Positions 1-64,000 of a stretch of 64,000 bases of DNA are shown here, one piece after another (the first letter of the stretch is position 1; each line of letters starts with the position of its first letter). This stretch comes from Coptis chinensis (taxonomy: Eukaryota > Streptophyta > Magnoliopsida > Ranunculales > Ranunculaceae). Made by a program: the position numbers and the translations under genes. The notes beneath the pieces are model-generated. The model saw nothing but the letters and a program-made list of their open reading frames with translations, was not told the DNA's origin and searched no databases. The stretch lies in contig CM027383.1 in NCBI GenBank assembly GCA_015680905.1, positions 84,229,001 through 84,293,000 of the forward strand. Reading direction: 5' to 3'.

Positions 1-445
1 AATTTAACTTAAACAATATGAAATTCTATCAGATAATAAATATGAATATTTACCTCTTAATCTCGTACTCACCAACTTTCCACGAGCTAAAGATTAGGGC
101 GTTTATTTAGTTTTTTTTTTTTTTTTTTCGATAATCTGGGCGTTTGTTTAGTTGAGACCGGTTCCTCTATAACCGGGTACAGAGATTGATATTTGTACCC
201 CACACACATTTCGTATCTCGGTGCACACACACATCTCGGAGCACAAACACAGATATCGAGGCATACACACATCTCGGATTCGGATCAACGGCGAGATAAC
301 ACGTTATAAAGATCTCGAGTTCTATTTAGTTTAACTTCCAAAGAACTCTACTTTGTATCTCGAACGTGGGATTGGGCCTAGAGAATGAGAAACTTGGGTT
401 TGAGCTAATGGGCCTAGACCAATCCAACCAATCTAAGTTACAACC

Positions 446-890
446 AGCCCAAGTTCAATAGACTAAAACCGGATTTTTGTTGGTCCTAGACTAACCTGTA
501 ATATCTTTAATTCTGGTTTGGTTTTGTAAATCAAAACCCGGCTCGGTTTTGAATTGGGCTCGGATTAGAATATCAAAAAACCGAAAAACCCAAGCCCGTG
601 TGCGTACATATATCTTTCAATCATTCTATTCTTGAAAATAATAAGTTTCAGAATCTCTATTTTATAAAGAATAATGTAATCAACAAAGTTATTTTAATTT
701 CAGTGTTTTTTGCTTCCTAATTCCAAAAAAAAAATCCCAAAAATATAATCAACTCGATATAATCCGACCTAATCCAAATTGGTCTGGATAGAGTTTGGGC
801 TGAAAATTTAAGAACCGACTAGGGTTTGGTCTCAGGCTCGCATTTGAAACTCGGGTTAGACTCGGACCCGACCGAGTTCCCCCACCCCTA
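446..890. repeat. Fragment of a hAT-like MITE
   Basis: This stretch shares its order of motifs with the fuller element at 3920-4522: a run ending in GGATTTTTGTTGG, then GGCTCGGATTAGAATAT, then AAAAACCGAAAAACC. It ends in CACCCCTA, the complement of the TAGGGGTG terminus. The left terminus is not seen, so it is a partial or strongly diverged copy. It lies directly upstream of the Josephin-like gene and may overlap its promoter. Bases 87-290 further upstream are simple-sequence-rich (poly-T, CACACA) with no gene. Confidence 0.5.
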
Positions 891-966
891 CTCAAAATAG
901 CAAAACGAGAAAAGCACGTTTAAAACGCCTCGAGATTCTAAAACCCTACTACTAAAAAAATATATA

Positions 967-1596
967 ATGGAAGAGAAAAAAGGAGAGATCTATCATGAGA
1001 AGCAAAAACTTCAATTCTGTCTTTTACACGCTCTCAACAATCTCTACCAGGTACTACTTCTAACTTTATTCTCTCTCTCTCCTTTTTATTCTTTTTACTA
1101 ATACATGACTAATTAATTTTGTTTACAGGAAAAAAACGTGTTTACAAAAACAGACTTAAACACAATAGCAAATGAACTAATTCACGAAGACCCAGTAAAA
1201 AAAAGTCAAAATAATTGGATACCAATATTCAAACCACATCATAATTCACTTACTGGTAATTACGATATTAATGTCTTAATTTCAGCATTAGAAAGTAAAG
1301 GCAAAAAAGTTGTGTGGCATGATCGTCGTAATCCGGCTTCTTCGATTAATTTTAATGATGGGAATAGTAATAAGTTGATGGGTTTTGTTATTAATGTTAC
1401 ACTTAAAAGATTTGGTGGGTTATGGAGAAGTAGACATTGGGTTGCGGTCAGGAAAGTTGATGGGGTTTGGTATAATTTGGATAGTGATTTTAAGTGTCCT
1501 TATGAGTTTAAGGATTTAGATGAGTTGAAAGAGTTTTTGGATTATATTATTGGCGGTGGCGGGGAAGTATTACTCGTTATGAATGAAACAGACTGA
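967..1596 (+). CDS. Josephin-domain deubiquitinase-like protein
   Basis: Join of 967-1050 and 1129-1596, 183 residues. The intron (1051-1128) has GT-AG ends and joins in phase: the first exon ends ...LHALNNLYQ and the second opens EKNVFTKTDL. The Josephin fold is a papain-like cysteine protease that cleaves ubiquitin chains (ataxin-3 and Josephin families). Candidate catalytic residues are visible: Cys18 in LQFCLLHAL, His131 in SRHWVAVRK and Asn144 in WYNLDS. There is no ubiquitin-interacting motif or C-terminal tail, so it is the short JOSD/Josephin-like type. The second exon seen alone lacks an ATG; the start at 967 supplies the catalytic Cys. The FAS1 gene starts 31 bp after its stop. Confidence 0.93.
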
Positions 1597-1627
1597 AGTT
1601 TATTCGTTTTAGTTTATTAGAAGACAC

Positions 1628-2239
1628 ATGGAATTGACGAAGAAGTTGAAACGGCATTATGGGTTGAACGATTCGATTGCATTTGTTTTAACAGTGATTT
1701 CTGTTTCGTGCTTGTTGGTTATGATTGTTTCGATCCTTAGACTACCTGAGGTTTCGAGGGAAGAGGGGTTGTATAGGATTTTGAAAATGAGGAAGGTGCC
1801 GAAAGAGGATGTGAGGTTGGGTGAACTTGGGAAGATGATGGTTGGGATGTTGCCAGATGATCTTGCATTTACTGTGTTTGTGCCTTCAGAGAAAGCATTT
1901 CAACGAGATTTGAGATTGTGGACTAATGATAGTTTGGTGGGATCAAAGGGGTATGATAACACTTATGCCACAGTCTCTCGTATACTCGGTTTCTCAGCAG
2001 TTCCTCAGGGTTTGCATTCGGGTGAGGTACCGTTTGGGAAGGAGATCTCTTTGGATTCCATATCCGGATTTAAGCTGTATGTTTCGAGAGAGCTAGATGG
2101 ATCATTGGTAGTGAATAGTATTCATTCACAAAGAGTTGACCTAAACAAGGGAGAGATTGTTGTGCATATAATGAATGGAGTGGTCATGGATGCTGAGTTT
2201 GAGCAGTCAGTCCAACCTGATGACGAAGCTGAAGACTGA
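1628..2239 (+). CDS. FAS1 (fasciclin)-domain membrane protein
   Basis: Uninterrupted 203-residue frame. A basic N-terminus is followed by a hydrophobic segment at about residues 16-38 that would serve as a signal anchor. After it come the features of a single FAS1 domain: LPDDLAFTVFVPSEKAF (H1-like) and VVHIMNGVVMDAEF near the C-terminus (H2-like). The tail is acidic (QPDDEAED). FAS1 domains mediate adhesion or cell-wall/extracellular interactions; this one has no proline-rich region or GPI signal that I can see. It starts only 31 bp after the Josephin-like stop with no room for a normal promoter, so it may be translated from a shared transcript or through alternative splicing. Confidence 0.88.
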   Translation: MELTKKLKRHYGLNDSIAFVLTVISVSCLLVMIVSILRLPEVSREEGLYRILKMRKVPKEDVRLGELGKMMVGMLPDDLAFTVFVPSEKAFQRDLRLWTNDSLVGSKGYDNTYATVSRILGFSAVPQGLHSGEVPFGKEISLDSISGFKLYVSRELDGSLVVNSIHSQRVDLNKGEIVVHIMNGVVMDAEFEQSVQPDDEAED

Positions 2240-3919
2240 ATCAAGGCAGCAAACTTCTCTTTCAGCTGCTCATTTGCAAGGTCAAAACCTCACTATTGAC
2301 GTAGAACCATCGAGGTACAATTTGTAATTTCCCAACCTGTATAACACATGTTATAATTTGTCTCCATATATAGAGATATTTCTTGAAAGTGCAACTGTTA
2401 TCTGTCACTGTTCTGATCATCACTTATCAAGTTTATTTATAGTGATCCTCTGAACATTGTAATTGTAATGCTTGCAAGTAGAATTGATGGAGGTTAATAT
2501 TTCTATGTTATATGTATTCTTGCTCAAAACATAACGTAATAGGGAGTTATTATTCTTTAAATAAGTTAGGAGGAGTTGAGTAGTAAAAAAATGGAGAAAG
2601 AAAAAAGAAAAAGAAAAAGAAATTTTTTAAACATGTAAGGCTTAAGCCTCAAGGCGCTAAACCCTCAAGAGTCTTAAGGCTCAGTGCATTTACCTTTGGG
2701 TGTATACTTGTTTGACTGAAGAATTTGTGTTAGAAAGTCACTACCTACTAAGCCTCCTTTCTGTGCCACTCAACATGGGATCTATGAATGAAGCTTTTGT
2801 GAAGTTCATGGGTATTCTGAAGGAGTACCTACTGTTTTTGTTTATTTGAGTCTTTGAGATGGCACATCCCACCCTATTCACCACCCTGCCACCTTGTTTT
2901 TCGCCATTTACCATTAGAACTACAAAGATTGTTTGCTAAGAGTCACAAGCACACTGAACATAAGTTTGTTAGGGTTGCTAAGAGCCTAAGAGTCACAAGC
3001 ATGCTGGACATAAGCTTGTTAGTGTCATTCTTCGAACAGAGACTCAGCTGAAATCTTCTAAAAGTGGAATTGGCTCTTGTTAGTGTCATTCTTCGAACAG
3101 GGACTCAGCTGAAATCTTCTAAGTGGAATTGGCTATAGGACTGTTGCATGTCTTCTCTAGGCAGGATTGGTGGTGTATTAATCTGTAAATTGAAAATTCA
3201 TATTTTGAAGCACGTTTGAGATGCTGTATCAGACACTTCTCGAGTCTCTATGTCTGAGCTACTATAATATTAATCTCATTATGGACAGAGTCCTGGACTC
3301 ATGGTCTTGGGGAGTAAACAGTTTGGACCCAGTCCAAAGGGATTATTTCCTCCACATATTTTGTTAAATAGGTACTTCTCCGGAGTGTAATTTGTTTGGT
3401 TCACAATGTAAATGTTTTGATCCCTAGCCACACCTTTAGGAGGAGAAAGAAGAAAGAACAGAAACAATTTACATACCCTTGTGAGACAATCTGCACATAA
3501 ACCATTAGAAACTAAACAGTTAAAATCGGTTTTCGGAAGTAATAGGTCGATGAGTGATATGCAATTAATCGGTGATTAATCGGGTGATGTACATATATCT
3601 GGTATTTTATCGGAGATGTAACAATAGATATCAAACTGGTAGAAAATAACTGTTATCGCTGGAGTAGAAAATAATGAATCGTTAGACTTTAATAAGATAA
3701 TGCAAGCTGGGTAAGCAATTACTTAATTTGTACATAACCATCAAAATGGTTGTCGGTTTATGAGCTATACCTTTTAAGTCCCTCACTACTGGGGCACATA
3801 GTTTTGTAGCAGTAAGTGTCAATATTTAGGTCTGTTGTCGGTCTATAGTGATTTCGTTAAAGGGAGATATAGTCGATAGTGCTAACTCTTTAAATTTGTT
3901 TTTCATATATAGGGAACTT
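2240..3919. other. Intergenic DNA after the FAS1 gene
   Basis: 3' flank of the FAS1 gene followed by non-coding sequence. No supported gene. At 2636-2690 there is a short patch rich in AAGCCTCAAGGCGC, related to motifs in the TRM7 intron near 42.8-43.4 kb. Short open frames here show no recognisable domain. Confidence 0.6.
3015..3134. repeat. Tandem duplication, about 60 bp, two copies
   Basis: Bases 3015-3075 (61 bp) and 3076-3134 (59 bp) are adjacent copies differing by one substitution and a two-base indel. Each starts CTTGTTAGTGTCATTC and ends GGAATTGGCT. Confidence 0.9.
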
Positions 3920-4522
3920 TAGGGGTGGAATTTGGGTCGGGTTAGCCCAAGCCTAATGGGCTAAAACCCGATTTTTGTTGGTCTTGGATTAACATTTTAG
4001 ATCCGTGGTCCGAGCGAGCTTGGTCTTGTAAAATCAAAATCCAATTCAGTTTCAGATTGGACTCGGATTAGAATATGAAAAAACCGAAAAACCTGAGCCC
4101 GTCTGCATATATGTATGTATATATTTCATTTATTATATTATGTTATATTGTTTCCTTATAAGGATTTATTCTTGAAAAAAATAAGGTTGAGAATATCAAT
4201 TTTAGAAAAAATAATTGAATCAATCAGGTTAGTTTCCCTTTCAAATAATCTAATCCTTTTGATTTAGTTATAATATTGAATTTCGGTATTATTTATCTCT
4301 TAATTTATTTATTTAACATTGAAAAGGTTTTGAGTTTTTCACTCTTTAACATTGAAACCCGAAAAACTTGACTAACCCAACCAATTCGAGTTGGGTTTGG
4401 ACTGAAAATTTAAGGACCGACTAGGCCAGGCTTAGTCTCAGGCTCGGATTGAAACATTTGAAACTCGGATTAGACTCGAGTTAGGCCTCAACCCTACCCA
4501 ACCCGCCCAAGTTTCACCCCTA
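3920..4522. mobile_element. hAT-like MITE with TAGGGGTG termini
   Basis: The left end reads TAGGGGTGGAATTTGGGTCG; the right end read in reverse starts TAGGGGTGAAACTTGGGCGG, giving inverted termini of about 24 bp with a few mismatches. The element is about 603 bp, non-coding, and related to the partial copy at 446-890. Termini starting with (T/C)AGGGGTG are typical of plant hAT-derived MITEs. I could not find a clear 8-bp target duplication, so the superfamily is an inference. Confidence 0.65.
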
Positions 4523-6142
4523 CCAGTACTTACAGTCTTGGTCGGTTGGTCCTGTAATACAGTAATGATACACAACGATTGATTAGAAGTTGATTACATT
4601 ATATGCATTGAGAATTATTGTAGCAACTAGCCACTATGAATTTAGCAACCCTTAGTACCGTTTGTGACGTTCTTCACACTTATTACTGCGAAGTCCTTAA
4701 TTGCTTTTTTGTAGGTAATTAGGTAATGATGCTAGATTGCTATCATTCTTTTAAAAGTTTATTACTTGTTATAGTAGATACTAGTAAAGATCTTTACCAA
4801 AAAAACAGATACTAGTAATGATATGCAATGGGTTCCGAATTTAAAACACCACATGATTATTCCCTGTTTAGTAAGAGTGGGTTTCTCGAAGATGCGATGG
4901 AAACTGGCGACTTTCTAAGAAAGAGAATTTGGCATGTCTTGTTAGAATATTATGCGACAAAGAAAGGAGAAACTACAGAAGGAATAATCATTGGGAACTT
5001 GTCTTGAATATTAGGATAGTGCTCCTTTATCTTTCCTCTCTTTTGACAAATAAAAAGCGTTCAACTGTCTGGTAGAATTTCTTTTCTTTTTCCTCAAGAC
5101 AAACATTGCATCCCTCTCTCCCACATTCAAAGTAATGGAATCCTGACACTATCAAAAACAGCTGAGTGGCGTGTGAGAACCTTGAAAGCATTGCTGATAA
5201 GAAATGATAGCACCACCCATTGTGTGTTCCTCTTGTTCTGCACCCATTCAAGTTCACTAGTCATAAGTCATAACTTCCGTTGGCTCCACTCCATATCATT
5301 CACATTTTTGTCCAACCCAACTAATCCTTCTAATACACCTAATCCATAACTGTTTACACCTAACCTTCCAAGACTTGCACTCAAAATACTAATCGTCTAG
5401 TTAATCATTACTTTTCAAAACCATCAAAAGGTTGGTTCTGCACAAATGAGTTTCAAAATTAACAAATATTTAATTATGGTCCTTTTCTTTGAGCACACCA
5501 AGGTGTGCGCTATTAGGAAAAGTAACGTAATCACAAAATATCACGACCTAATTAAAATTAAAATTTATGGATCCAGAAAAACAAATGATTCGACCTATTT
5601 CGCACCCTGGCGAGCGATGATGTAGGAAGTAGGAAACAACATACGGTGATAGACTGATACCCAATATGATTGTTCAAATTCAAAGTTCAAAACGTTACAT
5701 GTGAAATAAGCCAGTTTCTGATGCAAGCATATGATTGTGATTGACTGACTAAGCAGTAAACGTAAAACAAACGCCCGCCCTATTCTTCAGTCAAGTTATT
5801 GACTTGGAATTTTTTTCTTCCTAAATTCTCATTTGACCAGACGTTTTTTAACAACTATTGAGGAAACTTTGCTGTATTCCAAGGCTTCAAAGTTTCAGAA
5901 GTTCCTTAGCTCCTGGAGAACTAGTAAATAAAGAAAATACATAAAAGAAATTGATAGCAGTAGATTATGTTGAGAATTTGAGAGCTACTAATAGACTTAC
6001 ATAACACAGGTGAACCTTTGTTGCGTAGGGTGCACATAGTTCATCTCACATTCTTTATTTGTACTCTGCACATTATATCTCCTTTTACTTTTCTCGTTAC
6101 CTTGTTTATTTGTTTTACTCTTTTTATCTTTAAATTCTTCAA
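4523..6142. other. Intergenic DNA
   Basis: AT-rich sequence with no supported gene or RNA. Short open frames on both strands show no recognisable domain. The last part is the upstream region of the gene at 6271. Confidence 0.6.
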
Positions 6143-6260
6143 TATATACACCCCCACCAGTCCACCACTGCCTCCCCATCCCTCCCTTTCAAGTTCACAT
6201 TTCTTTCCCTCTCATTCCAAAATCATTCCAAAAGAAACTCTCTCTCTCTCTCTCTCTCTC
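6143..6260 (+). promoter_or_regulatory. Core promoter and CT-rich leader of the 6271 gene
   Basis: A TATATA box (6143-6148) lies about 125 bp before the ATG. It is followed by a C-rich, pyrimidine-rich leader ending in a (CT)n run at 6238-6260. CT-rich leaders directly downstream of a TATA box are common in plant promoters. Confidence 0.5.
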
Positions 6261-6270
6261 AGTCCTAAAT

Positions 6271-6675
6271 ATGTTGAGAAAAAACAGTAAAAGAGTGAGT
6301 TTCAGTCCAGACATCAACGACAAGACTGAGATGTTTCACAAGCACAAGAATGGATCAAGAGTTGGTGGTGGAAAAAAGATAAGGGTGGTAGTTGGAATTT
6401 TATCTTTCCGATTACCAAAAGCGTCGAGACTCTCAGCGATGAATAAGTTTCTAGATAGTCTCAGTACTAAGGTAGCAAGGGCCTTACGTATAATTACAAT
6501 AACAAGGAGAAGATCATCTTCAAAAGTTTCTTCTCCCAACATGGGAAGATCAAGGTCATACACATCTCAAGTTGATTCTCATCATACAGAAGCTATTGAA
6601 GATTGCATTGAGTTCATCAACTCTTCTTCATCTTTCCAGAGATCCAGTTCTGTTTGTGATAGTTCTTGTAATTAA
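6271..6675 (+). CDS. Small basic plant-specific protein with C-terminal EAIEDCIEFINSSS motif
   Basis: Single-exon frame of 134 residues. The N-terminus is very basic (LRKNSKRVSFSPD; GGGKKIRVVV), the middle is rich in R and S (TRRRSSSK), and the C-terminus has RSRSYTSQVDSHHTEAIEDC followed by an IEFINSSSSFQRSS block. This C-terminal block recurs in a family of small plant proteins of unknown function that databases sometimes label 'Josephin-like' or 'hemagglutinin transporter-like'. I see no catalytic Cys/His arrangement, so those labels should not be read as function. The protein may be nuclear or phosphorylated given its basic and serine-rich character; that is inference. A TATA box and CT-rich leader support the start. 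Confidence 0.75.
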   Translation: MLRKNSKRVSFSPDINDKTEMFHKHKNGSRVGGGKKIRVVVGILSFRLPKASRLSAMNKFLDSLSTKVARALRIITITRRRSSSKVSSPNMGRSRSYTSQVDSHHTEAIEDCIEFINSSSSFQRSSSVCDSSCN

Positions 6676-7194
6676 CTTTCTTGTAAGTAGACTTTGTAGA
6701 GATTTCTCGTGTAAAGGAAAGAACCATATGAAGGAGATTCCTTAAAGAAACTACAGTGGTTGAGAATTTGAGATAAAACATTTTTCTTACTATACTTGTT
6801 TGCTTCAACATTTTGCTATTACATAATCTGTGCTTATGGCCTTATGCCATGCAAAAGATGAGGGAATTGAAGGGAAATGCTTGTGGTGAAGCACAATCTC
6901 CTTTGACCAGAAAGCTGGATATCTCCGGCCATCCCCTTTTCATGGAATGTTGGCTTCTTCTCGATATTTACAATTGTACAGGGAAAACAGTTCAAGGTCT
7001 AGCCATATGTTTCTGGCCCCCATTCCCATTGTGCAGTATCTAGTTTTCAAGGGTGCTCACAAAGTCAGAACACACATTAATTCTTCATGATAAAATATCA
7101 ACTTCTCTCTTAATAATAACCACTGGGATCAAATTCTTCTCATCATAAACTTAAATGATATGAATGCAATGTAAAAGAATCACTTAAAGATATA
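6676..7194. other. 3' flank of the 6271 gene
   Basis: Probable 3' untranslated and flanking sequence up to the target duplication ATATA (7190-7194) of the Tat retrotransposon. No recognisable gene. Confidence 0.5.
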
Positions 7195-7552
7195 TGTATA
7201 GACCCCTAATTCACCACTACACAAATGTCTCGCTCTCTAGTTCCCTCTTCCACCCAAATGTATGGACCCTCCTTTTTTCTCTTTCTTCTCTCTTTTTACT
7301 GTTCCTATCTCTCTTTCTCTCCAGCAGCCTCCTTCATTTTCTCCACATCTTCTCCTTTTTATATTCCCCTTCTCTTCCTCGGGACCGTCCACCTGTCCTG
7401 TCATCCTACGACCCCGATGTCGATCGTACACTTGCCACCGTGGACTAGGGTTCCGCGGCCTTGATCCGCTGCTCCTCCTCATCCTTGCGTATGTTGCTCC
7501 CTATCAGCTGCACCGCGGACTTGGTCCAAGAGGTACAGATCATGCTATTACA
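7195..7552 (-). repeat. 3' LTR of the Tat element
   Basis: 358 bp, starts TGTATAGACCCC and ends GCTATTACA. Matches the LTR at 16986-17355. Contains pyrimidine-rich CT tracts and CCGCGG motifs. Confidence 0.95.
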
Positions 7553-7556
7553 AATG

Positions 7557-7565
7557 CCCCTTCTC
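7557..7565 (-). other. Polypurine tract of the Tat element
   Basis: Read on the minus strand this is GAGAAGGGG, four bases before the 3' LTR, the expected priming site for plus-strand DNA synthesis. Confidence 0.7.
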
Positions 7566-7791
7566 AACTCCGTGGTCCTATTAATGGATTCGGGGTCGAG
7601 AATACTCACCGCTATCCTCTCTCCACCGCCCCTTCCTTTTTCTTGGTTTGCGTGTATACTTTATTGCACTAATCACGCGCAATTTCAGCCGTCCCTCGAT
7701 ATTTGTGCGTCCACGTGTCTCGCGCTGGCTGGGCTACTCCACTGACCCCTCGAGCTCCACGACCCTTGAAATTACTTTTTTGCCCTTCTCT

Positions 7792-7801
7792 ATTTAAATA
7801 C
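7792..7801 (+). promoter_or_regulatory. Putative TATA box of the antisense gene
   Basis: A TATTTAAATA motif lies about 255 bp before the ATG at 8055, followed by a C- and T-rich leader. It would drive plus-strand transcription of the antisense gene from within the retrotransposon. Inferred from position and sequence only. Confidence 0.4.
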
Positions 7802-8054
7802 CCTTCCCTCTCCCCCTTCCTCACTTCACTTTTCCTCTCCTTTGATTTTCCACTGCTCTTCACTCCCTTCCGATCACCCTCCGGTTTGCGCGCACACTGC
7901 TGGTCTCTTAGCGATTCTCTCCTCCTTTCGGACTTCAACTCCGGTGTATCTACTCTCCTTGCTCCCCTTGGTACGTTTTCTAGGCTTGTATTACTTTTGT
8001 TCAACTAGATAGTGCGTTCTTTCCATAATTTGCACCTGTCCCTTCATTTTTCCG

Positions 8055-10392
8055 ATGTCGAATTCTAACTCCGGCGACTCTTCCCCTTCCCGTTCGCCTC
8101 AGATAGCATCCCCGCCTCCTCCTACCCCAGCTGCGGCCCCTTCCACCTCTGGGCACCCAACCTCTTTGTTACCTCCACCCTCACGATGCCGCCGTCCTGA
8201 TCTAGACGTGATTAGGGCTGCTTACAGCATTCCGGCCAACATAACCCTAGAACACATGCCATCCATCATCCATTACCCTCATTTGGTTCCCCACCGACCC
8301 GGGCACCTTGTGATCACGGTGGGGCAAATTATTGTCGGGCTGCAGCTGCCCCTCACTCTCTTGGATGTCGAGGTGTGCAATCATTTCAACATTCCCCACA
8401 ATCAGGTATAGGAAACTTCACGGAGAACTATGTATGCCACGAATGCTCACAATAGAATCGGCGGGGGCAAAAATAACCGGTAGCGATATCTTCTCCCACT
8501 ATTTCCTTAAGAAAAGCACTAAAGATGTCGGTGTAGGCTACCAATCATTTTGTGTCGTCCTCGAAGTTACCCTCTTGCTCCATTATTACCTCTTACGACA
8601 AAGTATGACACCATTACCCTTATGCGTGTCGGGACAATTTCACGTCCGCGGACCTTCCTTCAGATTAAACTCTTAACCACCTCGCCTTCATCCCCCGTGG
8701 TGAGTATCTTTGTACTTCCCTTCTCTCTTATTGCATTATTACCGTTATGCTCTAACGCTATGATCTTCTCTGTTTTGTAGGTTGGCGGCCAGATTTCATA
8801 TCCCAAACTTACTCCGGCGTGTCTTGTCCCATTTTCCAAAGACTCCGCGATCTCGGACCCGATCAAGCCAGTCACTTAGGCATCCATCCTACCACCGCTA
8901 CCCCTCTGTTACAAATCCCCAGTCTGCACACTTTCCGTGGATTCTCTTCTCCCTTCTGCCGCCCTCCTCCTCCCAAAGAACGGAAACCCAGAGCATCTCC
9001 CCTTATCCAGAAAAGGTCTCGCGTCTCCTCCTCCCACCGCCGTCCCCGTGCCCTCCTCTCAACCCCCCAGATCTCGTGACTCTCCTGCCAACTCCGCGCC
9101 CGAAGACATCCCCTCTTACCGATCCATTTCCAATTGGGACGACCAGTATACCTCTCCCACCTCTCCTACCAACGACATGGACGTTCACAAGCAGAAACTT
9201 TTTGACAGTGACTCCGAGGAGGATGAGGTGACTGAAGTCTCCCCGTCTGAAGTGAGGGCACCTACTGAAATGCCCCCGTCCAAGAGGCAGCGGACCTCAA
9301 CCTCCTCGGGCGGTCCGTCCACGTCACTCTGGGACCTCGTGCCAACGCACCCTCCACCCTTAACTCTTCGCTTCCATCCGCGGTCTCTTCCCCTAGCATT
9401 CACCGGCCTGGTAAAGAACCGATTCCACCAGCCTCCACTGTTTCTGACCTAGCTCCTGCCGAAGACTTCTGCCCCGTCTTCAATGTGCGTAACCGCCAAG
9501 TATCCACTGCTGACTTCGCTCTAGATAATGCGGCCATAGCTTCTTCCTTGTTCTACCACTCCCATTTTCCCAGGGACATCGCATACGCCAATGGGGGTTC
9601 GTTTGACACCCACCGCACTTCATTTTATACCAATTGGGAACGGGTACGGTTTTTTTTTTTTTTTTATCTCTATGTTTCTGTCTCTAGGTGAGCTTGGACA
9701 TTTCTTTCATGATCCGCGGTCTTCTCAGCACCAAGAACAAACTGGCTGCCTTGGAAAAAGAGGTTAATGGCCCTTGTGGTTTGAAGGCCGCCCATGCCGG
9801 TCTTCAAGCTGAGTTGGCCGCTGCTAACATGGCCAAACTCAAGGCCCAGGATGAACTGCACTCCACAGAGTCGCCTTATCAATCCTACATGGATTCGGTG
9901 AATGACCGTCTCAGCAGTCAGCGGGAACAGCTCCTTGAACACCATCAACTACACCTATCTGAACTGTCACAACAACACCAAGACACCGTCACCTCACTCC
10001 GCCAAGAACATGAGGCTGCTACCGCCACTCTGCTCCAGCAACATCAAGACGACATGGCTATTCTCCATGAACGCTTCAAGACCCTGGCTGAGAAACGGGT
10101 AGCCAAGAAGATCCAAGCAGAGCTTGTCCGACTCACCCAGGAGGGGCGGCTTCTACCTGACAAGCCTTCCACCCCAGCCGCCGACCACTCCGACGAAGTC
10201 CGCAAAGAGGTGACCGCCACCGAGACCATTCCCCGCTCCCCAGTGCATGAAGAAAACTCTCCGACAGCCGCGGCCACCGAAGAGACCCACACTGGGAGCT
10301 CGGAGCATGTTACTGTAGCCCTTACTACTGAACCCTCTGAAGAAGTGTCCGCTGTCCTTACTGCCACTGACTCCCCATCCGAGAAGCAATAG
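8055..10392 (+). pseudogene. Antisense gene of the Tat element (PF04195-like domain plus coiled coil), decayed
   Basis: Opposite strand to gag-pol. Exon 1 starts at 8055 with a Ser/Pro-rich N-terminus, then a domain resembling the plant 'transposase (putative), gypsy type' family (PF04195): VITVGQIIVGLQLPLTLLDV, then NHFNIPHNQ. It continues in another frame from about 8410 (GSDIFSHYFLKKST). Two introns have clean GT-AG ends: 8700-8780 and 9644-9687. The second joins in phase, ...SFYTNWER to VSLDISFMIRGLL. The last exon (9688-10392) is open for 234 residues, with a long Gln/His/Leu-rich coiled coil (about residues 60-150) and a Thr/Ser/Glu-rich tail. Frameshifts near 8410, 8550, 8900-8940 and 9450-9485 break the upstream part. 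Related antisense ORFs are known in Grande and Retand-type elements; the function is unknown. Confidence 0.72.
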
Positions 10393-11438
10393 AAATACTC
10401 TGTCTTTTGTAATAAGTCACTTTGTTCCCTCTGAGCCAATTATGGCCTTACATTTGTTTGATCATTTCTGTTTGTGTTTGGATATTCACGGGGTTTCCCA
10501 TCCGTTTATGTTTACGCTTATGCTTGCACACTACTCTCTTTCCCATGAAGTTCGATTTTGTTCCGCGTGTTTGTCATCTCTATCTCTTCTGATTTGTCTA
10601 TTTGCATAAGCAATCATGTGTCTCTTGTCCTTGATTAACAATGGCTAGTGTTACCAGAGATTCTGGTTCAATTGGATGAGTACTTCTCTTTCTCGTCTCT
10701 CTCCTGTAACCCGCGCTTAGCCCTTTCCTCTGAGTCTGGCTATCCCCTCAGTTGTGATCCAGCCTCTGTGCTCCACGATTGGTTCCTTGTATTAGTAACA
10801 GACTCGCGGTGGATTAATATCTCTGCGGAGTACTCCCTCTTCCGATATTTCTCTTTATGTTTGGCCTCCTCCCACACAGGTCGTTAGTCTCTGTAATCCG
10901 CGAAGGGCTCCTCCCACTCGGCGGATTATATAACCACGGGGAGTCGCATGAGGCAGCTCCTCCTGCCCTCGACTCCCTCTAGCTACATGCCAGCGAAGGG
11001 CTTTTCCCCTCCGCTGTCTCTCTCCACACGGGGTTCTAATGCTCCATGTTCGATTTGCTCCTCCGCGGAGGGCTCATCCCACTCCGCGGTTTCGGTATTC
11101 TCGGTACGTCTCTTGGGGACGTTCCTCTTGCCCCCAGCTCCTCTCGAGTCTCACATTAGCGATGGGCTCATCCCCTCCGCTGTCTCTCTCCGTCTTCAGG
11201 CTCTATGCCCCATGTGTGTCTCGTGCCTCTCGCCCCGCTCCGCGGGATTCATAGCTTTCGGGAGGCACTGGGTTCAAATTTGGTCTTGTGCCAGCGCCGC
11301 CGATGTCTCACTGGCATTCTCAATTTCATGTTTTATTTAAGTCTCCTACTTTCACAAATGGCGATTTCCTCTCAAAAGTGCTGGTGTATTATATATTTAC
11401 ATACAGCCACAAATTCATGTATTATATTTCTCTTACAT
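10393..11438. repeat. Repetitive 3' region of the Tat element
   Basis: Non-coding stretch between the antisense gene and the end of integrase. Bases about 10880-11250 hold diverged tandem units, each pairing a phrase like GCGAAGGGCT or GCGGAGGGCTCATCCC with CTCCGCTGTCTCTCTCC or CTCCGCGG. Tandem repeats in this position are typical of Tat elements and are a known source of plant satellites. Confidence 0.6.
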
Positions 11439-13211
11439 TCAAGCGTGGAATTTTTTTAACATCCTCACGTTCCACGGTTTCTCTATCAGCTTGCCTTCTT
11501 GTGTCCGCAATCTGTATGTGCCCGCCCCTCCGATGTCCACCACCGTATACGGTCCTTCCCAGTTCGGGCCCAACTTTCCATCTTTCTCCTCCCTGGTACT
11601 AGGTGTCACTCGGCGGAGCACCAGGTCGCCCAGCCGGAACTGCCTTGGCTTGACCCTACGGTTGTACTGTCTTTGCAATCTCCGGTGATACTCCTCCAGT
11701 TTTATGCATGCAGTGTCTCTTCTCTCCTCTGCTAAATTTAGGTCCGCTGCCAATATTCTCCAGTTTGATCCTTCTTCCACGGACCTCGTTCGCGATGTAG
11801 CTGCTACCATCTCTGAGGGGATCACGGCCTCCACCCCATAGGCCAAGGAAAATGGAGTCTCTCGGGTGGAATACCGAGGTGTGGTCCGGTAGGCCCATAG
11901 CACATGATTCAGCTCATCGGTCCACGCCCCTTTCTTGTCCTCCAATTTCCTCTTAAGATTGTTCATGATGATCTTGTTAGATGCCTCTGCCTGTCCGTTG
12001 CCCTCGGGATTGTAAGGGGCCGAGAACCCCTGTTTCACTTTATAGGCTTGCAAGAACTTGGCCACCTTCACTCCCGTAAACTGAGTATCATTGTCCGTGA
12101 TGATTACGTATGGCAACCCAAACCTGCAGATGATATTCTCCCATAGAAACTTTATGATTTGTGCTTCCTTCACCTGTTGCAGGGGCACGGCTTCAATCCA
12201 TTTTGTGAAATAATCCGTTGCCGCAAGCATGAATCTCCTTTTGCCGCTGGCCATGGGCAGCGGCCCCACTATATCCATTGCCCACATAGCAAAAGGCCAC
12301 GGACTTAAGACGTTATGAAGGGGTTCTGCGGGGGCGAATATCAGCTGGACAAATCTCTGGCATTTGTCACATTTCTTTGCAAATTCCACAGCATCCCTCT
12401 TCATGTGGGGCCAGAAATACCCCTGTGTCAGTAGGCGATGGGCCGTCGTTCTCCCCGCTGAGTGGCTCCCGCAATCCCCCTCATGTAACTCTGCCAACAC
12501 TTCATGCGATAGCCGCGGACCCAAACATTTTAACAGCGACCCATTGACGTTTTTTCGATATAGCTCTCCTCCCAGTAGAACGTATCTCCGAGAAGTTTGC
12601 TCCCATCTCCTTATTTCTTTTTTATCTGTCACTTCCTTCCCAGCCAAAAAGTCCTTAATTAAATCCGTCCAACTCTCCTTCTCCTCCGTGACCTGACAAA
12701 TCTCTACCATCTCCTCGGTGCTCGGTTTTTCCAGTCTTCCCACATGTATCGTTCTTTCCTCCGACCCCGGGATGGCAGCCGCTACATATGCCAGGGGATC
12801 AGCATGTATGTTCTCTCCCCGGCCTAAATGAAGGAAACGGAGCTTTGTGAACTTCGCAGACCTTTTACGCACCACCTCCAAATATCTGGCCATCCTGGGG
12901 CATCTAGCTGCAAACCATCCATTCGCTTGGCACACCACTAAGTTTGAATCAAAATATACTATCAGCTCTTGCACTCCCAGATCTTCGGCCATTCTCAACC
13001 CTGCAATCACTGCTTCGTACTCTACCTCATTACTGGATGCCGCGAACCCTAGTTTCATGATTTGCTCTATTCTGCTATTGTTGGGCGTAACCAAAACCAC
13101 CCCTATGCCGCTGCAGGTATCTGTCGCTGATCCGTCGGCGAACACCCTCCACCCATTCCTCTTATCCCAAGGGTTTAGGATATCCGGCTCACCTTCTCGT
13201 TCTGGTTCCAT
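11439..13211 (-). CDS. Tat pol: second RNase H and integrase
   Basis: Open for 590 residues. Residues about 20-150 form the extra RNase H typical of the Tat clade, with acidic residues in VFADGSATD, NEVEYEAV and VYFDSNLV. An H2C2 zinc-binding domain follows (LHEGDCGSHSAGRT, then KKCDKCQRF). The integrase core shows its D-D-E triad in AMDIVGPLP, TDNDTQF and NGQAEASNK. The C-terminus has LGDLVLRR and WEGPYTVVD of the Gypsy integrase tail; there is no chromodomain. It is a segment of a larger polyprotein: the same frame continues upstream across a single TAG at 13227-13229 into the first RNase H (13227-13460). As an element gene it is non-functional in this copy because upstream pol is broken. 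Confidence 0.9.
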   Translation of the reverse strand: MEPEREGEPDILNPWDKRNGWRVFADGSATDTCSGIGVVLVTPNNSRIEQIMKLGFAASSNEVEYEAVIAGLRMAEDLGVQELIVYFDSNLVVCQANGWFAARCPRMARYLEVVRKRSAKFTKLRFLHLGRGENIHADPLAYVAAAIPGSEERTIHVGRLEKPSTEEMVEICQVTEEKESWTDLIKDFLAGKEVTDKKEIRRWEQTSRRYVLLGGELYRKNVNGSLLKCLGPRLSHEVLAELHEGDCGSHSAGRTTAHRLLTQGYFWPHMKRDAVEFAKKCDKCQRFVQLIFAPAEPLHNVLSPWPFAMWAMDIVGPLPMASGKRRFMLAATDYFTKWIEAVPLQQVKEAQIIKFLWENIICRFGLPYVIITDNDTQFTGVKVAKFLQAYKVKQGFSAPYNPEGNGQAEASNKIIMNNLKRKLEDKKGAWTDELNHVLWAYRTTPRYSTRETPFSLAYGVEAVIPSEMVAATSRTRSVEEGSNWRILAADLNLAEERRDTACIKLEEYHRRLQRQYNRRVKPRQFRLGDLVLRRVTPSTREEKDGKLGPNWEGPYTVVDIGGAGTYRLRTQEGKLIEKPWNVRMLKKFHA

Positions 13212-13226
13212 AATTTTTTCCTCTCC

Positions 13227-13714
13227 CTAGGTGGGATCCTCTACAAGAAACTCTGCCATAAATTCAGCCATTGCCTGCACCTTTTCCGCGGTCCTTATCT
13301 GATATTGTATCTCATAGGAACTCAGTATCACTGCCCACTTCAACATCCTACCCGAATTTTCTGTCTTCAGTGCTTGTCTCAGAGGCAGATTCGTTACTAC
13401 CACTACCACATGTGCTTCAGAGTAGGGTTTCAGTTTGAGGGTGGAGAAAACTAGCGCCAAGGCATACCTCTCAATCCTACTGTACTGCGTCTTTGCATCT
13501 AACAGAGTCTTACTCTAAAAATACACTGGCTTCTCTATTTTGTCCACCACACGCACTAGAACTGAACTAACCGCATACTCCGTGGCCCCCAAGTACAAAT
13601 ACAGCTTTTCCCCGATCTCGGGCCGTGATAGCAAAGGTGCTTTGCCCAAATATTTCTTCAAGTTCTGGAATGCCTACTCACACTCCGCGGTCCATACGAA
13701 GTCCGGTGTGCTCC
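13227..13714 (-). pseudogene. Tat pol: first RNase H, broken
   Basis: Frames here encode YLYLGATEYAVSSVLVR, TLLDAKTQYSRIERYAL and LKTENSGRMLKWAVILSSYE, the RNase H joined to reverse transcriptase in Ty3/Gypsy pol. In-frame stops lie near 13515 and at 13227-13229, and a frameshift separates it from the reverse transcriptase at about 13715. Confidence 0.8.
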
Positions 13715-14757
13715 TTAATAATCGATACAGCGGTCTGCATTTATCGGATGACTTGAAATGAATCTATTCCGGTCGCCGCTACCCTTCCTGCTAACCACCA
13801 CTTCCTTCACATTCTGTGGAGATGGCATCTCTACCAGGGACCTTATCTGCTCGGGATTAGCATCGATTCCCCTATGAGTAACAATATAGCCCAAGAACTT
13901 CCCTGTAGTCACCCCGAAAGTACACTTTTCAGGATTCAGTTTCAAATTGTACTTACGTAGTATCCCGAATGTTTCCCGTAACCCCTCTATATGTTCCTCC
14001 TCTGTCATGCTTTTCTCCACCATGTCATCTATATAAATCTCGATTCCCCTCCGGATCTTGCTTGCGAACATTTTTTCTCCCAACCGCTGGAAGGTTGCCC
14101 CTGCATTTTTCAAATCAAACGGCATCCTCATGTAGCAGTATGTACCGCCCTCCACCACAAAATCACAAATGATGTCTTCTCTTGGTCTGGCTCATTCATC
14201 GCAACCTGATTATACCCCATCGAGGCGTCCATGAAAGAAAATATTTCGAACCCGGCTATCCTGTCCACCAACTCGTTTACTCGCGGCATGGGATAGCTAT
14301 CCTTCGGGCACTCCAGGTTGACATCGGTAAAGTCCACGCACATATGTACTTTCCCATTCTTTTTCGGTACCGCGACTATGTTTGATAACCAGTCTGTGAA
14401 CTCCACCTCTTGGATTATCCATGCCCCCTTCAATCTGGCAATCTCTTCCCGAATCCCCTCCGCGTATTTCGGTCTGAGACTTCGCAATTTTTGTCTCACT
14501 GGTTTGGCATCCTCTCTCATATGCAGGTGGTGACATGCGAACTCTGGGTCCAACCCTGTAACGTCCTCTATCGTCCATGCAAAGACATCTCTATTATCTG
14601 ACAATAACTTTATCAACTTAGTCCTCCACTCCTCAGGCAAACTTGACCCTATCGACGTGATCTTCTCCTCTTCCCCTATCCCAATATTCACTACCTCTAT
14701 CTCGTCAAGCGTCTTGGGATCCGCCAACGCCTCATCACCCCCTTCCCAGAGGTGCAC
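13715..14757 (-). pseudogene. Tat pol: reverse transcriptase, frameshifted
   Basis: Two overlapping frames. 14757-14128 carries the thumb-proximal start (FAWTIEDVTGLDPEFACHHL, then IQEVEFTDWLSNIVAVPKKN and FSFMDASMGYNQVAM). 14158-13715 continues with YCYMRMPFDLKNAGATFQR and the catalytic IYIDDMVEKS (the usual YVDD appears as YIDD). The join near 14140 is a frameshift, and the C-terminal end degenerates after PQNVKEV. Confidence 0.9.
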
Positions 14758-14933
14758 TATAACTGCTATGCCAGCCTCTTCCTAGGCAAACTTGACCCTA
14801 TCGACGTGATCTTCTCCTCTTCCCCTATCCCAATATTCACTACCTCTATCTCGTCAAGCGTCTTGGGATCCGCCAACGCCTCATCACCCCCTTCCCAGAG
14901 GTGCACTATAACTGCTATGCCAGCCTCTTCCTA
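14636..14933. repeat. 149-bp tandem duplication inside pol
   Basis: Bases 14636-14784 and 14785-14933 are adjacent, nearly identical copies, each beginning GGCAAACTTGACCCTATCGA and ending CCAGCCTCTTCCTA. 149 is not a multiple of three, so the duplication shifts the frame between protease and reverse transcriptase. The near identity shows it arose recently. Confidence 0.95.
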
Positions 14934-15003
14934 GGGTTGGAAGTTTCTCCTTTTGACCCGCCAATCAAACGTTTCACGGTTCCTCTATGACTATTCTTGG
15001 CTA

Positions 15004-15273
15004 TTACCTGATCTCGTAGACCTCATACATGCCGGTAGGTGTGGGGAACCGTATCACTTGGTAATACGTAGATGGGACCGCCTTCATCTCATGAATCCAC
15101 CGCCTTCCCAAGATTGCATTATATTGTGAAGCCGCATCCACTACCATGAAGCGGGTGAAGATGGTCACCGGCCCCGCCGTCACGGGCAATAAGAGTTCCC
15201 CCATGGGCTCTGTCATATTCCCGTTAAATCCATACAAATTAGTCTTGCTGGAAGCGCGGTACGCTAGGATCAA
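15004..15273 (-). pseudogene. Tat protease, C-terminal half, out of frame
   Basis: Contains NLYGFNGNMTEPMGELLLPV, then FMVVDAASQYNAILGRRWIH, the typical C-terminal half of Tat-clade protease. It lies in another frame from the N-terminal half that ends the gag frame, so a frameshift at about 15240-15270 splits the enzyme. Confidence 0.8.
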
Positions 15274-16945
15274 CTCCCATTTCCTCCAAGGCTCCTCTGA
15301 ACAACATATCTACCGCACTTCCACAATCGATCAACACCCTTTTCACCATGTAGTTTCCCATCGCCACTGTAATGACCAGCGCGTCCTCATGTGGTGAATC
15401 CACTGCCCATAGGTCCGCATTGCTAAAGACGATTTTATCCTTCTCGGCCGTTGTGACCTCTCTTTGCCGTGGCCTATTCGTCCTCTCATTAATTTGTTGG
15501 ATGTTCGCTGTCCGCCGTATCTTGTCTCTATGGGCATTATGACTCATAACTTCCCCACTGTAAATCACATTGATGGTTCCTAGTATTCTTCCCTGCTGCG
15601 ACACTCGCTCTTCGTTCTGGTCGTCTCTCACAAATTCTCCCATCCTCCCTTTCTCCACCATCCTCTGCACCAACCACTTGAGAGCGTAACAGTAATTCGT
15701 CTCATGATTTCTTATCTGATGGTATGCACAGAATGGCTTCTCAGGTATCTCCGCTGGCATGCTTCGCGGTCCTTCATATCCTGGTAAACCCTTTATTAAG
15801 GGCAAAATCTCACTGAGCGGTTTGTTCAACGGAGTTTGTTCCACTTCGCGGTATGGTTTCCTCTCCCTGTACTCCCTTCGGATCCCTTCCCGGCTTCCCT
15901 CCGTTCGTGCTCCGTATCCGCGGTATCTACCACTTTCTTTTTTCAACGCCCCCGATTTCCGCCGTTCTTGTTCCTTCTCTAAAGATAACATAGCCTTCCC
16001 TACCCTCTTAGAATCCTTTTGCATAGAGTCTTCATATCTTATATATTTTTCCACTCGTGGATACAGCTCATGTAACGTCGCCATCTCATTCTTTGCTACG
16101 GACTGGTGAACTCCGGTTCCCGGACGCAATCCCCTTTCAAATGCTATCACCGCTATCCTCTCATCCAGATTCTCTACCTTCAGTGTCTCCGCCTTGAATC
16201 GACATAGGAACTCTCTAACTGACTCCGCGGACCGTTGTCGCACATTGAACAGAGCCGTGATGTCCACCACCCTCTTCTTCTGGTGTATGAAATGATCCAC
16301 GAACGCCTGCTCCAACTCTTGAAAGTTCTTAATGCTCCCAGACGGCAATCTGTAGTACCAATCTGATGCTCCCCCTTTCAGACTAGCCGGGAACATCATG
16401 CACCGCAGACCATCAAACCGAGCCTCCGGCCATAGCGGCATCTGCTGTCTAAAATGATAGATGTGGTCCGTCGGGTCTCCTTTGCCGTCGTACCTCTCAA
16501 ACCTCGGCTGGGCGAATCGCTTGGGAACCTCTGATGTCCATATGTCATCTGCTAGCGGGTTACGGTTCAACCTAGCCACCACCTGGCTAGCCGCTCCCCC
16601 ACGCTCCTTCGTCTGCCGCCGATTGGCTTCCCTATCATTGTCTATCATTTCTTGGACTTGCGCCATTGTTAACCCCACCACCGGGTTTTCCACTAGGTTT
16701 GGTCCGGTCTCCTCCTCGTCTCCAGATTCCTCACTCCGCTCTTCCCCTGCCTCCTCCTCCATCTCTCTATCTCTCCGCAACTCATCGTTTTCCTCTCTCA
16801 GCCTTTCAATCTCTTCACGCATCAGACGCGCCTCTTCCGCCGCTCGTCCTTCTTCCAGTTTTTCCCCCTCCTCTATCATAGCTTCCGGCGTCGGCTCCTG
16901 ATCCCTAACTTTCTTTGGCCTTCCCGCTGCTCTCTTCGGTGCCAT
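15239..16945 (-). CDS. Tat gag and N-terminal protease
   Basis: About 568 residues from the ATG at 16945 (MAPKRAAGRPKK). Acidic and coiled-coil-rich N-terminus, then a retrotransposon gag domain (DHIYHFRQQM; FPASLKGGASDWYYRLPSGS; FVDHFIHQKKRV; VREFLCRFKAETL). A Cys/His motif follows (FCAYHQIRNHETNYCYALKW). The last 60 residues are protease: ALVITVAMGNYMVKRVLIDC then GSAVDMLF. The aspartyl active site, normally DTGS, reads DCGS here, which would weaken or abolish activity. The frame ends soon after and the rest of the protease is out of frame. An open frame extends upstream to 16984 but without an ATG. Confidence 0.88.
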   Translation of the reverse strand: MAPKRAAGRPKKVRDQEPTPEAMIEEGEKLEEGRAAEEARLMREEIERLREENDELRRDREMEEEAGEERSEESGDEEETGPNLVENPVVGLTMAQVQEMIDNDREANRRQTKERGGAASQVVARLNRNPLADDIWTSEVPKRFAQPRFERYDGKGDPTDHIYHFRQQMPLWPEARFDGLRCMMFPASLKGGASDWYYRLPSGSIKNFQELEQAFVDHFIHQKKRVVDITALFNVRQRSAESVREFLCRFKAETLKVENLDERIAVIAFERGLRPGTGVHQSVAKNEMATLHELYPRVEKYIRYEDSMQKDSKRVGKAMLSLEKEQERRKSGALKKESGRYRGYGARTEGSREGIRREYRERKPYREVEQTPLNKPLSEILPLIKGLPGYEGPRSMPAEIPEKPFCAYHQIRNHETNYCYALKWLVQRMVEKGRMGEFVRDDQNEERVSQQGRILGTINVIYSGEVMSHNAHRDKIRRTANIQQINERTNRPRQREVTTAEKDKIVFSNADLWAVDSPHEDALVITVAMGNYMVKRVLIDCGSAVDMLFRGALEEMGVDPSVPRFQQD

Positions 16946-16965
16946 TTCTAAGTTGCTCTTCTCTG

Positions 16966-16983
16966 TCCCCACAGACGACGCCA
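16966..16983 (-). other. Primer binding site of the Tat element
   Basis: On the minus strand, two bases after the 5' LTR, the sequence reads TGGCGTCGTCTGTGGGGA. It resembles the Asp-tRNA type primer sites of plant Gypsy elements, with mismatches; the tRNA assignment is tentative. Confidence 0.5.
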
Positions 16984-16985
16984 AA

Positions 16986-17355
16986 TGTATAGACCCCTAA
17001 TTCACCACTACACAAATGTCTCGCTCTCTAGTTCCCTCTTCCACCCAAATGTATGGACCCCGCTTTTTTCTCTTTCTTCTCTCTTTTTACTGTTCCTATT
17101 TCTCTCTTTCTCTCTTTCTCTCCTTCATTTTCTCCTTCATTTTCTCCACATCTTCTTCTTTTTATATTCCCTTTCTCTTCCTCGGGACCGTCCACCTGTC
17201 TTGTCATCCTACGACCCCGATGTCGACCGTACACTTGCCACCGTAGACTAGGGTTCCGCGGCCTTGATCCGCTGCTCCTCCTCATCACTGCATATGTTGC
17301 TCCCTATCAGTTGCACCGCGGACTTGGTCCAAGAGGTACACATCATACTATTACA
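16986..17355 (-). repeat. 5' LTR of the Tat element
   Basis: 370 bp, TG...CA, matching 7195-7552. About 12 bp longer because of an expanded CTTTCTCTC/TTCATTTTCTCC pyrimidine run. Followed by the target duplication ATATA (17356-17360). Confidence 0.95.
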
Positions 17356-19539
17356 ATATACTTAATTGAGTCAAGTTTTACAAATCAACAGAAAATACGA
17401 GAATATAGTTAGGAAGAACATCTTTTAAAATTGAACTATAGGAGAACAAAACTGATGATAATAAATATCTTTAATACTTATATAGTAGTTCAGCGACTGC
17501 AAAGAAATCAATCAAAATTTTTCCTTCCAGCTCGATGCTTACTTTATTGATCAGCACGACAGGACCTCTTGTGTGTTTGTTTCGTATGTATTAGTTCATA
17601 TCTACCAAAAATGAAGACAAGGAAGAAAAACATACTGAGGTCACAAGTTTTCCTGCTCGCGTCTTTGAAGGACTTATAATATTTGATAAACAGAAAGTGC
17701 CTAGAAAACCACTAACACTGACACTAAAATAAAATATTGTTTGATCCAGCATTCTAATTATCCAATTATTCATGATGAATATTTTGAATATTTAAAAACC
17801 AGAAAATTAAGTATAAGTACACAAACGCAAATTTCTTAAGTTTAGAGAAAATAGTAATTTTTTTTTTTTGTTTTTTCTCCATAAAAATTGAAATTTGACA
17901 TCTGTCTCAAATTTTAGACTGACTTTTACAATTTTGACCTCTTTTATTAGTCCCAACTAAAAAAACCAACTACCAACAAAAAAAAAGATACGAACTAAAT
18001 CAGTTACTAAAAGAGTAGTGGGCTAATCAAAATAACTAAAATTCATCCGAAATCTACAAAATTCCAATTAAAAGTGAGATGAATTTATGGAGAGACCAAA
18101 ACAATATAGAAAACATCAACTTCAAAAACGGAAAAAATGTATGTTGATTACAACTAATTTCAATACAGCTTTAACAATTTAAAATGCATCACTGATAATT
18201 TTGAATAACATGTTTAAACTTTGTTTGATGTAATTCAAATTGTGAAATTGTAAAAGGACAAATGATTTTTTTTTATAAGACAATTGTATTATTTGATTGC
18301 AGTATATCTTAGAGCAATACACACGCACTCTTGCCTGATGAGTGACATCGATTGACACACACACCTACAGTCTGCGCACATTAGATTTTTGTATTATTTA
18401 TTTGTAGAAAAAAATTGGCAGTTACAAATGAAAGGGTAAAAAAGAGAAATAAGAAGTTTTAAAAACAGTTAATACACTCAAAAAGTGAGAAATAAGAAGT
18501 TTTAAAAACAGTTAATACACTCAAAAAGTGACGTGTTGTTAAAATTGGAGTAGAATCAAAAGATAATATTGGTCTTTCTCTAAACAAAAAACACACTAAA
18601 GAAAGTGTCTAGAGCCCAATTTCTAGATTTAAAAACGGCCCAATTTCTAGATTTAAAAACGGGTGAGACATGGTGGCCCAGGAACTCTGGTTATTGCGGG
18701 GTAGTTTAGTGCGCGAAACACCTTGAATTAAGAAGCAAATTAGGGACACAGTTCTCTGCGAAAGAACTGAGCTAATAGTTGGCCAGCACATATGAAATCA
18801 AAATCTCACCAACCAACGTCATCAACAAAAATCATGCAAATGAACAAAGGTTATAGTGTTGCACGCTTAAACAGAAAATGAAAATATAAAAAGCATAACA
18901 CATATTTTGAGATTTGGATCTCTTGATGACGCGCGTCAACTTCCAATTGTTAATGTAATGCTGACTTACATTTCTAACACAATTTTTTCGTGTTTTATGC
19001 TAAGTCCAATGCGCACCAAACCACAATATAATAGTGCATAGACCACAATATAATGGTGGATAGAGTTAGCGGGTTGGGGTCTGGAGGCCAAATGATTTTT
19101 ATTGCACCCACCAGTGCTATAGGCGTATAGAAAATAAAAAAATCACAACTCTTAGCCGCCATTGACATAGGTGTGTAGGTGTCTGGGAAAAAAAATAAAA
19201 AAATAGAAATCAAAATTCTAGCCATCACTCCCGAAAGCGTATGCTAAATTAGTTTTTTTTTTTTTTTTTTTCTCCCCATTTTAGCCTTTCTCACATCTTT
19301 CTCTTTATTCCTCACCCAAAATAGTATGATATAATAGTAATTGTACAAACTAATTCCTTCAAAATAGCTTAAAATAATTTTGGTAGGGACACATTGTTCT
19401 AGCTGCTACTGTGAGTGGCAGGCAGAAATGTTGAACTAAAATTCTAGCCGTAGGGCAATTTCTGATCATTCATCTATAGTGTTAGTGTCAACCAAAACCA
19501 CAAGGAGGTATAAAAAATCTTTTCATTTCTTCAATATTC
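17356..19539. other. AT-rich intergenic DNA
   Basis: No supported gene, RNA or element. It holds two small tandem duplications: 43 bp at 18444-18529 and 24 bp at 18614-18661 (unit starting GCCCAATTTCTAGATTT), plus poly-A/T runs. Confidence 0.6.
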
Positions 19540-22500
19540 AACAATAGGGATTCAGAGAAGTAATTCAAGGGGCATGGAACATTCCTGTTGTAGGCAACCT
19601 GATGTTCACGTTTATGAAGAAATTGAAATATGCAAAGGATGCACTGATCAAATGGAATGGGGAGAGAGGAAGGATAACATCTAAGAAAGAGGAAACAGAG
19701 AAGGCACTAGCTGAAATCCAGGGAGATTACAGACTCAGCCCCTCAGCCAAGAGTACAACATACAGGAGAAAGTGGTAACAGCTAGGTATGTTAAAGCAGC
19801 GGTGGCCGAGGAGTTAGAATGCAAACAAAAGTCGAGAGATCAAGTGGTGACTCTAGGGGACAACAATACAACATATTTCTTCAACTCTATCAAGGTTAGA
19901 AGGATGACAAACAAGATCGACTGTCTTAAAGATGAGCAAGGTACAGTGTATGAAGACTTAGCTAACATCGGAAATGAATGCGTCGAGTACTACCAAGAGA
20001 TGTATAGCCCTAAGGTGTTTCACATAAATGGGGGACATTCAGGTCGCCCAGCTAGATGAGAATACTAAGAATCTACTGGTTCGGGAGGGAACGCGAGATG
20101 AGATCATTGAGTGTCTTGCCAACATAGAAGATGACAAGGCTCCGGACAGTGATGGGTTTTCTGCACTATTTTTCAAAGCGGCTTGGAGAATAGTGGGAGA
20201 TGACTTTGAAAAGGCAGTCATGAATTTCTTCAGATCGGGTAGGATTCTACAGGAGGTGAATGCCACATGCATAACCTTGATACCGAAAATGCTATTTCCT
20301 AATTCACTAGCAGATTATAGACCCATTGCATGTTGCAATGTGATCTACAAGTACGTGTATAACCAAGATAATTACATGCAGGATGAAGACATTTATGCCT
20401 CAAGAGATATCTCTTAATCAGTCCGCATTTATCGTTGGGCGATGCATTCAGGATAATGTGTTACTATCCCTTGAGATGTGTAGCGAAGATTGACTTAAGG
20501 AAGGCGTATATACAGTGAGATGGGAAGTAGTGAGATATGCCCTCGACAGAATTGGAATTCCTCCAATGTTTGTTAGTTGGATACAAAATTGCATCGAAAC
20601 CCCTAGTTATAACATAATGATCAACGGAACACTATTTGGGTATTTCAGAGGTAGGAGAAGAATCAGGCAAGGAGGTCCTATGTCACCATATTTATTTGTG
20701 CTTGTCATGGATTTTTTCACCCAAATGATTCGGAAACGAGTTGAAGAAGGGAGTTACCGTCTACACCCCAAATGCTCCAATCCGATAGTAACGCACTTAT
20801 CCTTCGATGATGACCTCATTGCTTTCATAAATGGGGGTCTAAATACAATGAGACACTCAAAAATATCCTTCATAGCTTAGCCAGATGCACGGGGCTACAA
20901 GTAAATTTTCAGAAGAGTCAAATGTTCTACTCGGGCATTCCAGACACTGTTATTATTCAAATGGGGGAGATACTACAATTTCCGAGAGGAGCACTTCTAG
21001 TCAAGTATCTGGGCTCCCATTGATTACCACAAGACTGAAAGCCAGAGATTGTACTCCATTGATAGAGAAGGTGGGACATAGAATTCAGGCATTGAAAGGT
21101 AGAGCGTTGTCCTATGCATGAAGACTCCAACTTCTTAAGGCGGTTCTAAATGGAATGAGTATATACCGGACAACATCCTTTGTGTTACCTCAGTCGACAA
21201 TCGATGCCATCAATCAGCTATGCAGAAACTTTCTATGGAATGGACCCAAGTGTTCCACGTCTCATACACTGATTAGTTGGGATGACATTTGTTTTCCTTA
21301 TGAAGAAGTGGCATCTCGGAACCTTGTCACCGAGCAATACCTTATGGACCAAATGGGTTACAAAGAATTTGATCCGAGATAGAAATATTGGGCAGCTCAA
21401 GATCCCCAATGACTGCTCCTGGGTATAACACAATATACTGAAGAATCGGAAAGAAGCTCAGAACATAGTTCAACACCAAATTGGTGATGGCAGAGGTACT
21501 CAGTTCTGGCTGGATCCATGGTACCCCGAAGGTATTTTGAAAGACAAATTTCCCCTATCTCTCACATATAACTCAACGTGTCGATTGGATGCACGAGTGA
21601 GTAATATTATAGTGGATGGGCAGTGGAGTGTACCCACACATGTCAGAGCTCACATACCTGATATTGCTCTAGCCATTAAAGAAGACCTAAAAGTGGGACA
21701 TGGGACTGACAAGGTGATATGGGTAGCTACAAAACGAGGTGATTATAATCTCAGAGAGACCTATGACAACTTAAGAACCACCAAAGCTTCAAACTTTTGG
21801 CACCATCTCGTCTGGTTTGCTAATAGAATTCCGCAGCATTCGTTTATTGTATGGCTCACGCTCAAGAGGGGACTGAAAACGACAAGCAAGTTGAAAGCGT
21901 GGGGTACTGTAACTGATGACACATGTGTGTTGTGCTGGAGGGAAAGGGAAACCAAGGAACATATGTTCTTTCAATGCACATTTGCTCTATTCATATGGCA
22001 ACACAGTTTGAAGCAAGCAGGCTATGATAAACTAAAAAGTGCGAATTGGCAGACTGAATTTGAGTGGGTGGAACTGAGAACGAAGGGAAAAGCAGTGCAG
22101 CAGGACATATTAAGGCTTCTATTTAATGGATTCATTTATTGTGTGTGGCAAGAAAGGAACAAATGCATCTTCCTGCACAAAAACAGATAGCTCTGCAGGT
22201 TAGTAAATTGCTTATTCAAGATGTTTCCATTAAACTCCATTCTCTCAAACTAGAAATGGAAGAAGGGCCCAAAAAGACCAGGATCATGCAGATGTGGGGT
22301 TTATTTGTGGAACCGAGACAGTATGAACGAAGGCAGTGTGTATAGGAGAAACCACCCACAGGAATGTGTTCACTCAACACAAATGGGTCTCTACAAGGTA
22401 CAGTAGGTGGGTGAGCAATAGTGATTCGGAATTGTGAAGGGAAGTGATTGTGGTTGCACAAAGAAGATCAGAGTACACGACAATCGATCTTATTGAGCTA

Positions 22501-22970
22501 CAATGCCGTGCACAAGGCCTCAAACTTGCTGTGGATCATAGGTGCCTTAGAATTCAAGCCCAGACAAACTTTGCTACAGTTGTCTTGTATTTGAAGGACA
22601 AGGACAAACACCCATGACGCGCCAACCATCTAATGGGGGAGATTAATAGCTTAACAACACAATTACAAATGTTTACTCTCAAACATGTATTCCGAGAAGC
22701 GAACAAGTTGGCCGACATTTTGGCAAGAAATATATCATTCATAAGTTACGTGGTAATTATACATAGCTCTTTTTCAGAAGATGTACGGAAAATTGTGTAT
22801 GATGATGCCTCAAGCAAAATATATGTAAGACTCTAATCTATGTAACCAAATTAGTGCTTTCATTTTAATAAAATAAGGGTAAAAGACTTCTCAAAAACCT
22901 TGCTTGCCTTTCAAAAAATAATAAATAAATAAATAAATAAATAAATAAAAAATATATATATATATATCGG
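19540..22970 (+). mobile_element. 5'-truncated, decayed L1-type LINE
   Basis: Only the part downstream of the endonuclease remains. In order: a pre-RT region (GAWNIPVVGNLMFTFMKKLK at about 19570; LGDNNTTYFFNSIKVRR at about 19850), reverse transcriptase (DKAPDSDGFSALFFKAAW, then DYRPIACCNVIYK, RRIRQGGPMSPYLFVLVMDF, LSFDDDLIAF), a zf-RVT region (FWHHLVWFANRIPQHSFIVW, then CVLCWRERETKEHMFFQC) and the end of an RNase H (FREANKLADILARN). Many frameshifts and stops. The YADD-box position reads FDDD. It ends in a 3' tail of (AATA)n at about 22920-22948. Confidence 0.9.
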
Positions 22971-22977
22971 TTTGTCT

Positions 22978-24514
22978 AGGGTGCCACTCTTAGAGTGCCA
23001 CCCTTATCTCACTCTCCTCTTGAGCCGTCGGATCCGACCTCTAGATCTGAAGATCTCAATGAGGGTAAATATGTATTTTCCTCATCATCTTCTCTAAAAA
23101 AGAAAAAAAAAACCGATCTTCACCAAAAAAAGAGACCGATCTAACCAAAAAAAGAGACCAAGAGACTGATCTAACCAAAAAAAGAGACCGATCTAACCAA
23201 AAAAAGAGAGGGATCGACTAATCTGAGGGATCTACAAAAACAACCATATATTGCTTTGTCAGATTTGATTTCCATCTCGTGCGACTCTTCTTTTGCTGCG
23301 GTATGTGAACTTACTGGTCTAATTCACCACATCTAATTTAAGAAATGTTTTCCGTTTATGTTGTTAGGTTCTAAAAAGGTTATTTTTTGTTGCAGCGGTA
23401 TATTTGGTGGCTCAGTACGCTCGCGTTGAAATCAAAAGGATAGAAGCGGTACTGATACTTCCTTTTTCTGATAGCATTTCATATATCTTTAACTTATATT
23501 AAACTGAACCTTATTCGTAATAAAATTAAACCAGTAATATTCTTTTTTGTTTTAAGAATGTAAATTTGCTTATGAAGTGGATGTGATTTAACTTGCATCT
23601 ATGTCATATGACTAGAAGCAACAACTAATAACTGATAGAAATATTGGATTCGAGCATTTTGCTTACTGTATTATTTGGAAGATCCAAATGCAATATGACT
23701 AGAAGCAACAACTAACCTATCCAATATCCTTGAATACTCGACACCACCCCTATTTGTATTAGCTTTAGAGTCGTTTTAAGCTGCTTTGAAAATCGGCTAC
23801 TCTTATGCTTAGCGGTTCAAGGAGCTAAATGTGCTTAATTAGGTGTTGGTGCAAGTCCGATTAAAAGGAGCTAAATGTGTTTAATTAGGTGTTAGCATAT
23901 TTGATGAACTCTGTCGAGTTAGGTTAGTTAATCGAGTTTTGAACTCGGCCGAGTTCGTTTTGAACTCTAAATTGTCGAGTTCGTGAATTCTGTCGAAGTT
24001 TTGAATTGTCGAGTTTTGAACTCGTCGAGTTCTAAATTCTGTCAGAGTTCGGTGAACTCTGTCAGAGTTTTGAATTCGGTCAGAGTTTTGAACTCTGTCA
24101 GAGTTTTGAACTCTGTCAGAGTTCTAAATTCTGTCAGAGTTCGGTGAACTCTGTCAGAGTTTTAAATTCTGTCAGAGTTTTGAATTCTGTCAGAGTTTTG
24201 AACTCTGTCAGAGTTCGGTGACTTCTGTCAGAGTTTTGAACTCTGACAGAGTTCTAAATTTTGTTAGAGTTCGGTGAATTCTGTCAGAGTTTTGAACTCT
24301 GTCAGAGTTCGGTGAATTCTGTCAGAGTTTTGAACTCTGACAGAGTTCGGTGAAGTAGCATATTTGGTTAACTCTGTCAGAGTTCGGTGAACTCTGTCAG
24401 AGTTTCGATGTTTAAGTTATTTACACTGTTTATGTACATTGGGATTTTTGACTGTTTAAGTTATTTATATTTTTAATTTTTTCGATTTATAGAAATGGAG
24501 ACATAGACATCAAT
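22978..24514 (+). repeat. Left compound terminal inverted repeat
   Basis: Outer part (about 22978-23180) is nearly identical to the complement of 39950-40126, including AAAGAGACCGATCTAAC motifs repeated four times here. A spacer (about 23240-23890) has no counterpart at the other end. Then the palindrome array (23895-24420). Then about 95 bp matching the transposase leader, ending with ATGGAGACATAGACATCAAT at 24495-24514. That copy of the ORF start carries a stop at codon 4. Confidence 0.85.
23895..24420. repeat. Palindrome array, left end
   Basis: About 20-25 copies of the near-perfect 15-bp palindrome AACTCTG(T/A)CAGAGTT and variants (AATTCTGTCAGAGTT; GTCGAGTT forms at the outer side), separated alternately by TTTG or TTCTAA-like and CGGTG spacers. 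It gives a roughly 20-bp period. Same motif family as 38640-39690. Confidence 0.9.
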
Positions 24515-24593
24515 GTTATGTTTATCCAAGTTCAAAATAAATAAATCATTAAATCAAACAATGAAGTTATGAACTTATTGTCTCTCCTGTTGA

Positions 24594-26686
24594 TATCACT
24601 AGATTTTTATTTGATGCCATATCGACTGGAGTACTGCTTGCTTGATTCAAAATAAATATATAGCTCTGTTTCAGGTAACTGTTCTATCTTTCTATCTTTT
24701 TTTTTTTTATATATATAATGTTATGTTTGATTCAATTCTTTTGAATTCTAGACACCCATTTTATACTTTCCCTGTTGATATCACCCATTACGTTGATATC
24801 ACCCATTCTTAAAATGAAGTTAAGAATGCATGAAAACCAAAATAAAAGTTGAACCTAGCTAGTGGTCATCCATCTAACACAAGTTTCACAAGATTTCGAA
24901 GTATAACAAAATTTATATTTTTAGCAAGTATAGCAGATATATATAGATATCGTTCAGTAAGATCCACATCAAATGATATCGAAGTTTTGCATTCACCAAA
25001 CTCGGGAAGGATAAATCAGTTGATAATCGAGAGAAGTGAAGTTAGACAAGCTCTTTGTGACACCATTTAGAATGGTGTAATAGGAAGTAAATACAAGCAC
25101 AAACTAAGAGAAAACAAAGAACTTCGCTGCCCTATGGAAATCCACCAAAGGGATAAGAGTTGTGTTACTAGAACTCACCACTCTATGGAATCCACCAAAG
25201 AGATAAGAGTTGTTTCACCAAGAAGAACCACTTCTTCTCAATAAAAGTCCTATATCTTCATTCAAATACTGCTCTACTTCCATTACAAGTCTTAGAGAAT
25301 TTATAGCTAAATACAAACTTGGGATCTTGAAGAGACAAGCATTAAAACTATTCCTGATTTTCTTCTAAGTTCAAAGTCAAACTTGAATCTGAACAGGACG
25401 TTTCTCCATACATAACACACACCACTAGAAAGCTCATGAAGTCTAGTTTCCAACCAAATTCTGGTTAAGCAAAACAAAGGTTTTAGAGAAAGTTATGATC
25501 ATTTTGTCGTATGTTGTCAAACTGAACTGCCAATCCAAATTAGACTTATTTGGGCTATATCTTGGACTTTCGATTGAATGTTTCATCATCACTTTGGCTT
25601 ATCGCGAGGAGTCAATCTTGCTACTTGGGCTACTTCCTTCTCGAGAACGGTGAATAAAGCTAGGTACTACGAAAGTACAACAAACCCTTATGTGAACTAA
25701 TGACCAATTCATTGTCCCGAATCAAGCCAAAGCGTCTGTGGCTTTATATACAACCAATATACTTAGATGCTTATTGTGTTTTCAGTTAACCGATCGGCAC
25801 CAATACATAGTAAATCGAACACTTCAACGCCGGATAAACTCTCAAAGGTAACTAATCGAAGTTACTACTCTTCAAATTCTCATCGATTACTAGTTTATGG
25901 TACCGATCTCGGTCCAACTAAATTAAATCTTTAAGTTGTACAAAGTCACAAACCTTATTCGAAATATTTCTCAAAAAGCTAACCGAATCCAAAGTCTAAA
26001 TCTTCCAACAAAGATGTGATCAAGAGAAATGTAGAAACGATACCAAATTCAACATAGAGTTCATACAGATCGATCAAAGGTGAAAAGATGACAAGACACC
26101 ACTTGAGCACTAATTGACATCACATATATTATTTATTTGAGATATTTTCAGTAATGTAGGGTAGCATTCTAGCAAAGCGACCGACAGATTATAGCTGGCA
26201 TTCATGGCGAGAGGAAGGATATCATAGAACGAAAGATCCTTTTCACACACCAAATGTAAACACTCATTCTTTTATGTTAGTACATTATTAGTAAAGAAAA
26301 ACGTTTGTTAAGCAAAGTAGATTTAGGTAACTCACACATAGAGAACAAGAGAAATCCAATAGCAGATCCAACTAAGCAAACACCCCAAAAAATCTTATCC
26401 ACACAATACAATCTTGATACATAATATCCCACTATTTAGCAACAAAGTGCAGAAAATTGAGTTTTCCAAAGTCAGAGCTAAATACACTAATTAATAGAAG
26501 AGTTATTCAGTTTCCTTTTTCTCTTTTGTGTGTGTATGTGTATCACTAGATTTTTATTTGAGGCCATATCGACTGGAGTACTGCTTGCTTGATTCAAAAT
26601 AAATATATAGCTCTGTTTCAGGTAACTGTTCTATCTTTCTATCTTTTTTTTTTTTTTATATATATAATGTTATGTTTGATTCAATT
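24594..26686. repeat. Direct repeats bracketing about 1.8 kb
   Basis: Bases 24594-24737 and 26541-26686 are about 145-bp direct repeats, nearly identical (TATCACTAGATTTTTATTTG..., ending TATGTTTGATTCAATT), differing mainly in poly-T length and a T/G change. The 1.8 kb between them has no recognisable gene. Near 25090-25260 it contains two repeated phrases (TATGGAA(A)TCCACCAAAG(A/G)GATAAGAG) of the kind found in LTR-type repeats. Confidence 0.85.
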
Positions 26687-26739
26687 TAGTTTTTGAGTTA
26701 GAGACTTAAGATCGAGTATCGACAGTTGTTCCCCTTTGA

Positions 26740-27000
26740 TTAGGGGTGGTCATCGAGTCGGCGAGCGAAATCTTGGCATGCTCAGATTCGGCTCGTGAGT
26801 TTTCGAGTCGAGTTCGAGCCGAGGTCAAACTCAATGTCGAGCTCCATTTTGTGCTCAAACTCGACTCGATTTGAATTATAATTAGCTCGAGCTCGACTCG
26901 ACTCGACTCGACTCGTTTTACAAAACGAGCTTGAGTGAAGCTCGACCGCTTTCGAGCTCGAGACTCGTGAGTCATGAGCTTGCATCATCGGAAACGATGG
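26740..27000. repeat. Possible small hAT-like repeat
   Basis: Starts TAGGGGTGGTCATCGAGTCG near 26741 and is rich in alternating CTCGA/TCGAG motifs. Only one end is clear; the assignment rests on the TAGGGGTG start seen in other hAT-type MITEs in this window. Confidence 0.35.
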
Positions 27001-27089
27001 CATATATACTCAAAATTGTTGAATAAACCCCATTTTGTATGATTTAAGTACAAAAATTCCAAAAACGTAACCAAAGTCTGATTCTAAGT

Positions 27090-27800
27090 CACAGCTTAAC
27101 TGGTGCTTACACCGGCGGTTGTCGTTGCCTTAAAGTTACGAACTACAAGTAAAGAGAGAGTCCCCAGGGAACTTGATGAGGATTATATTCGTAATCCGGG
27201 GACCACATCATTTATGTACGCTCTCGGCCAAGAAGGGGTACTACCTCTCACAACATCCCTCAAGCGAGGGGTAGGTGGTAGTTTGGCTTAGCTTTACCCC
27301 CAACCCGTACCGAACTTATATCTAATTTAGGCAGGGGCCGGGTAGGTGCAGAAAGTCGTCTTTCGGGGACATGCTTTGTTGAAGACATCTCTATACCCAT
27401 TCAGGAGTGAAGGGCCTAGTAGGCTCCTCCTTGGAGAGATAAGTACTGATTGAGATAGGGCGCAGGTCCTTGTAGAATTGGTTGGGCGCAGGTCCTCGTA
27501 GCTAGGCGCATGAAGGATCGAATCTCTTCTTGTTGACAGACTTCTTCCCTGCTTCCTCACCCTAGGAGAGAGCAAGATCTTCCTCCTACAGGTAGGTTTA
27601 TAGGAAGTTAGGATAGATTCTAACCTATTAGATGTAGCCATCTGGTTCTTCCTGTAATCCAAGATTGCAACTATCGAAGAGCGTAAGAAAGGAAAAGAAG
27701 TAAGAAAGGGTATGCAAGCAAGGAGAATCTCTCTATCTTCCCTATAGTCTGTGTAGTCTGTAGCTTCATTTCCTTACTGCATCTATTCTAGAAGGAGATG
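27090..27800. other. Possible organelle-derived (mitochondrial-like) segment
   Basis: About 700 bp with clearly higher GC than its surroundings and a texture reminiscent of plant mitochondrial intergenic DNA (for example CCCCAGGGAACTTGATGAGG; CTCTCGGCCAAGAAGGGGTA). It holds a minus-strand open frame (27327-27662) of no recognised family. This is an impression from composition and phrasing; no gene was identified. The rest to 28560 is AT-rich and featureless. Confidence 0.25.
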
Positions 27801-28689
27801 CAAGCTACACTAACAAATCTAAATGTTTAGATTTCAACAAATTTCATAATACCTCCACGATTTCTTTGAACTATATCATGTATGGCGTACATTTTTATTC
27901 CAATAAGTACTAATTTGTTTGCTTAAACAAAACACTTATCTTTCAAGTAAGTAAGAAAATAGATCAACATAATCAGGTAATTGATAGAGAACCAACAAAC
28001 AAACATGCTAGGAGAATATGTCGTCAAATTAAAATGATAGAATTGAATAAGATGGCCAAGAGGAGCTATATATATATGTGTGTGATTCAAACCAAATTTA
28101 GAGTTTTAATAATTATAGTTGTAGTTATCCTTTAGTAAACTTAGGTTGAACCATTAGTAAGATAAAACCTAAACTAGTATAATTTTTTGGGATATGTTAA
28201 TAGCCTTTGATTCAATTCTTTTAGTTCCATATGTATTTTACAACCTAAAGAAGACTACTTGTTTGATTGCAAGTAAAACACGAAGGATACAAGACAATTA
28301 ATTATTCACCAACATGAAGAACTTTCAATAATGTACAACAACTCCCGTCCAATGATTTTAAAGTTTTCATCCTCATATCCTCAAATAATAGTGTACGAGG
28401 GTGAGGAAAACCAATTTGATTTGATGTCCAATGGTAGAGAAATAAACTGAGCCAGTTTAAGTAGGTTGGTTTGAAAAAACGGCAAATAAAAGTCAACAAA
28501 GTGGAGCAACTACTTCAATTGGTTTAAATCAATTTTTTGCAAACTTAAACTGTTAACTTCCTTCACAAAAAAAAAAAAAAAAAGTGGATGAAAGGAGGAG
28601 ACAAAAAAACTAGTCTCAAATGGACTATACAAAGAAGCACTATCACTCTACACTCAATTCCACAAAACCAACACTATCCCAACAAATTT

Positions 28690-29490
28690 CATATATCCAT
28701 CACTATTCAAAGTATGTGGAAAGCTTAAAACATCCCCGTGTTGTAGTTTTGACTGCACATCATCAAGTCTTTTGTTCTGTGCAGAAGACAACAACAGTCT
28801 TATGTGTTTTGATGATTCTGATAATGGAGTTGCTGGAGCAATAAACTATGAAGAAAATATTTGGCATTCACAAAACTTTAATCAAAATACTAGCCTTTTT
28901 TTGTTTTCTTTGCATAGTGATGAGTGTGTTGGGTTAATGGTTGAGAAAGAATCTGAACATATGCCTAGACATGATTATTTGGCAAGGTTGAAAGGTGGGG
29001 ATTTAGATTTGGGTTTGAGAATGGAGGCTGTTGAATGGATTTCCAAGGTTGGTTCTGGGAAATGTTTTTTTTTTTTTTTTTTTATGAAATGGGATTTCTT
29101 TTCTATTAGATTTACGATTTATCTGAATTTGGAACCAATTGATATAATTTTATGTTCTAATTTTTGAGATTTAAGTGTTCACTGAAAAGGCTTTTCGTTT
29201 TATTTTTGACTTTTGACTTTTCAGTGTTTTTCTCAAATGTTTTACTTTGAGAAATTGGATTTTGGGTTTTTTTTGTTTTACTTTTTAATTCATGATGAGT
29301 AATTTGTAATGATTATTGTGAGTTGGATTTACTGGGATCTTATTTGCACACATGAGCAAGATTTTTGCAATTTTGAGTAGGTTACTTTTTTCTCATTAGA
29401 TGTCTAATGTGCTGCCCTTGATGTTAACAGGTTCACGCTCATTACAGCTTTGGACCTTTGAGTGTCTATTTATCAATTAGATTGGGTTTT
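28690..29490 (+). pseudogene. Captured 5' fragment of a D-type cyclin gene
   Basis: Reads like the start of a CYCD2/4-type G1 cyclin. From about 28750 the frame gives DCTSSSLLFCAEDNNSLMCF, then an acidic stretch. Next comes SDECVGLMVEKESEHMPRHD, then YLARLKGGDLDLGLRMEAVE and WISKV, the N-terminal edge of the cyclin box. The LxCxE retinoblastoma-binding motif of active D cyclins is not intact: the corresponding position reads LLFCAED. An intron starts near 29055 and ends with CAG at about 29430. The next exon gives VHAHYSFGPLSVYLSIRLG, then homology stops. The rest of the cyclin box is missing and no start codon is clear in frame, so this is a truncated copy inside the Mutator-like element. 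Confidence 0.82.
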
Positions 29491-29669
29491 TTTTGTTAGT
29501 GTGTGGAGGGGGGATTTAATAGAGGAGTATAGTTTGCCTAGATACATGCACACCTTAGATATAGATTGGCATGCACACACCTTATTTCGTTCTTTGTTTT
29601 TCACGTTGGTATTGCAACAATTTGAATTAGTTGAATGTCTTATTTTTAACTCCTATTTATTTTGTAGCA

Positions 29670-32112
29670 ATGCCTCGAACAAAGAATCTGAATGTGAAGA
29701 ATGCAGCAAAAAGTGTTTTCACGGGTGCTAAGAAGTTGTTAGGTGGGGGGAGTAGTAGTTCGGTCGCTGATGAGGAGCCCGAGAAAAAAAGAGGAAGGAG
29801 AACAACCACTTCGCATCGGTTAAGTAGGGGATCGGAAAGCGGATGATCCCAGTAATGTTGTAAGTGGTGTAGAGTTAGGAAATCAAAAGAGAAGAAAGGG
29901 GACAGAGATGAGTGATGTAGATGTAGATGTAGATGTAGATGTAGATGTAGATGTAGATGTAGATGACCATGACGTAAATATGGATCGTGGGAAGAGTGTA
30001 GTTCTAAGTCATGCTGATAGTGAAGAAGAGGGTGTTGATGATGCAGAAGAGGAGACTGACGAGGAGGAAGAGGACACGGAGGAGGAGGAGGAGGAGGATG
30101 ACGAGGATGACGAGGAAGTCCATGTACCTGTACCTCCAGTGAATATTGTGAGAAAGTCTAACAATGACTTGGAGTTCAAGAGAGGTGTTTATGGAGGTGG
30201 CCCTTGTGTGTCACATCTATTGTATGACTATCAAAGCACGGGCTCGCGATGTTTGGGAGGGGCGGTAATATTATCATATAGTGTCTATTAGTATTTAAAT
30301 TTTGTATTCTAAACTTGTGCATACATTAATACTAAGTTTTTGTTGTTTTTTAGCGGGCGAGGGGGTGTTGAAGTGCCATGGGCACCTCAACAAGTTGGTA
30401 CAATGGGATATCGAGGGAGAGTGTTCGACCGTTCTACTTTTCACGCGTGGAGCTTCAAAGGACCGGCTTATGTGCTCGGTCTTAGGTGTATACAGGCATC
30501 GATCCCCCGTGTTGGTCTCTGCGTTTGTGGAGAGGTGGCATCCGAGAGACCAACACGTTTCATATGCCGTGGGGCGAGATGACAATCACGCGTTGGGACG
30601 ATGTTTCCCAACTCTTAGGAGTTCCGATCGAGGCAAAGCAAAGGATCGGGGACACCGATTTGACCTTGGAACAGAAAAAAGACTTCTCCACAAAAATCTT
30701 GGCATACCCATGGATAAGATAGATCACGGAGATGAAATCCAATAAGTTCACTTCCAAAGTTAGGATGGATTTCTTGATGAAGCGGTTTCTTTGGGAAGGT
30801 AAGAGATGAAGATTTACGTGATGAAAATGGGGTTGTTGTGAAGAAGCGCCAACCCAAAAAGAGGTGCAGTTTCTTTGTGAGAGCTTATCCGTTATTTTTC
30901 TTTGGATGTACCGCCTTCACCCGACATCGCCCTGAACTGCAGTTCCCGTTTGTTATCCGAGACTGCTTTTTGAAATTTGCCGAGATCGAGAGACTATCGT
31001 GGGGTGCCTTTACCGGGCTTACTTGTACGGGGTCTTGGGACCGCCACAAGTGCCAAGGTGAAGGGTGTTTCGTGGCTATTTCACTCTCCTACGTATTAGT
31101 TTTTGTTTTTCTTTTCAATGTTAATTTTATCTATCTATTACAATATTAACTTCGGTGTCTATATTAATGTAGGCATGGATTTATGAGTACTTCCTTAGTT
31201 AACCAAGCATACCCAAATGAGGACTATCATTTGAGCATGTCCCGTGCTAATAGGTACTCGCCATACTCGATCTTTTTATGCTAGCACAACAAATGCATTG
31301 AAGTATACCCGAGCCACCATTGATAATATGACTTGTATCGATGTAAGCATTTTTGTATGTAAATAGTTTTATTTATTAATTAATATTATTAGTATGTGAT
31401 TAATGATTAATTTCCTCGATCATATGCTATTTGACAGTTGAATGGTATCCCTATGTTGAAGTCCGAGCTACACGGCCGTGGATGAAATAGCATTTTTCGA
31501 GGGATTTATATGCTTTCTTGATAATGTCGAAAGCGATTACAATGTTTGCGAGGGTTGTCGTCGATTGGGTCATATGCAGTTTGTACCCTCGGATCCCCAA
31601 AAACCAAAGACCTCGACGAACTACTTCGGACGCTGGTATGATGTGAAATTTAATATTAGGCGTCTTCCCTATCGGAGTAATTGGCGTAATCACTTGATTC
31701 AACTTGAACAACGCGGACCCATTCCATCTTATCCATGGGAGTGTGTTAGTAGATACATGAGTTGGTGCGAAAACAATAGTCATATTCGAATGATAAACCC
31801 TGATCATCTTAGTCACTACTCCCTACAGAGTCCTTCCAATCAATAATCTGGTGAGTTAATATCTTACAACGTTAATTTTTGTTTTGTTTTGTTTTGTTTT
31901 GGTATTTTATAAATGTAAATGTATATACTAATGTAGTTTTGTGTTTTAATTTTGACAGCACCCCGTCGTCGATGAAATTTCTCGCTTGCTCAATCAAGGC
32001 CTGCAATTGGGTGGATCATGCGATTCCAGAGGATGCACGTAACGAGTTCATGGAGGCATACAATTTGACCCGGTGCAAGTTCATTGGCGGACGATATCGT
32101 GAAGGAGCATAG
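29670..32112 (+). pseudogene. Plant mobile domain (PMD) gene, frameshifted
   Basis: Exon 1 starts at 29670 (MPRTKNLNVKNAAKSVFTGA) with a basic stretch, then, after a frameshift near 29840, a long acidic region including a (DV)n run from a GATGTA microsatellite (about 29910-29965) and Glu/Asp-rich repeats. The PMD domain, shared by MAIN/MAIL1 proteins and by plant transposons, follows after an intron near 30267-30352: CHGHLNKLVQWDI; VLVSAFVERWHP; TNTFHMPWGEMTITRWDDVS then QLLGVPIEA; CSFFVRAYPLFFFGCTAFTR; IERLSWGAFTG; AWIYEYF at about 31175; and C-terminal blocks at 31478-31846 and 31969-32112. Several frameshifts and a stop after AWIYEYFLS mean this copy cannot make the full protein. It lies plus-strand inside the Mutator-like element. 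Confidence 0.78.
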
Positions 32113-32227
32113 GATTTAGGTATGTTGAGTTTGGTTAGTTTAGGGTTTAGGGTTTAGTGGTTAGTTTGGTTAGTTTACCTCCTTTTATCTTGTGTTGGGA
32201 TGAGTGTTGGAAATGGAAATGGTTTGT

Positions 32228-32347
32228 TTGTGTTAGTTGAGATGATGCGGGGAAGTGTTTATTGGCATTTGAGATGATCTGTGGTTTTGCTTTACTTTTC
32301 AGTTTGTGTTAGTTGAGATGATGCGGGGAGTGTTTATTGGCATTTGT
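32228..32347. repeat. Short duplicated phrase after the PMD gene
   Basis: A phrase of about 40 bp (GTTAGTTGAGATGATGCGGG ... TTTATTGGCATTT) occurs at about 32236-32270 and 32307-32347, separated by about 35 bp. Confidence 0.7.
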
Positions 32348-32585
32348 CTTTCTTTGTTCTTTTGATTGATCATGACTTAAGTTCAAGAGTTTTCCAGTCA
32401 ATGAGGTTTCTAGATTTGGTGTTGGATTTGACATATGTGGTACTATTTATACTGATTCATGTGTTAGTTGGATTTGTTAGATTGGATCTTCTTTACAAGC
32501 CGATTGTACTTGGTGAGTAAATATGAGTACATGTTGTGAGGATTTTAAAGTTTGAAGTGATTAACTTTCTTCTTTTTCATTGCAG

Positions 32586-33765
32586 CTTGTGGCCATATAT
32601 CTTGTTTTTGGTGTGTCCACTGGGCAATGAGTGGAATGGGAGAGTCTCATTGTCCTATATGTAGGTGTCCATATAGTCACTTCCCTAGTATCTGTCAATT
32701 GCTTCATTTTTTGCTCTTGAAAATGTACCCTGTGGCCTACAAGAGAAGGGAAAAACAAATGTTAGGTAATTTTTAACATATAAGCTATTCATGTTTTCTA
32801 TTTTTCATCTGTATGCTTTTTAGTACCTGTAGTAACATATAAGCAAAGAGCCACAATAATATTCATCCATTGCTTTTCTGTTTGTCTGCGATTGCCGGTT
32901 GCCCTTGATAATTGCTAAAATTGTGTGAAATCAACATAAGTTGGATCAAATTGGTAGTTTTATTATTATTATTGTTGTTTTGTAGAATGGATTATAAAAA
33001 CACAAATTGTTGTAGAACCTCTTGTGAACAATACACGATTATTACACCAATGATTATATAGTTATATCATTATCCTAGGTTAGTCAAGCTTTTCTAGTTT
33101 TATTTGATCCGAAAGTAATTCTATTACTAAGATTTATTTGTCCCGATGTCTTTCCTTCTACAGAAGAAGAAAAGAGGCGAGGCTTCTTCTCACCTCGACT
33201 TGGTGACAATGTGTTGAGGGCACATAGTTGTGAGGAATCAAATTGTCCGGACTCCAAAACATTCTCCAAAGATGTGTTTCCAAGCTGCCCCATATGGTAG
33301 CACTTGTTCCAATGGGAAAATAAATACCTCTAGTACTGTGGAGAAGCAAACTCCTGACATGTTGGCTCATGCAAATGCTTCATTACTTTCTGCGGAAGCT
33401 CATTCTGGTTCGGAAGTGACAAATACTTTAGCCGTTGAAGAAAGTAGTATCTTAGAAAATGATCTGAAGGATGGAATATGCAAGCTTTTTTCAAGCAGTG
33501 ATGTACTTTGTGTTGCATGCAAACAACTGCTATTCCGACCTGCAGTTCTTAATTGTGGGCATGGTAGGAACTTAGTTATGTAAAGAATCGTTATATATAC
33601 CAGTGTACTACAATGACATGTATCATGTTGAAAGTCAAATCATCCTAATTTATCTCTTTTTGCAGTCTATTGTCAATCTTGTATAGTTATACCAGTAAAT
33701 GAAGCTCTTAGATGTCAACTTTGCCAAAGTTCACATCCTAAAGGAATACCGATTCAATGGCTCTT
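32586..33765 (+). pseudogene. PRT1: Captured fragment of the PRT1 N-end-rule E3 ubiquitin ligase gene
   Basis: Three exons with intact splice sites remain. 32586-32756: ACGHISCFWCVHWAMSG, then SHCPICRCPYSHFPSICQLL and HFLLLKMYPVAYKRREKQML, the second half of the first RING finger of PRT1. After an intron, exon from about 33164: EEEKRRGFFSPRLGD, and after a frameshift near 33290, SDVLCVACKQLLFRPAVLNC plus GHG, the start of the second RING. Third exon from about 33666: VYCQSCIVIPVNEALRCQLC then QSSHPKGIP, completing that RING. The order RING-linker-RING and the KMYPVAYKRRE phrase identify PRT1, which in Arabidopsis recognises proteins with aromatic N-termini. The first exon and the ZZ domain are missing, and a frameshift plus stop lies in the linker, so it is a broken copy. 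Confidence 0.82.
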
Positions 33766-33984
33766 CTTGTGCTCTCCGACAATTTGCGCATTTTAATTTG
33801 TCACATCGAAGTATCTCTATTAATAATCTAATGCAACATTGTCCCAATGTTATCTCTAATGTCCCAATGTTATCTCTATTAGTATCTCTAATGCGAACAC
33901 AAAAATCCCAATGTTATTTACCAAAACACAAAAATCTAATGCAATTACGCAATGTTTTTGCCAAAACACAAAAGATCTATTTTT

Positions 33985-35165
33985 TTGCCTCTTGAACGGT
34001 GTGGCCATATCGTTTGGATTTGAACTTGCAAAAAAAAAATGCGCGTTCTGTTCGGACTTTGTCCCAAACGGCATGGCGGTCTGTTTGGACTTTGAACTTA
34101 AGGTCAAAATGGCGTGGTTGTTTGGACTTTGTCCCAAACGGCATGGCCACACCGTTAAACGGTGTGGCCATGCCGTTGGGACAAAGTCCAAACGGTTCGC
34201 CATGCCGTTTGGGACAAAGTCAACAGACACCATTTTTTGCAAGTTCAAAGTCAAGCGGCATGGCTTGGCCGTTGGCCTTAGTACCAAACGGTGTGGCCAT
34301 GCCGTTTTTGAGACTAAGGCCAAACGGTCCGCCATGCCGTTTGGACTTTGAACTTGCAAAAAAAATGGCGTGTCTGTTTGGACTTTGTCCCCAAACGGGC
34401 ATGGCGGACCGTTTGGACTTTGTCCCAAAACGGCATGGCCACACCGCTTGACACTAAGGCCAAACGGTGTGGCCATGCCGTTTGGGACAAAGTCCAAACG
34501 GTCCGCCATGCCGTTTGGACTTTGAACTTGCAAAAAATGGCGCGTCTGTTTGGACTTTGTCCCAAACGGCATGGCCGCACCGTTTGGCCTTAGTTCCAAA
34601 CGGTGTGGCCATGCCGTTTGGGACAAAGTCAAACGGTTCGCCATGCCGTTTGGACTTTGAACTTGCAAAAAATGGTGTGTCTGTTTTTGGACTTTGTCCC
34701 AAACGGCATGGCGAACCGTTTGGACTTAGTCCCAACGCGGCATGGCCACACCGTTTGGCCTTAGTACCAAACGGTGTGGCCATGCCGTTTGGGACAAAGT
34801 CCAAACAGACACACCATTTTTTTTGCAAGTTCAAAGTCCAAACGGCATGGTCGTAACCGCTTGGCCTTAGTTCCAAACGGTGTGGCCATGCCGCTTTGAG
34901 ACTAAGGCCAAACGGTTCCAAGCCATGTCGTTTGGACTTTGAACTTGCAAAAAATAGAGTGTCTGTTTGGACTTTGTCCCCAAACGGCGGCATGGCCAAA
35001 CCGTTTGGACTTAGTCCCAAACGGCATGGCCACACCGTTTGGTACTAAGGCCAAACGGTGTGGCCATGCCGTTTGGGACTAAGTCCAAACAGTTTGGCCA
35101 TGCCGTTTGGGACAAAGTCCAAACAGACACGCCATTTTTTTTATCCAAATTCAAATCCAAACGAT
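33985..35165. repeat. Array of long hairpin-forming repeats
   Basis: About 1.2 kb built from a few shuffled modules in both orientations: CCGTTTGGGACAAAGTCCAAACGG-type palindromes, GGCATGGCCACACCGTTTGG and its complement, and GGACTTTGAACTTGCAAAAAATGG linkers with a GTGTCTGTTT tag. Adjacent modules form long hairpins: 34738-34787 is a 20-bp arm, an 8-base loop and the complementary arm. Similar hairpins are at about 34141-34173, 34431-34485, 34568-34615 and 35028-35075. Open frames of up to 270 codons run through the array on both strands; they are a by-product of the repeats. Confidence 0.9.
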
Positions 35166-36235
35166 ATCGCCGTACTAAGTCCATATCGTTGATGTTGATG
35201 TTTTGGCAATTTATCAGTTTGGTTTGTTTGTGTTGATGTTCATTGATGATCATATGAGTTGAGGTAAATTTGTTGTTGACAAACGTTGGCATTATACTGG
35301 TGGTATAGTATCTGCATCAATACATCATATCAACTTACGGAACAAAATTGCAAGTGGGCACGCTTGTGTAACAACAGTAACATTTATAATAAGCACATCA
35401 AAATGCTTTATGCAATCCCAAATATTATTGTTCTCAGATACAACATTTAAGCACATCAGAATGAATTAGCAACAAGTATAGCCTGCCTGCACCTAGCTTT
35501 GGCTTGTTCAAGCCTTTCACTCCAAGTTTCAGCTCTCTTCAACTTCTCCACCTTCTTTCAACACTTCTGCTTCTTCTCTCGCTCTTTTCACGACAATTTC
35601 TCCCGTTATAGCTAATAACTCAATTTTGACGCACTTTCTTCGAATGGTGCATAGTCAAGGTGGCAGTGATACTGTGGCATCTTGTGGAACTGTAGCAGTA
35701 AGAAACATAACCGCAGAGAATGATGAAAAGACTGAAGATCGATTGATGCAAAGTCGAGGGGCTGGAAACGAACAGATGAGTAGGCAGTATTTTTACCTAA
35801 AGCAAAGCTTTGCCTCCAGATTCTCCATTTCTCCTTGAGCCATACTTTTCTTTTCTACAATATCAATGAGATTAGAACTCAGTCTAATTAAACTCCCCAA
35901 ATGTAACCTAAACCAGCAATATTAAAATTTGAAAATAAAAAGGGAGAAAGAAGTTATCAAAAAAAGCACCGGTCTATCATTATGATGTTTCCTATCTAGA
36001 GCCTAGCTAGCAGACAACATTAGATACTATCCAATGGACATAATGATGCAATGGAACACAACCCTCACCGCAGTTCAACTTAACAACACTTGATAAAACT
36101 CTAACAAGGCTGCCATATCTAAACCACTCTTAACAAGTCCAGACATCAATGAAGTCCATGACGCGCAGATAAAAATATCATTAGAACTAGTGAACATTTA
36201 GAATCAAAGAGTTTTGAATAAATCTATACTTACAA
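35166..36235. other. Internal non-coding region of the Mutator-like element
   Basis: No clear gene. At 35540-35625 the minus strand reads RKCVK...GEIVVKRAREEAEV, weakly similar to the zinc-knuckle segment of the transposase at about 36250-36320, so this may be a diverged duplicate or a remnant of its 3' end. A splice-donor-like GTAAGTATAG follows the zinc knuckle at about 36232 on the minus strand. Confidence 0.4.
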
Positions 36236-36239
36236 TCGC

Positions 36240-38545
36240 CAGATTACGATATTTTTTTCTCCCGACAATTTCTCGAGTCATGGTTAGCAATCATTCCACA
36301 TTTGTGACACTTTCTTCCCCGAATTGTTTTGGGCTATCTCTTTGGGGATTTCCATCTATCCGCTTTCTTCTTCCCCTCCCTTTTGTTTGAGAAATGTTGG
36401 GATTCAAAATCAATAGCTGAAATAAAGACCGAATTAAAATAAATATTTATATCAAATTAAACACCGAATTAAACACTAAATTTATATCAAATTAAACATT
36501 CAAATAAAAAAAAACTGTGATGTATTAACCGGCGTATCGAAGGCTCTGCAATCGAGGCTCTGCAACTTCTTCGCCTCTCCTTTGTAGGAAGTCTCATTAA
36601 ACTTTGAAATTTCAATAGCCATTTCACCAATCTTTTCAATAAAATATGAATAACCCTCAAAAGTATCGCGACGATCGTAAGCCACTTGAGAAGCAACCTT
36701 GATAGAATGAGCCACTCTCAAAGGTTCATTTGAGACATTCCCCACCACAAATCCAAAGATCAAACTCCGCTCTATAAGTGTTAGACTTTTGCATCCACCG
36801 CGTCAATCTAAAATGGTTTGGAATCTCTTCAATCTCAGAATGCGCATAAAACCTTTAAGATATGACCACAAAGCAAACCCATAAACTGAAAGTACTTGCA
36901 TTCGCAGCAGCCTCTAAGGTTCCTCTATCGAAACTCACTCTCCAAACTGAATTCTTCAAATGGTCTCTCCATTTCACCATGTAGCTTCCGGTTCCATACC
37001 CGCCAATTTGTTCCCCATCAATTTTGTACTCCATCTTTGCCTTTTCTAGTTGCTCTTTAAATTTATTGAATATTGAGATCGTTATAGACCTTCGCGGCAT
37101 GCATAAGGATGAAAGCATCGTTAGGCACAATCCGGAACTATGCTTTCGGTGCAAGAATCGAATCTCTTTCTTTCCTAGCAAGCAAAGCCAAAGACTTCTC
37201 ATTACCATGTACAAACCGCATAAAGCGTAGTCGTCCGAATTGACAAACCGGTCATAATGAGCATTCATCGATTCACTTCGACCCGATCGTGTGCATACCA
37301 AAGAAAAAGGTGCCACCGAGATAACAAGGAACCCATTTCTCCCGCATTGAATATATCTCTCAAACCAAGGATTTTCGGACAACTCATACTTCTCAATGAT
37401 TGTACACCATCTTCTCTCAAAATCAACAATCCTATACGAAAAAGAAATAGTGTTCTTCAACTTCGCCACCAATGTCTCAAATTTGGTAAATGACATCTTC
37501 TCTTGAATTTCTGCATAATATGCCAAAGACGATGCGATGACGAAGTATTAGGAAACACTTTGGCAATGGCTGCTGTCATCGCTCTATCCTGGTCAGTGAT
37601 GATTGCAGTTGGCGCACGACCACCCATGGCTGCAAGCCAGGCCTTAAATAGCCATATGAATGTATCTTCTGTCTCATCAAGCAACAATGCGCAACCAAAC
37701 TGAATCGACTGATAATGATGGTTGACTCCAGTAAAAGGGGCAAAAGGCATGGAATATGCATTGGTACGATATGTGGTATCAAAAGACACAACATCTCCGA
37801 AATATTCATACTGGCATCGAGACCTCCCATGAACCCAGAAAAAAGTTCACCGCATCCCATTTTCATCTAAATCAATAAGCGTAATAGAACCGGGATCCTC
37901 GGACTCTTCTCGCATAAAATATTGCGGCCGCGGCAGTTGCATCACCTTCTTTAGGCATCTTTCCGGTCAAACCATAATAATGGTTCCAACAATCTTTCCA
38001 GGTAAACCCAACTTCCTCTCCATGGAAAACGGATGCCACTTTCCCAACAGATAAACCTGTTATCACTAAATATCTCGGTCAAACTTCTTCCGCCTGGGCA
38101 TATGTTTGTTAGTTTTCATGCAAATTCTCTTCGATGGGGTCACCAGACCGTGACTATGGTCATTATGAGCAACGCTGACCTCATATATCTCTTCATGCAT
38201 TCTTTTCTTAATACGAATTCTAGCTTGGCAACCACACCGGATAGTTGATGTATTTCTTGATCGGACTTCATCTCTCTTAGGAGTCTTAACCCCTTCACGT
38301 GAGCAAACCAGTAAACAACCACTAACCAAATCCACCTGATTTTGTTGCTTAGAAGTCGTCCGAACACGAGTCTCAAATCCCTCTTGTTGACCATACTCTT
38401 TGTAATAAGTCTTTGCCTCGTCAATACTTGTAAAAGTCATTCCTATATAAGGAGCAGCTAATGTTTGCGTGCCTTGAACAGGGGCTTTAGTAGACGAAGA
38501 CCCAACTACGTCTTCTTCGATATTGATTGATGTCTCTGTCTCCAT
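36240..38545 (-). pseudogene. FAR1/FHY3-type Mutator-like transposase, frameshifted
   Basis: Read on the minus strand from ATG 38545. FAR1 DNA-binding domain of the WRKY-GCM1 zinc type: TFTSIDEAKTYYKEYGQQEG, CLLVCSREG, STIRCGCQARIRIKK, HNDHSHGLVTP. Then SVFHGEEVGFTWKDCWNHYY, and the MULE catalytic domain: first Asp in MSFDTTYRTNAYSMPFAPFT (about 37780), second Asp in AIITDQDRAM (about 37590), catalytic Glu in SGRSESMNAHYDRF (about 37260). The C-terminal part follows (RVAHSIKVASQVAYDRRDTF), then a CCHC knuckle RKCHKCGMIANHDSRNCR near 36270. Frameshifts at about 38066, 37870-37790, 37510, 36855 and 36310. The order and residues match transposases of the lineage from which FAR1/FHY3 were domesticated; this copy is inactive as it stands. 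Confidence 0.88.
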
Positions 38546-40126
38546 TTCTATAAATCGAAAAAATTAAAAATATAAATAACTTAAACAAATCAAAAATCCC
38601 AATGTACATAAACAAAGGTAAATAACTTAAACATCGAAACTCGACAGAGTTAACCAAATATGCTACTTCATCAACTCGCCGAGTTCAAAACTCGACGAGT
38701 TCACCGAATATGCTAGTTCACCGAACTCTGAAGTTCACCGAACTCTGACAGAGTTCAAAACTCTGACAAAGTTCACCGAATATGTTAGTTCACCGAACTC
38801 TGACAGAGTTCAAAACTCGACAGAGTTCACGAACTCGACGAGTTTCAAAACTCGAAAAGAATACGGCATGAAGAATACGACGAGTTCACCTAACTCCGAA
38901 AGAGTTCAAAACTCGGCGTATCACGGCATGAAGAATACGACAGAGTTCAAAACTCTGACAGAGTTCACCGAATATGCTACTTCACCGAACTCTGATAGAG
39001 TTCATCGAACTCGACGAGTTCAAAACTCGACAAAATACGGCATGAAGAATACGGCCAGAGTTCACGAACTCGAAAGAGTTTTGAACTCGACCGTATCATC
39101 TGACGAGTTCAAAACTTCGGCAGAGTTCACCGAATATGCTACTTCAACGAACTCCGGCGAGTTCAAAACTCTGACAGAATACGGCATGAAGAATACGACA
39201 GAGTTCACCGAACTCTAAAAGAGTTCAAAACTCTGACAGAATACAACATGAAGAATACGACAGAGTTCACCGAACTCTGAAAGAGTTCAAAACTCTGACA
39301 GAGTTCAACGAACTCTGACAGAATACGGCATGAAGAATACGACAGAGTTCAAAACTCTGACAGAGTCAAAGTTCACCGAATATGATACTTCATCAACTCC
39401 CGACGAGTTCAAAACTCTGACGAATCACGGCATGAAGAATACGACGAGTTCACCGAACTCGAAAGAGTTTTGAACTCGACGTAATCACGACGAGTTCAAA
39501 ACTCGGCAGAGTTCACCGAATATGCTATTTCAACTAACTCGACAGAGTTCAAAACTCTGAAAGAGTTCAAAACTCTGACAGAATACGGCATGAAGAAGAA
39601 TACGACAGAGTTCACCGAACTCTGACAGAGTTCAAAACTCTGACAGAATACGGCATGAAGAATACGACAGAGTTCACCGAAATTGTCGCCGTCTTTAAAC
39701 GAGGGTATTAATCATAACTATAATCATAGCAACCTAAATTAAATCAAAATTCAAGTTTTTATGGTATAATGACAATCCAAGTGTCAATTAAAGCATTATT
39801 AATAGGCAAGCACCATAACCAAAAGTGCACTATAGTTGAAGTGCCAAATGATACCTGTCAGAGAAGAAGAAACCAAATGAAGAAACCTAATTGCCAAATG
39901 ATGAGAAGAAGAAGCCGAGAGAGCCGTAGAGAGAGAGAACTTGAATTTCGGTTTTTTTTTTGTTAGATCGGTCTCTTTTTTTGGTGAAGATCGGTTTTTT
40001 TTTTTTTTAGAGAATATGATGAGGAAAATACATATTTACCCTCATTGAGATCTTCAGATCTAGAGGTCGGATCCGACGGCTCAAGAGGAGAGTGAGATAA
40101 GGGTGGCACTCTAAGAGTGGCACCCT
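38526..40126 (-). repeat. Right compound terminal inverted repeat
   Basis: Inverted counterpart of 22978-24514. From outside in: the 175-200 bp outer TIR (about 39950-40126), a spacer of about 260 bp unlike the left one (39690-39950), the palindrome array (38640-39690), and about 95 bp of transposase leader running into the ATG at 38545. The leader segment is nearly identical to 24415-24514, so the duplicated end includes the transposase promoter region. Confidence 0.85.
38640..39690. repeat. Palindrome array, right end
   Basis: About 1.05 kb of GAGTTCACCGAACTCTGACAGAGTT-type units, shown here shortened: core palindromes AACTCTGACAGAGTT and AACTCGACGAGTT with spacers CACCG and CAAA. A higher-order tag (AATACGGCATGAAGAATACG) recurs roughly every 90-200 bp, as does ACCGAATATGCTACTTCA. 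It is the same motif family as 23895-24420 in the opposite orientation. Confidence 0.9.
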
Positions 40127-40136
40127 GCATAAAACC

Positions 40137-40138
<2 letters not shown>

Positions 40139-40188
<50 letters not shown>
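40139..40188. repeat. (AT)n microsatellite
   Basis: About 24 AT repeats between the right end of the Mutator-like element and the fold-back MITE. Both elements appear to have used TA-rich target DNA. Confidence 0.9.
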
Positions 40189-40191
<3 letters not shown>

Positions 40192-40551
40192 CCCGGCTCC
40201 TAAAAGGACCTTAAATAAGTACCAAATCTAAAACACCCACAACTTCACCTACAAAATGATTTAAACCCTAATCTTTTGTGCATATGATCTGCTAACTATA
40301 AAGAACATCTCTACAAAAATTCAACTCGTTTGACAATTTTTAACACTGGCAAAAGATGAATGCAAAAACTAGACATTTCTAGACCTTTATATATATATTC
40401 AAAAGTGGAAAACAATTTTATCTAAGTTAAAAGATATCAAACGAGTTGACTTTTTGTAGAGATATTCTTTATGGTTAGTAGATCATATGCACAAAAGATT
40501 ATGGTTTAAATCATTTTGTACTTATTTAAAGTCCTTTTAGGAGCCGAGCTG
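40189..40551. mobile_element. Fold-back MITE, 363 bp
   Basis: Starts CAGCCCGGCTCCTAAAAGGA and ends in its complement (TCCTTTTAGGAGCCGAGCTG). The inverted similarity continues inward for about 150 bp (both arms contain TCTTTTGTGCATATGATCT and ATCTCTACAAAAA), leaving a short AT-rich centre. Flanked by TA on both sides, which fits Tc1/mariner-type or other TA-targeting MITEs. A transcript would fold into one long hairpin. Confidence 0.8.
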
Positions 40552-41015
40552 ATATATATATAACCACCACTATGTGAGGCGTGTAGGTAGATTTTTTCTC
40601 TACCCACCATTCTATTTATACTAGTGTACACATCATACACTATATCGCTAAAACTAACAGTATAGATATATAGGTAGGTATATTAATGATGATAGCATTG
40701 GTGGATTAGCATTTTGAAGCACCATTGGATTACAATTTCTGTTATATTTGGTATTTGGTGGGATGGCGCACCAGTGGACTTAGCCTTACATATCAAAGAG
40801 GCTTCAAAACCACTAGCGATTTTCAGCCTTAAAAGTAACTATCTTTTCCCCGGGTAAATCTTTCATCGTCCTCTAAGCAAAAAAATGGACAAAAGAAAAC
40901 GGTTGATCATCTCATACAACAAAATGAGATGTTTGAAGAACTACTTAATTCAGTTTCATCTAAGAGAATATTGCAGCTGATCAGTTTCTATCTCTCCATC
41001 TTCAAGCATAAAAGT
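40552..41015. other. 3' flank of TRM7
   Basis: Downstream and probable 3' untranslated sequence of the minus-strand TRM7 gene. No other feature seen. Confidence 0.5.
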
Positions 41016-44000
41016 TCAGGAATCTAGAGAGAGCTTTTCAAGCTCACTGACCCCATGACTAGAAGCTTTCTTCATTTCCAGTGCTCTTTTGTAAGGGGGG
41101 GCAATGGGGGGCTGCACAGGATCCAAACTCTGGTAAGTGCCGTCAGCAACTTTGGGGAGTGGGTATGAACGATCTGAATCAAAACCACTGAGGTCTCCAC
41201 ATGCTAAAAATGGTATATATACCTTGTTTGGTCCTTCTAGCCATCCGCTACTGCAATCTGGCATGCAAAAATTCAATGAGTGTACTTAAATCCAATCAAA
41301 ATATTTTTTTTAAAAAAAAACAACAAAATCCAATCAAGAAGAAAAGCAATAGGAAGAGATGACACACAACACAACAAAACGGAAAACAACAGAAATTATA
41401 ACAAACAAACACAACAAACGAGCTCTCCCCCTCTCTCATCCGTCCGCCCATACGTATCCCATTTTAATACAAAACAATCAAAACAGATATCCTTGCGCAC
41501 TTTCATCCAAAGGTAATGGACACGACTATCTCCTCCATAAGAGAGACCCTTGAGGTTTATTTACCAAGTCAAGTAAAAATATTGGTGCCACTTGCATAAT
41601 TTAATCTCTCAATTGTAAACACTAAAATACTGGCGCCACTCGCCAGTTCCATTGAATCCATATAAGCACAATGATATATTATGGAGTAGTACCGGAGCTC
41701 CTTCCACGCTTTCATCCAGTCAAAAGAGACCATTTATCAACATGAGCATCTCCTCCAAAGACAGACCATAGAGGGTCTATTTACCAAGCCAATCATAATA
41801 ACTACTTAACAGTGCTACATCAATACTTGATCCAATAATCTGCGCACTCTGAATGGGTACGGAAATAAAAGAATGATAAATTATAGCGCAATTCATGAGC
41901 TCCTTCCACAATTCCGTCCGAAGGAAAAACGAGAACCTTGATACTACTTACCAAGTCAATCATATATACTACTTACTGGTCCACTTACATACTTAATCCA
42001 ATCTCCTCAGTTCCACTTCATCCAAAAAAGAACAATGATAACTAATAGAATAATCCATGAGATCCTTCCGCACTTTGTCCAAAGGCAAATAAGACCCTTG
42101 ATCGGTATGAGCATCATCTCCAAAAAAGATATCTGTGAGGTCTATTTACCAAGTCAATCACAGAGAATACTTGATGGTGCTACGTCCAAACTTAACCCAA
42201 TCATCTCCACCAAAAACATAACCCTTGATGACTATTAACCAAGTCAACCATATACCACTACTGGTGCCAATTACCAAATCCCATCTCCCCAGTTCCATTG
42301 GGTCCAGAAAAGCTAAACGGCAAATTACAGAGTAATCCATGAGCTCCTTCCACAATTTTGTCCAAAGCCATATCAGACCCTTGATCGACATGGCCATCTC
42401 CTCCAAAAACAAAACCTTTAGGACTATTTACCAAGTCAACCATATACTACTTCTGGTGCCAATTACCAAATCCAATCTCACCAGTTTCATTGGGTCCACA
42501 AAAGAACAACAATAAACTATGGAGTAATCATAATTTGAATACATATCATATCAGGAAAGAACTTGGTAAACTATGAATAAACTGAATACAATAAACTATA
42601 AAAAAACTGAGGGCAAGCAAAGTGCTAAGTATGAATACATATCAGGAAAGAACCTGCAGTCGATTTGGATTCGAGGGGGATAAAATGATAAAGATAAACG
42701 AACAGTTGAGCAGGTTCCTACCAAAGAGTGAGATTCTGAACATAGACTCTAAGCCACTAACTAAACATATATCAATAAAAAGGGATATCAATGCTTCAAA
42801 AGCGCACCAAAGCGTACACCTCGAGGCGCACCTGAAGCCTCATAGAAGTAAAGCACACCGACGATGTAGCCTCTATGCTAGTTGAAGAGTCTTACGACTT
42901 ACACTAATTAGGCATACGCCTCGAGGCTAAAGCCTCAATGAAGCCCTTTTTTCAGCTCTTTCTAAATACAAAATTTTTAATTTTCTTTTAACAAATCTAT
43001 CCTTATAAATTTAGAAATCACATATATGTCCCAATCTATAAATAGCCTATGTTTATACTATTCTTGTTACTGTCAACTTTTGGTTAGGAATTAGAATGGG
43101 AAACTTTTGTTGCTTGCTAAGATGTGTCTTGCCTATTTGTATATAGCACTGCTATTATTGCCAAGTAATTAGTATTTTTGGTTTTGTGATATACTAATAT
43201 TACTTGTTGAGTATCTAAGACCTCAGAAATATTTATTGTTTCTAACAAGGCTATGCCTCTTCCTGTGTTCAAGCTTTCTTCTATGCAACTCGACAGTTCA
43301 CAAGACTCAGTAACTTTATGCTTGTCTAAGTAAATTTCTTCATATGACATCACCTAAATATTATTTCTTCGAGGCTCAAAGGCTCAAAGGCTCAAAGGCG
43401 TTTTTTAAACACTGAGTGAAATACAGTCTAAATTGTAAATTAAGATGAGACATTACCTAAGTCATCCACTCCAGTGGGGCTGCCAACTTTTTCCAGAAGG
43501 CGATGTAAATCTTCTGGATTAAATCCTTCAGGAGGGGAATAATTTTCACAAACAGCAAAGGCCTCTGCACCAAATAGAAAACAATACCAATGAGGACAAT
43601 ATTACTAACCAGACATAAAGCTATTATAATTTTTTTGACTACGACTGTTGACCCTTTATTATTCAACAGCTCTACTTAGTCTTGAGTATTTAATATCAAT
43701 ATTATTTTCATTTTTCATTTATTATTTTTATTTTTTTGTTTCTAGACTCTTAATTCTCCCAGTAATATCTATCTCTGAGAAGACTGAAAGTCTGAAACCA
43801 CTATTTCTTGAACATTGAAGCCAAAAGAGTTGGAGTCACGATGCATATTAGCATGAGAAGGAAACTAAAACAAGAAATAATCACCTATGCTTGAATTGCG
43901 ACTGCTTTTTGGTTTTGCAAATGTAACTACCGAGAAAAATAGTTTGAGCTGCAAAGACAAAACACGAAAGAAATTGACGAGTCAGAAACTTTCTGAGAGG

Positions 44001-47000
44001 AAACAGCACAAATAAATTATGTATCTTTTTAGAGCACATTTCATATGATGTTAGTTGCCGGCGTATAACGCGTTGCTATGTTATGTTACTGCAACCCTCT
44101 TCCAAGAAATTACTGTACTACAATTCAAGACTTGTGAACAAAATTAAACCAAACAAAGATGACCAGATAAGATTTGCATAGAGGTAGAAGTACAGAGAAC
44201 ATCAAAGTGATGATATAACTTAGATACATTTAAGGAAATTAGATAGTCTCAGTCTCTCGATCAAAACTATTGAAAGTCTGAAGTATCTATATGAAGCACT
44301 GATGACGCGAAAGGAGGAACTACAGATTTAAGGACCTTGGGTTGGACTGGTCCAATGTTGTACAGGGATTATGATATGTGTCGGCGGTTGTTGAGAGAAT
44401 GAGAGGAGGTTGCTCTTTTGGGTTTTTGTTTTCTCCTTTTTTATTCCTGTTGTTAGTGAGGACCTTACTCACTCGTTGTATCTGTTTGTGCTATGCACTT
44501 TTCTTTCCATTAATAAAAACTACTTATCAAAAAGAAAAAGAAAAAAACACTGATAACACTAAGTGATCAACGTTCATGAGAATTACTAACTGGGTCAAGG
44601 CTTTATTTCTAAATGAAATGAAGAAAATTACTACTCACCTGGCAATAAAGTAGACTTGTATCTTTCCCACGGAATATCTTCGCAATAAACTTCCCACCCA
44701 CTCTAAGTATATGACTAACAATGGTTAAACCCTGCATACACATTAGATCTCCAATATATTAGTTTCTAGAGGGATTAATACAAACCTCCTCACAATTAAC
44801 ACCCCATATAACACATTCAAGATTCAACCAAGGAGTGAAAATAAAAAAAACTTGATCACAAACATTTTCTATGAAGTTACCAATTGAGAGAATTTGTAAA
44901 TGTTCAATTACGGCAAGTAAGCTGGGATTTCCACATGGGCTTCAATATTTAACATCAATAAATCATGAACTAGGAGCTCCTTAATGAATGGTTGTGGAGA
45001 ATCTGGGAAGATCCACAGTCTCTCCACATAGAAGTCATTGAGGCTAGATTTGACAGAAAAGGTTTAGGTTGAGAAAGCTTTGTGTTTGAAACCTGAAGGT
45101 TGCATTAAATGCTTCGGAGATGGAGTGGCTAACATATTGGAAAGGGCAGCTGTTGTGTTAATCCAATATCAGACTGGGAGATTTTGGTAAGGCTGGTTTT
45201 CCATCAAGTCCTAGAACTCTTTCCAGCATCTTATTTGAAAAAAAAATCACAAGTACTCTTGAGTCTTGATGTCCATGATGTCTTTTGGGAATCTAAAGGT
45301 GCATTTGCAATTAAGTTGCTTTCCTCGAAATCTATAGAATTTATATCTCAATTTTAGCTTGGTAATATCAACAGAAAATTCACTTTAGATGCTTCTGCTG
45401 CTTTTTAATACTCCAATTCTTCGGGTATACACCTAGTCAAGTAGATAACATGGTATAGAAGCTATAGAGTAAAGTACTTCACAATTAGACAATATGAAAT
45501 GCCACACAGAAGGGAGTGCTCTTCTTTTGGTGTTCTAGCATCGAGCCATTAATTGCATCCTCACTATTGATATCTGTGAAGATTATAGATCATTGGTCAT
45601 TAGTCCGCTTTATCTTTCTTCTAAGATGCTCCACATCATGCATTCTTTCGGTGTTAAGAGTTGCTAGCAAAAAGCCAACTCGAGGTAGATGAATATAGTA
45701 AGGTGGTCCAATTTTGCATTACTGCCAGCTATTGACTGGAGCACAACACAGGAACTTCCATGCATTGTGTGGATGTTCTCTGACATTACTTTGTAAGAAA
45801 ATTCGAATACGAGGTCTAAACTTCTATAATGGCACAGTTTTCTACTCAAAGACTCTAGCATCGTACAGCTTGGAGCACAAAATGCGATTCATAGCCTAAC
45901 ACCAGCTAATACATAACTAGAATATCAACAATGAAAGGACTATTGATTGATTTAGGAACCTTATCATAATGCAACTATGCAAGACTCCTATGGAGGAAAT
46001 GACTATAAGTTCTAACTTAGCTTGTAACTGCTGAGATAATAAACAATTCACATTTACTACCTATGAGCACAGCTATTGCTACACAGAAGAATCAAGAGCC
46101 TGCAATTTAATATTGTTTCAATAAGAGTATATAAGTTTCCAACTTCCAAGGGGTAACATCTTAAAAGCAATGCAAGTTTTCATCATTCAAAAGGTTCTTC
46201 ACGAAATTATCTGTCTACGAATCAGTACGATCAAAGTCTTCAGGCAATCCTACGGTTCCTACCTAACATTTTTCGGGACATGTCAGTTTTCTGAAGTACA
46301 CAATAAAAACTGATATCATCATCGACAACTACTATAAAAGCATCAAAATAAAAAATCTTGTACTCACTGCTAGTATAAGTTGCGACTGAACAAATTCGTC
46401 CATATCATGAAGTCCGGTAACTGCAATCATCACGGTGATGAAGTAAACTCGTAAGTCGTGATTGTTGCTTTACTTCTTATGATACATATCATTCATCTCA
46501 ACAATAAAACATAATAGCAAAGGAGAACCACTGTTCATAAAGAGTAAATTCCTTGTGATTTTTTTTCTCTGATAAATGAACTCATTATGTTTTAGGAGAT
46601 AAAATTATAAATATATTCTTCTAACCATCTGGAGCACCATCGCAGACCACCAGATCAGCTTTGCATCCATCAAAATGCTTAATGACCTGACAAGAAATCC
46701 AGAAGATATAAATTAAGCAACTAATTAAAAACTATAACTATGTATCCAATAAAAACTCGCAAGTATCAGTTTTGTTATTACTAAATTAAGATTACGGCCA
46801 CCATAACCAAATCCATAACCTCAGTGAAATTGTATTTACATTAGAAGAAAATGTATATATGAAATACTGAATATATATATGAAAAAGAGGAGTTTGAAGA
46901 AAAAGAAGTTTGAAAATCTGAAGAAGTTTGAAGAAAAATAGGATACGGCCTAATTAGGTTTGGCCTTTTATCACTTCAATATATATATATGAAAACCTGG

Positions 47001-49126
47001 GTTTACAACAATAGCAATTGCCCTAGTCCGCCTCTTGGGAGATGTCCTCCTAGAACTCTAACAACCTCCATACATCATTAAACAGGATGCTAAGGAATGG
47101 AATTCAGGAGTTACTTTCAGAAAAAGTATCATCCAAGAATTATAACATGAGGTTTTGAATTGAAAAGGCATAAGAAACTTATGCACCATTAAGTTTTACC
47201 ACTTCTGCAGTTCGAGCATTTGTGATGTCACCTTGCACTTGAATAACACCTTCGATTGGAGCCATGGGCTGCAAATCAATAGCAACAATAAGAGGAAGAT
47301 CTTCATCCCTGTAAAAACATAGACTGGTTAAAAACTCATGGCGCTGACATGAATGGAAAAATGACATTTGCACATGTGACACAATATTTATCATAATCAT
47401 CCAACCATTGAAAATTTGAAACAAATCCAAGTACTTAAGATATACAATTTGAGATTTTGAGCTAGGAGAATATTCTATTGCTTTATGCTCAGCTGTGTCT
47501 TTTCTAAGGCAGTCCTATGTCTTACTTTACACTGCAACATTGATAAACATATATGGCTTTAAAGTGGCTCAAGGTCATGTTTGACCAACTAAAAGCTTAA
47601 TGAGTTTCACATCAGCTTAACTCGTTTTTGCTAACAGAAGTGGTGTATGTGTTGATATTCAAAATAGGAATTGCAGCTCAATCATAGATTCGTAGGCCAG
47701 GCCATAGCACACAAAGAGGGTTATAAGCTCCTCTCCTCATCTACTCCAAAAGATAGCTTATATTAGACATATCTTCACACAGAAACTATAACAGTAGACC
47801 ATCCGATGGAAGTACAATAAGTTGTCACTATTGGTCTGTAGTAATAAGCTGCCCCTGTTTTACCATGTTATCCATGTGAGGGCACATGATCCACTCATGA
47901 AAGTGAAAAATGAAGAAAACACACAACTCTCTCTTAACCCAATTCGTACTGAATATATCTCTAAGAGCCCACAAATTATTCTCCACACTTCATCATCTCC
48001 TTCCAAGAGTTCCATCCACTTCTTCTTACCCCTTCTCCCAACGTAGAAGATATGTCGCACTAAACCATTTCTCCTTTTACGGCATTCACCCACTTGCTCT
48101 ATCACTGTTCATATGATAAAGGAAAACTCTTAAATTGGCACTTGGATAATCGCATCAGTTATTTTTTGTCCCAACATCGTATAGATGGGACTCCTCATTA
48201 GTTATTTGAGAGTAGAAGCCACCATTTTAAAAAGACTTTCTAGAATGATGTTTTTTATCATTGTAAAAGTAAATTCAAAGCTTGTCAGAATGAAGAGATT
48301 GTATCATTGTATCCAAACGGGCAGTTATATCTGCATCAGACTCAAAATTCGAGTTTCATTACTTAAACACAATAACAAAAATGACAGAAATTCGCCAGCA
48401 AACTGCACTTGGTTGAATTTGAAGAATTAAAGTTAATTCCTACCACGACATGCACATACAAGCTACACAATATTTACGCAAATATCTATATATCTAAGTT
48501 ACATTGACACGGACACGTGTGTCCATATCCGACACGGATACGGAGTGTCTGACATGGCGAAATATTAAAAACTAAGGTATATCACACACAATATGTGTCC
48601 GTGTACGGACACATGGATACGTGTATCCGACACAGATTATTTTTGAAATATGGTGTGTCCATGTAACATAGCTATGTATTAATTGTCGTGTGTCAAAGAG
48701 GATTTAGCACATCAATATAAGCAGAAACGTAATAACAAAATTGGGCTCAACCTTTGCTCCGGTGAAAGCTTGGCTGGGAGATATATCTTTCTGCTCAGCA
48801 CCTATATACATAATACAAAAAAAAAATCACTGACCAAGATGACAGAATCACATAACAACTTGCTTAAAATTGTAAATACCTGACTCCAACTTCCAGGTGC
48901 TGCACAGAGATCAACTACATGCTTCACTCCTTGAAAGATATTAAATTCCTCATCAATCTGAAGCAACTTGAATGCACTTCGAGCACGCCAACCTTCTTCC
49001 TTTGCTTTTCGATAATATATGTCCTGTAATTTTTTTTTTAAACAAACAAAAATAAGTATAATGAAATTAATATATAGAGTAAAAAGGAAAAATAAATACC
49101 CTCTTATCTCTTGACGCTTTCCCCAT
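41016..49126 (-). CDS. TRM7: tRNA (cytidine32/guanosine34)-2'-O-methyltransferase, TRM7/FtsJ family
   Basis: Ten exons, all with GT-AG introns, 951 coding bases, 316 residues: 49126-49100, 49023-48880, 48801-48752, 47308-47200, 46686-46626, 46420-46368, 44731-44639, 43948-43885, 43564-43457, 41257-41016. Phases agree at every junction. N-terminus [20 protein letters not shown], then the SAM-binding motif [13 protein letters not shown] (residues 45-57). The K-D-K-E catalytic tetrad of RrmJ/TRM7 enzymes is present: Lys28, Asp126 (VVCDGAPD), Lys166 (GGKFIAKIF), Glu201 ([18 protein letters not shown]). The length fits plant and yeast TRM7 (about 310). TRM7 methylates the 2'-OH of positions 32 and 34 in the anticodon loop of certain tRNAs, in the cytosol with partner proteins. 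Introns 3 and 9 contain inserted repeats. The gene looks intact. Confidence 0.95.
41495..42540. repeat. Degenerate tandem repeats in the last TRM7 intron
   Basis: About five diverged units of roughly 150-280 bp in intron 9. Recurring phrases are GAGCTCCTTCCAC(A/G)..TT..GTCCAAAG (at about 41697, 41907, 42060, 42340), CCTTGATCG..ATG..CATCTCCTCCAAA, and TATTTACCAAGTCAA(T/C)CATATA. No coding potential. Confidence 0.75.
42785..43416. repeat. Possible inserted repeat in TRM7 intron 9
   Basis: Bounded by stretches rich in CTCGAGGCG/AAGCCTC on the left and GAGGCTCAAAGGCTCAAAGG then CGTTTTTTAAACACT on the right, which resemble each other in inverted orientation. A related patch is at 2636-2690. Ends are not certain. 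Confidence 0.4.
48495..48670. mobile_element. Small palindromic MITE in TRM7 intron 3
   Basis: About 176 bp with inverted ends: TAAGTTACATTGACACGGAC on the left and the complement TATGTTACATGGACACACCA on the right. It is filled with GTGTCC/GGACAC and CCGACACGGA motifs. Non-coding, wholly intronic. Confidence 0.65.
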
Positions 49127-49470
49127 GTCTTAAAAACCCTGTGTGTTGTGTAAAACAATTAATTGACACATTATTTATTCATGCAAATTTATAAGAATGG
49201 GACATCACACAGTCGTCAAAGTGTTCAAAAGAGTATTATTATTTTTAAATTTGCAGAAAATAGAAAGCTGCTTGTTGTACCTGTGCGAAGTTGCAATTTT
49301 CAACACTGGCCTCGTCCTGATTTTCTTATTTTAGAAAACCGGCAACTAGTCCGATATGTCGCTATGAGATACAATCTAGATTCTAGAGAGAGGGTCCAAA
49401 ATCTCGCCAACTTATATTCCGACATTTGACATCGCTGTATATGTATTGGAATGCATGCGGCCAGACAGAA
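49127..49470. other. Upstream region of TRM7
   Basis: Only about 345 bp separate the TRM7 start codon from the Copia-type element, so the promoter must lie here or be supplied by the element. No recognisable gene; a plus-strand open frame here shows no family. Confidence 0.5.
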
Positions 49471-49738
49471 TGTTAAATTCTATGTTAGTGGTGATGCTAA
49501 GAGAGTTGTAACATTGATATATTAGAGAAACCAATAATAAGAACAGAGAAGACTAGAGATTGATTTGGGTTGGAGTATAGAGTCTAAGAGAGAGTCTGTT
49601 CTCTATCCAGAATTACATACTTATACTAACATAAAATATGATAATAACAACTACTAGATATGTATGTCCACACTTATAGAAACATGGGACTTTCCATATA
49701 TATTTTTTTTTTCGATAATAACTCATATATATATAGAA

Positions 49739-50150
49739 TTAAAGCATTACAGGAGTGATCTTGTTTGTTAGGATACAAAATGGTAGCTTCTCCCGTTGTT
49801 GCAGGTGGGAGGCCCATTGTGCTAACTGATGAGCCTCACCATTAGACTCCCTATTTATCCACCGAAATTCTGAACTCAAAAAGCGAACTTGATGAATTAC
49901 ATAGTCTCTCAAGCTCTCATACATCCATGAGCACGACTGGTTATTAAGTGCCATAATAACCTCTGAACAGTCCCCCTCTATATACACTTCCTTCCATCCA
50001 AAAGCAAGGGCCAGTCCTATGGCCACCTCAAATTTAAGACTATCTCTTCTTTTCCTCGCGATCTGGCTTTGAATTTCCTAGTGCCTGCCCCTATCACTTT
50101 GCCTTCCGAATCCCAAGCTATTGTCCCAGCTGCTGCCTCTCCTGAACAAG
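49739..50150 (-). pseudogene. LINE ORF2, RNase H domain, out of frame
   Basis: After the TAG at the end of the long ORF2 frame the sequence still encodes GEAAAGTIAWDSEGKVIGAG and, in another frame (50026-49739), VYIEGDCSEVIMALNNQSC and WINRESNGEAHQLAQWAS. This is the RNase H (RVT_3) domain found at the C-terminus of many plant L1 elements. A stop at 50152, a second stop and a frameshift near 50030 separate it from ORF2. Confidence 0.85.
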
Positions 50151-50151
50151 C

Positions 50152-53100
50152 CTAAAACGCAGCATCAAATCTTAAGATAACACAATCATTAGGAATCACC
50201 GGGAACATTGCATCTAAATCATAGTTAACTCTATCTAAAATAATCTCAGGAGGTTTAGAGATCTCATTCTGTTTTTTGTTCTCTTCAAAGCTATTGGTGC
50301 AGTTGTAGGCCTCCATCTCACTTCTTCTAATGGTTCTTTCCCTGTTTGGGACCCTTTGTTCAAACTTGGCTTCATTTCTTGTTTTCCAGATGTTATTAAG
50401 CAGATAACAAGCCTGGACTCCTGCTTGAGATATGTGCTGGCTTTTTCTATTACACCAACTAAGAAACTTAGTGATCCATACTTTGGCATTGTTGCTGCCT
50501 TTGTCTTCCATTCTCAGACCTAAGCCTGAGGTGAACCACAGCAGTCTGGACCACTCACAATCAAAAAACAGATGACTATCTGTTTCCATACTCTTGTAGC
50601 ACAAAGGACAGGAGAACTCCCCCACCATATGTCTAGCCTCCAGCCTATCCCCTATTGGCAAAGCATCCATATATACTTTCCATAGGAACAGCTGGAGGTT
50701 AGCCGGGAGTCTAGCTTTCCATATGTGCTTCACAGTATGAGTATTAAGATTAGAGCTCTGCCCTATATTCTTCTCCATTGAGATGTGTTTATAAGCAGAT
50801 TTCACAGTGAGTTTTCCTGACTTCTCCTCACTCCAAACCATCTTATCCTTCCCTTGCCCCAAAGGTCTGATTAGAACTTCCTTGATCCTTGCAACTAAGA
50901 AAGGAGGAAAGAAGGCAGTGAGCTTTGTTTCATCCCATCCAGACTTGTCCTCCTGAAACAGGTCTGCCACATGGAGGTCTTCCAGTCTGGGATCTTCCAC
51001 CCCTAGCTCTCTCAGAGTCTTGGGTTTTCCATTGCATAGCACCCAAGGGTCATCCAGAACAGAGGTGGAAGTCCCACTATGGATCCCCCATATCAAGCCC
51101 CCATTAATCAGATTAAAAGTTTTGTGTATGCCTTTCCAAAAATAGGAAGCATACCCAGGTGGCTTCCAAACTTCCCCAATCCAATTCTTTCCATATATAC
51201 TTGCAAGAGTCTTTGTCCATATTGAATCCAAGTCAGTAGCTGCTTTCCAAGGAAGCTTGGCTAGCATGGCTACATTGATGTCTCTCATCTTTCTAAAACC
51301 CAAACCCCCTGCAGATTTAGGTTTGCATAGTTTGTCCCACCCCATGGTGTGGACACTTTTCGAATTTTCAGTGCCATGCCAAAAGAACTCTCTACATGCT
51401 TTGTCTATCTTGTCACAGGTGGACTTAGGAAGCATATAAGTTGACATATTATAAAGAGGAGTGGCTTGTACCACAGACTGGATTAGGGTAGCTCTTCCAG
51501 CCTGGGATAGCACCTTAGCCTTCCAGCCTTTAATCTTATTGTGGATCTTATCCACTAAAAAGTCGAAGTCCACTGCCTTCCTTTGAGACAACATAATAGG
51601 GATCCCTAAGTACTTATCTTTTGGATAAAAAAGCCTCATTTTCCATAACTTTTTTAGCTTTATTTTGTTTCTAAACTTCAGGTCCCTACTAAAGAAAATG
51701 CTTGACTTATCATAATTAATCAATTGCCCAGAAGCATCACAGTATTCCTTCAGTATGTCCTTGAGGTGCCCCCCATCCTCAAGATTACCTCTTGTGAACA
51801 GGATAAGGTCATCAGCATAGAGAAGATGGGATATAGGAGGAGAAGCTCTCCTAATTTTAATCCCATGGATATGTCCCTCCTCTTCAGCTTTGGCAATCAT
51901 CCTTGAAAGAGCCTCAGACAGGATGATAAAAAGATAGGGGGATAGAGGATCCCCTTGCCTCAGGCCTCTTTCAGGGATGATCTTATCAAGAGGCTTCCCA
52001 TTCAAAAGGACTTGAAAAGAAACAGTAGAAATACATTGCTTAATCAAGCTTCTCCACCTTTGGCTAAAGCCCAACTTCTCAAAAATGTTATCCAACAGAG
52101 ACCATTCTACCCTATCATAGGCCTTAGCCATATCCAGTTTTAAAGCAACCCACCCATTCTTCTTATCTTTCATGTTCTTCATGTGATGGAAGAGCTCACA
52201 AGCCAACCCAGTATTATCCCCTATATTTCTTCCTTTTATGAAAGCCCCTTGAAAGGGGGAAACTATCTTGTTTAGGTGTCTCTTTAATCTATTGGCTAAC
52301 AACTTAGAGATAACTTTATAACACAAGTTACAAAGACTTATAGGTCTAAAATTGGCCACAGTCTCCGGATTATTAATTTTAGGAATAAGAGCAATATAAG
52401 TTTCATTAAAGATAGGGTTAAGCTCCCCCTTGGTAAAGAAGTCTTGAACAAAAGCAACAATACTGCTGCCCACAATATCCCAAGTGTTTTGATAAAAACA
52501 CCCTTGGAACCCATCAGGTCCAGGAGGCTTTAGGCTGCCCATCTTCTTTACTGTTCTCCAAATATCCTCATAAGAAGGGATGCCAGTAAGACTCTCATTT
52601 TCCTTGTCTGTGATACAGGGTTTGAAAAGATTTAGGATATTCTCATTTCTTTGGGGATGATCAGAGTGGAAGAGATCTCTAAAGTAGGAGTTAATATTCT
52701 CCCCTACTTCAGTTCTCCCGACACTCCATCCTCCCCCTTGCCTCCGTATCTTATCTATGCTATTTTTCCTTCTTCTGAAAATGGTTGAAAGATGGAAAAA
52801 CTTAGTATTCTTTCCCCCCTCTTTCAACCAGTGAATAGTGGATTTCTGTTTCCAGAAACTTTCCTCCTTTACCAACCACTCAAACAACTCAGTTTTTAAA
52901 CCTTTTGCTGTTTCATAATTGGATAAGGAGAAAGGTTTCTTCAACACATCTTCCAGCTTTTTATTGACTTTTTTAATATTGGTAAAGATATTTCCAAATA
53001 CTTTCTTGTTCCAAATGGAGAGATGTTGTTTTGTTATCTTGTGTTTAAGAATGACATTAATATCCGGCAAATCATGAGAAATAGAACTCCAAGCAGTAGA

Positions 53101-53883
53101 AATAACAGGCATGCAAGTATTATCAGTGAACCACATGTTATAAAATCTAAAAGGTTTTTCCTGGTCTCCTCTACTCTCCTCTGTGTCATTTAGATTTATC
53201 ATGGTGGCCAGGTGGTCTGAACTAGCATTAACCACATTGTATACATGCATGTTAGGAAAAAGAAAAACCCAAGCATCAGTAGCCATAGCTCTATCAAGTC
53301 TTTCAATTATGTGACTTTGAGGGGCTCTATTGTTGCTCCAAGTATACTTGGGGCCCCTAAACCCTAGGTCTATCAAGCCAAGTTCATTTATCAAACCATT
53401 GAATTCCTCCATACTCCTGTCAAAAATACTTTTTCCCCCAATTTTTTCATTAAGAGAAGTAATGGCATTGAAGTCCCCAAACATGCACCAAGGCCCAGGG
53501 ATCAGGGCAGCTACCTCCCTGAGCTCCGACCAGACTTTATGTCTATTACAAGCTAAGGGTGCCCCATACACAAAAGAAAAAAACCAGGGTTCATTGCAGA
53601 AATAATTATTTAACTTACCTGTCACCTGATTCCTAGTAGCCCCCAAGATAGTCAGGTCTACTCCTTCCTTCCATAGAACAGCAAGGCCCCCACTACGACC
53701 CTCAGCTGGAACACAGTAGCAACTTCTGTACTTAATCATCCTACTTATCCTTTGCATCTTTTCTAAACCTACCTTTGTTTCAGACAGACATATAATATCA
53801 GGATCAAATCTACCTATTAAGTCCTTTAGATTCTGAATTGCCGTGGAGGAGCTTATTCCCCGGCAATTCCAAGCTTGTATCAT
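50152..53883 (-). CDS. LINE ORF2: endonuclease and reverse transcriptase
   Basis: Open for 1243 residues. The apurinic-like endonuclease fills about residues 1-225 (MIQAWNCRGISSSTAIQNLK; IICLSETKVG; GDFNAITSLNEK; DRAMATDAW; SSDHLATMI). Reverse transcriptase covers about 430-760: RPISLCNLCYKVISKLLANR, ALKLDMAKAYDRVEW, GLRQGDPLSPYLFIILSEAL, and the catalytic HLLYADDLILF at about 688. A zf-RVT domain sits near 1040-1110 (LPANLQLFLWKVYMDALPIG; FSCPLCYKSMETDSHLFFDC). The frame stops at FDAAF, the first strand of RNase H, so the stop at 50152 is probably a nonsense mutation. The start codon overlaps the ORF1 frame by about 70 bp. All catalytic motifs for nicking and reverse transcription look intact. 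Confidence 0.93.
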   Translation of the reverse strand: MIQAWNCRGISSSTAIQNLKDLIGRFDPDIICLSETKVGLEKMQRISRMIKYRSCYCVPAEGRSGGLAVLWKEGVDLTILGATRNQVTGKLNNYFCNEPWFFSFVYGAPLACNRHKVWSELREVAALIPGPWCMFGDFNAITSLNEKIGGKSIFDRSMEEFNGLINELGLIDLGFRGPKYTWSNNRAPQSHIIERLDRAMATDAWVFLFPNMHVYNVVNASSDHLATMINLNDTEESRGDQEKPFRFYNMWFTDNTCMPVISTAWSSISHDLPDINVILKHKITKQHLSIWNKKVFGNIFTNIKKVNKKLEDVLKKPFSLSNYETAKGLKTELFEWLVKEESFWKQKSTIHWLKEGGKNTKFFHLSTIFRRRKNSIDKIRRQGGGWSVGRTEVGENINSYFRDLFHSDHPQRNENILNLFKPCITDKENESLTGIPSYEDIWRTVKKMGSLKPPGPDGFQGCFYQNTWDIVGSSIVAFVQDFFTKGELNPIFNETYIALIPKINNPETVANFRPISLCNLCYKVISKLLANRLKRHLNKIVSPFQGAFIKGRNIGDNTGLACELFHHMKNMKDKKNGWVALKLDMAKAYDRVEWSLLDNIFEKLGFSQRWRSLIKQCISTVSFQVLLNGKPLDKIIPERGLRQGDPLSPYLFIILSEALSRMIAKAEEEGHIHGIKIRRASPPISHLLYADDLILFTRGNLEDGGHLKDILKEYCDASGQLINYDKSSIFFSRDLKFRNKIKLKKLWKMRLFYPKDKYLGIPIMLSQRKAVDFDFLVDKIHNKIKGWKAKVLSQAGRATLIQSVVQATPLYNMSTYMLPKSTCDKIDKACREFFWHGTENSKSVHTMGWDKLCKPKSAGGLGFRKMRDINVAMLAKLPWKAATDLDSIWTKTLASIYGKNWIGEVWKPPGYASYFWKGIHKTFNLINGGLIWGIHSGTSTSVLDDPWVLCNGKPKTLRELGVEDPRLEDLHVADLFQEDKSGWDETKLTAFFPPFLVARIKEVLIRPLGQGKDKMVWSEEKSGKLTVKSAYKHISMEKNIGQSSNLNTHTVKHIWKARLPANLQLFLWKVYMDALPIGDRLEARHMVGEFSCPLCYKSMETDSHLFFDCEWSRLLWFTSGLGLRMEDKGSNNAKVWITKFLSWCNRKSQHISQAGVQACYLLNNIWKTRNEAKFEQRVPNRERTIRRSEMEAYNCTNSFEENKKQNEISKPPEIILDRVNYDLDAMFPVIPNDCVILRFDAAF

Positions 53884-54355
53884 ATCTCCGCCGAGGCGGT
53901 TTGTTGGGGACGCCTACCGCGCAACCCCGAGGAGACATCAGACCCCCACTGCTTCCACTACCACTAGACTGACTCTTACCCTTATCAGATACCTCTTTCT
54001 CTTTGCTAACCTTACCTGAACATTCCCCCTTATACTGTGTCTGCTCTATACCAGGTCCCTTTTTGATCACCCAGGAATCATCCACAGCTATTGGCTTTGG
54101 TTGTGGGAACCTGATCTGCGTGATGCTATCCTCAGAATCATACTCCCCTCCTTCCACACTACCTTGAGCAAGTTCCATAGGCATGTTCCCAACAGACACT
54201 TCTTCTTGTCCCCCATTATTCTGAGCAACCAAATTTGCTCCATCCACTTGAGAGTTATAGTCTTCCCCCCATTCTGTAAAAGCATCAGAGGGAATTTGAT
54301 CCTCAGGGATGGAGTGACCTGAGTCATCAGACGGGATGGTAGAGTCCAGGGATCT
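53810..54355 (-). pseudogene. LINE ORF1, C-terminal part
   Basis: The open frame runs from the LTR junction (first residues come from LTR sequence) into LINE ORF1: low-complexity acidic and Ser/Gly-rich sequence (GKSQSSGSGSSGGLMSPRG) ending shortly after the ORF2 start. The N-terminal nucleic-acid-binding part, including any zinc knuckle, is missing because of 5' truncation. Confidence 0.65.
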
Positions 54356-56242
54356 ACCATATTGGACATATACTAATACTAACATATTCTAATACTCCCC
54401 CTCAAGCTGTAATTACGCAAACTATGCAAATTACAACTTGGATTACAAAAAAACAAAAGATAATAATACTGCTCCTCCTTTTGCATAGAACTGTCTTTAG
54501 TTGAAGAACTTCGAACAACCTGTTGAGGCGCTTACGAGGTGAAATCACGGTGTAGGCAATGGCCTAACCTCGAATACCGGGGTGTACTACTGATCAAATT
54601 GAAATCATAACACCGGGTTTAGTGGCGCTACCGCTGGCTTTCTTACTCCATTCATCATATGGCCGGCCATAATATAAAATGAAAACAATAACAATAACGA
54701 CTTGATGTGCGCTTCTTGGCTGCTACTATCAATGTCACTGTTAATGTTAACAAAATACTATTATGGGTACTCCTGAAACATACTTGCAGTTGAGGTTTGA
54801 CTGCTACCTGAAACATACGTGCAATTAAGGCTTGACTACTACTTGAATACTGAAGACTGAATAGTGGAGATGTCATATTGAAGACTGAATAGTGGATATG
54901 CCTTGTCATGAAGAGTTCATCAAGGCTTGCTGGAATATGGAGACATGGGTACTCTTCCTCATACGTATCCATATTCTCCTTCCCTCATATACTACTGAAT
55001 GTCTTCATATCTCCCTATTCCCCCTCTCAAGTTGGAATATACAAGTCTGTTGAAACATATAAAGGCTTGTCTATTTCGACTTGAACTTGAAACTGAGAAA
55101 ACTAAATACCAACTTATACAACCAACCAATGCCCACTTCAAAAAACTATACCTCATACTCCAATTCACAAAAAATTCTAAATGTAACATGCATCAAACAA
55201 TACTCACTATAGAGGATGAAGGGTGGGTCGCTTTTTTATGATCACAACTTCGGGAACGATTGGAAGATGGAAAGAATAATTCCTCGTGAGATAGAGGTCA
55301 TGTGCCCCTATAATACTTCAAACAAACAATTTGATCATGTTCTAAAAACTGAGACAGAAGACGGCATCAATACCAACTGCGCGGAAGCTAGAAACCCAAA
55401 CATCCATAATGACATACAAAAGCAATAATACCCTCCAATCCCGGATGAGAGTGCAAATTACCTTCCAAAGGCTTGATACTTCAAAAAATCGAAATTTATG
55501 TGTGGAGGCATGAAGCGCGTCTTGGCATCGCCGTCAAGACCAAAGACTCCGGGATACTGAGAGATTGTGCCCTCTTATCAATACTAAGACAGAGATTGGA
55601 AGACGTAGATTGCGGTTTAAACAATACTAAGAAACCAATACTGAGAAACTTCGGATCTCTCTCCTAGCATTCTTCAAACAAACTTTAAACACTAACGGAA
55701 TCTTTAAAACTTACTTTAACATGACGATGAATAGTACCGTGAACAGTATTGGTGAATAGTACCCATGAACAGTGCCGGTGAACAATACCGTGAACAGTAA
55801 ACTCGCCAGAGAAAAAATTGAAACTTGAATTGAGATATAAAAACTTCTTCTTGTGAGAAATCCTTCTTCTTCTTGAAACTTGACTTGAATACTATACTGG
55901 AAAACTTAAATAAACTTGATTTTGTTTCTTGGTGAGGGATTCCTCTCCTAGCATACCACTGAACCTCGCTCCGATACCATGTTAAATTCTATGTTAGTGG
56001 TGATGCTAAAAGAGTTGTAACATTGATATATTAGAGAAACCAAGAATAAAAACAGAGAAGACTAGAGATTGATTTGGGTTGGAGTATAGAGTCTAAGAGA
56101 GAGTTTGTTCTCTATCCAGAGTTACATACTTATACTAACCTAAAATATGATAATAACAACTACTAGATATGGATGTCCACACTTATAGAAACATGGGACT
56201 TTCCATATTGGACATATACTAATAATAACATATTCTAATACA

Positions 56243-57865
56243 CAACGACGCTTCTGGGATTTTGTACAAGTAGAAATGTAGAATGGTTGGTAGATTTCTA
56301 AACTTTCTACTAGATAGATATTGCCCCGCTAGTGAAAACTAGATACTCATGATAAACCGTTTTCTTGGAACATTATATATCTGATTATTCTTTCTACTTG
56401 TTAATTTTTGAACTCTTCTTCTCACTATATGTATCGTTTAGGGGTGGTATGGAGTTATAATGATCTGTTCTCTTATCCACTATCTCTTTGTGAGCTGGAA
56501 GAGTGCGTAACTACAAAATTTTGCGGAAATCTCGACTTGATTATAAGAGACATGTTTTTTAGTTTATGTAGCATAGATTTTTGAAATATTTTCTATACTA
56601 ATACCTTTTTCCACCATTATTTATATGTTAAGTCGTTTGTGAAACTATAATGCTGGGCGTGTGCATATTTTTTATTTGAATGATTGGATGGAAGAAACAA
56701 AGTAGTATATGGTTATCTTTACTTCTATCTTTCATGTCATATGAAATAGGTTTCCACTTTTCACAAATTACAAAAAGAGAAATTTAAAAGTAATAATTGA
56801 TTGTTGGATGTACAAAATTTCACATGGATTTATTGTAACTTATATATATTATAGTATCTAAAAAATTTTACCCATCTTTTACCAATCAAATATACATAGC
56901 AAAATCTGGAATTTGATTTATTGGTGGATTGATATATTTGCTGTACAGCAAGGAGAACCTTTTTCCTCTCTAATCGTCCTAATTTTTTTCTTGCGCTTAA
57001 ATCATCAAGGAATATCATATATTTCTATGGAAATGTGGGGATAAATAGAATTTGTTTATCTCATCTGCATCCCAGACTTTTAGTCTATAGTTTGCTGTTG
57101 CCGATGGTTTAGTAATTTGAAAAATAAGCAGTATACATCCTAAATTGAAGAGTATGCTAACACAAGATAGTATTAACAAAAGCATGCATTTTAGGAGCCT
57201 AAAATGAGAGCTCATATGCCTTCCTTGTATAGTTGTGTCCATCAAACCTTTACTGACATTAGTGACATGTTCACTCACAAGTTCTCCAATTGTTTGCATG
57301 TTGAGCCATAAAACGTTAAGATAAAGAACCAATTTGACAATTTAATTTAATGGAATATTTAAAAAGCTAATAATCGCATAAATCATTGATAATGGTTAAT
57401 TGTTATACAACTACCAGTCTCAATTTTCACCAGTTTGCCCAGTCATTTGACTGTTAAAACTAGAGTATGAAGTAGATGGTTGACCACTCTATGGCATTTC
57501 ACTCCGTTGCAGGTAGATTACGTCTTGAAACGAGAATCAAGGAATTAAATCGATACTTTAATAAACCATTCCAACATCCCCCTGAAGTACCATATGTAAA
57601 CAAGAGTGAAAGGCATGAATGCCTTCTCCATTGGATTAATGAATTAATTTCTGTCTTAATCAGAAGTTATAAATGTTAATCAATTCATAAAGAATAGATA
57701 TATATTATTAGCTGCTCTAAGAATAAATTATTAACAACGTAAGATGTAAGGTCTTGGCTAGAGGCAGAATGTGGAGTTTAACACTAAATTAGAGTTAGGT
57801 AGTAATCCCAATTAATTGATACTCCCGGCACACTGATGAAGGACACAACGGCAACAATATGTGTC
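56243..57865. other. AT-rich intergenic DNA
   Basis: No supported gene. Short frames at 57015-57332 (minus; contains a hydrophobic stretch) and 57476-57679 (plus) have no recognisable family and no splice or promoter support. Confidence 0.6.
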
Positions 57866-57873
57866 TATATAAG
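57866..57873 (+). promoter_or_regulatory. TATA box of the cysteine protease gene
   Basis: TATATAAG about 70 bp upstream of the ATG at 57937, a normal plant spacing. Confidence 0.65.
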
Positions 57874-57936
57874 ATAGGACCGAGAACGTATTTACTCATC
57901 TACATTGTACCTTAATCCTAAGTCGAACTACAAATC

Positions 57937-58678
57937 ATGGCAAACTATTCATCTCGCCAGCAATCTAAATGTTTACATGCAATTTTGTTCGTTTTGGTCA
58001 TCTGTGCATACCAAGGTATGTCATTGCGCACACTTCGTGACCAAGATGAGGGCTTCCCACTGTCCAATGGAAGATAGACATGAGCAATGGATGACTGTTT
58101 ATGGAAGAACCTACAAGGACAGTGCTGAGAAACAGATGCGCTTCCAAATATTCAAGACCAACATCGAGTTTATTGACACTTTCAACAAGAAAGATCGAGG
58201 ATATACAGTAAGTGTCAATGAATTTGCAGATCAGACTAATGAAGAGTTCACTGCATCTCGTAATGGATTCAAGAAGCCATCATCTCAACCCAAAAACTCG
58301 GCATCCTTCAGGTACGAAAATGTAACTGCTGTGCCATCTACCATGGATTGGCGTACAAAGGGAGCTGTTACAGTCATCAAGGACCAAGGCCAATGTGGTG
58401 AGTTAAATAGTGTAGAAGAGCATATTATTCTTCAGTCATTTTTAAAAGCAGTGATCTAACCTTTGTAGGTATAGTTGCTTGTATAAACTACTGACTTTTT
58501 TTTTTATCATTACAATGGAACTGGAACAAAATATATAGGTTGTTGCTGGTCGTTCTCTGCTGTAGCGGCTATGGAAGGTATTACCCAACTCTCAACAGGT
58601 AAGCTGATATCCTTGTCTGAGCAAGAGCTCGTCGATTGTGACACCAGTGGTGAAGACCAAGGTTGCGGAGGTGGTCTT
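57937..58678 (+). pseudogene. Papain-like cysteine protease (SAG12/SAG39 type), frameshifted and cut by a retrotransposon
   Basis: ATG at 57937 opens a signal peptide (hydrophobic LHAILFVLVICAYQG), then MSLRTLRDQDEGF and a stop. The I29 propeptide continues in another frame from about 58050: MEDRHEQWMTVYGRTYKD; QIFKTNIEFIDTFNKKDRGY; SVNEFADQTNEEF. The mature enzyme starts VPSTMDWRTKGAVTVIKDQG. An intron (58398-58538, GT-AG) joins QCG to [13 protein letters not shown], which carries the catalytic Cys; then [20 protein letters not shown] and GCGGG, where the LTR at 58679 begins. The catalytic His and Asn would lie beyond the inserted element, outside the window. Vacuolar or secreted papain-like proteases of this class act in senescence. 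The frameshift near 58050 and the insertion make this copy dead. Confidence 0.88.
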
Positions 58679-59409
58679 TGTTGGGGATTATACCAATACC
58701 AATCGATTCCCCCACTACACAGATAACTTGTATGAACACACTTCAACTCCAGACAAATTCTAAATATCACAAACTACCTATACTAACCAAGGCTCAACTC
58801 GATAAACAACTATCAACAACAAATAATAATGTAAAGCAGTAAAGGCAAACCACAAAACAAAGATTTACTGTGGTTCGGCCAATGATGCCTACTTCTACAA
58901 GAGCCAGTTCTTTATAAAGTGGGAAGGAAGATTACAATCTCTCCTTTCAGTCTCTCACCTTACTAGATCACTCTTATCTCTTTCTGGGGTTGTATCTCTG
59001 TAAAGTTATCTCTCAATCTTGATAGCTTTCAAGATTGGGTTTCTCTCTCTTTGTTTTTGTCTGGATTCCAATCCTTCTGACTTGGTTGGTTAGGTTTTCC
59101 AAAACCTTGATTTTGGTTTTTTATCTCCAAAAACCAAATTTCACGGTTACTGTAGCGAAGCCCACGAAAATTAGACACGCGCTGGTGCGCTTTTGAAGCG
59201 CTGGTCGCGCAAAACATCGAGATCGAGCGGTCGCTTCAAACATCGGAGTCACGAGCGGGAGCGGTGCGCTCTCTCGAGCACGGTCGCTCCACTCTACTAG
59301 AGAGGCTTTACGGCATGGGCGGTGCCTACTCGGCCTTGATCAATGCTTTAACATATTCACGCAGAATCGACTCGTTTTCTTCTCTCCTCATGTGAGGGAT
59401 AACTCCACA
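58679..59409 (-). repeat. 3' LTR of the Copia element
   Basis: 731 bp from TGTTGGGGATTATACCAATA to ACTCCACA, matching 63641-64000 over its first 360 bp with few differences (a 4-base TATT-type indel near AACTTG, and CTTTCT versus CTTTAC). The purine tract GGAGGGGAGA (minus strand, 59410-59420) borders it. Confidence 0.88.
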
Positions 59410-59540
59410 ATCTCCCCTCCGAACAGCGGTGAGGGGGATACCTCCATGCAATTTCCAAATCAACAGGAGGAGTCGCGCTACCATTCCGGCGGTAGCAGAT
59501 AACAAAATATCAAACTTACCTTTCGGTAAGACTTTGGTCA

Positions 59541-60449
59541 TCATATCCGACCCGCTCTTGTCGGTATGGATCTTCTCGATACACAAATGCTTGTCTTCGA
59601 AAGTACTTCTCTAATCCAATGATAACGCACGTGTATGTGCTTGGATCTAGAATGAAAACTCGGATTCTTGCTCGAGTGGATGGCGCCCCGACCGCCACAT
59701 AGAACTACAAACCGTTTACGCTTTAGCCCTAGTTCGTCGAAGAACCTCTTCATCCATAACATCTCTTTGCAACACTCGCTGCGCAATATACTCGGCTTCA
59801 GAAGGAGGAGGGCAACACACTTTTGCAACTTAGATTGCCAAGAAACCGCCCCCGCAAAAGTAACCAGATAACCGGAGGTGGACTTCATCGAGTCAACATC
59901 ACCTGCCATGTTTGCATCAGTGTAGCCTTCAAGTAAGGGCTTACTTCTACCAAAACACAAACACGATTTGGAAGTGCCCTTGAGATATCTCAATATCCAC
60001 TTAACACCTTCCCAATGTTCTTTACCCGAATTTGACAGAAATCGGCTTACAACACCAACGGCAAAAGCAATATCCGGTCTAGTACACACCATGGCATACA
60101 TCAAACTGCCCACTGCGGATGCATAAGGAATCTTTTCCATCTGACTCTGCTCATGCTCACCCTTAGGACACATCTCTTTGGTCATGTGGAATTGGTCACT
60201 AAGCGGACAACAGACTGGCTTCGCTTGATCCATGTTGAATCTCTTCAACACCTTCTCAATATAGCTTTCTTGAGAAAGCCATAACTTCCCACTCTTTTCA
60301 CACGAAAGTGATCCGCGATCCCAAGTATATCTTGCTTTGCGACCCAAATCCTTCATCTCAAATGACTTACTCAAGTCTTTCTTCAGCTTGGATATCTTGT
60401 TGATGTTTGGGCCAACTATCAACATATCATCCACATACAGCAATAGCAC
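59541..60449 (-). pseudogene. Copia reverse transcriptase C-terminus and RNase H
   Basis: Starts with the catalytic LLLYVDDMLIVGPNINKISK, then SAVGSLMYAMVCTRPDIAFA and VKWILRYLKGTSKSCLCFG; RNase H acidic residues in EGYTDANMAGDVDSMKSTSG. The frame drifts after ALLLLKPSILRSE, where ATTEAEY is normally found, indicating a frameshift. The C-terminal end continues out of frame (KIHTDKSGSDMMTKVLPKGK at about 59530-59590). A stop near 60475 separates it from the N-terminal RT half. Confidence 0.88.
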
Positions 60450-60473
60450 TATGAAATCCCCATCAGGAAATCT

Positions 60474-61286
60474 CTAAACAAACGCCCAATGATCGGAAGC
60501 AGACTTCTTGTATCCTTGCTTCGCCATAAAGGAGTCAAACTTTATGTACCACTGTCTCGGTGCTTGCTTCAACCCATACAAGCTCTTTATCAGCTTGCAT
60601 ACTAAGTGCTCCTTGCCTTTGACCTCAAACCCCTCTGGCTGGTCCATGTAGACATCTTCTTCAAGGTCTCCATGAAGAAAATCTGTCTTAACATCTAGCT
60701 GCTCAATCTCTAGGTTCATACTTGCGGCCATACCCAATACCACCCGGATAGAAGTCATCTTCACTACAGGAGAGAAAATCTCATCAAAGTCAATCCCTTT
60801 CCTTTGACCGAATCCCTTCACAACAAGGCGAGCTTTGTGCCTTGGGTGAGGATTGTTCTCCTCATGCTTGACTTTGTATATCCACTTATTCTTGAGAACT
60901 TTTCTCCCTGTGGGTTTCTCAACTAACTCATAAGTGTGATTCTTATGCAAAGAATCCATCTTGTCATGCATGGCCTTCAACCACTTTTCTTTGTCTGTAC
61001 CTTCAAGTGCCTTTTGATAGTACATAGGTTCTCCACCATCCGATAGTAGCACGCATGCGATATGTGGTGGATACCGGTTGAAGCTAGTCTCCCTCCTCCG
61101 GACTTCCTTGCCCCCATCTGCCGGTGCCCTCGGGAGGATGCACTTCGCTTGCTCGGGTGGTGGTTCATGCATCTCATCTGCATCTTCTATACCAATAGGT
61201 TCTATCCTATCATGAGCAATAGGATTCTCATCATGAGCTTCAAACTCATGGTTCTCTGCATTCTCAATGCCTTCGCGACGTTCCAC
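60474..61286 (-). pseudogene. Copia reverse transcriptase, N-terminal half
   Basis: Includes WLKAMHDKMDSLHKNHTYEL, RLVVKGFGQRKGIDFDEIFS, EIEQLDVKTDFLHGDLEEDV and LYGLKQAPRQWYIKFDSFM. One of the RT aspartates is in QLDVKTDFL. Ends at a stop just before the YVDD half. Confidence 0.9.
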
Positions 61287-61474
61287 GGTAGGAACTTCGG
61301 TTCACAATCAACAAGATCATTGGTGAAAGCCCTCGTAGCTTCTCACCCTCCCTCAAAGTCCGCTATGGTTTAGTCTTCTAAGAACACAACATCTCGACTT
61401 CGGATTACCTTCTTGTTAATCAGATCATAGAGTTTGTAACCAAACTTTTCATCTCCATAACCCAGAAAAATGCA

Positions 61475-62200
61475 CTACTTGGCTTTGTCATCAAGCTTGG
61501 ATCTCTCATCCTTCGGAATATGCATAAATGCCCTGCACCCAAATACCCTCAAGTATCCATAATCAATATTTCTGCCTGACCATACTCTCTCTAGATAATC
61601 ACTATTCAGAGGCTTTGCCGGCGATAGGTTGATCACATGCACGGTTGTACGCATTGCTTCTACCCAGTAGCTTCTAGGTAACTTAGAGTGAGATAGCATG
61701 CATCTCATCCTCTCTACAATGGTACGGTTCATTCTCTCTACTATTCCATTCTGTTGCGGTGTCTTGGGAACGGTCTGCTCATGACGAATCCCATGACTCT
61801 GGCAATACTCTTCAAATGGCCCAATGTACTCACCCCCATTATCTGAGCGAATACACTTCAACAACTTCCCAGTCTCTCTTTCCACCATGCTGTGGAATTT
61901 CTCAAACACGCCAAGTACTTCATCCTTGGTCTTCAGACTATAGGCCCATATCTTTCTTGACGCATCATCAATGAATGTCAAGAAGTACAAAGCTCCCTGG
62001 TGGGACTTTACTCTCATAGGACCACATAAGTCTGTGTGCACTAGTTCAAGGACAGTGTCCTTTCTGTGAGACGGGAATCTTTGGAAAGACACCCTGTGTT
62101 GCTTTCCTACCAAACAGTGAGTACATGTATTTAAATGTGTACCTTTAATGTCTGGCATGGCCTTTTGCTTAGCAAGAACTTCCATCCCTTTTATGCCCAT
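61475..62200 (-). pseudogene. Copia integrase
   Basis: GAG-pre-integrase zinc end (CTHCLVGKQHRVSF), then the D-D-E core: HTDLCGPMRVKSHQGALYF, IRSDNGGEYIGPFEEYC and TPQQNGIVERMNRTIVERMR, followed by YLRVFGCRAFMHIPKDERSK. The frame is open for 241 residues but is cut off from its neighbours on both sides. Confidence 0.9.
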
Positions 62201-62358
62201 GTGACCGCGATCTCTTGTGCCACGATTCGGATGAAGAAGCTTCTTCTTACGCGCGTTAAATTCGCTTTACACAAACTAGCCTCGTGTTTTGTAAAGAGAG
62301 CAAGTTTTCTTTCCTCCGCTGCTACAATGGAACCTCGCTTTCGGTTTTCATACCCCCG

Positions 62359-62736
62359 TTACCAAACGAAGTTTACAAAGCCATAGTCATCTAATTTCCC
62401 AGCCGAAATTAGGTTTAGCCGTATGTCAGGAACATGTCTTACATCCTTGAGTGTCAAGGTGTAGCCGACATTGGTTTCTATATGAACATCTCCAATGCCT
62501 ATAATCTTCGAGATGCCACTGTTACCCATCCTTACTTCACCATATTCACCACAGCTATAGGTAGTGAATAATCCCCTATGTGGTGTGACGTGATAAGATG
62601 CTCCTGTATCTATCACCCACTCTGTATCCTGACATAAGGTACTAAGACAGCACACACCACAATCTGACACAATTCCCACTAGGTCGTCGACTAGTGCGGT
62701 AGTATCTCTGCTTTGTGTTTCCGTTCCTCGCACCAT
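62359..62736 (-). pseudogene. Copia protease
   Basis: Aspartyl protease motif intact: EWVIDTGASYHVTPHRGLFT, followed by VRHVPDIRLNLISAGKLDDY. Typical of Tnt1/Tork-type elements. The following frame is broken before the integrase. Confidence 0.88.
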
Positions 62737-63077
62737 GTCTTCATGTACACGCGGTTATTCTTCTCATCCCTCTTCGTTCTCTGACTCATATCCGAAGTGG
62801 TCTTTGGTGGCACAATAGTAACATTGCCTCTCTGCCTTTAGGAGTTCTATCTTCACCCCTAGATTTATTTCGCCATCACCTCTAGAACGAGATGGTTTTC
62901 TCGTTTCGACCTATCCCCGTTTCTCGTGAAAGGATCTCTCGAGTGAGAGGAGCTGCTTCTTGCACTCCTTCTAGTCTCCTCATTCAACAAAGACGTGGTA
63001 GCCATCTCCATGGTAACAATTCCATCCTTGGCTGCTCCATGTAGAGAAACTGCTAATGTCTCCCAACTTTCGGGTAG

Positions 63078-63530
63078 TTAGCCTAATAGAAACAAAGCCT
63101 CAACTTCGTCTCCCAAATTGATCTTCATCAAATGCATCTGATTGATGATATTTTGTACTTCATTAAGATGCTCAGACATTGAAGAACCTTCTTGGTACTT
63201 CGTGTCTGCAAACTTCTTAACGACTGGCACTTTGTTTCCACCCGATTTCCTCTCATAAAGGTCTTCGAGTTTCTTCCACAGACTGAAGGCTGTAGTCTCT
63301 TGGGACACATGGTGAAAGACATTGTCATCAATCCACTGTCGAATGTATCCAATCGCTTTTCTGTCAAGCTTTTTCCACTCAGCCTCATCAGTCTTTTCTG
63401 GTTTTACTCCCTCATTCTCAATGGGAAGTGCCAAGTCTTTGCAGTATAGCAAGTCTTCCATCTTGGCTTTCCAGATGGTGTAGTTCTTCCTATTCAGACT
63501 CATCATGCGAGTGTTCACAGAATGGTCCAT
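63078..63530 (-). CDS. Copia gag
   Basis: 150 residues from ATG 63530: LNRKNYTIWKAKMEDLLYCK, AIGYIRQWIDDNVFHHVSQE and LWKKLEDLYERKSGGNKVPV, the gag (UBN2-like) domain of Copia elements. Ends at a stop at 63078 before the CCHC knuckle region (about 62750-63070), which is degenerate. Confidence 0.88.
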   Translation of the reverse strand: MDHSVNTRMMSLNRKNYTIWKAKMEDLLYCKDLALPIENEGVKPEKTDEAEWKKLDRKAIGYIRQWIDDNVFHHVSQETTAFSLWKKLEDLYERKSGGNKVPVVKKFADTKYQEGSSMSEHLNEVQNIINQMHLMKINLGDEVEALFLLG

Positions 63531-63620
63531 CTCTACAAGTTATTTAACCTCAAATCTTCTCTCAGGAATTTCGTCAAACACCTTCTGACTAAGATTCGGA
63601 TAACACCCTAGGCTATTCTA

Positions 63621-63638
63621 ACCAAGGCTCTGATACCA
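63621..63638 (-). other. Primer binding site of the Copia element
   Basis: Minus strand reads TGGTATCAGAGCCTTGGT, matching the initiator-methionine tRNA 3' end, two bases inside the 5' LTR. Confidence 0.9.
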
Positions 63639-63640
63639 CT

Positions 63641-64000
63641 TATTGGGGATTATACCAATACCAATCGATTCCCCCACTACACAGATAACTTGTATTGTAT
63701 GAACACACTTCAACTCCAGACAAATTCTAAATATCACAAACTACCTATACTAACCAAGGCTCAACTCACTAAACAACTATCAACAACAAATAATAATGTA
63801 AAGCAATAAAGGCAAACCACAAAACAAAGATTTACCGTGGTTCGACCAATGATGCCTACTTCCACAAGAGCCAGTTCTTTATAAAGTGGGAAGGAAGATT
63901 ACAATCTCTCCTTTCAGTCTCTCACCTTACTAGATCACTCTTATCTCTTTACAGGGTTGTATCTCTGTAAAGGTTATCTCTCAATCTTGATAGCTTTCAA
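63641..64000 (-). repeat. 5' LTR of the Copia element, partial
   Basis: First 360 bp of the LTR seen at 58679. Its inner terminus reads TATTGGGG instead of TGTTGGGG. Cut by the end of the window. Confidence 0.9.

Follow-up and report, generated by a model that had tools for sequence, protein, structure and literature searches.

Several kinds of Mutator-like element (MULE) that resemble the locus described here in single properties have been reported, and the comparisons below follow the available sections of the cited papers. Large MULEs are known from grapevine, among them Mutavine-1 (17.7 kb), Mutavine-18 (16.2 kb) and Jitvine-2 (14.4 kb), and some of these large elements have ULP1 as an extra gene (PMC2528002). 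Pack-MULEs and transduplicating MULEs are bounded by terminal inverted repeats (TIRs) that enclose intron-containing pieces of host genes (PMC2528002, PMC3310237, PMC6431247); those of the first report were mostly 1–2 kb and at most 7 kb long and need a transposase supplied in trans (PMC6431247). MuTAnT of Medicago and SaTar of guayule and rice have their ends in TA microsatellites, with target site duplications (TSDs) of 9–10 bp where readable and joining of elements end to end across a microsatellite, and are mostly 0.2–1.9 kb long, with autonomous copies of ~5 kb (PMC4486113, PMC5907723). Neither "captured" nor "gene fragment" is used in the SaTar paper. Grass and Amborella MULEs bear a plant mobile domain (PMD) fused to the transposase, for which the authors speculated on an anti-silencing role (PMC5418596), and the KAONASHI/ULP1 MULEs carry a further host-derived gene, in their case one for a ULP1 protease domain rather than PMD (PMC2528002, PMC13317346).

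We analysed a 64-kb stretch of DNA, hereafter the window, to which all positions refer. With a probability of roughly 90%, it contains one giant MULE of an amplified AT-targeting family, in which two segments were replaced by host DNA and which kept transposing as a composite. The family is like the large grapevine MULEs in size and transposase, but the available sections of the grapevine report describe neither PMD nor microsatellite targeting nor stepwise capture (PMC2528002). In contrast to Pack-MULEs, the carrier contains PMD and a transposase gene and has a length of mostly 15–29 kb; in the grass and Amborella elements PMD is fused to the transposase, here it forms a gene of its own on the opposite strand. 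A length of 17 kb, which the original prediction contrasted with typical MULEs of a few kb, has precedents in grapevine families of 14–18 kb (PMC2528002, Table 4). Large, PMD-bearing and TA-targeting MULEs as well as Pack-MULEs are each already published; neither for their combination nor for stepwise capture by replacement did we find a description in the available sections of the literature on these MULE types. Text searches of the literature for the family TIR sequence returned no paper, and those for large gene-capturing MULEs gave nothing informative. Most of what is known about gene capture by DNA transposons comes from its end products; the sister copies described here document the stages before the first of two captures, between the two and after the second, including the native DNA that was displaced.

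Boundaries and insertion target of the element

Comparison across the family places the limits of the element at 22968 and 40138, corresponding to a length of 17.2 kb. The inverted ends had been predicted at 22967 and 40139; their existence was confirmed, while the exact limits had to be replaced by the family-defined ones. Alignment of the two arms, as proposed with the original prediction, yields 95% identity between 22952–23153 and the complement of 40154–39954, and both ends are identical over the first 111 bp counted from AGGGTG. The TIRs of ~186 bp are long, as expected for a MULE, and a search for a third TIR copy within the window returned none beyond the two ends. The terminus consensus of the family is CGGTTTGTCT/AGGGTGCC. 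The outermost 12 bp of the right end, CTGGTTTTATGC, are absent from all 20 fetched ends, and in a separate alignment only the two ends of copy F extend into them. A second inverted block (~24400–24514 versus 38640–38526) places a transposase leader with its start codon in each arm, which shows the arms to be homologous, with gaps, over ~1.5 kb. The copy in the window is designated W, and nine further loci retrieved from this genome are designated B to J. The ends and non-coding parts are as follows:

22952..22967, unstranded: (AT)8 microsatellite flank, the left target site
22968..23153, plus strand: left TIR, starting CGGTTTGTCT AGGGTGCCACTC...
23154..23900, plus strand: left subterminal region, in W, B, C, D, E and F, absent from G, H, I and J
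23973..24405, unstranded: subterminal tandem array of GAGTTC-rich units
24405..24514, plus strand: transposase leader with start codon, repeated here in inverted form (two matches in eight of nine copies, one in J)
24515..27807, plus strand: native left interior
33995..35175, unstranded: internal tandem array, in eight of nine copies
38673..39681, unstranded: right subterminal tandem array
39690..39950, unstranded: right subterminal unique segment, 95–100% identical between the window and the nine copies
39954..40138, minus strand: right TIR, inverted partner of the left end
40139..40188, unstranded: (AT)25 flank, right target site

AT microsatellites adjoin 19 of the 22 ends examined, as in TA-microsatellite-targeting MULEs; by the same measure, an adjoining AT run of 8 nt or more, 47 of 46400 positions qualify in the part of the window outside the element. 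Beyond the AT runs, the flanks differ from copy to copy. The TSD of the window copy is unreadable because AT repeats hide it, and copy I likely possesses a 9-bp TSD, TATTATATA, which was recognized by eye as one pair of AT-only letters and presupposes that the first element base is a changed C. At C1:50612.2 kb, a microsatellite links two elements end to end, similar to MuTAnT and SaTar.

Copies of the element across the genome

The genome search that had been proposed for other copies of the ends returned at least 46 dispersed TIR matches (40 of 484 candidates scored), as expected for a MULE. Facing TIR pairs with a spacing of 8.0–29.1 kb are present at eight of the nine other fetched loci, and in copy J the two TIR matches lie in direct order. 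The interiors of the window copy and the other fetched copies are colinear, and eight of nine copies share a core consisting of a FAR1/MULE/SWIM transposase on the minus strand and a PMD gene on the plus strand; the ninth, copy H, has an internal deletion and lacks the full core. Colinear copies at eight other loci thus uphold the prediction of a single large composite MULE that carries a transposase as well as captured pieces of host genes. The opposite outcome, in which the ends always flank separate smaller elements, was checked as well, and the facing pairs enclose the same interior instead. Away from CG/CHG sites, sister copies diverge by 0.3–1.2% in the left interior and the first capture site (slot 1) and by up to 3.9% in other parts of the element.

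The transposase and the PMD gene

The coding core comprises the following features:

29670..32112, plus strand: PMD gene, limits by eye
35175..36500, minus strand: native DNA downstream of the transposase's SWIM portion, with a CCHC-like motif seen by eye only
36500..38545, minus strand: FAR1-MULE-SWIM transposase gene, Pfam domains, frames broken as assembled

The transposase adjoins the right end, as predicted, and matches FAR1 (7e-16) and MULE (PF10551, 9e-30) in the window; copy C reaches 7e-34 for MULE, and copy J adds SWIM (3.9e-5), which completes the domain set of a FAR1-type MULE between the window and copy J. We take this type to be linked to Jittery-like MULEs. A transposase C-terminus remnant at 25.1 kb, initially seen by eye, was dropped as it is absent among the matches listed, and Pfam searches of the minus-strand ORF at 27330–27773 and of 35500–35835 gave nothing informative.

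The PMD match scores 2.3e-8 in one window exon, slightly under the Pfam gathering score, and 1.5e-42 in copy C. The gene is not cargo of the window copy but belongs to the family core, being present in eight of nine copies. The family is a further case of PMD kept as a separate gene in a MULE family and bears on the anti-silencing proposal: we tentatively suggest that PMD helps the element against host silencing. That PMD is neutral cargo without a part in transposition is about as probable. It would agree with the large number of PMD domains genome-wide (3773 first-look candidates, 117 scored) and with codon positions 1, 2 and 3 varying about equally between copies, but it sits less well with the same position of PMD in eight of nine copies, both subfamilies included, and with the 40 scored PMD loci (1223 candidates), of which 35 match the query over its whole length, three over almost all of it and two without a 5′ part. 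The same equal variation of codon positions left both PMD and transposase without a signal of selection. Error-like noise could mask such a signal in both genes.

Broken reading frames

The frames of transposase and PMD in the window are interrupted by apparent frameshifts. The longest transposase frame in the window and eight copies is 290 aa (copy J), H retains a remnant only, and a majority-rule sequence of the copies is likewise broken. PMD frames are short too, and since PMD contains introns a full frame is not expected. Reading the frameshifts outright as decay or shared ancestral defects was set aside once the differences were found to cluster at CG/CHG sites. Between copies, A/T bases next to such sites show 9.5–9.6% substitutions versus 0.6–1.0% at a distance of at least 8 nt, deletion starts next to them are enriched ~12-fold in PMD and ~7-fold in the transposase, and just 49–62% of the changes at the sites are C-to-T or G-to-A. 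The PRT1-like pieces described below differ from their donor by 4.6–13.9% near and 0.9–2.7% far from CG/CHG sites (W, B, C and K); a gypsy LTR pair in the window, a single and small control with 23 mismatches in 360 sites, showed a 2.2-fold contrast and one gap. This clustering suggests base-calling errors in methylated repeats. The cyclin piece of W shows no excess near CG/CHG sites compared to its donor (0.68% near, 0.76% far), nor does the PPR piece, hence the error pattern is not uniform. It is rather unlikely that transposase and PMD have truly decayed, with all sampled copies dead and moved earlier by an unseen partner: the short transposase and PMD frames, the broken majority-rule sequence and the cyclin and PPR pieces would fit, but the concentration of substitutions and deletion starts next to CG/CHG sites, the contrast in the PRT1-like pieces and the weaker one of the LTR control speak against it.

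Captured host-gene pieces and their order

Two blocks of host DNA were found in the interior:

27808..29474, plus strand: first captured block, found in slot 1 of W, B, C, D and F, where it replaces ~1.23 kb of native DNA (block 1)
28345..28457, plus strand: piece matching C6:54275990 (86% identity)
28454..28733, plus strand: PPR gene 5′ flank and first codons, donor candidate at C5:65.91 Mb
28745..29479, plus strand: cyclin D (CYCD) from exon 1 through intron 1 into the beginning of exon 2, candidate donor at C6:29.25 Mb
32484..33752, plus strand: second captured block, found in slot 2 (block 2), an intron-containing fragment of a RING gene that we presume to be PRT1-like, candidate donor at C5:98.44 Mb

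At least three host genes thus contributed, as PPR adds to the cyclin D and PRT1-like genes, the only two originally recognized. The candidate PPR donor has an open frame of 633 aa, and a gene matching the PRT1-like piece is present on C5. Far from CG/CHG sites, the divergence of W amounts to 2.3% from the PPR donor and 0.87% from the PRT1 donor. The spliced cyclin exons match Cyclin_N barely above the Pfam cut-off (4e-5), the PRT1-like piece contains half a RING under the cut-off (6e-4), and 27808–28344 had no match outside the element. As in Pack-MULEs, host-gene pieces lie between MULE ends with candidate donors elsewhere; unlike in non-autonomous Pack-MULEs, a transposase gene is present, albeit with broken frames as assembled.

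In copies without captures, the slots are filled by other DNA that is conserved among those copies, and block 2 replaces 0.52–0.58 kb of it. The host-gene pieces are later additions within one lineage. Since the tree of nine copies is star-like with weak inner-branch support (0.38–0.85), the order of captures was based on block structure: copy D carries the CYCD block with a native slot 2, and copies K and M carry PRT1 together with a 28-nt scar from the end of the cyclin block, which places block 1 before block 2. In W and C the PRT1 piece begins at 32484, in B, F, K, M and N at ~32579–32585; this difference may reflect a single capture with shared loss or several events.

That the cyclin, PPR and PRT1 pieces arrived as smaller nested mobile elements (Pack-MULE, Helitron or other) is improbable. 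Such elements do carry gene pieces (PMC13317346, PMC2528002), and three partial cyclin copies elsewhere (C95, C1 and C2) share sharp edges, but the blocks replace ~1.23 and ~0.55 kb of native DNA rather than adding to it, one junction has the short overlap AATTA, and no inverted ends were seen by eye at the block junctions. Replacement of native DNA and short microhomology fit internal breaks repaired by copying ectopic templates with template switches, a route for which the odds appear about even; the candidate donors and junctions in hand make replacement repair versus insertion directly testable.

Origin of the composite element

Taken as one composite MULE, 22968–40138 would belong to a family of giant elements that was amplified recently. 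A DDE-type FAR1/MULE/SWIM transposase from the window copy or a sister would recognize the ~186-bp ends and presumably catalyse insertion into AT microsatellites with a ~9-bp target duplication; transposase and PMD lie on opposite strands and read inward, each from its own end. A first replacement would have introduced a chain of pieces ending in the PPR 5′ end fused to the cyclin D exons, a later one in the same lineage the PRT1-like piece, and the composite probably went on transposing thereafter. Two separate, oppositely oriented MULEs of the same family that happen to enclose host DNA are hardly credible: the transposase leader on both arms, the unreadable TSD beside the window ends and the presence of just two ends in the window would suit them, but eight other loci have the same interior between facing ends, the leader is doubled in eight of nine copies, and the differing sequences beyond the AT runs speak against segmental duplication of all copies. 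Two unrelated MULEs side by side were ruled out by the colinear copies with facing ends.

The cyclin D N terminus contains LFCAE, presumably an LxCxE-type retinoblastoma-binding motif. It is very improbable, though conceivable, that the transposon equips itself, with PMD countering silencing, an in-frame fusion of the PPR promoter and start codon with the cyclin D N terminus yielding a protein that titrates RBR and favours S phase, and the PRT1 piece as a further acquisition under test; transposition would then be timed to when the element can amplify. As assembled, the PPR-cyclin junction keeps the frame in B, C and F but not in W and D, and the frame from the PPR ATG is never open to the cyclin exon end in the five CYCD copies (longest 88 aa).

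The native left interior contains a direct repeat (24594–24737 and 26541–26686), and at 27185–27191 the window copy lacks ~160–180 bp compared with D, G, H, I and J.

Limits of the element and its copies in the genome

The original prediction had described one large Mutator-like element with nearly identical inverted ends at 22967..40139. Both the facing ends and the single element hold for this copy (W). Its 22952-23153 aligns to 40154-39954 with 95% identity (identical over 111 bp from AGGGTG inward), and a window-wide comparison gave no third copy of this terminal inverted repeat in the window. The limits, however, have to be set by the family to 22968 and 40138, because most ends retrieved from the genome share CGGTTTGTCT outside the motif with which the ends had been thought to begin. 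This stretch precedes the motif exactly in 15 of the 20 retrieved ends and has at least one base change in L015, L016, L017, L018 and L023. The outermost 12 bases of the right end of W are atypical and occur in none of the 20 retrieved ends; only the two ends of copy F align into them. A second inverted pair (~24400-24514 versus 38640-38526) contains the transposase leader and start codon on each arm, and hence the arms of W are homologous over ~1.5 kb, interrupted by arrays and unmatched stretches. By eye, the motif itself (22978-23004) is an imperfect palindrome, AGGGTGCCACTC TTA GAGTGCCACCCT, which might form a hairpin close to the element end.

A search for further copies with the same terminal repeat, suggested along with the prediction, yielded at least 46 matches to the left end of W (40 of 484 candidates scored) in the genome of 935.6 Mb (116 contigs; C1-C9 with 85-125 Mb each). 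The window itself occupies C7:84229001-84293000. Eight of the nine retrieved loci (copies B-I) possess facing ends, spaced 8.0, 15.0, 15.9, 17.7, 19.2, 19.6, 25.2 and 29.1 kb apart. Both ends of copy J point the same way with identical flanking words, an arrangement that probably reflects a tandem duplication. The ends L025 and L026 (C2:13.944 and 13.962 Mb) share one direction and identical flanking sequence 18 kb apart, which suggests that this locus is tandemly duplicated. The interiors of the retrieved copies are colinear with W. Copy E is ~15 kb larger owing to extra DNA in slot 1 (the site of the first captured block) and copy I ~8-9 kb larger owing to extra DNA within the PMD (plant mobile domain) gene, with pol-like frames by eye. 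Elsewhere in the window lie a LINE (50155-53913; open frame of 1253 aa with Exo_endo_phos, RVT_1 and zf-RVT) and a Gypsy-like element (7194-17356; gag- and pol-like long frames by eye, end stretches 92% alike).

The family inserts at AT repeats

Alternating AT runs of 8 nt or longer adjoin 19 of 22 ends (the 20 retrieved and the two of W, several belonging to the same elements), compared with a background of 47 of 46400 positions in the window outside the element. The ends not counted are L015, which has an AT run and an altered terminus, L018 (4 nt) and L023 (7 nt). Copy I carries TATTATATA on both flanks by eye; this would be a 9-bp duplication if the first base of its left end is a changed C, and the AT-only letters could match by chance. 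At L011 (C1:50612090-50612490; ~C1:50612.2 kb), a single AT run separates two facing element ends, as in SaTar arrays.

Transposase and PMD genes

The predicted FAR1-type MULE transposase, on the minus strand, was recovered with domain matches in W (FAR1, 7e-16; MULE, 9e-30) and a SWIM match in copy J (3.9e-5), and would act on the inverted ends of the element. It occurs together with the plus-strand PMD gene in eight of the nine retrieved copies; copy H is an internally deleted form of 8 kb. The PMD match of copy C reaches 1.5e-42 within one frame. When the PMD DNA was searched against the genome (40 of 1223 candidates scored), the scored loci other than the window were 88-93% alike. The match covered the full query in 35 of the 40 and nearly so in three (1-2422, 11-2448 and 1-2443), while one locus matched from 114 with a separate 1-44 alongside and one from 705. 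At least 11 of the 40 have an inward-facing end within 25 kb, taking the ends from the 40 scored candidates. PMD domains are extremely common in the genome (3773 first-look candidates, 117 scored), and by coordinates only one of the 117 scored loci is an identified family copy (C1:50621264, copy C). PMD-bearing loci outside the identified copies thus abound. PMD may counter silencing, a role that PMC5418596 and PMC8616336 speculate on.

Captured host gene pieces replace native DNA

Two blocks of W derive at least partly from host genes:

27808-29474, captured block in slot 1 (PPR/cyclin D), carried by W, B, C, D and F
32484-33752, captured block in slot 2, piece of a PRT1-like RING gene, introns included

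Copies I and J have the same slot 1 edges, enclosing ~1.23 kb of different DNA (96% alike between them), which is partly present in E and G and represents the ancestral content. The terminal part of the captured block comprises 280 bp from the 5' portion of a PPR gene and, behind it, cyclin D sequence that extends from exon 1 through intron 1 into the beginning of exon 2. The candidate PPR donor lies at C5:65.91 Mb (633-aa open frame with PPR and E-motif matches) and that of cyclin D at C6:29.25 Mb (L049:3181-3852; C6:29249680). The latter differs from W at 5 of 672 aligned bases, with almost no substitutions, and is without several 9-20 bp segments found in the captured copies. Upstream of the PPR piece, ~110 bp resemble C6:54275990 (86%), and ~540 bp gave no match outside the element in a genome search that skipped very common words. 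A short overlap, AATTA, marks one junction, at 29475. The host pieces may have been captured by a repair-type process, and a role for the PPR-cyclin fusion would be conjectural. Three more partial cyclin exon 1 copies (L051, L052 and L053 on C95, C1 and C2; W 28828-29156, 93-96%) have identical edges and perhaps represent another capture.

The slot 2 piece best matches C5:98443811-98445060 (96%), followed by C5:98014714 (94%). It starts at 32484 in W and C and at ~32579-32585 in B, the extra copies K, M and N (in N in two parts) and partly F; in D, G, I and J, native DNA of 0.52-0.58 kb occupies the slot instead.

The block structure reveals the order of the captures, with the reservation that the left edge of the PRT1 piece differs. 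Most likely, the cyclin block came first and the PRT1 piece second, since copy D has the cyclin block with a native slot 2, and K (C2:14.13 Mb) and M (C8:11.66 Mb) contain the PRT1 piece with a 28-nt cyclin remnant; these two would then have lost most of the cyclin block. In both, 25461-29446 is absent and replaced by ~310 bp of other DNA shared by the two (L057:9278-9587 and L056:978-1287). The cyclin block survives as its terminal 28 nt (29447-29474) ahead of native DNA, and from 29447 onward 39 of 39 bases match in either copy.

Large transposase-bearing MULEs (PMC2528002), gene capture (PMC2528002, PMC13317346), targeting of TA microsatellites (PMC4486113, PMC5907723) and PMD on MULEs (PMC5418596) are already described. 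Within the open-access literature, as far as its text was available, we did not meet a family that unites these traits of size, capture, TA targeting and PMD, a MULE in which PMD forms a distinct gene on the opposite strand, or a capture series with displaced native DNA.

Differences between copies

Pairwise, the copies are 91-96% identical in PMD and 92-95% in the transposase, with 33-76 gap events per pair and no third-codon-position bias in either gene. Against W, BLAST gave 64-114 mismatches and 70-98 gap openings for PMD (the seven copies that cover the region in full) and 65-91 mismatches and 41-73 gap openings for the transposase (eight copies). A/T substitutions amount to 9.5-9.6% adjoining CG/CHG versus 0.6-1.0% at ≥8 nt, and deletion starts to 1.8-2.8% versus ~0.2-0.3% farther off; changes at the CG/CHG sites themselves are C-to-T or G-to-A in 49-62%. 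Among the controls, the PRT1 pieces of W, B, C and K differ from the donor by 4.6-13.9% near versus 0.9-2.7% far, and the two LTRs of a gypsy pair from the window from each other by 9.3% versus 4.3% (23 mismatches in total). The short PRT1 piece of copy F gave 0/27 near and 1/121 far, and three other cyclin copies differ from W by 3.8-5.7% near and 2.5-3.3% far. The likeliest explanation, we infer, is base-calling errors at methylated cytosines that stayed uncorrected in near-identical repeats.

Several observations speak against this explanation. The contrast is absent from the cyclin piece of W compared with its donor (0.68% near, 0.76% far). More than 4 nt from CG/CHG, PMD, 35175-36500 and the transposase still diverge more (0.5-3.9%) than the left interior and slot 1 (0.3-1.2%). 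No copy has a transposase frame above 290 aa, and true deamination and misalignment may enlarge the contrast. The PPR piece likewise lacks a contrast to its donor (0/18 near, 6/258 far). The CG/CHG pattern may report the DNA methylation state in this assembly. Clusters of mismatches and single-base gaps by CG/CHG are visible at 29670-38545 of the window and in copies B-J.
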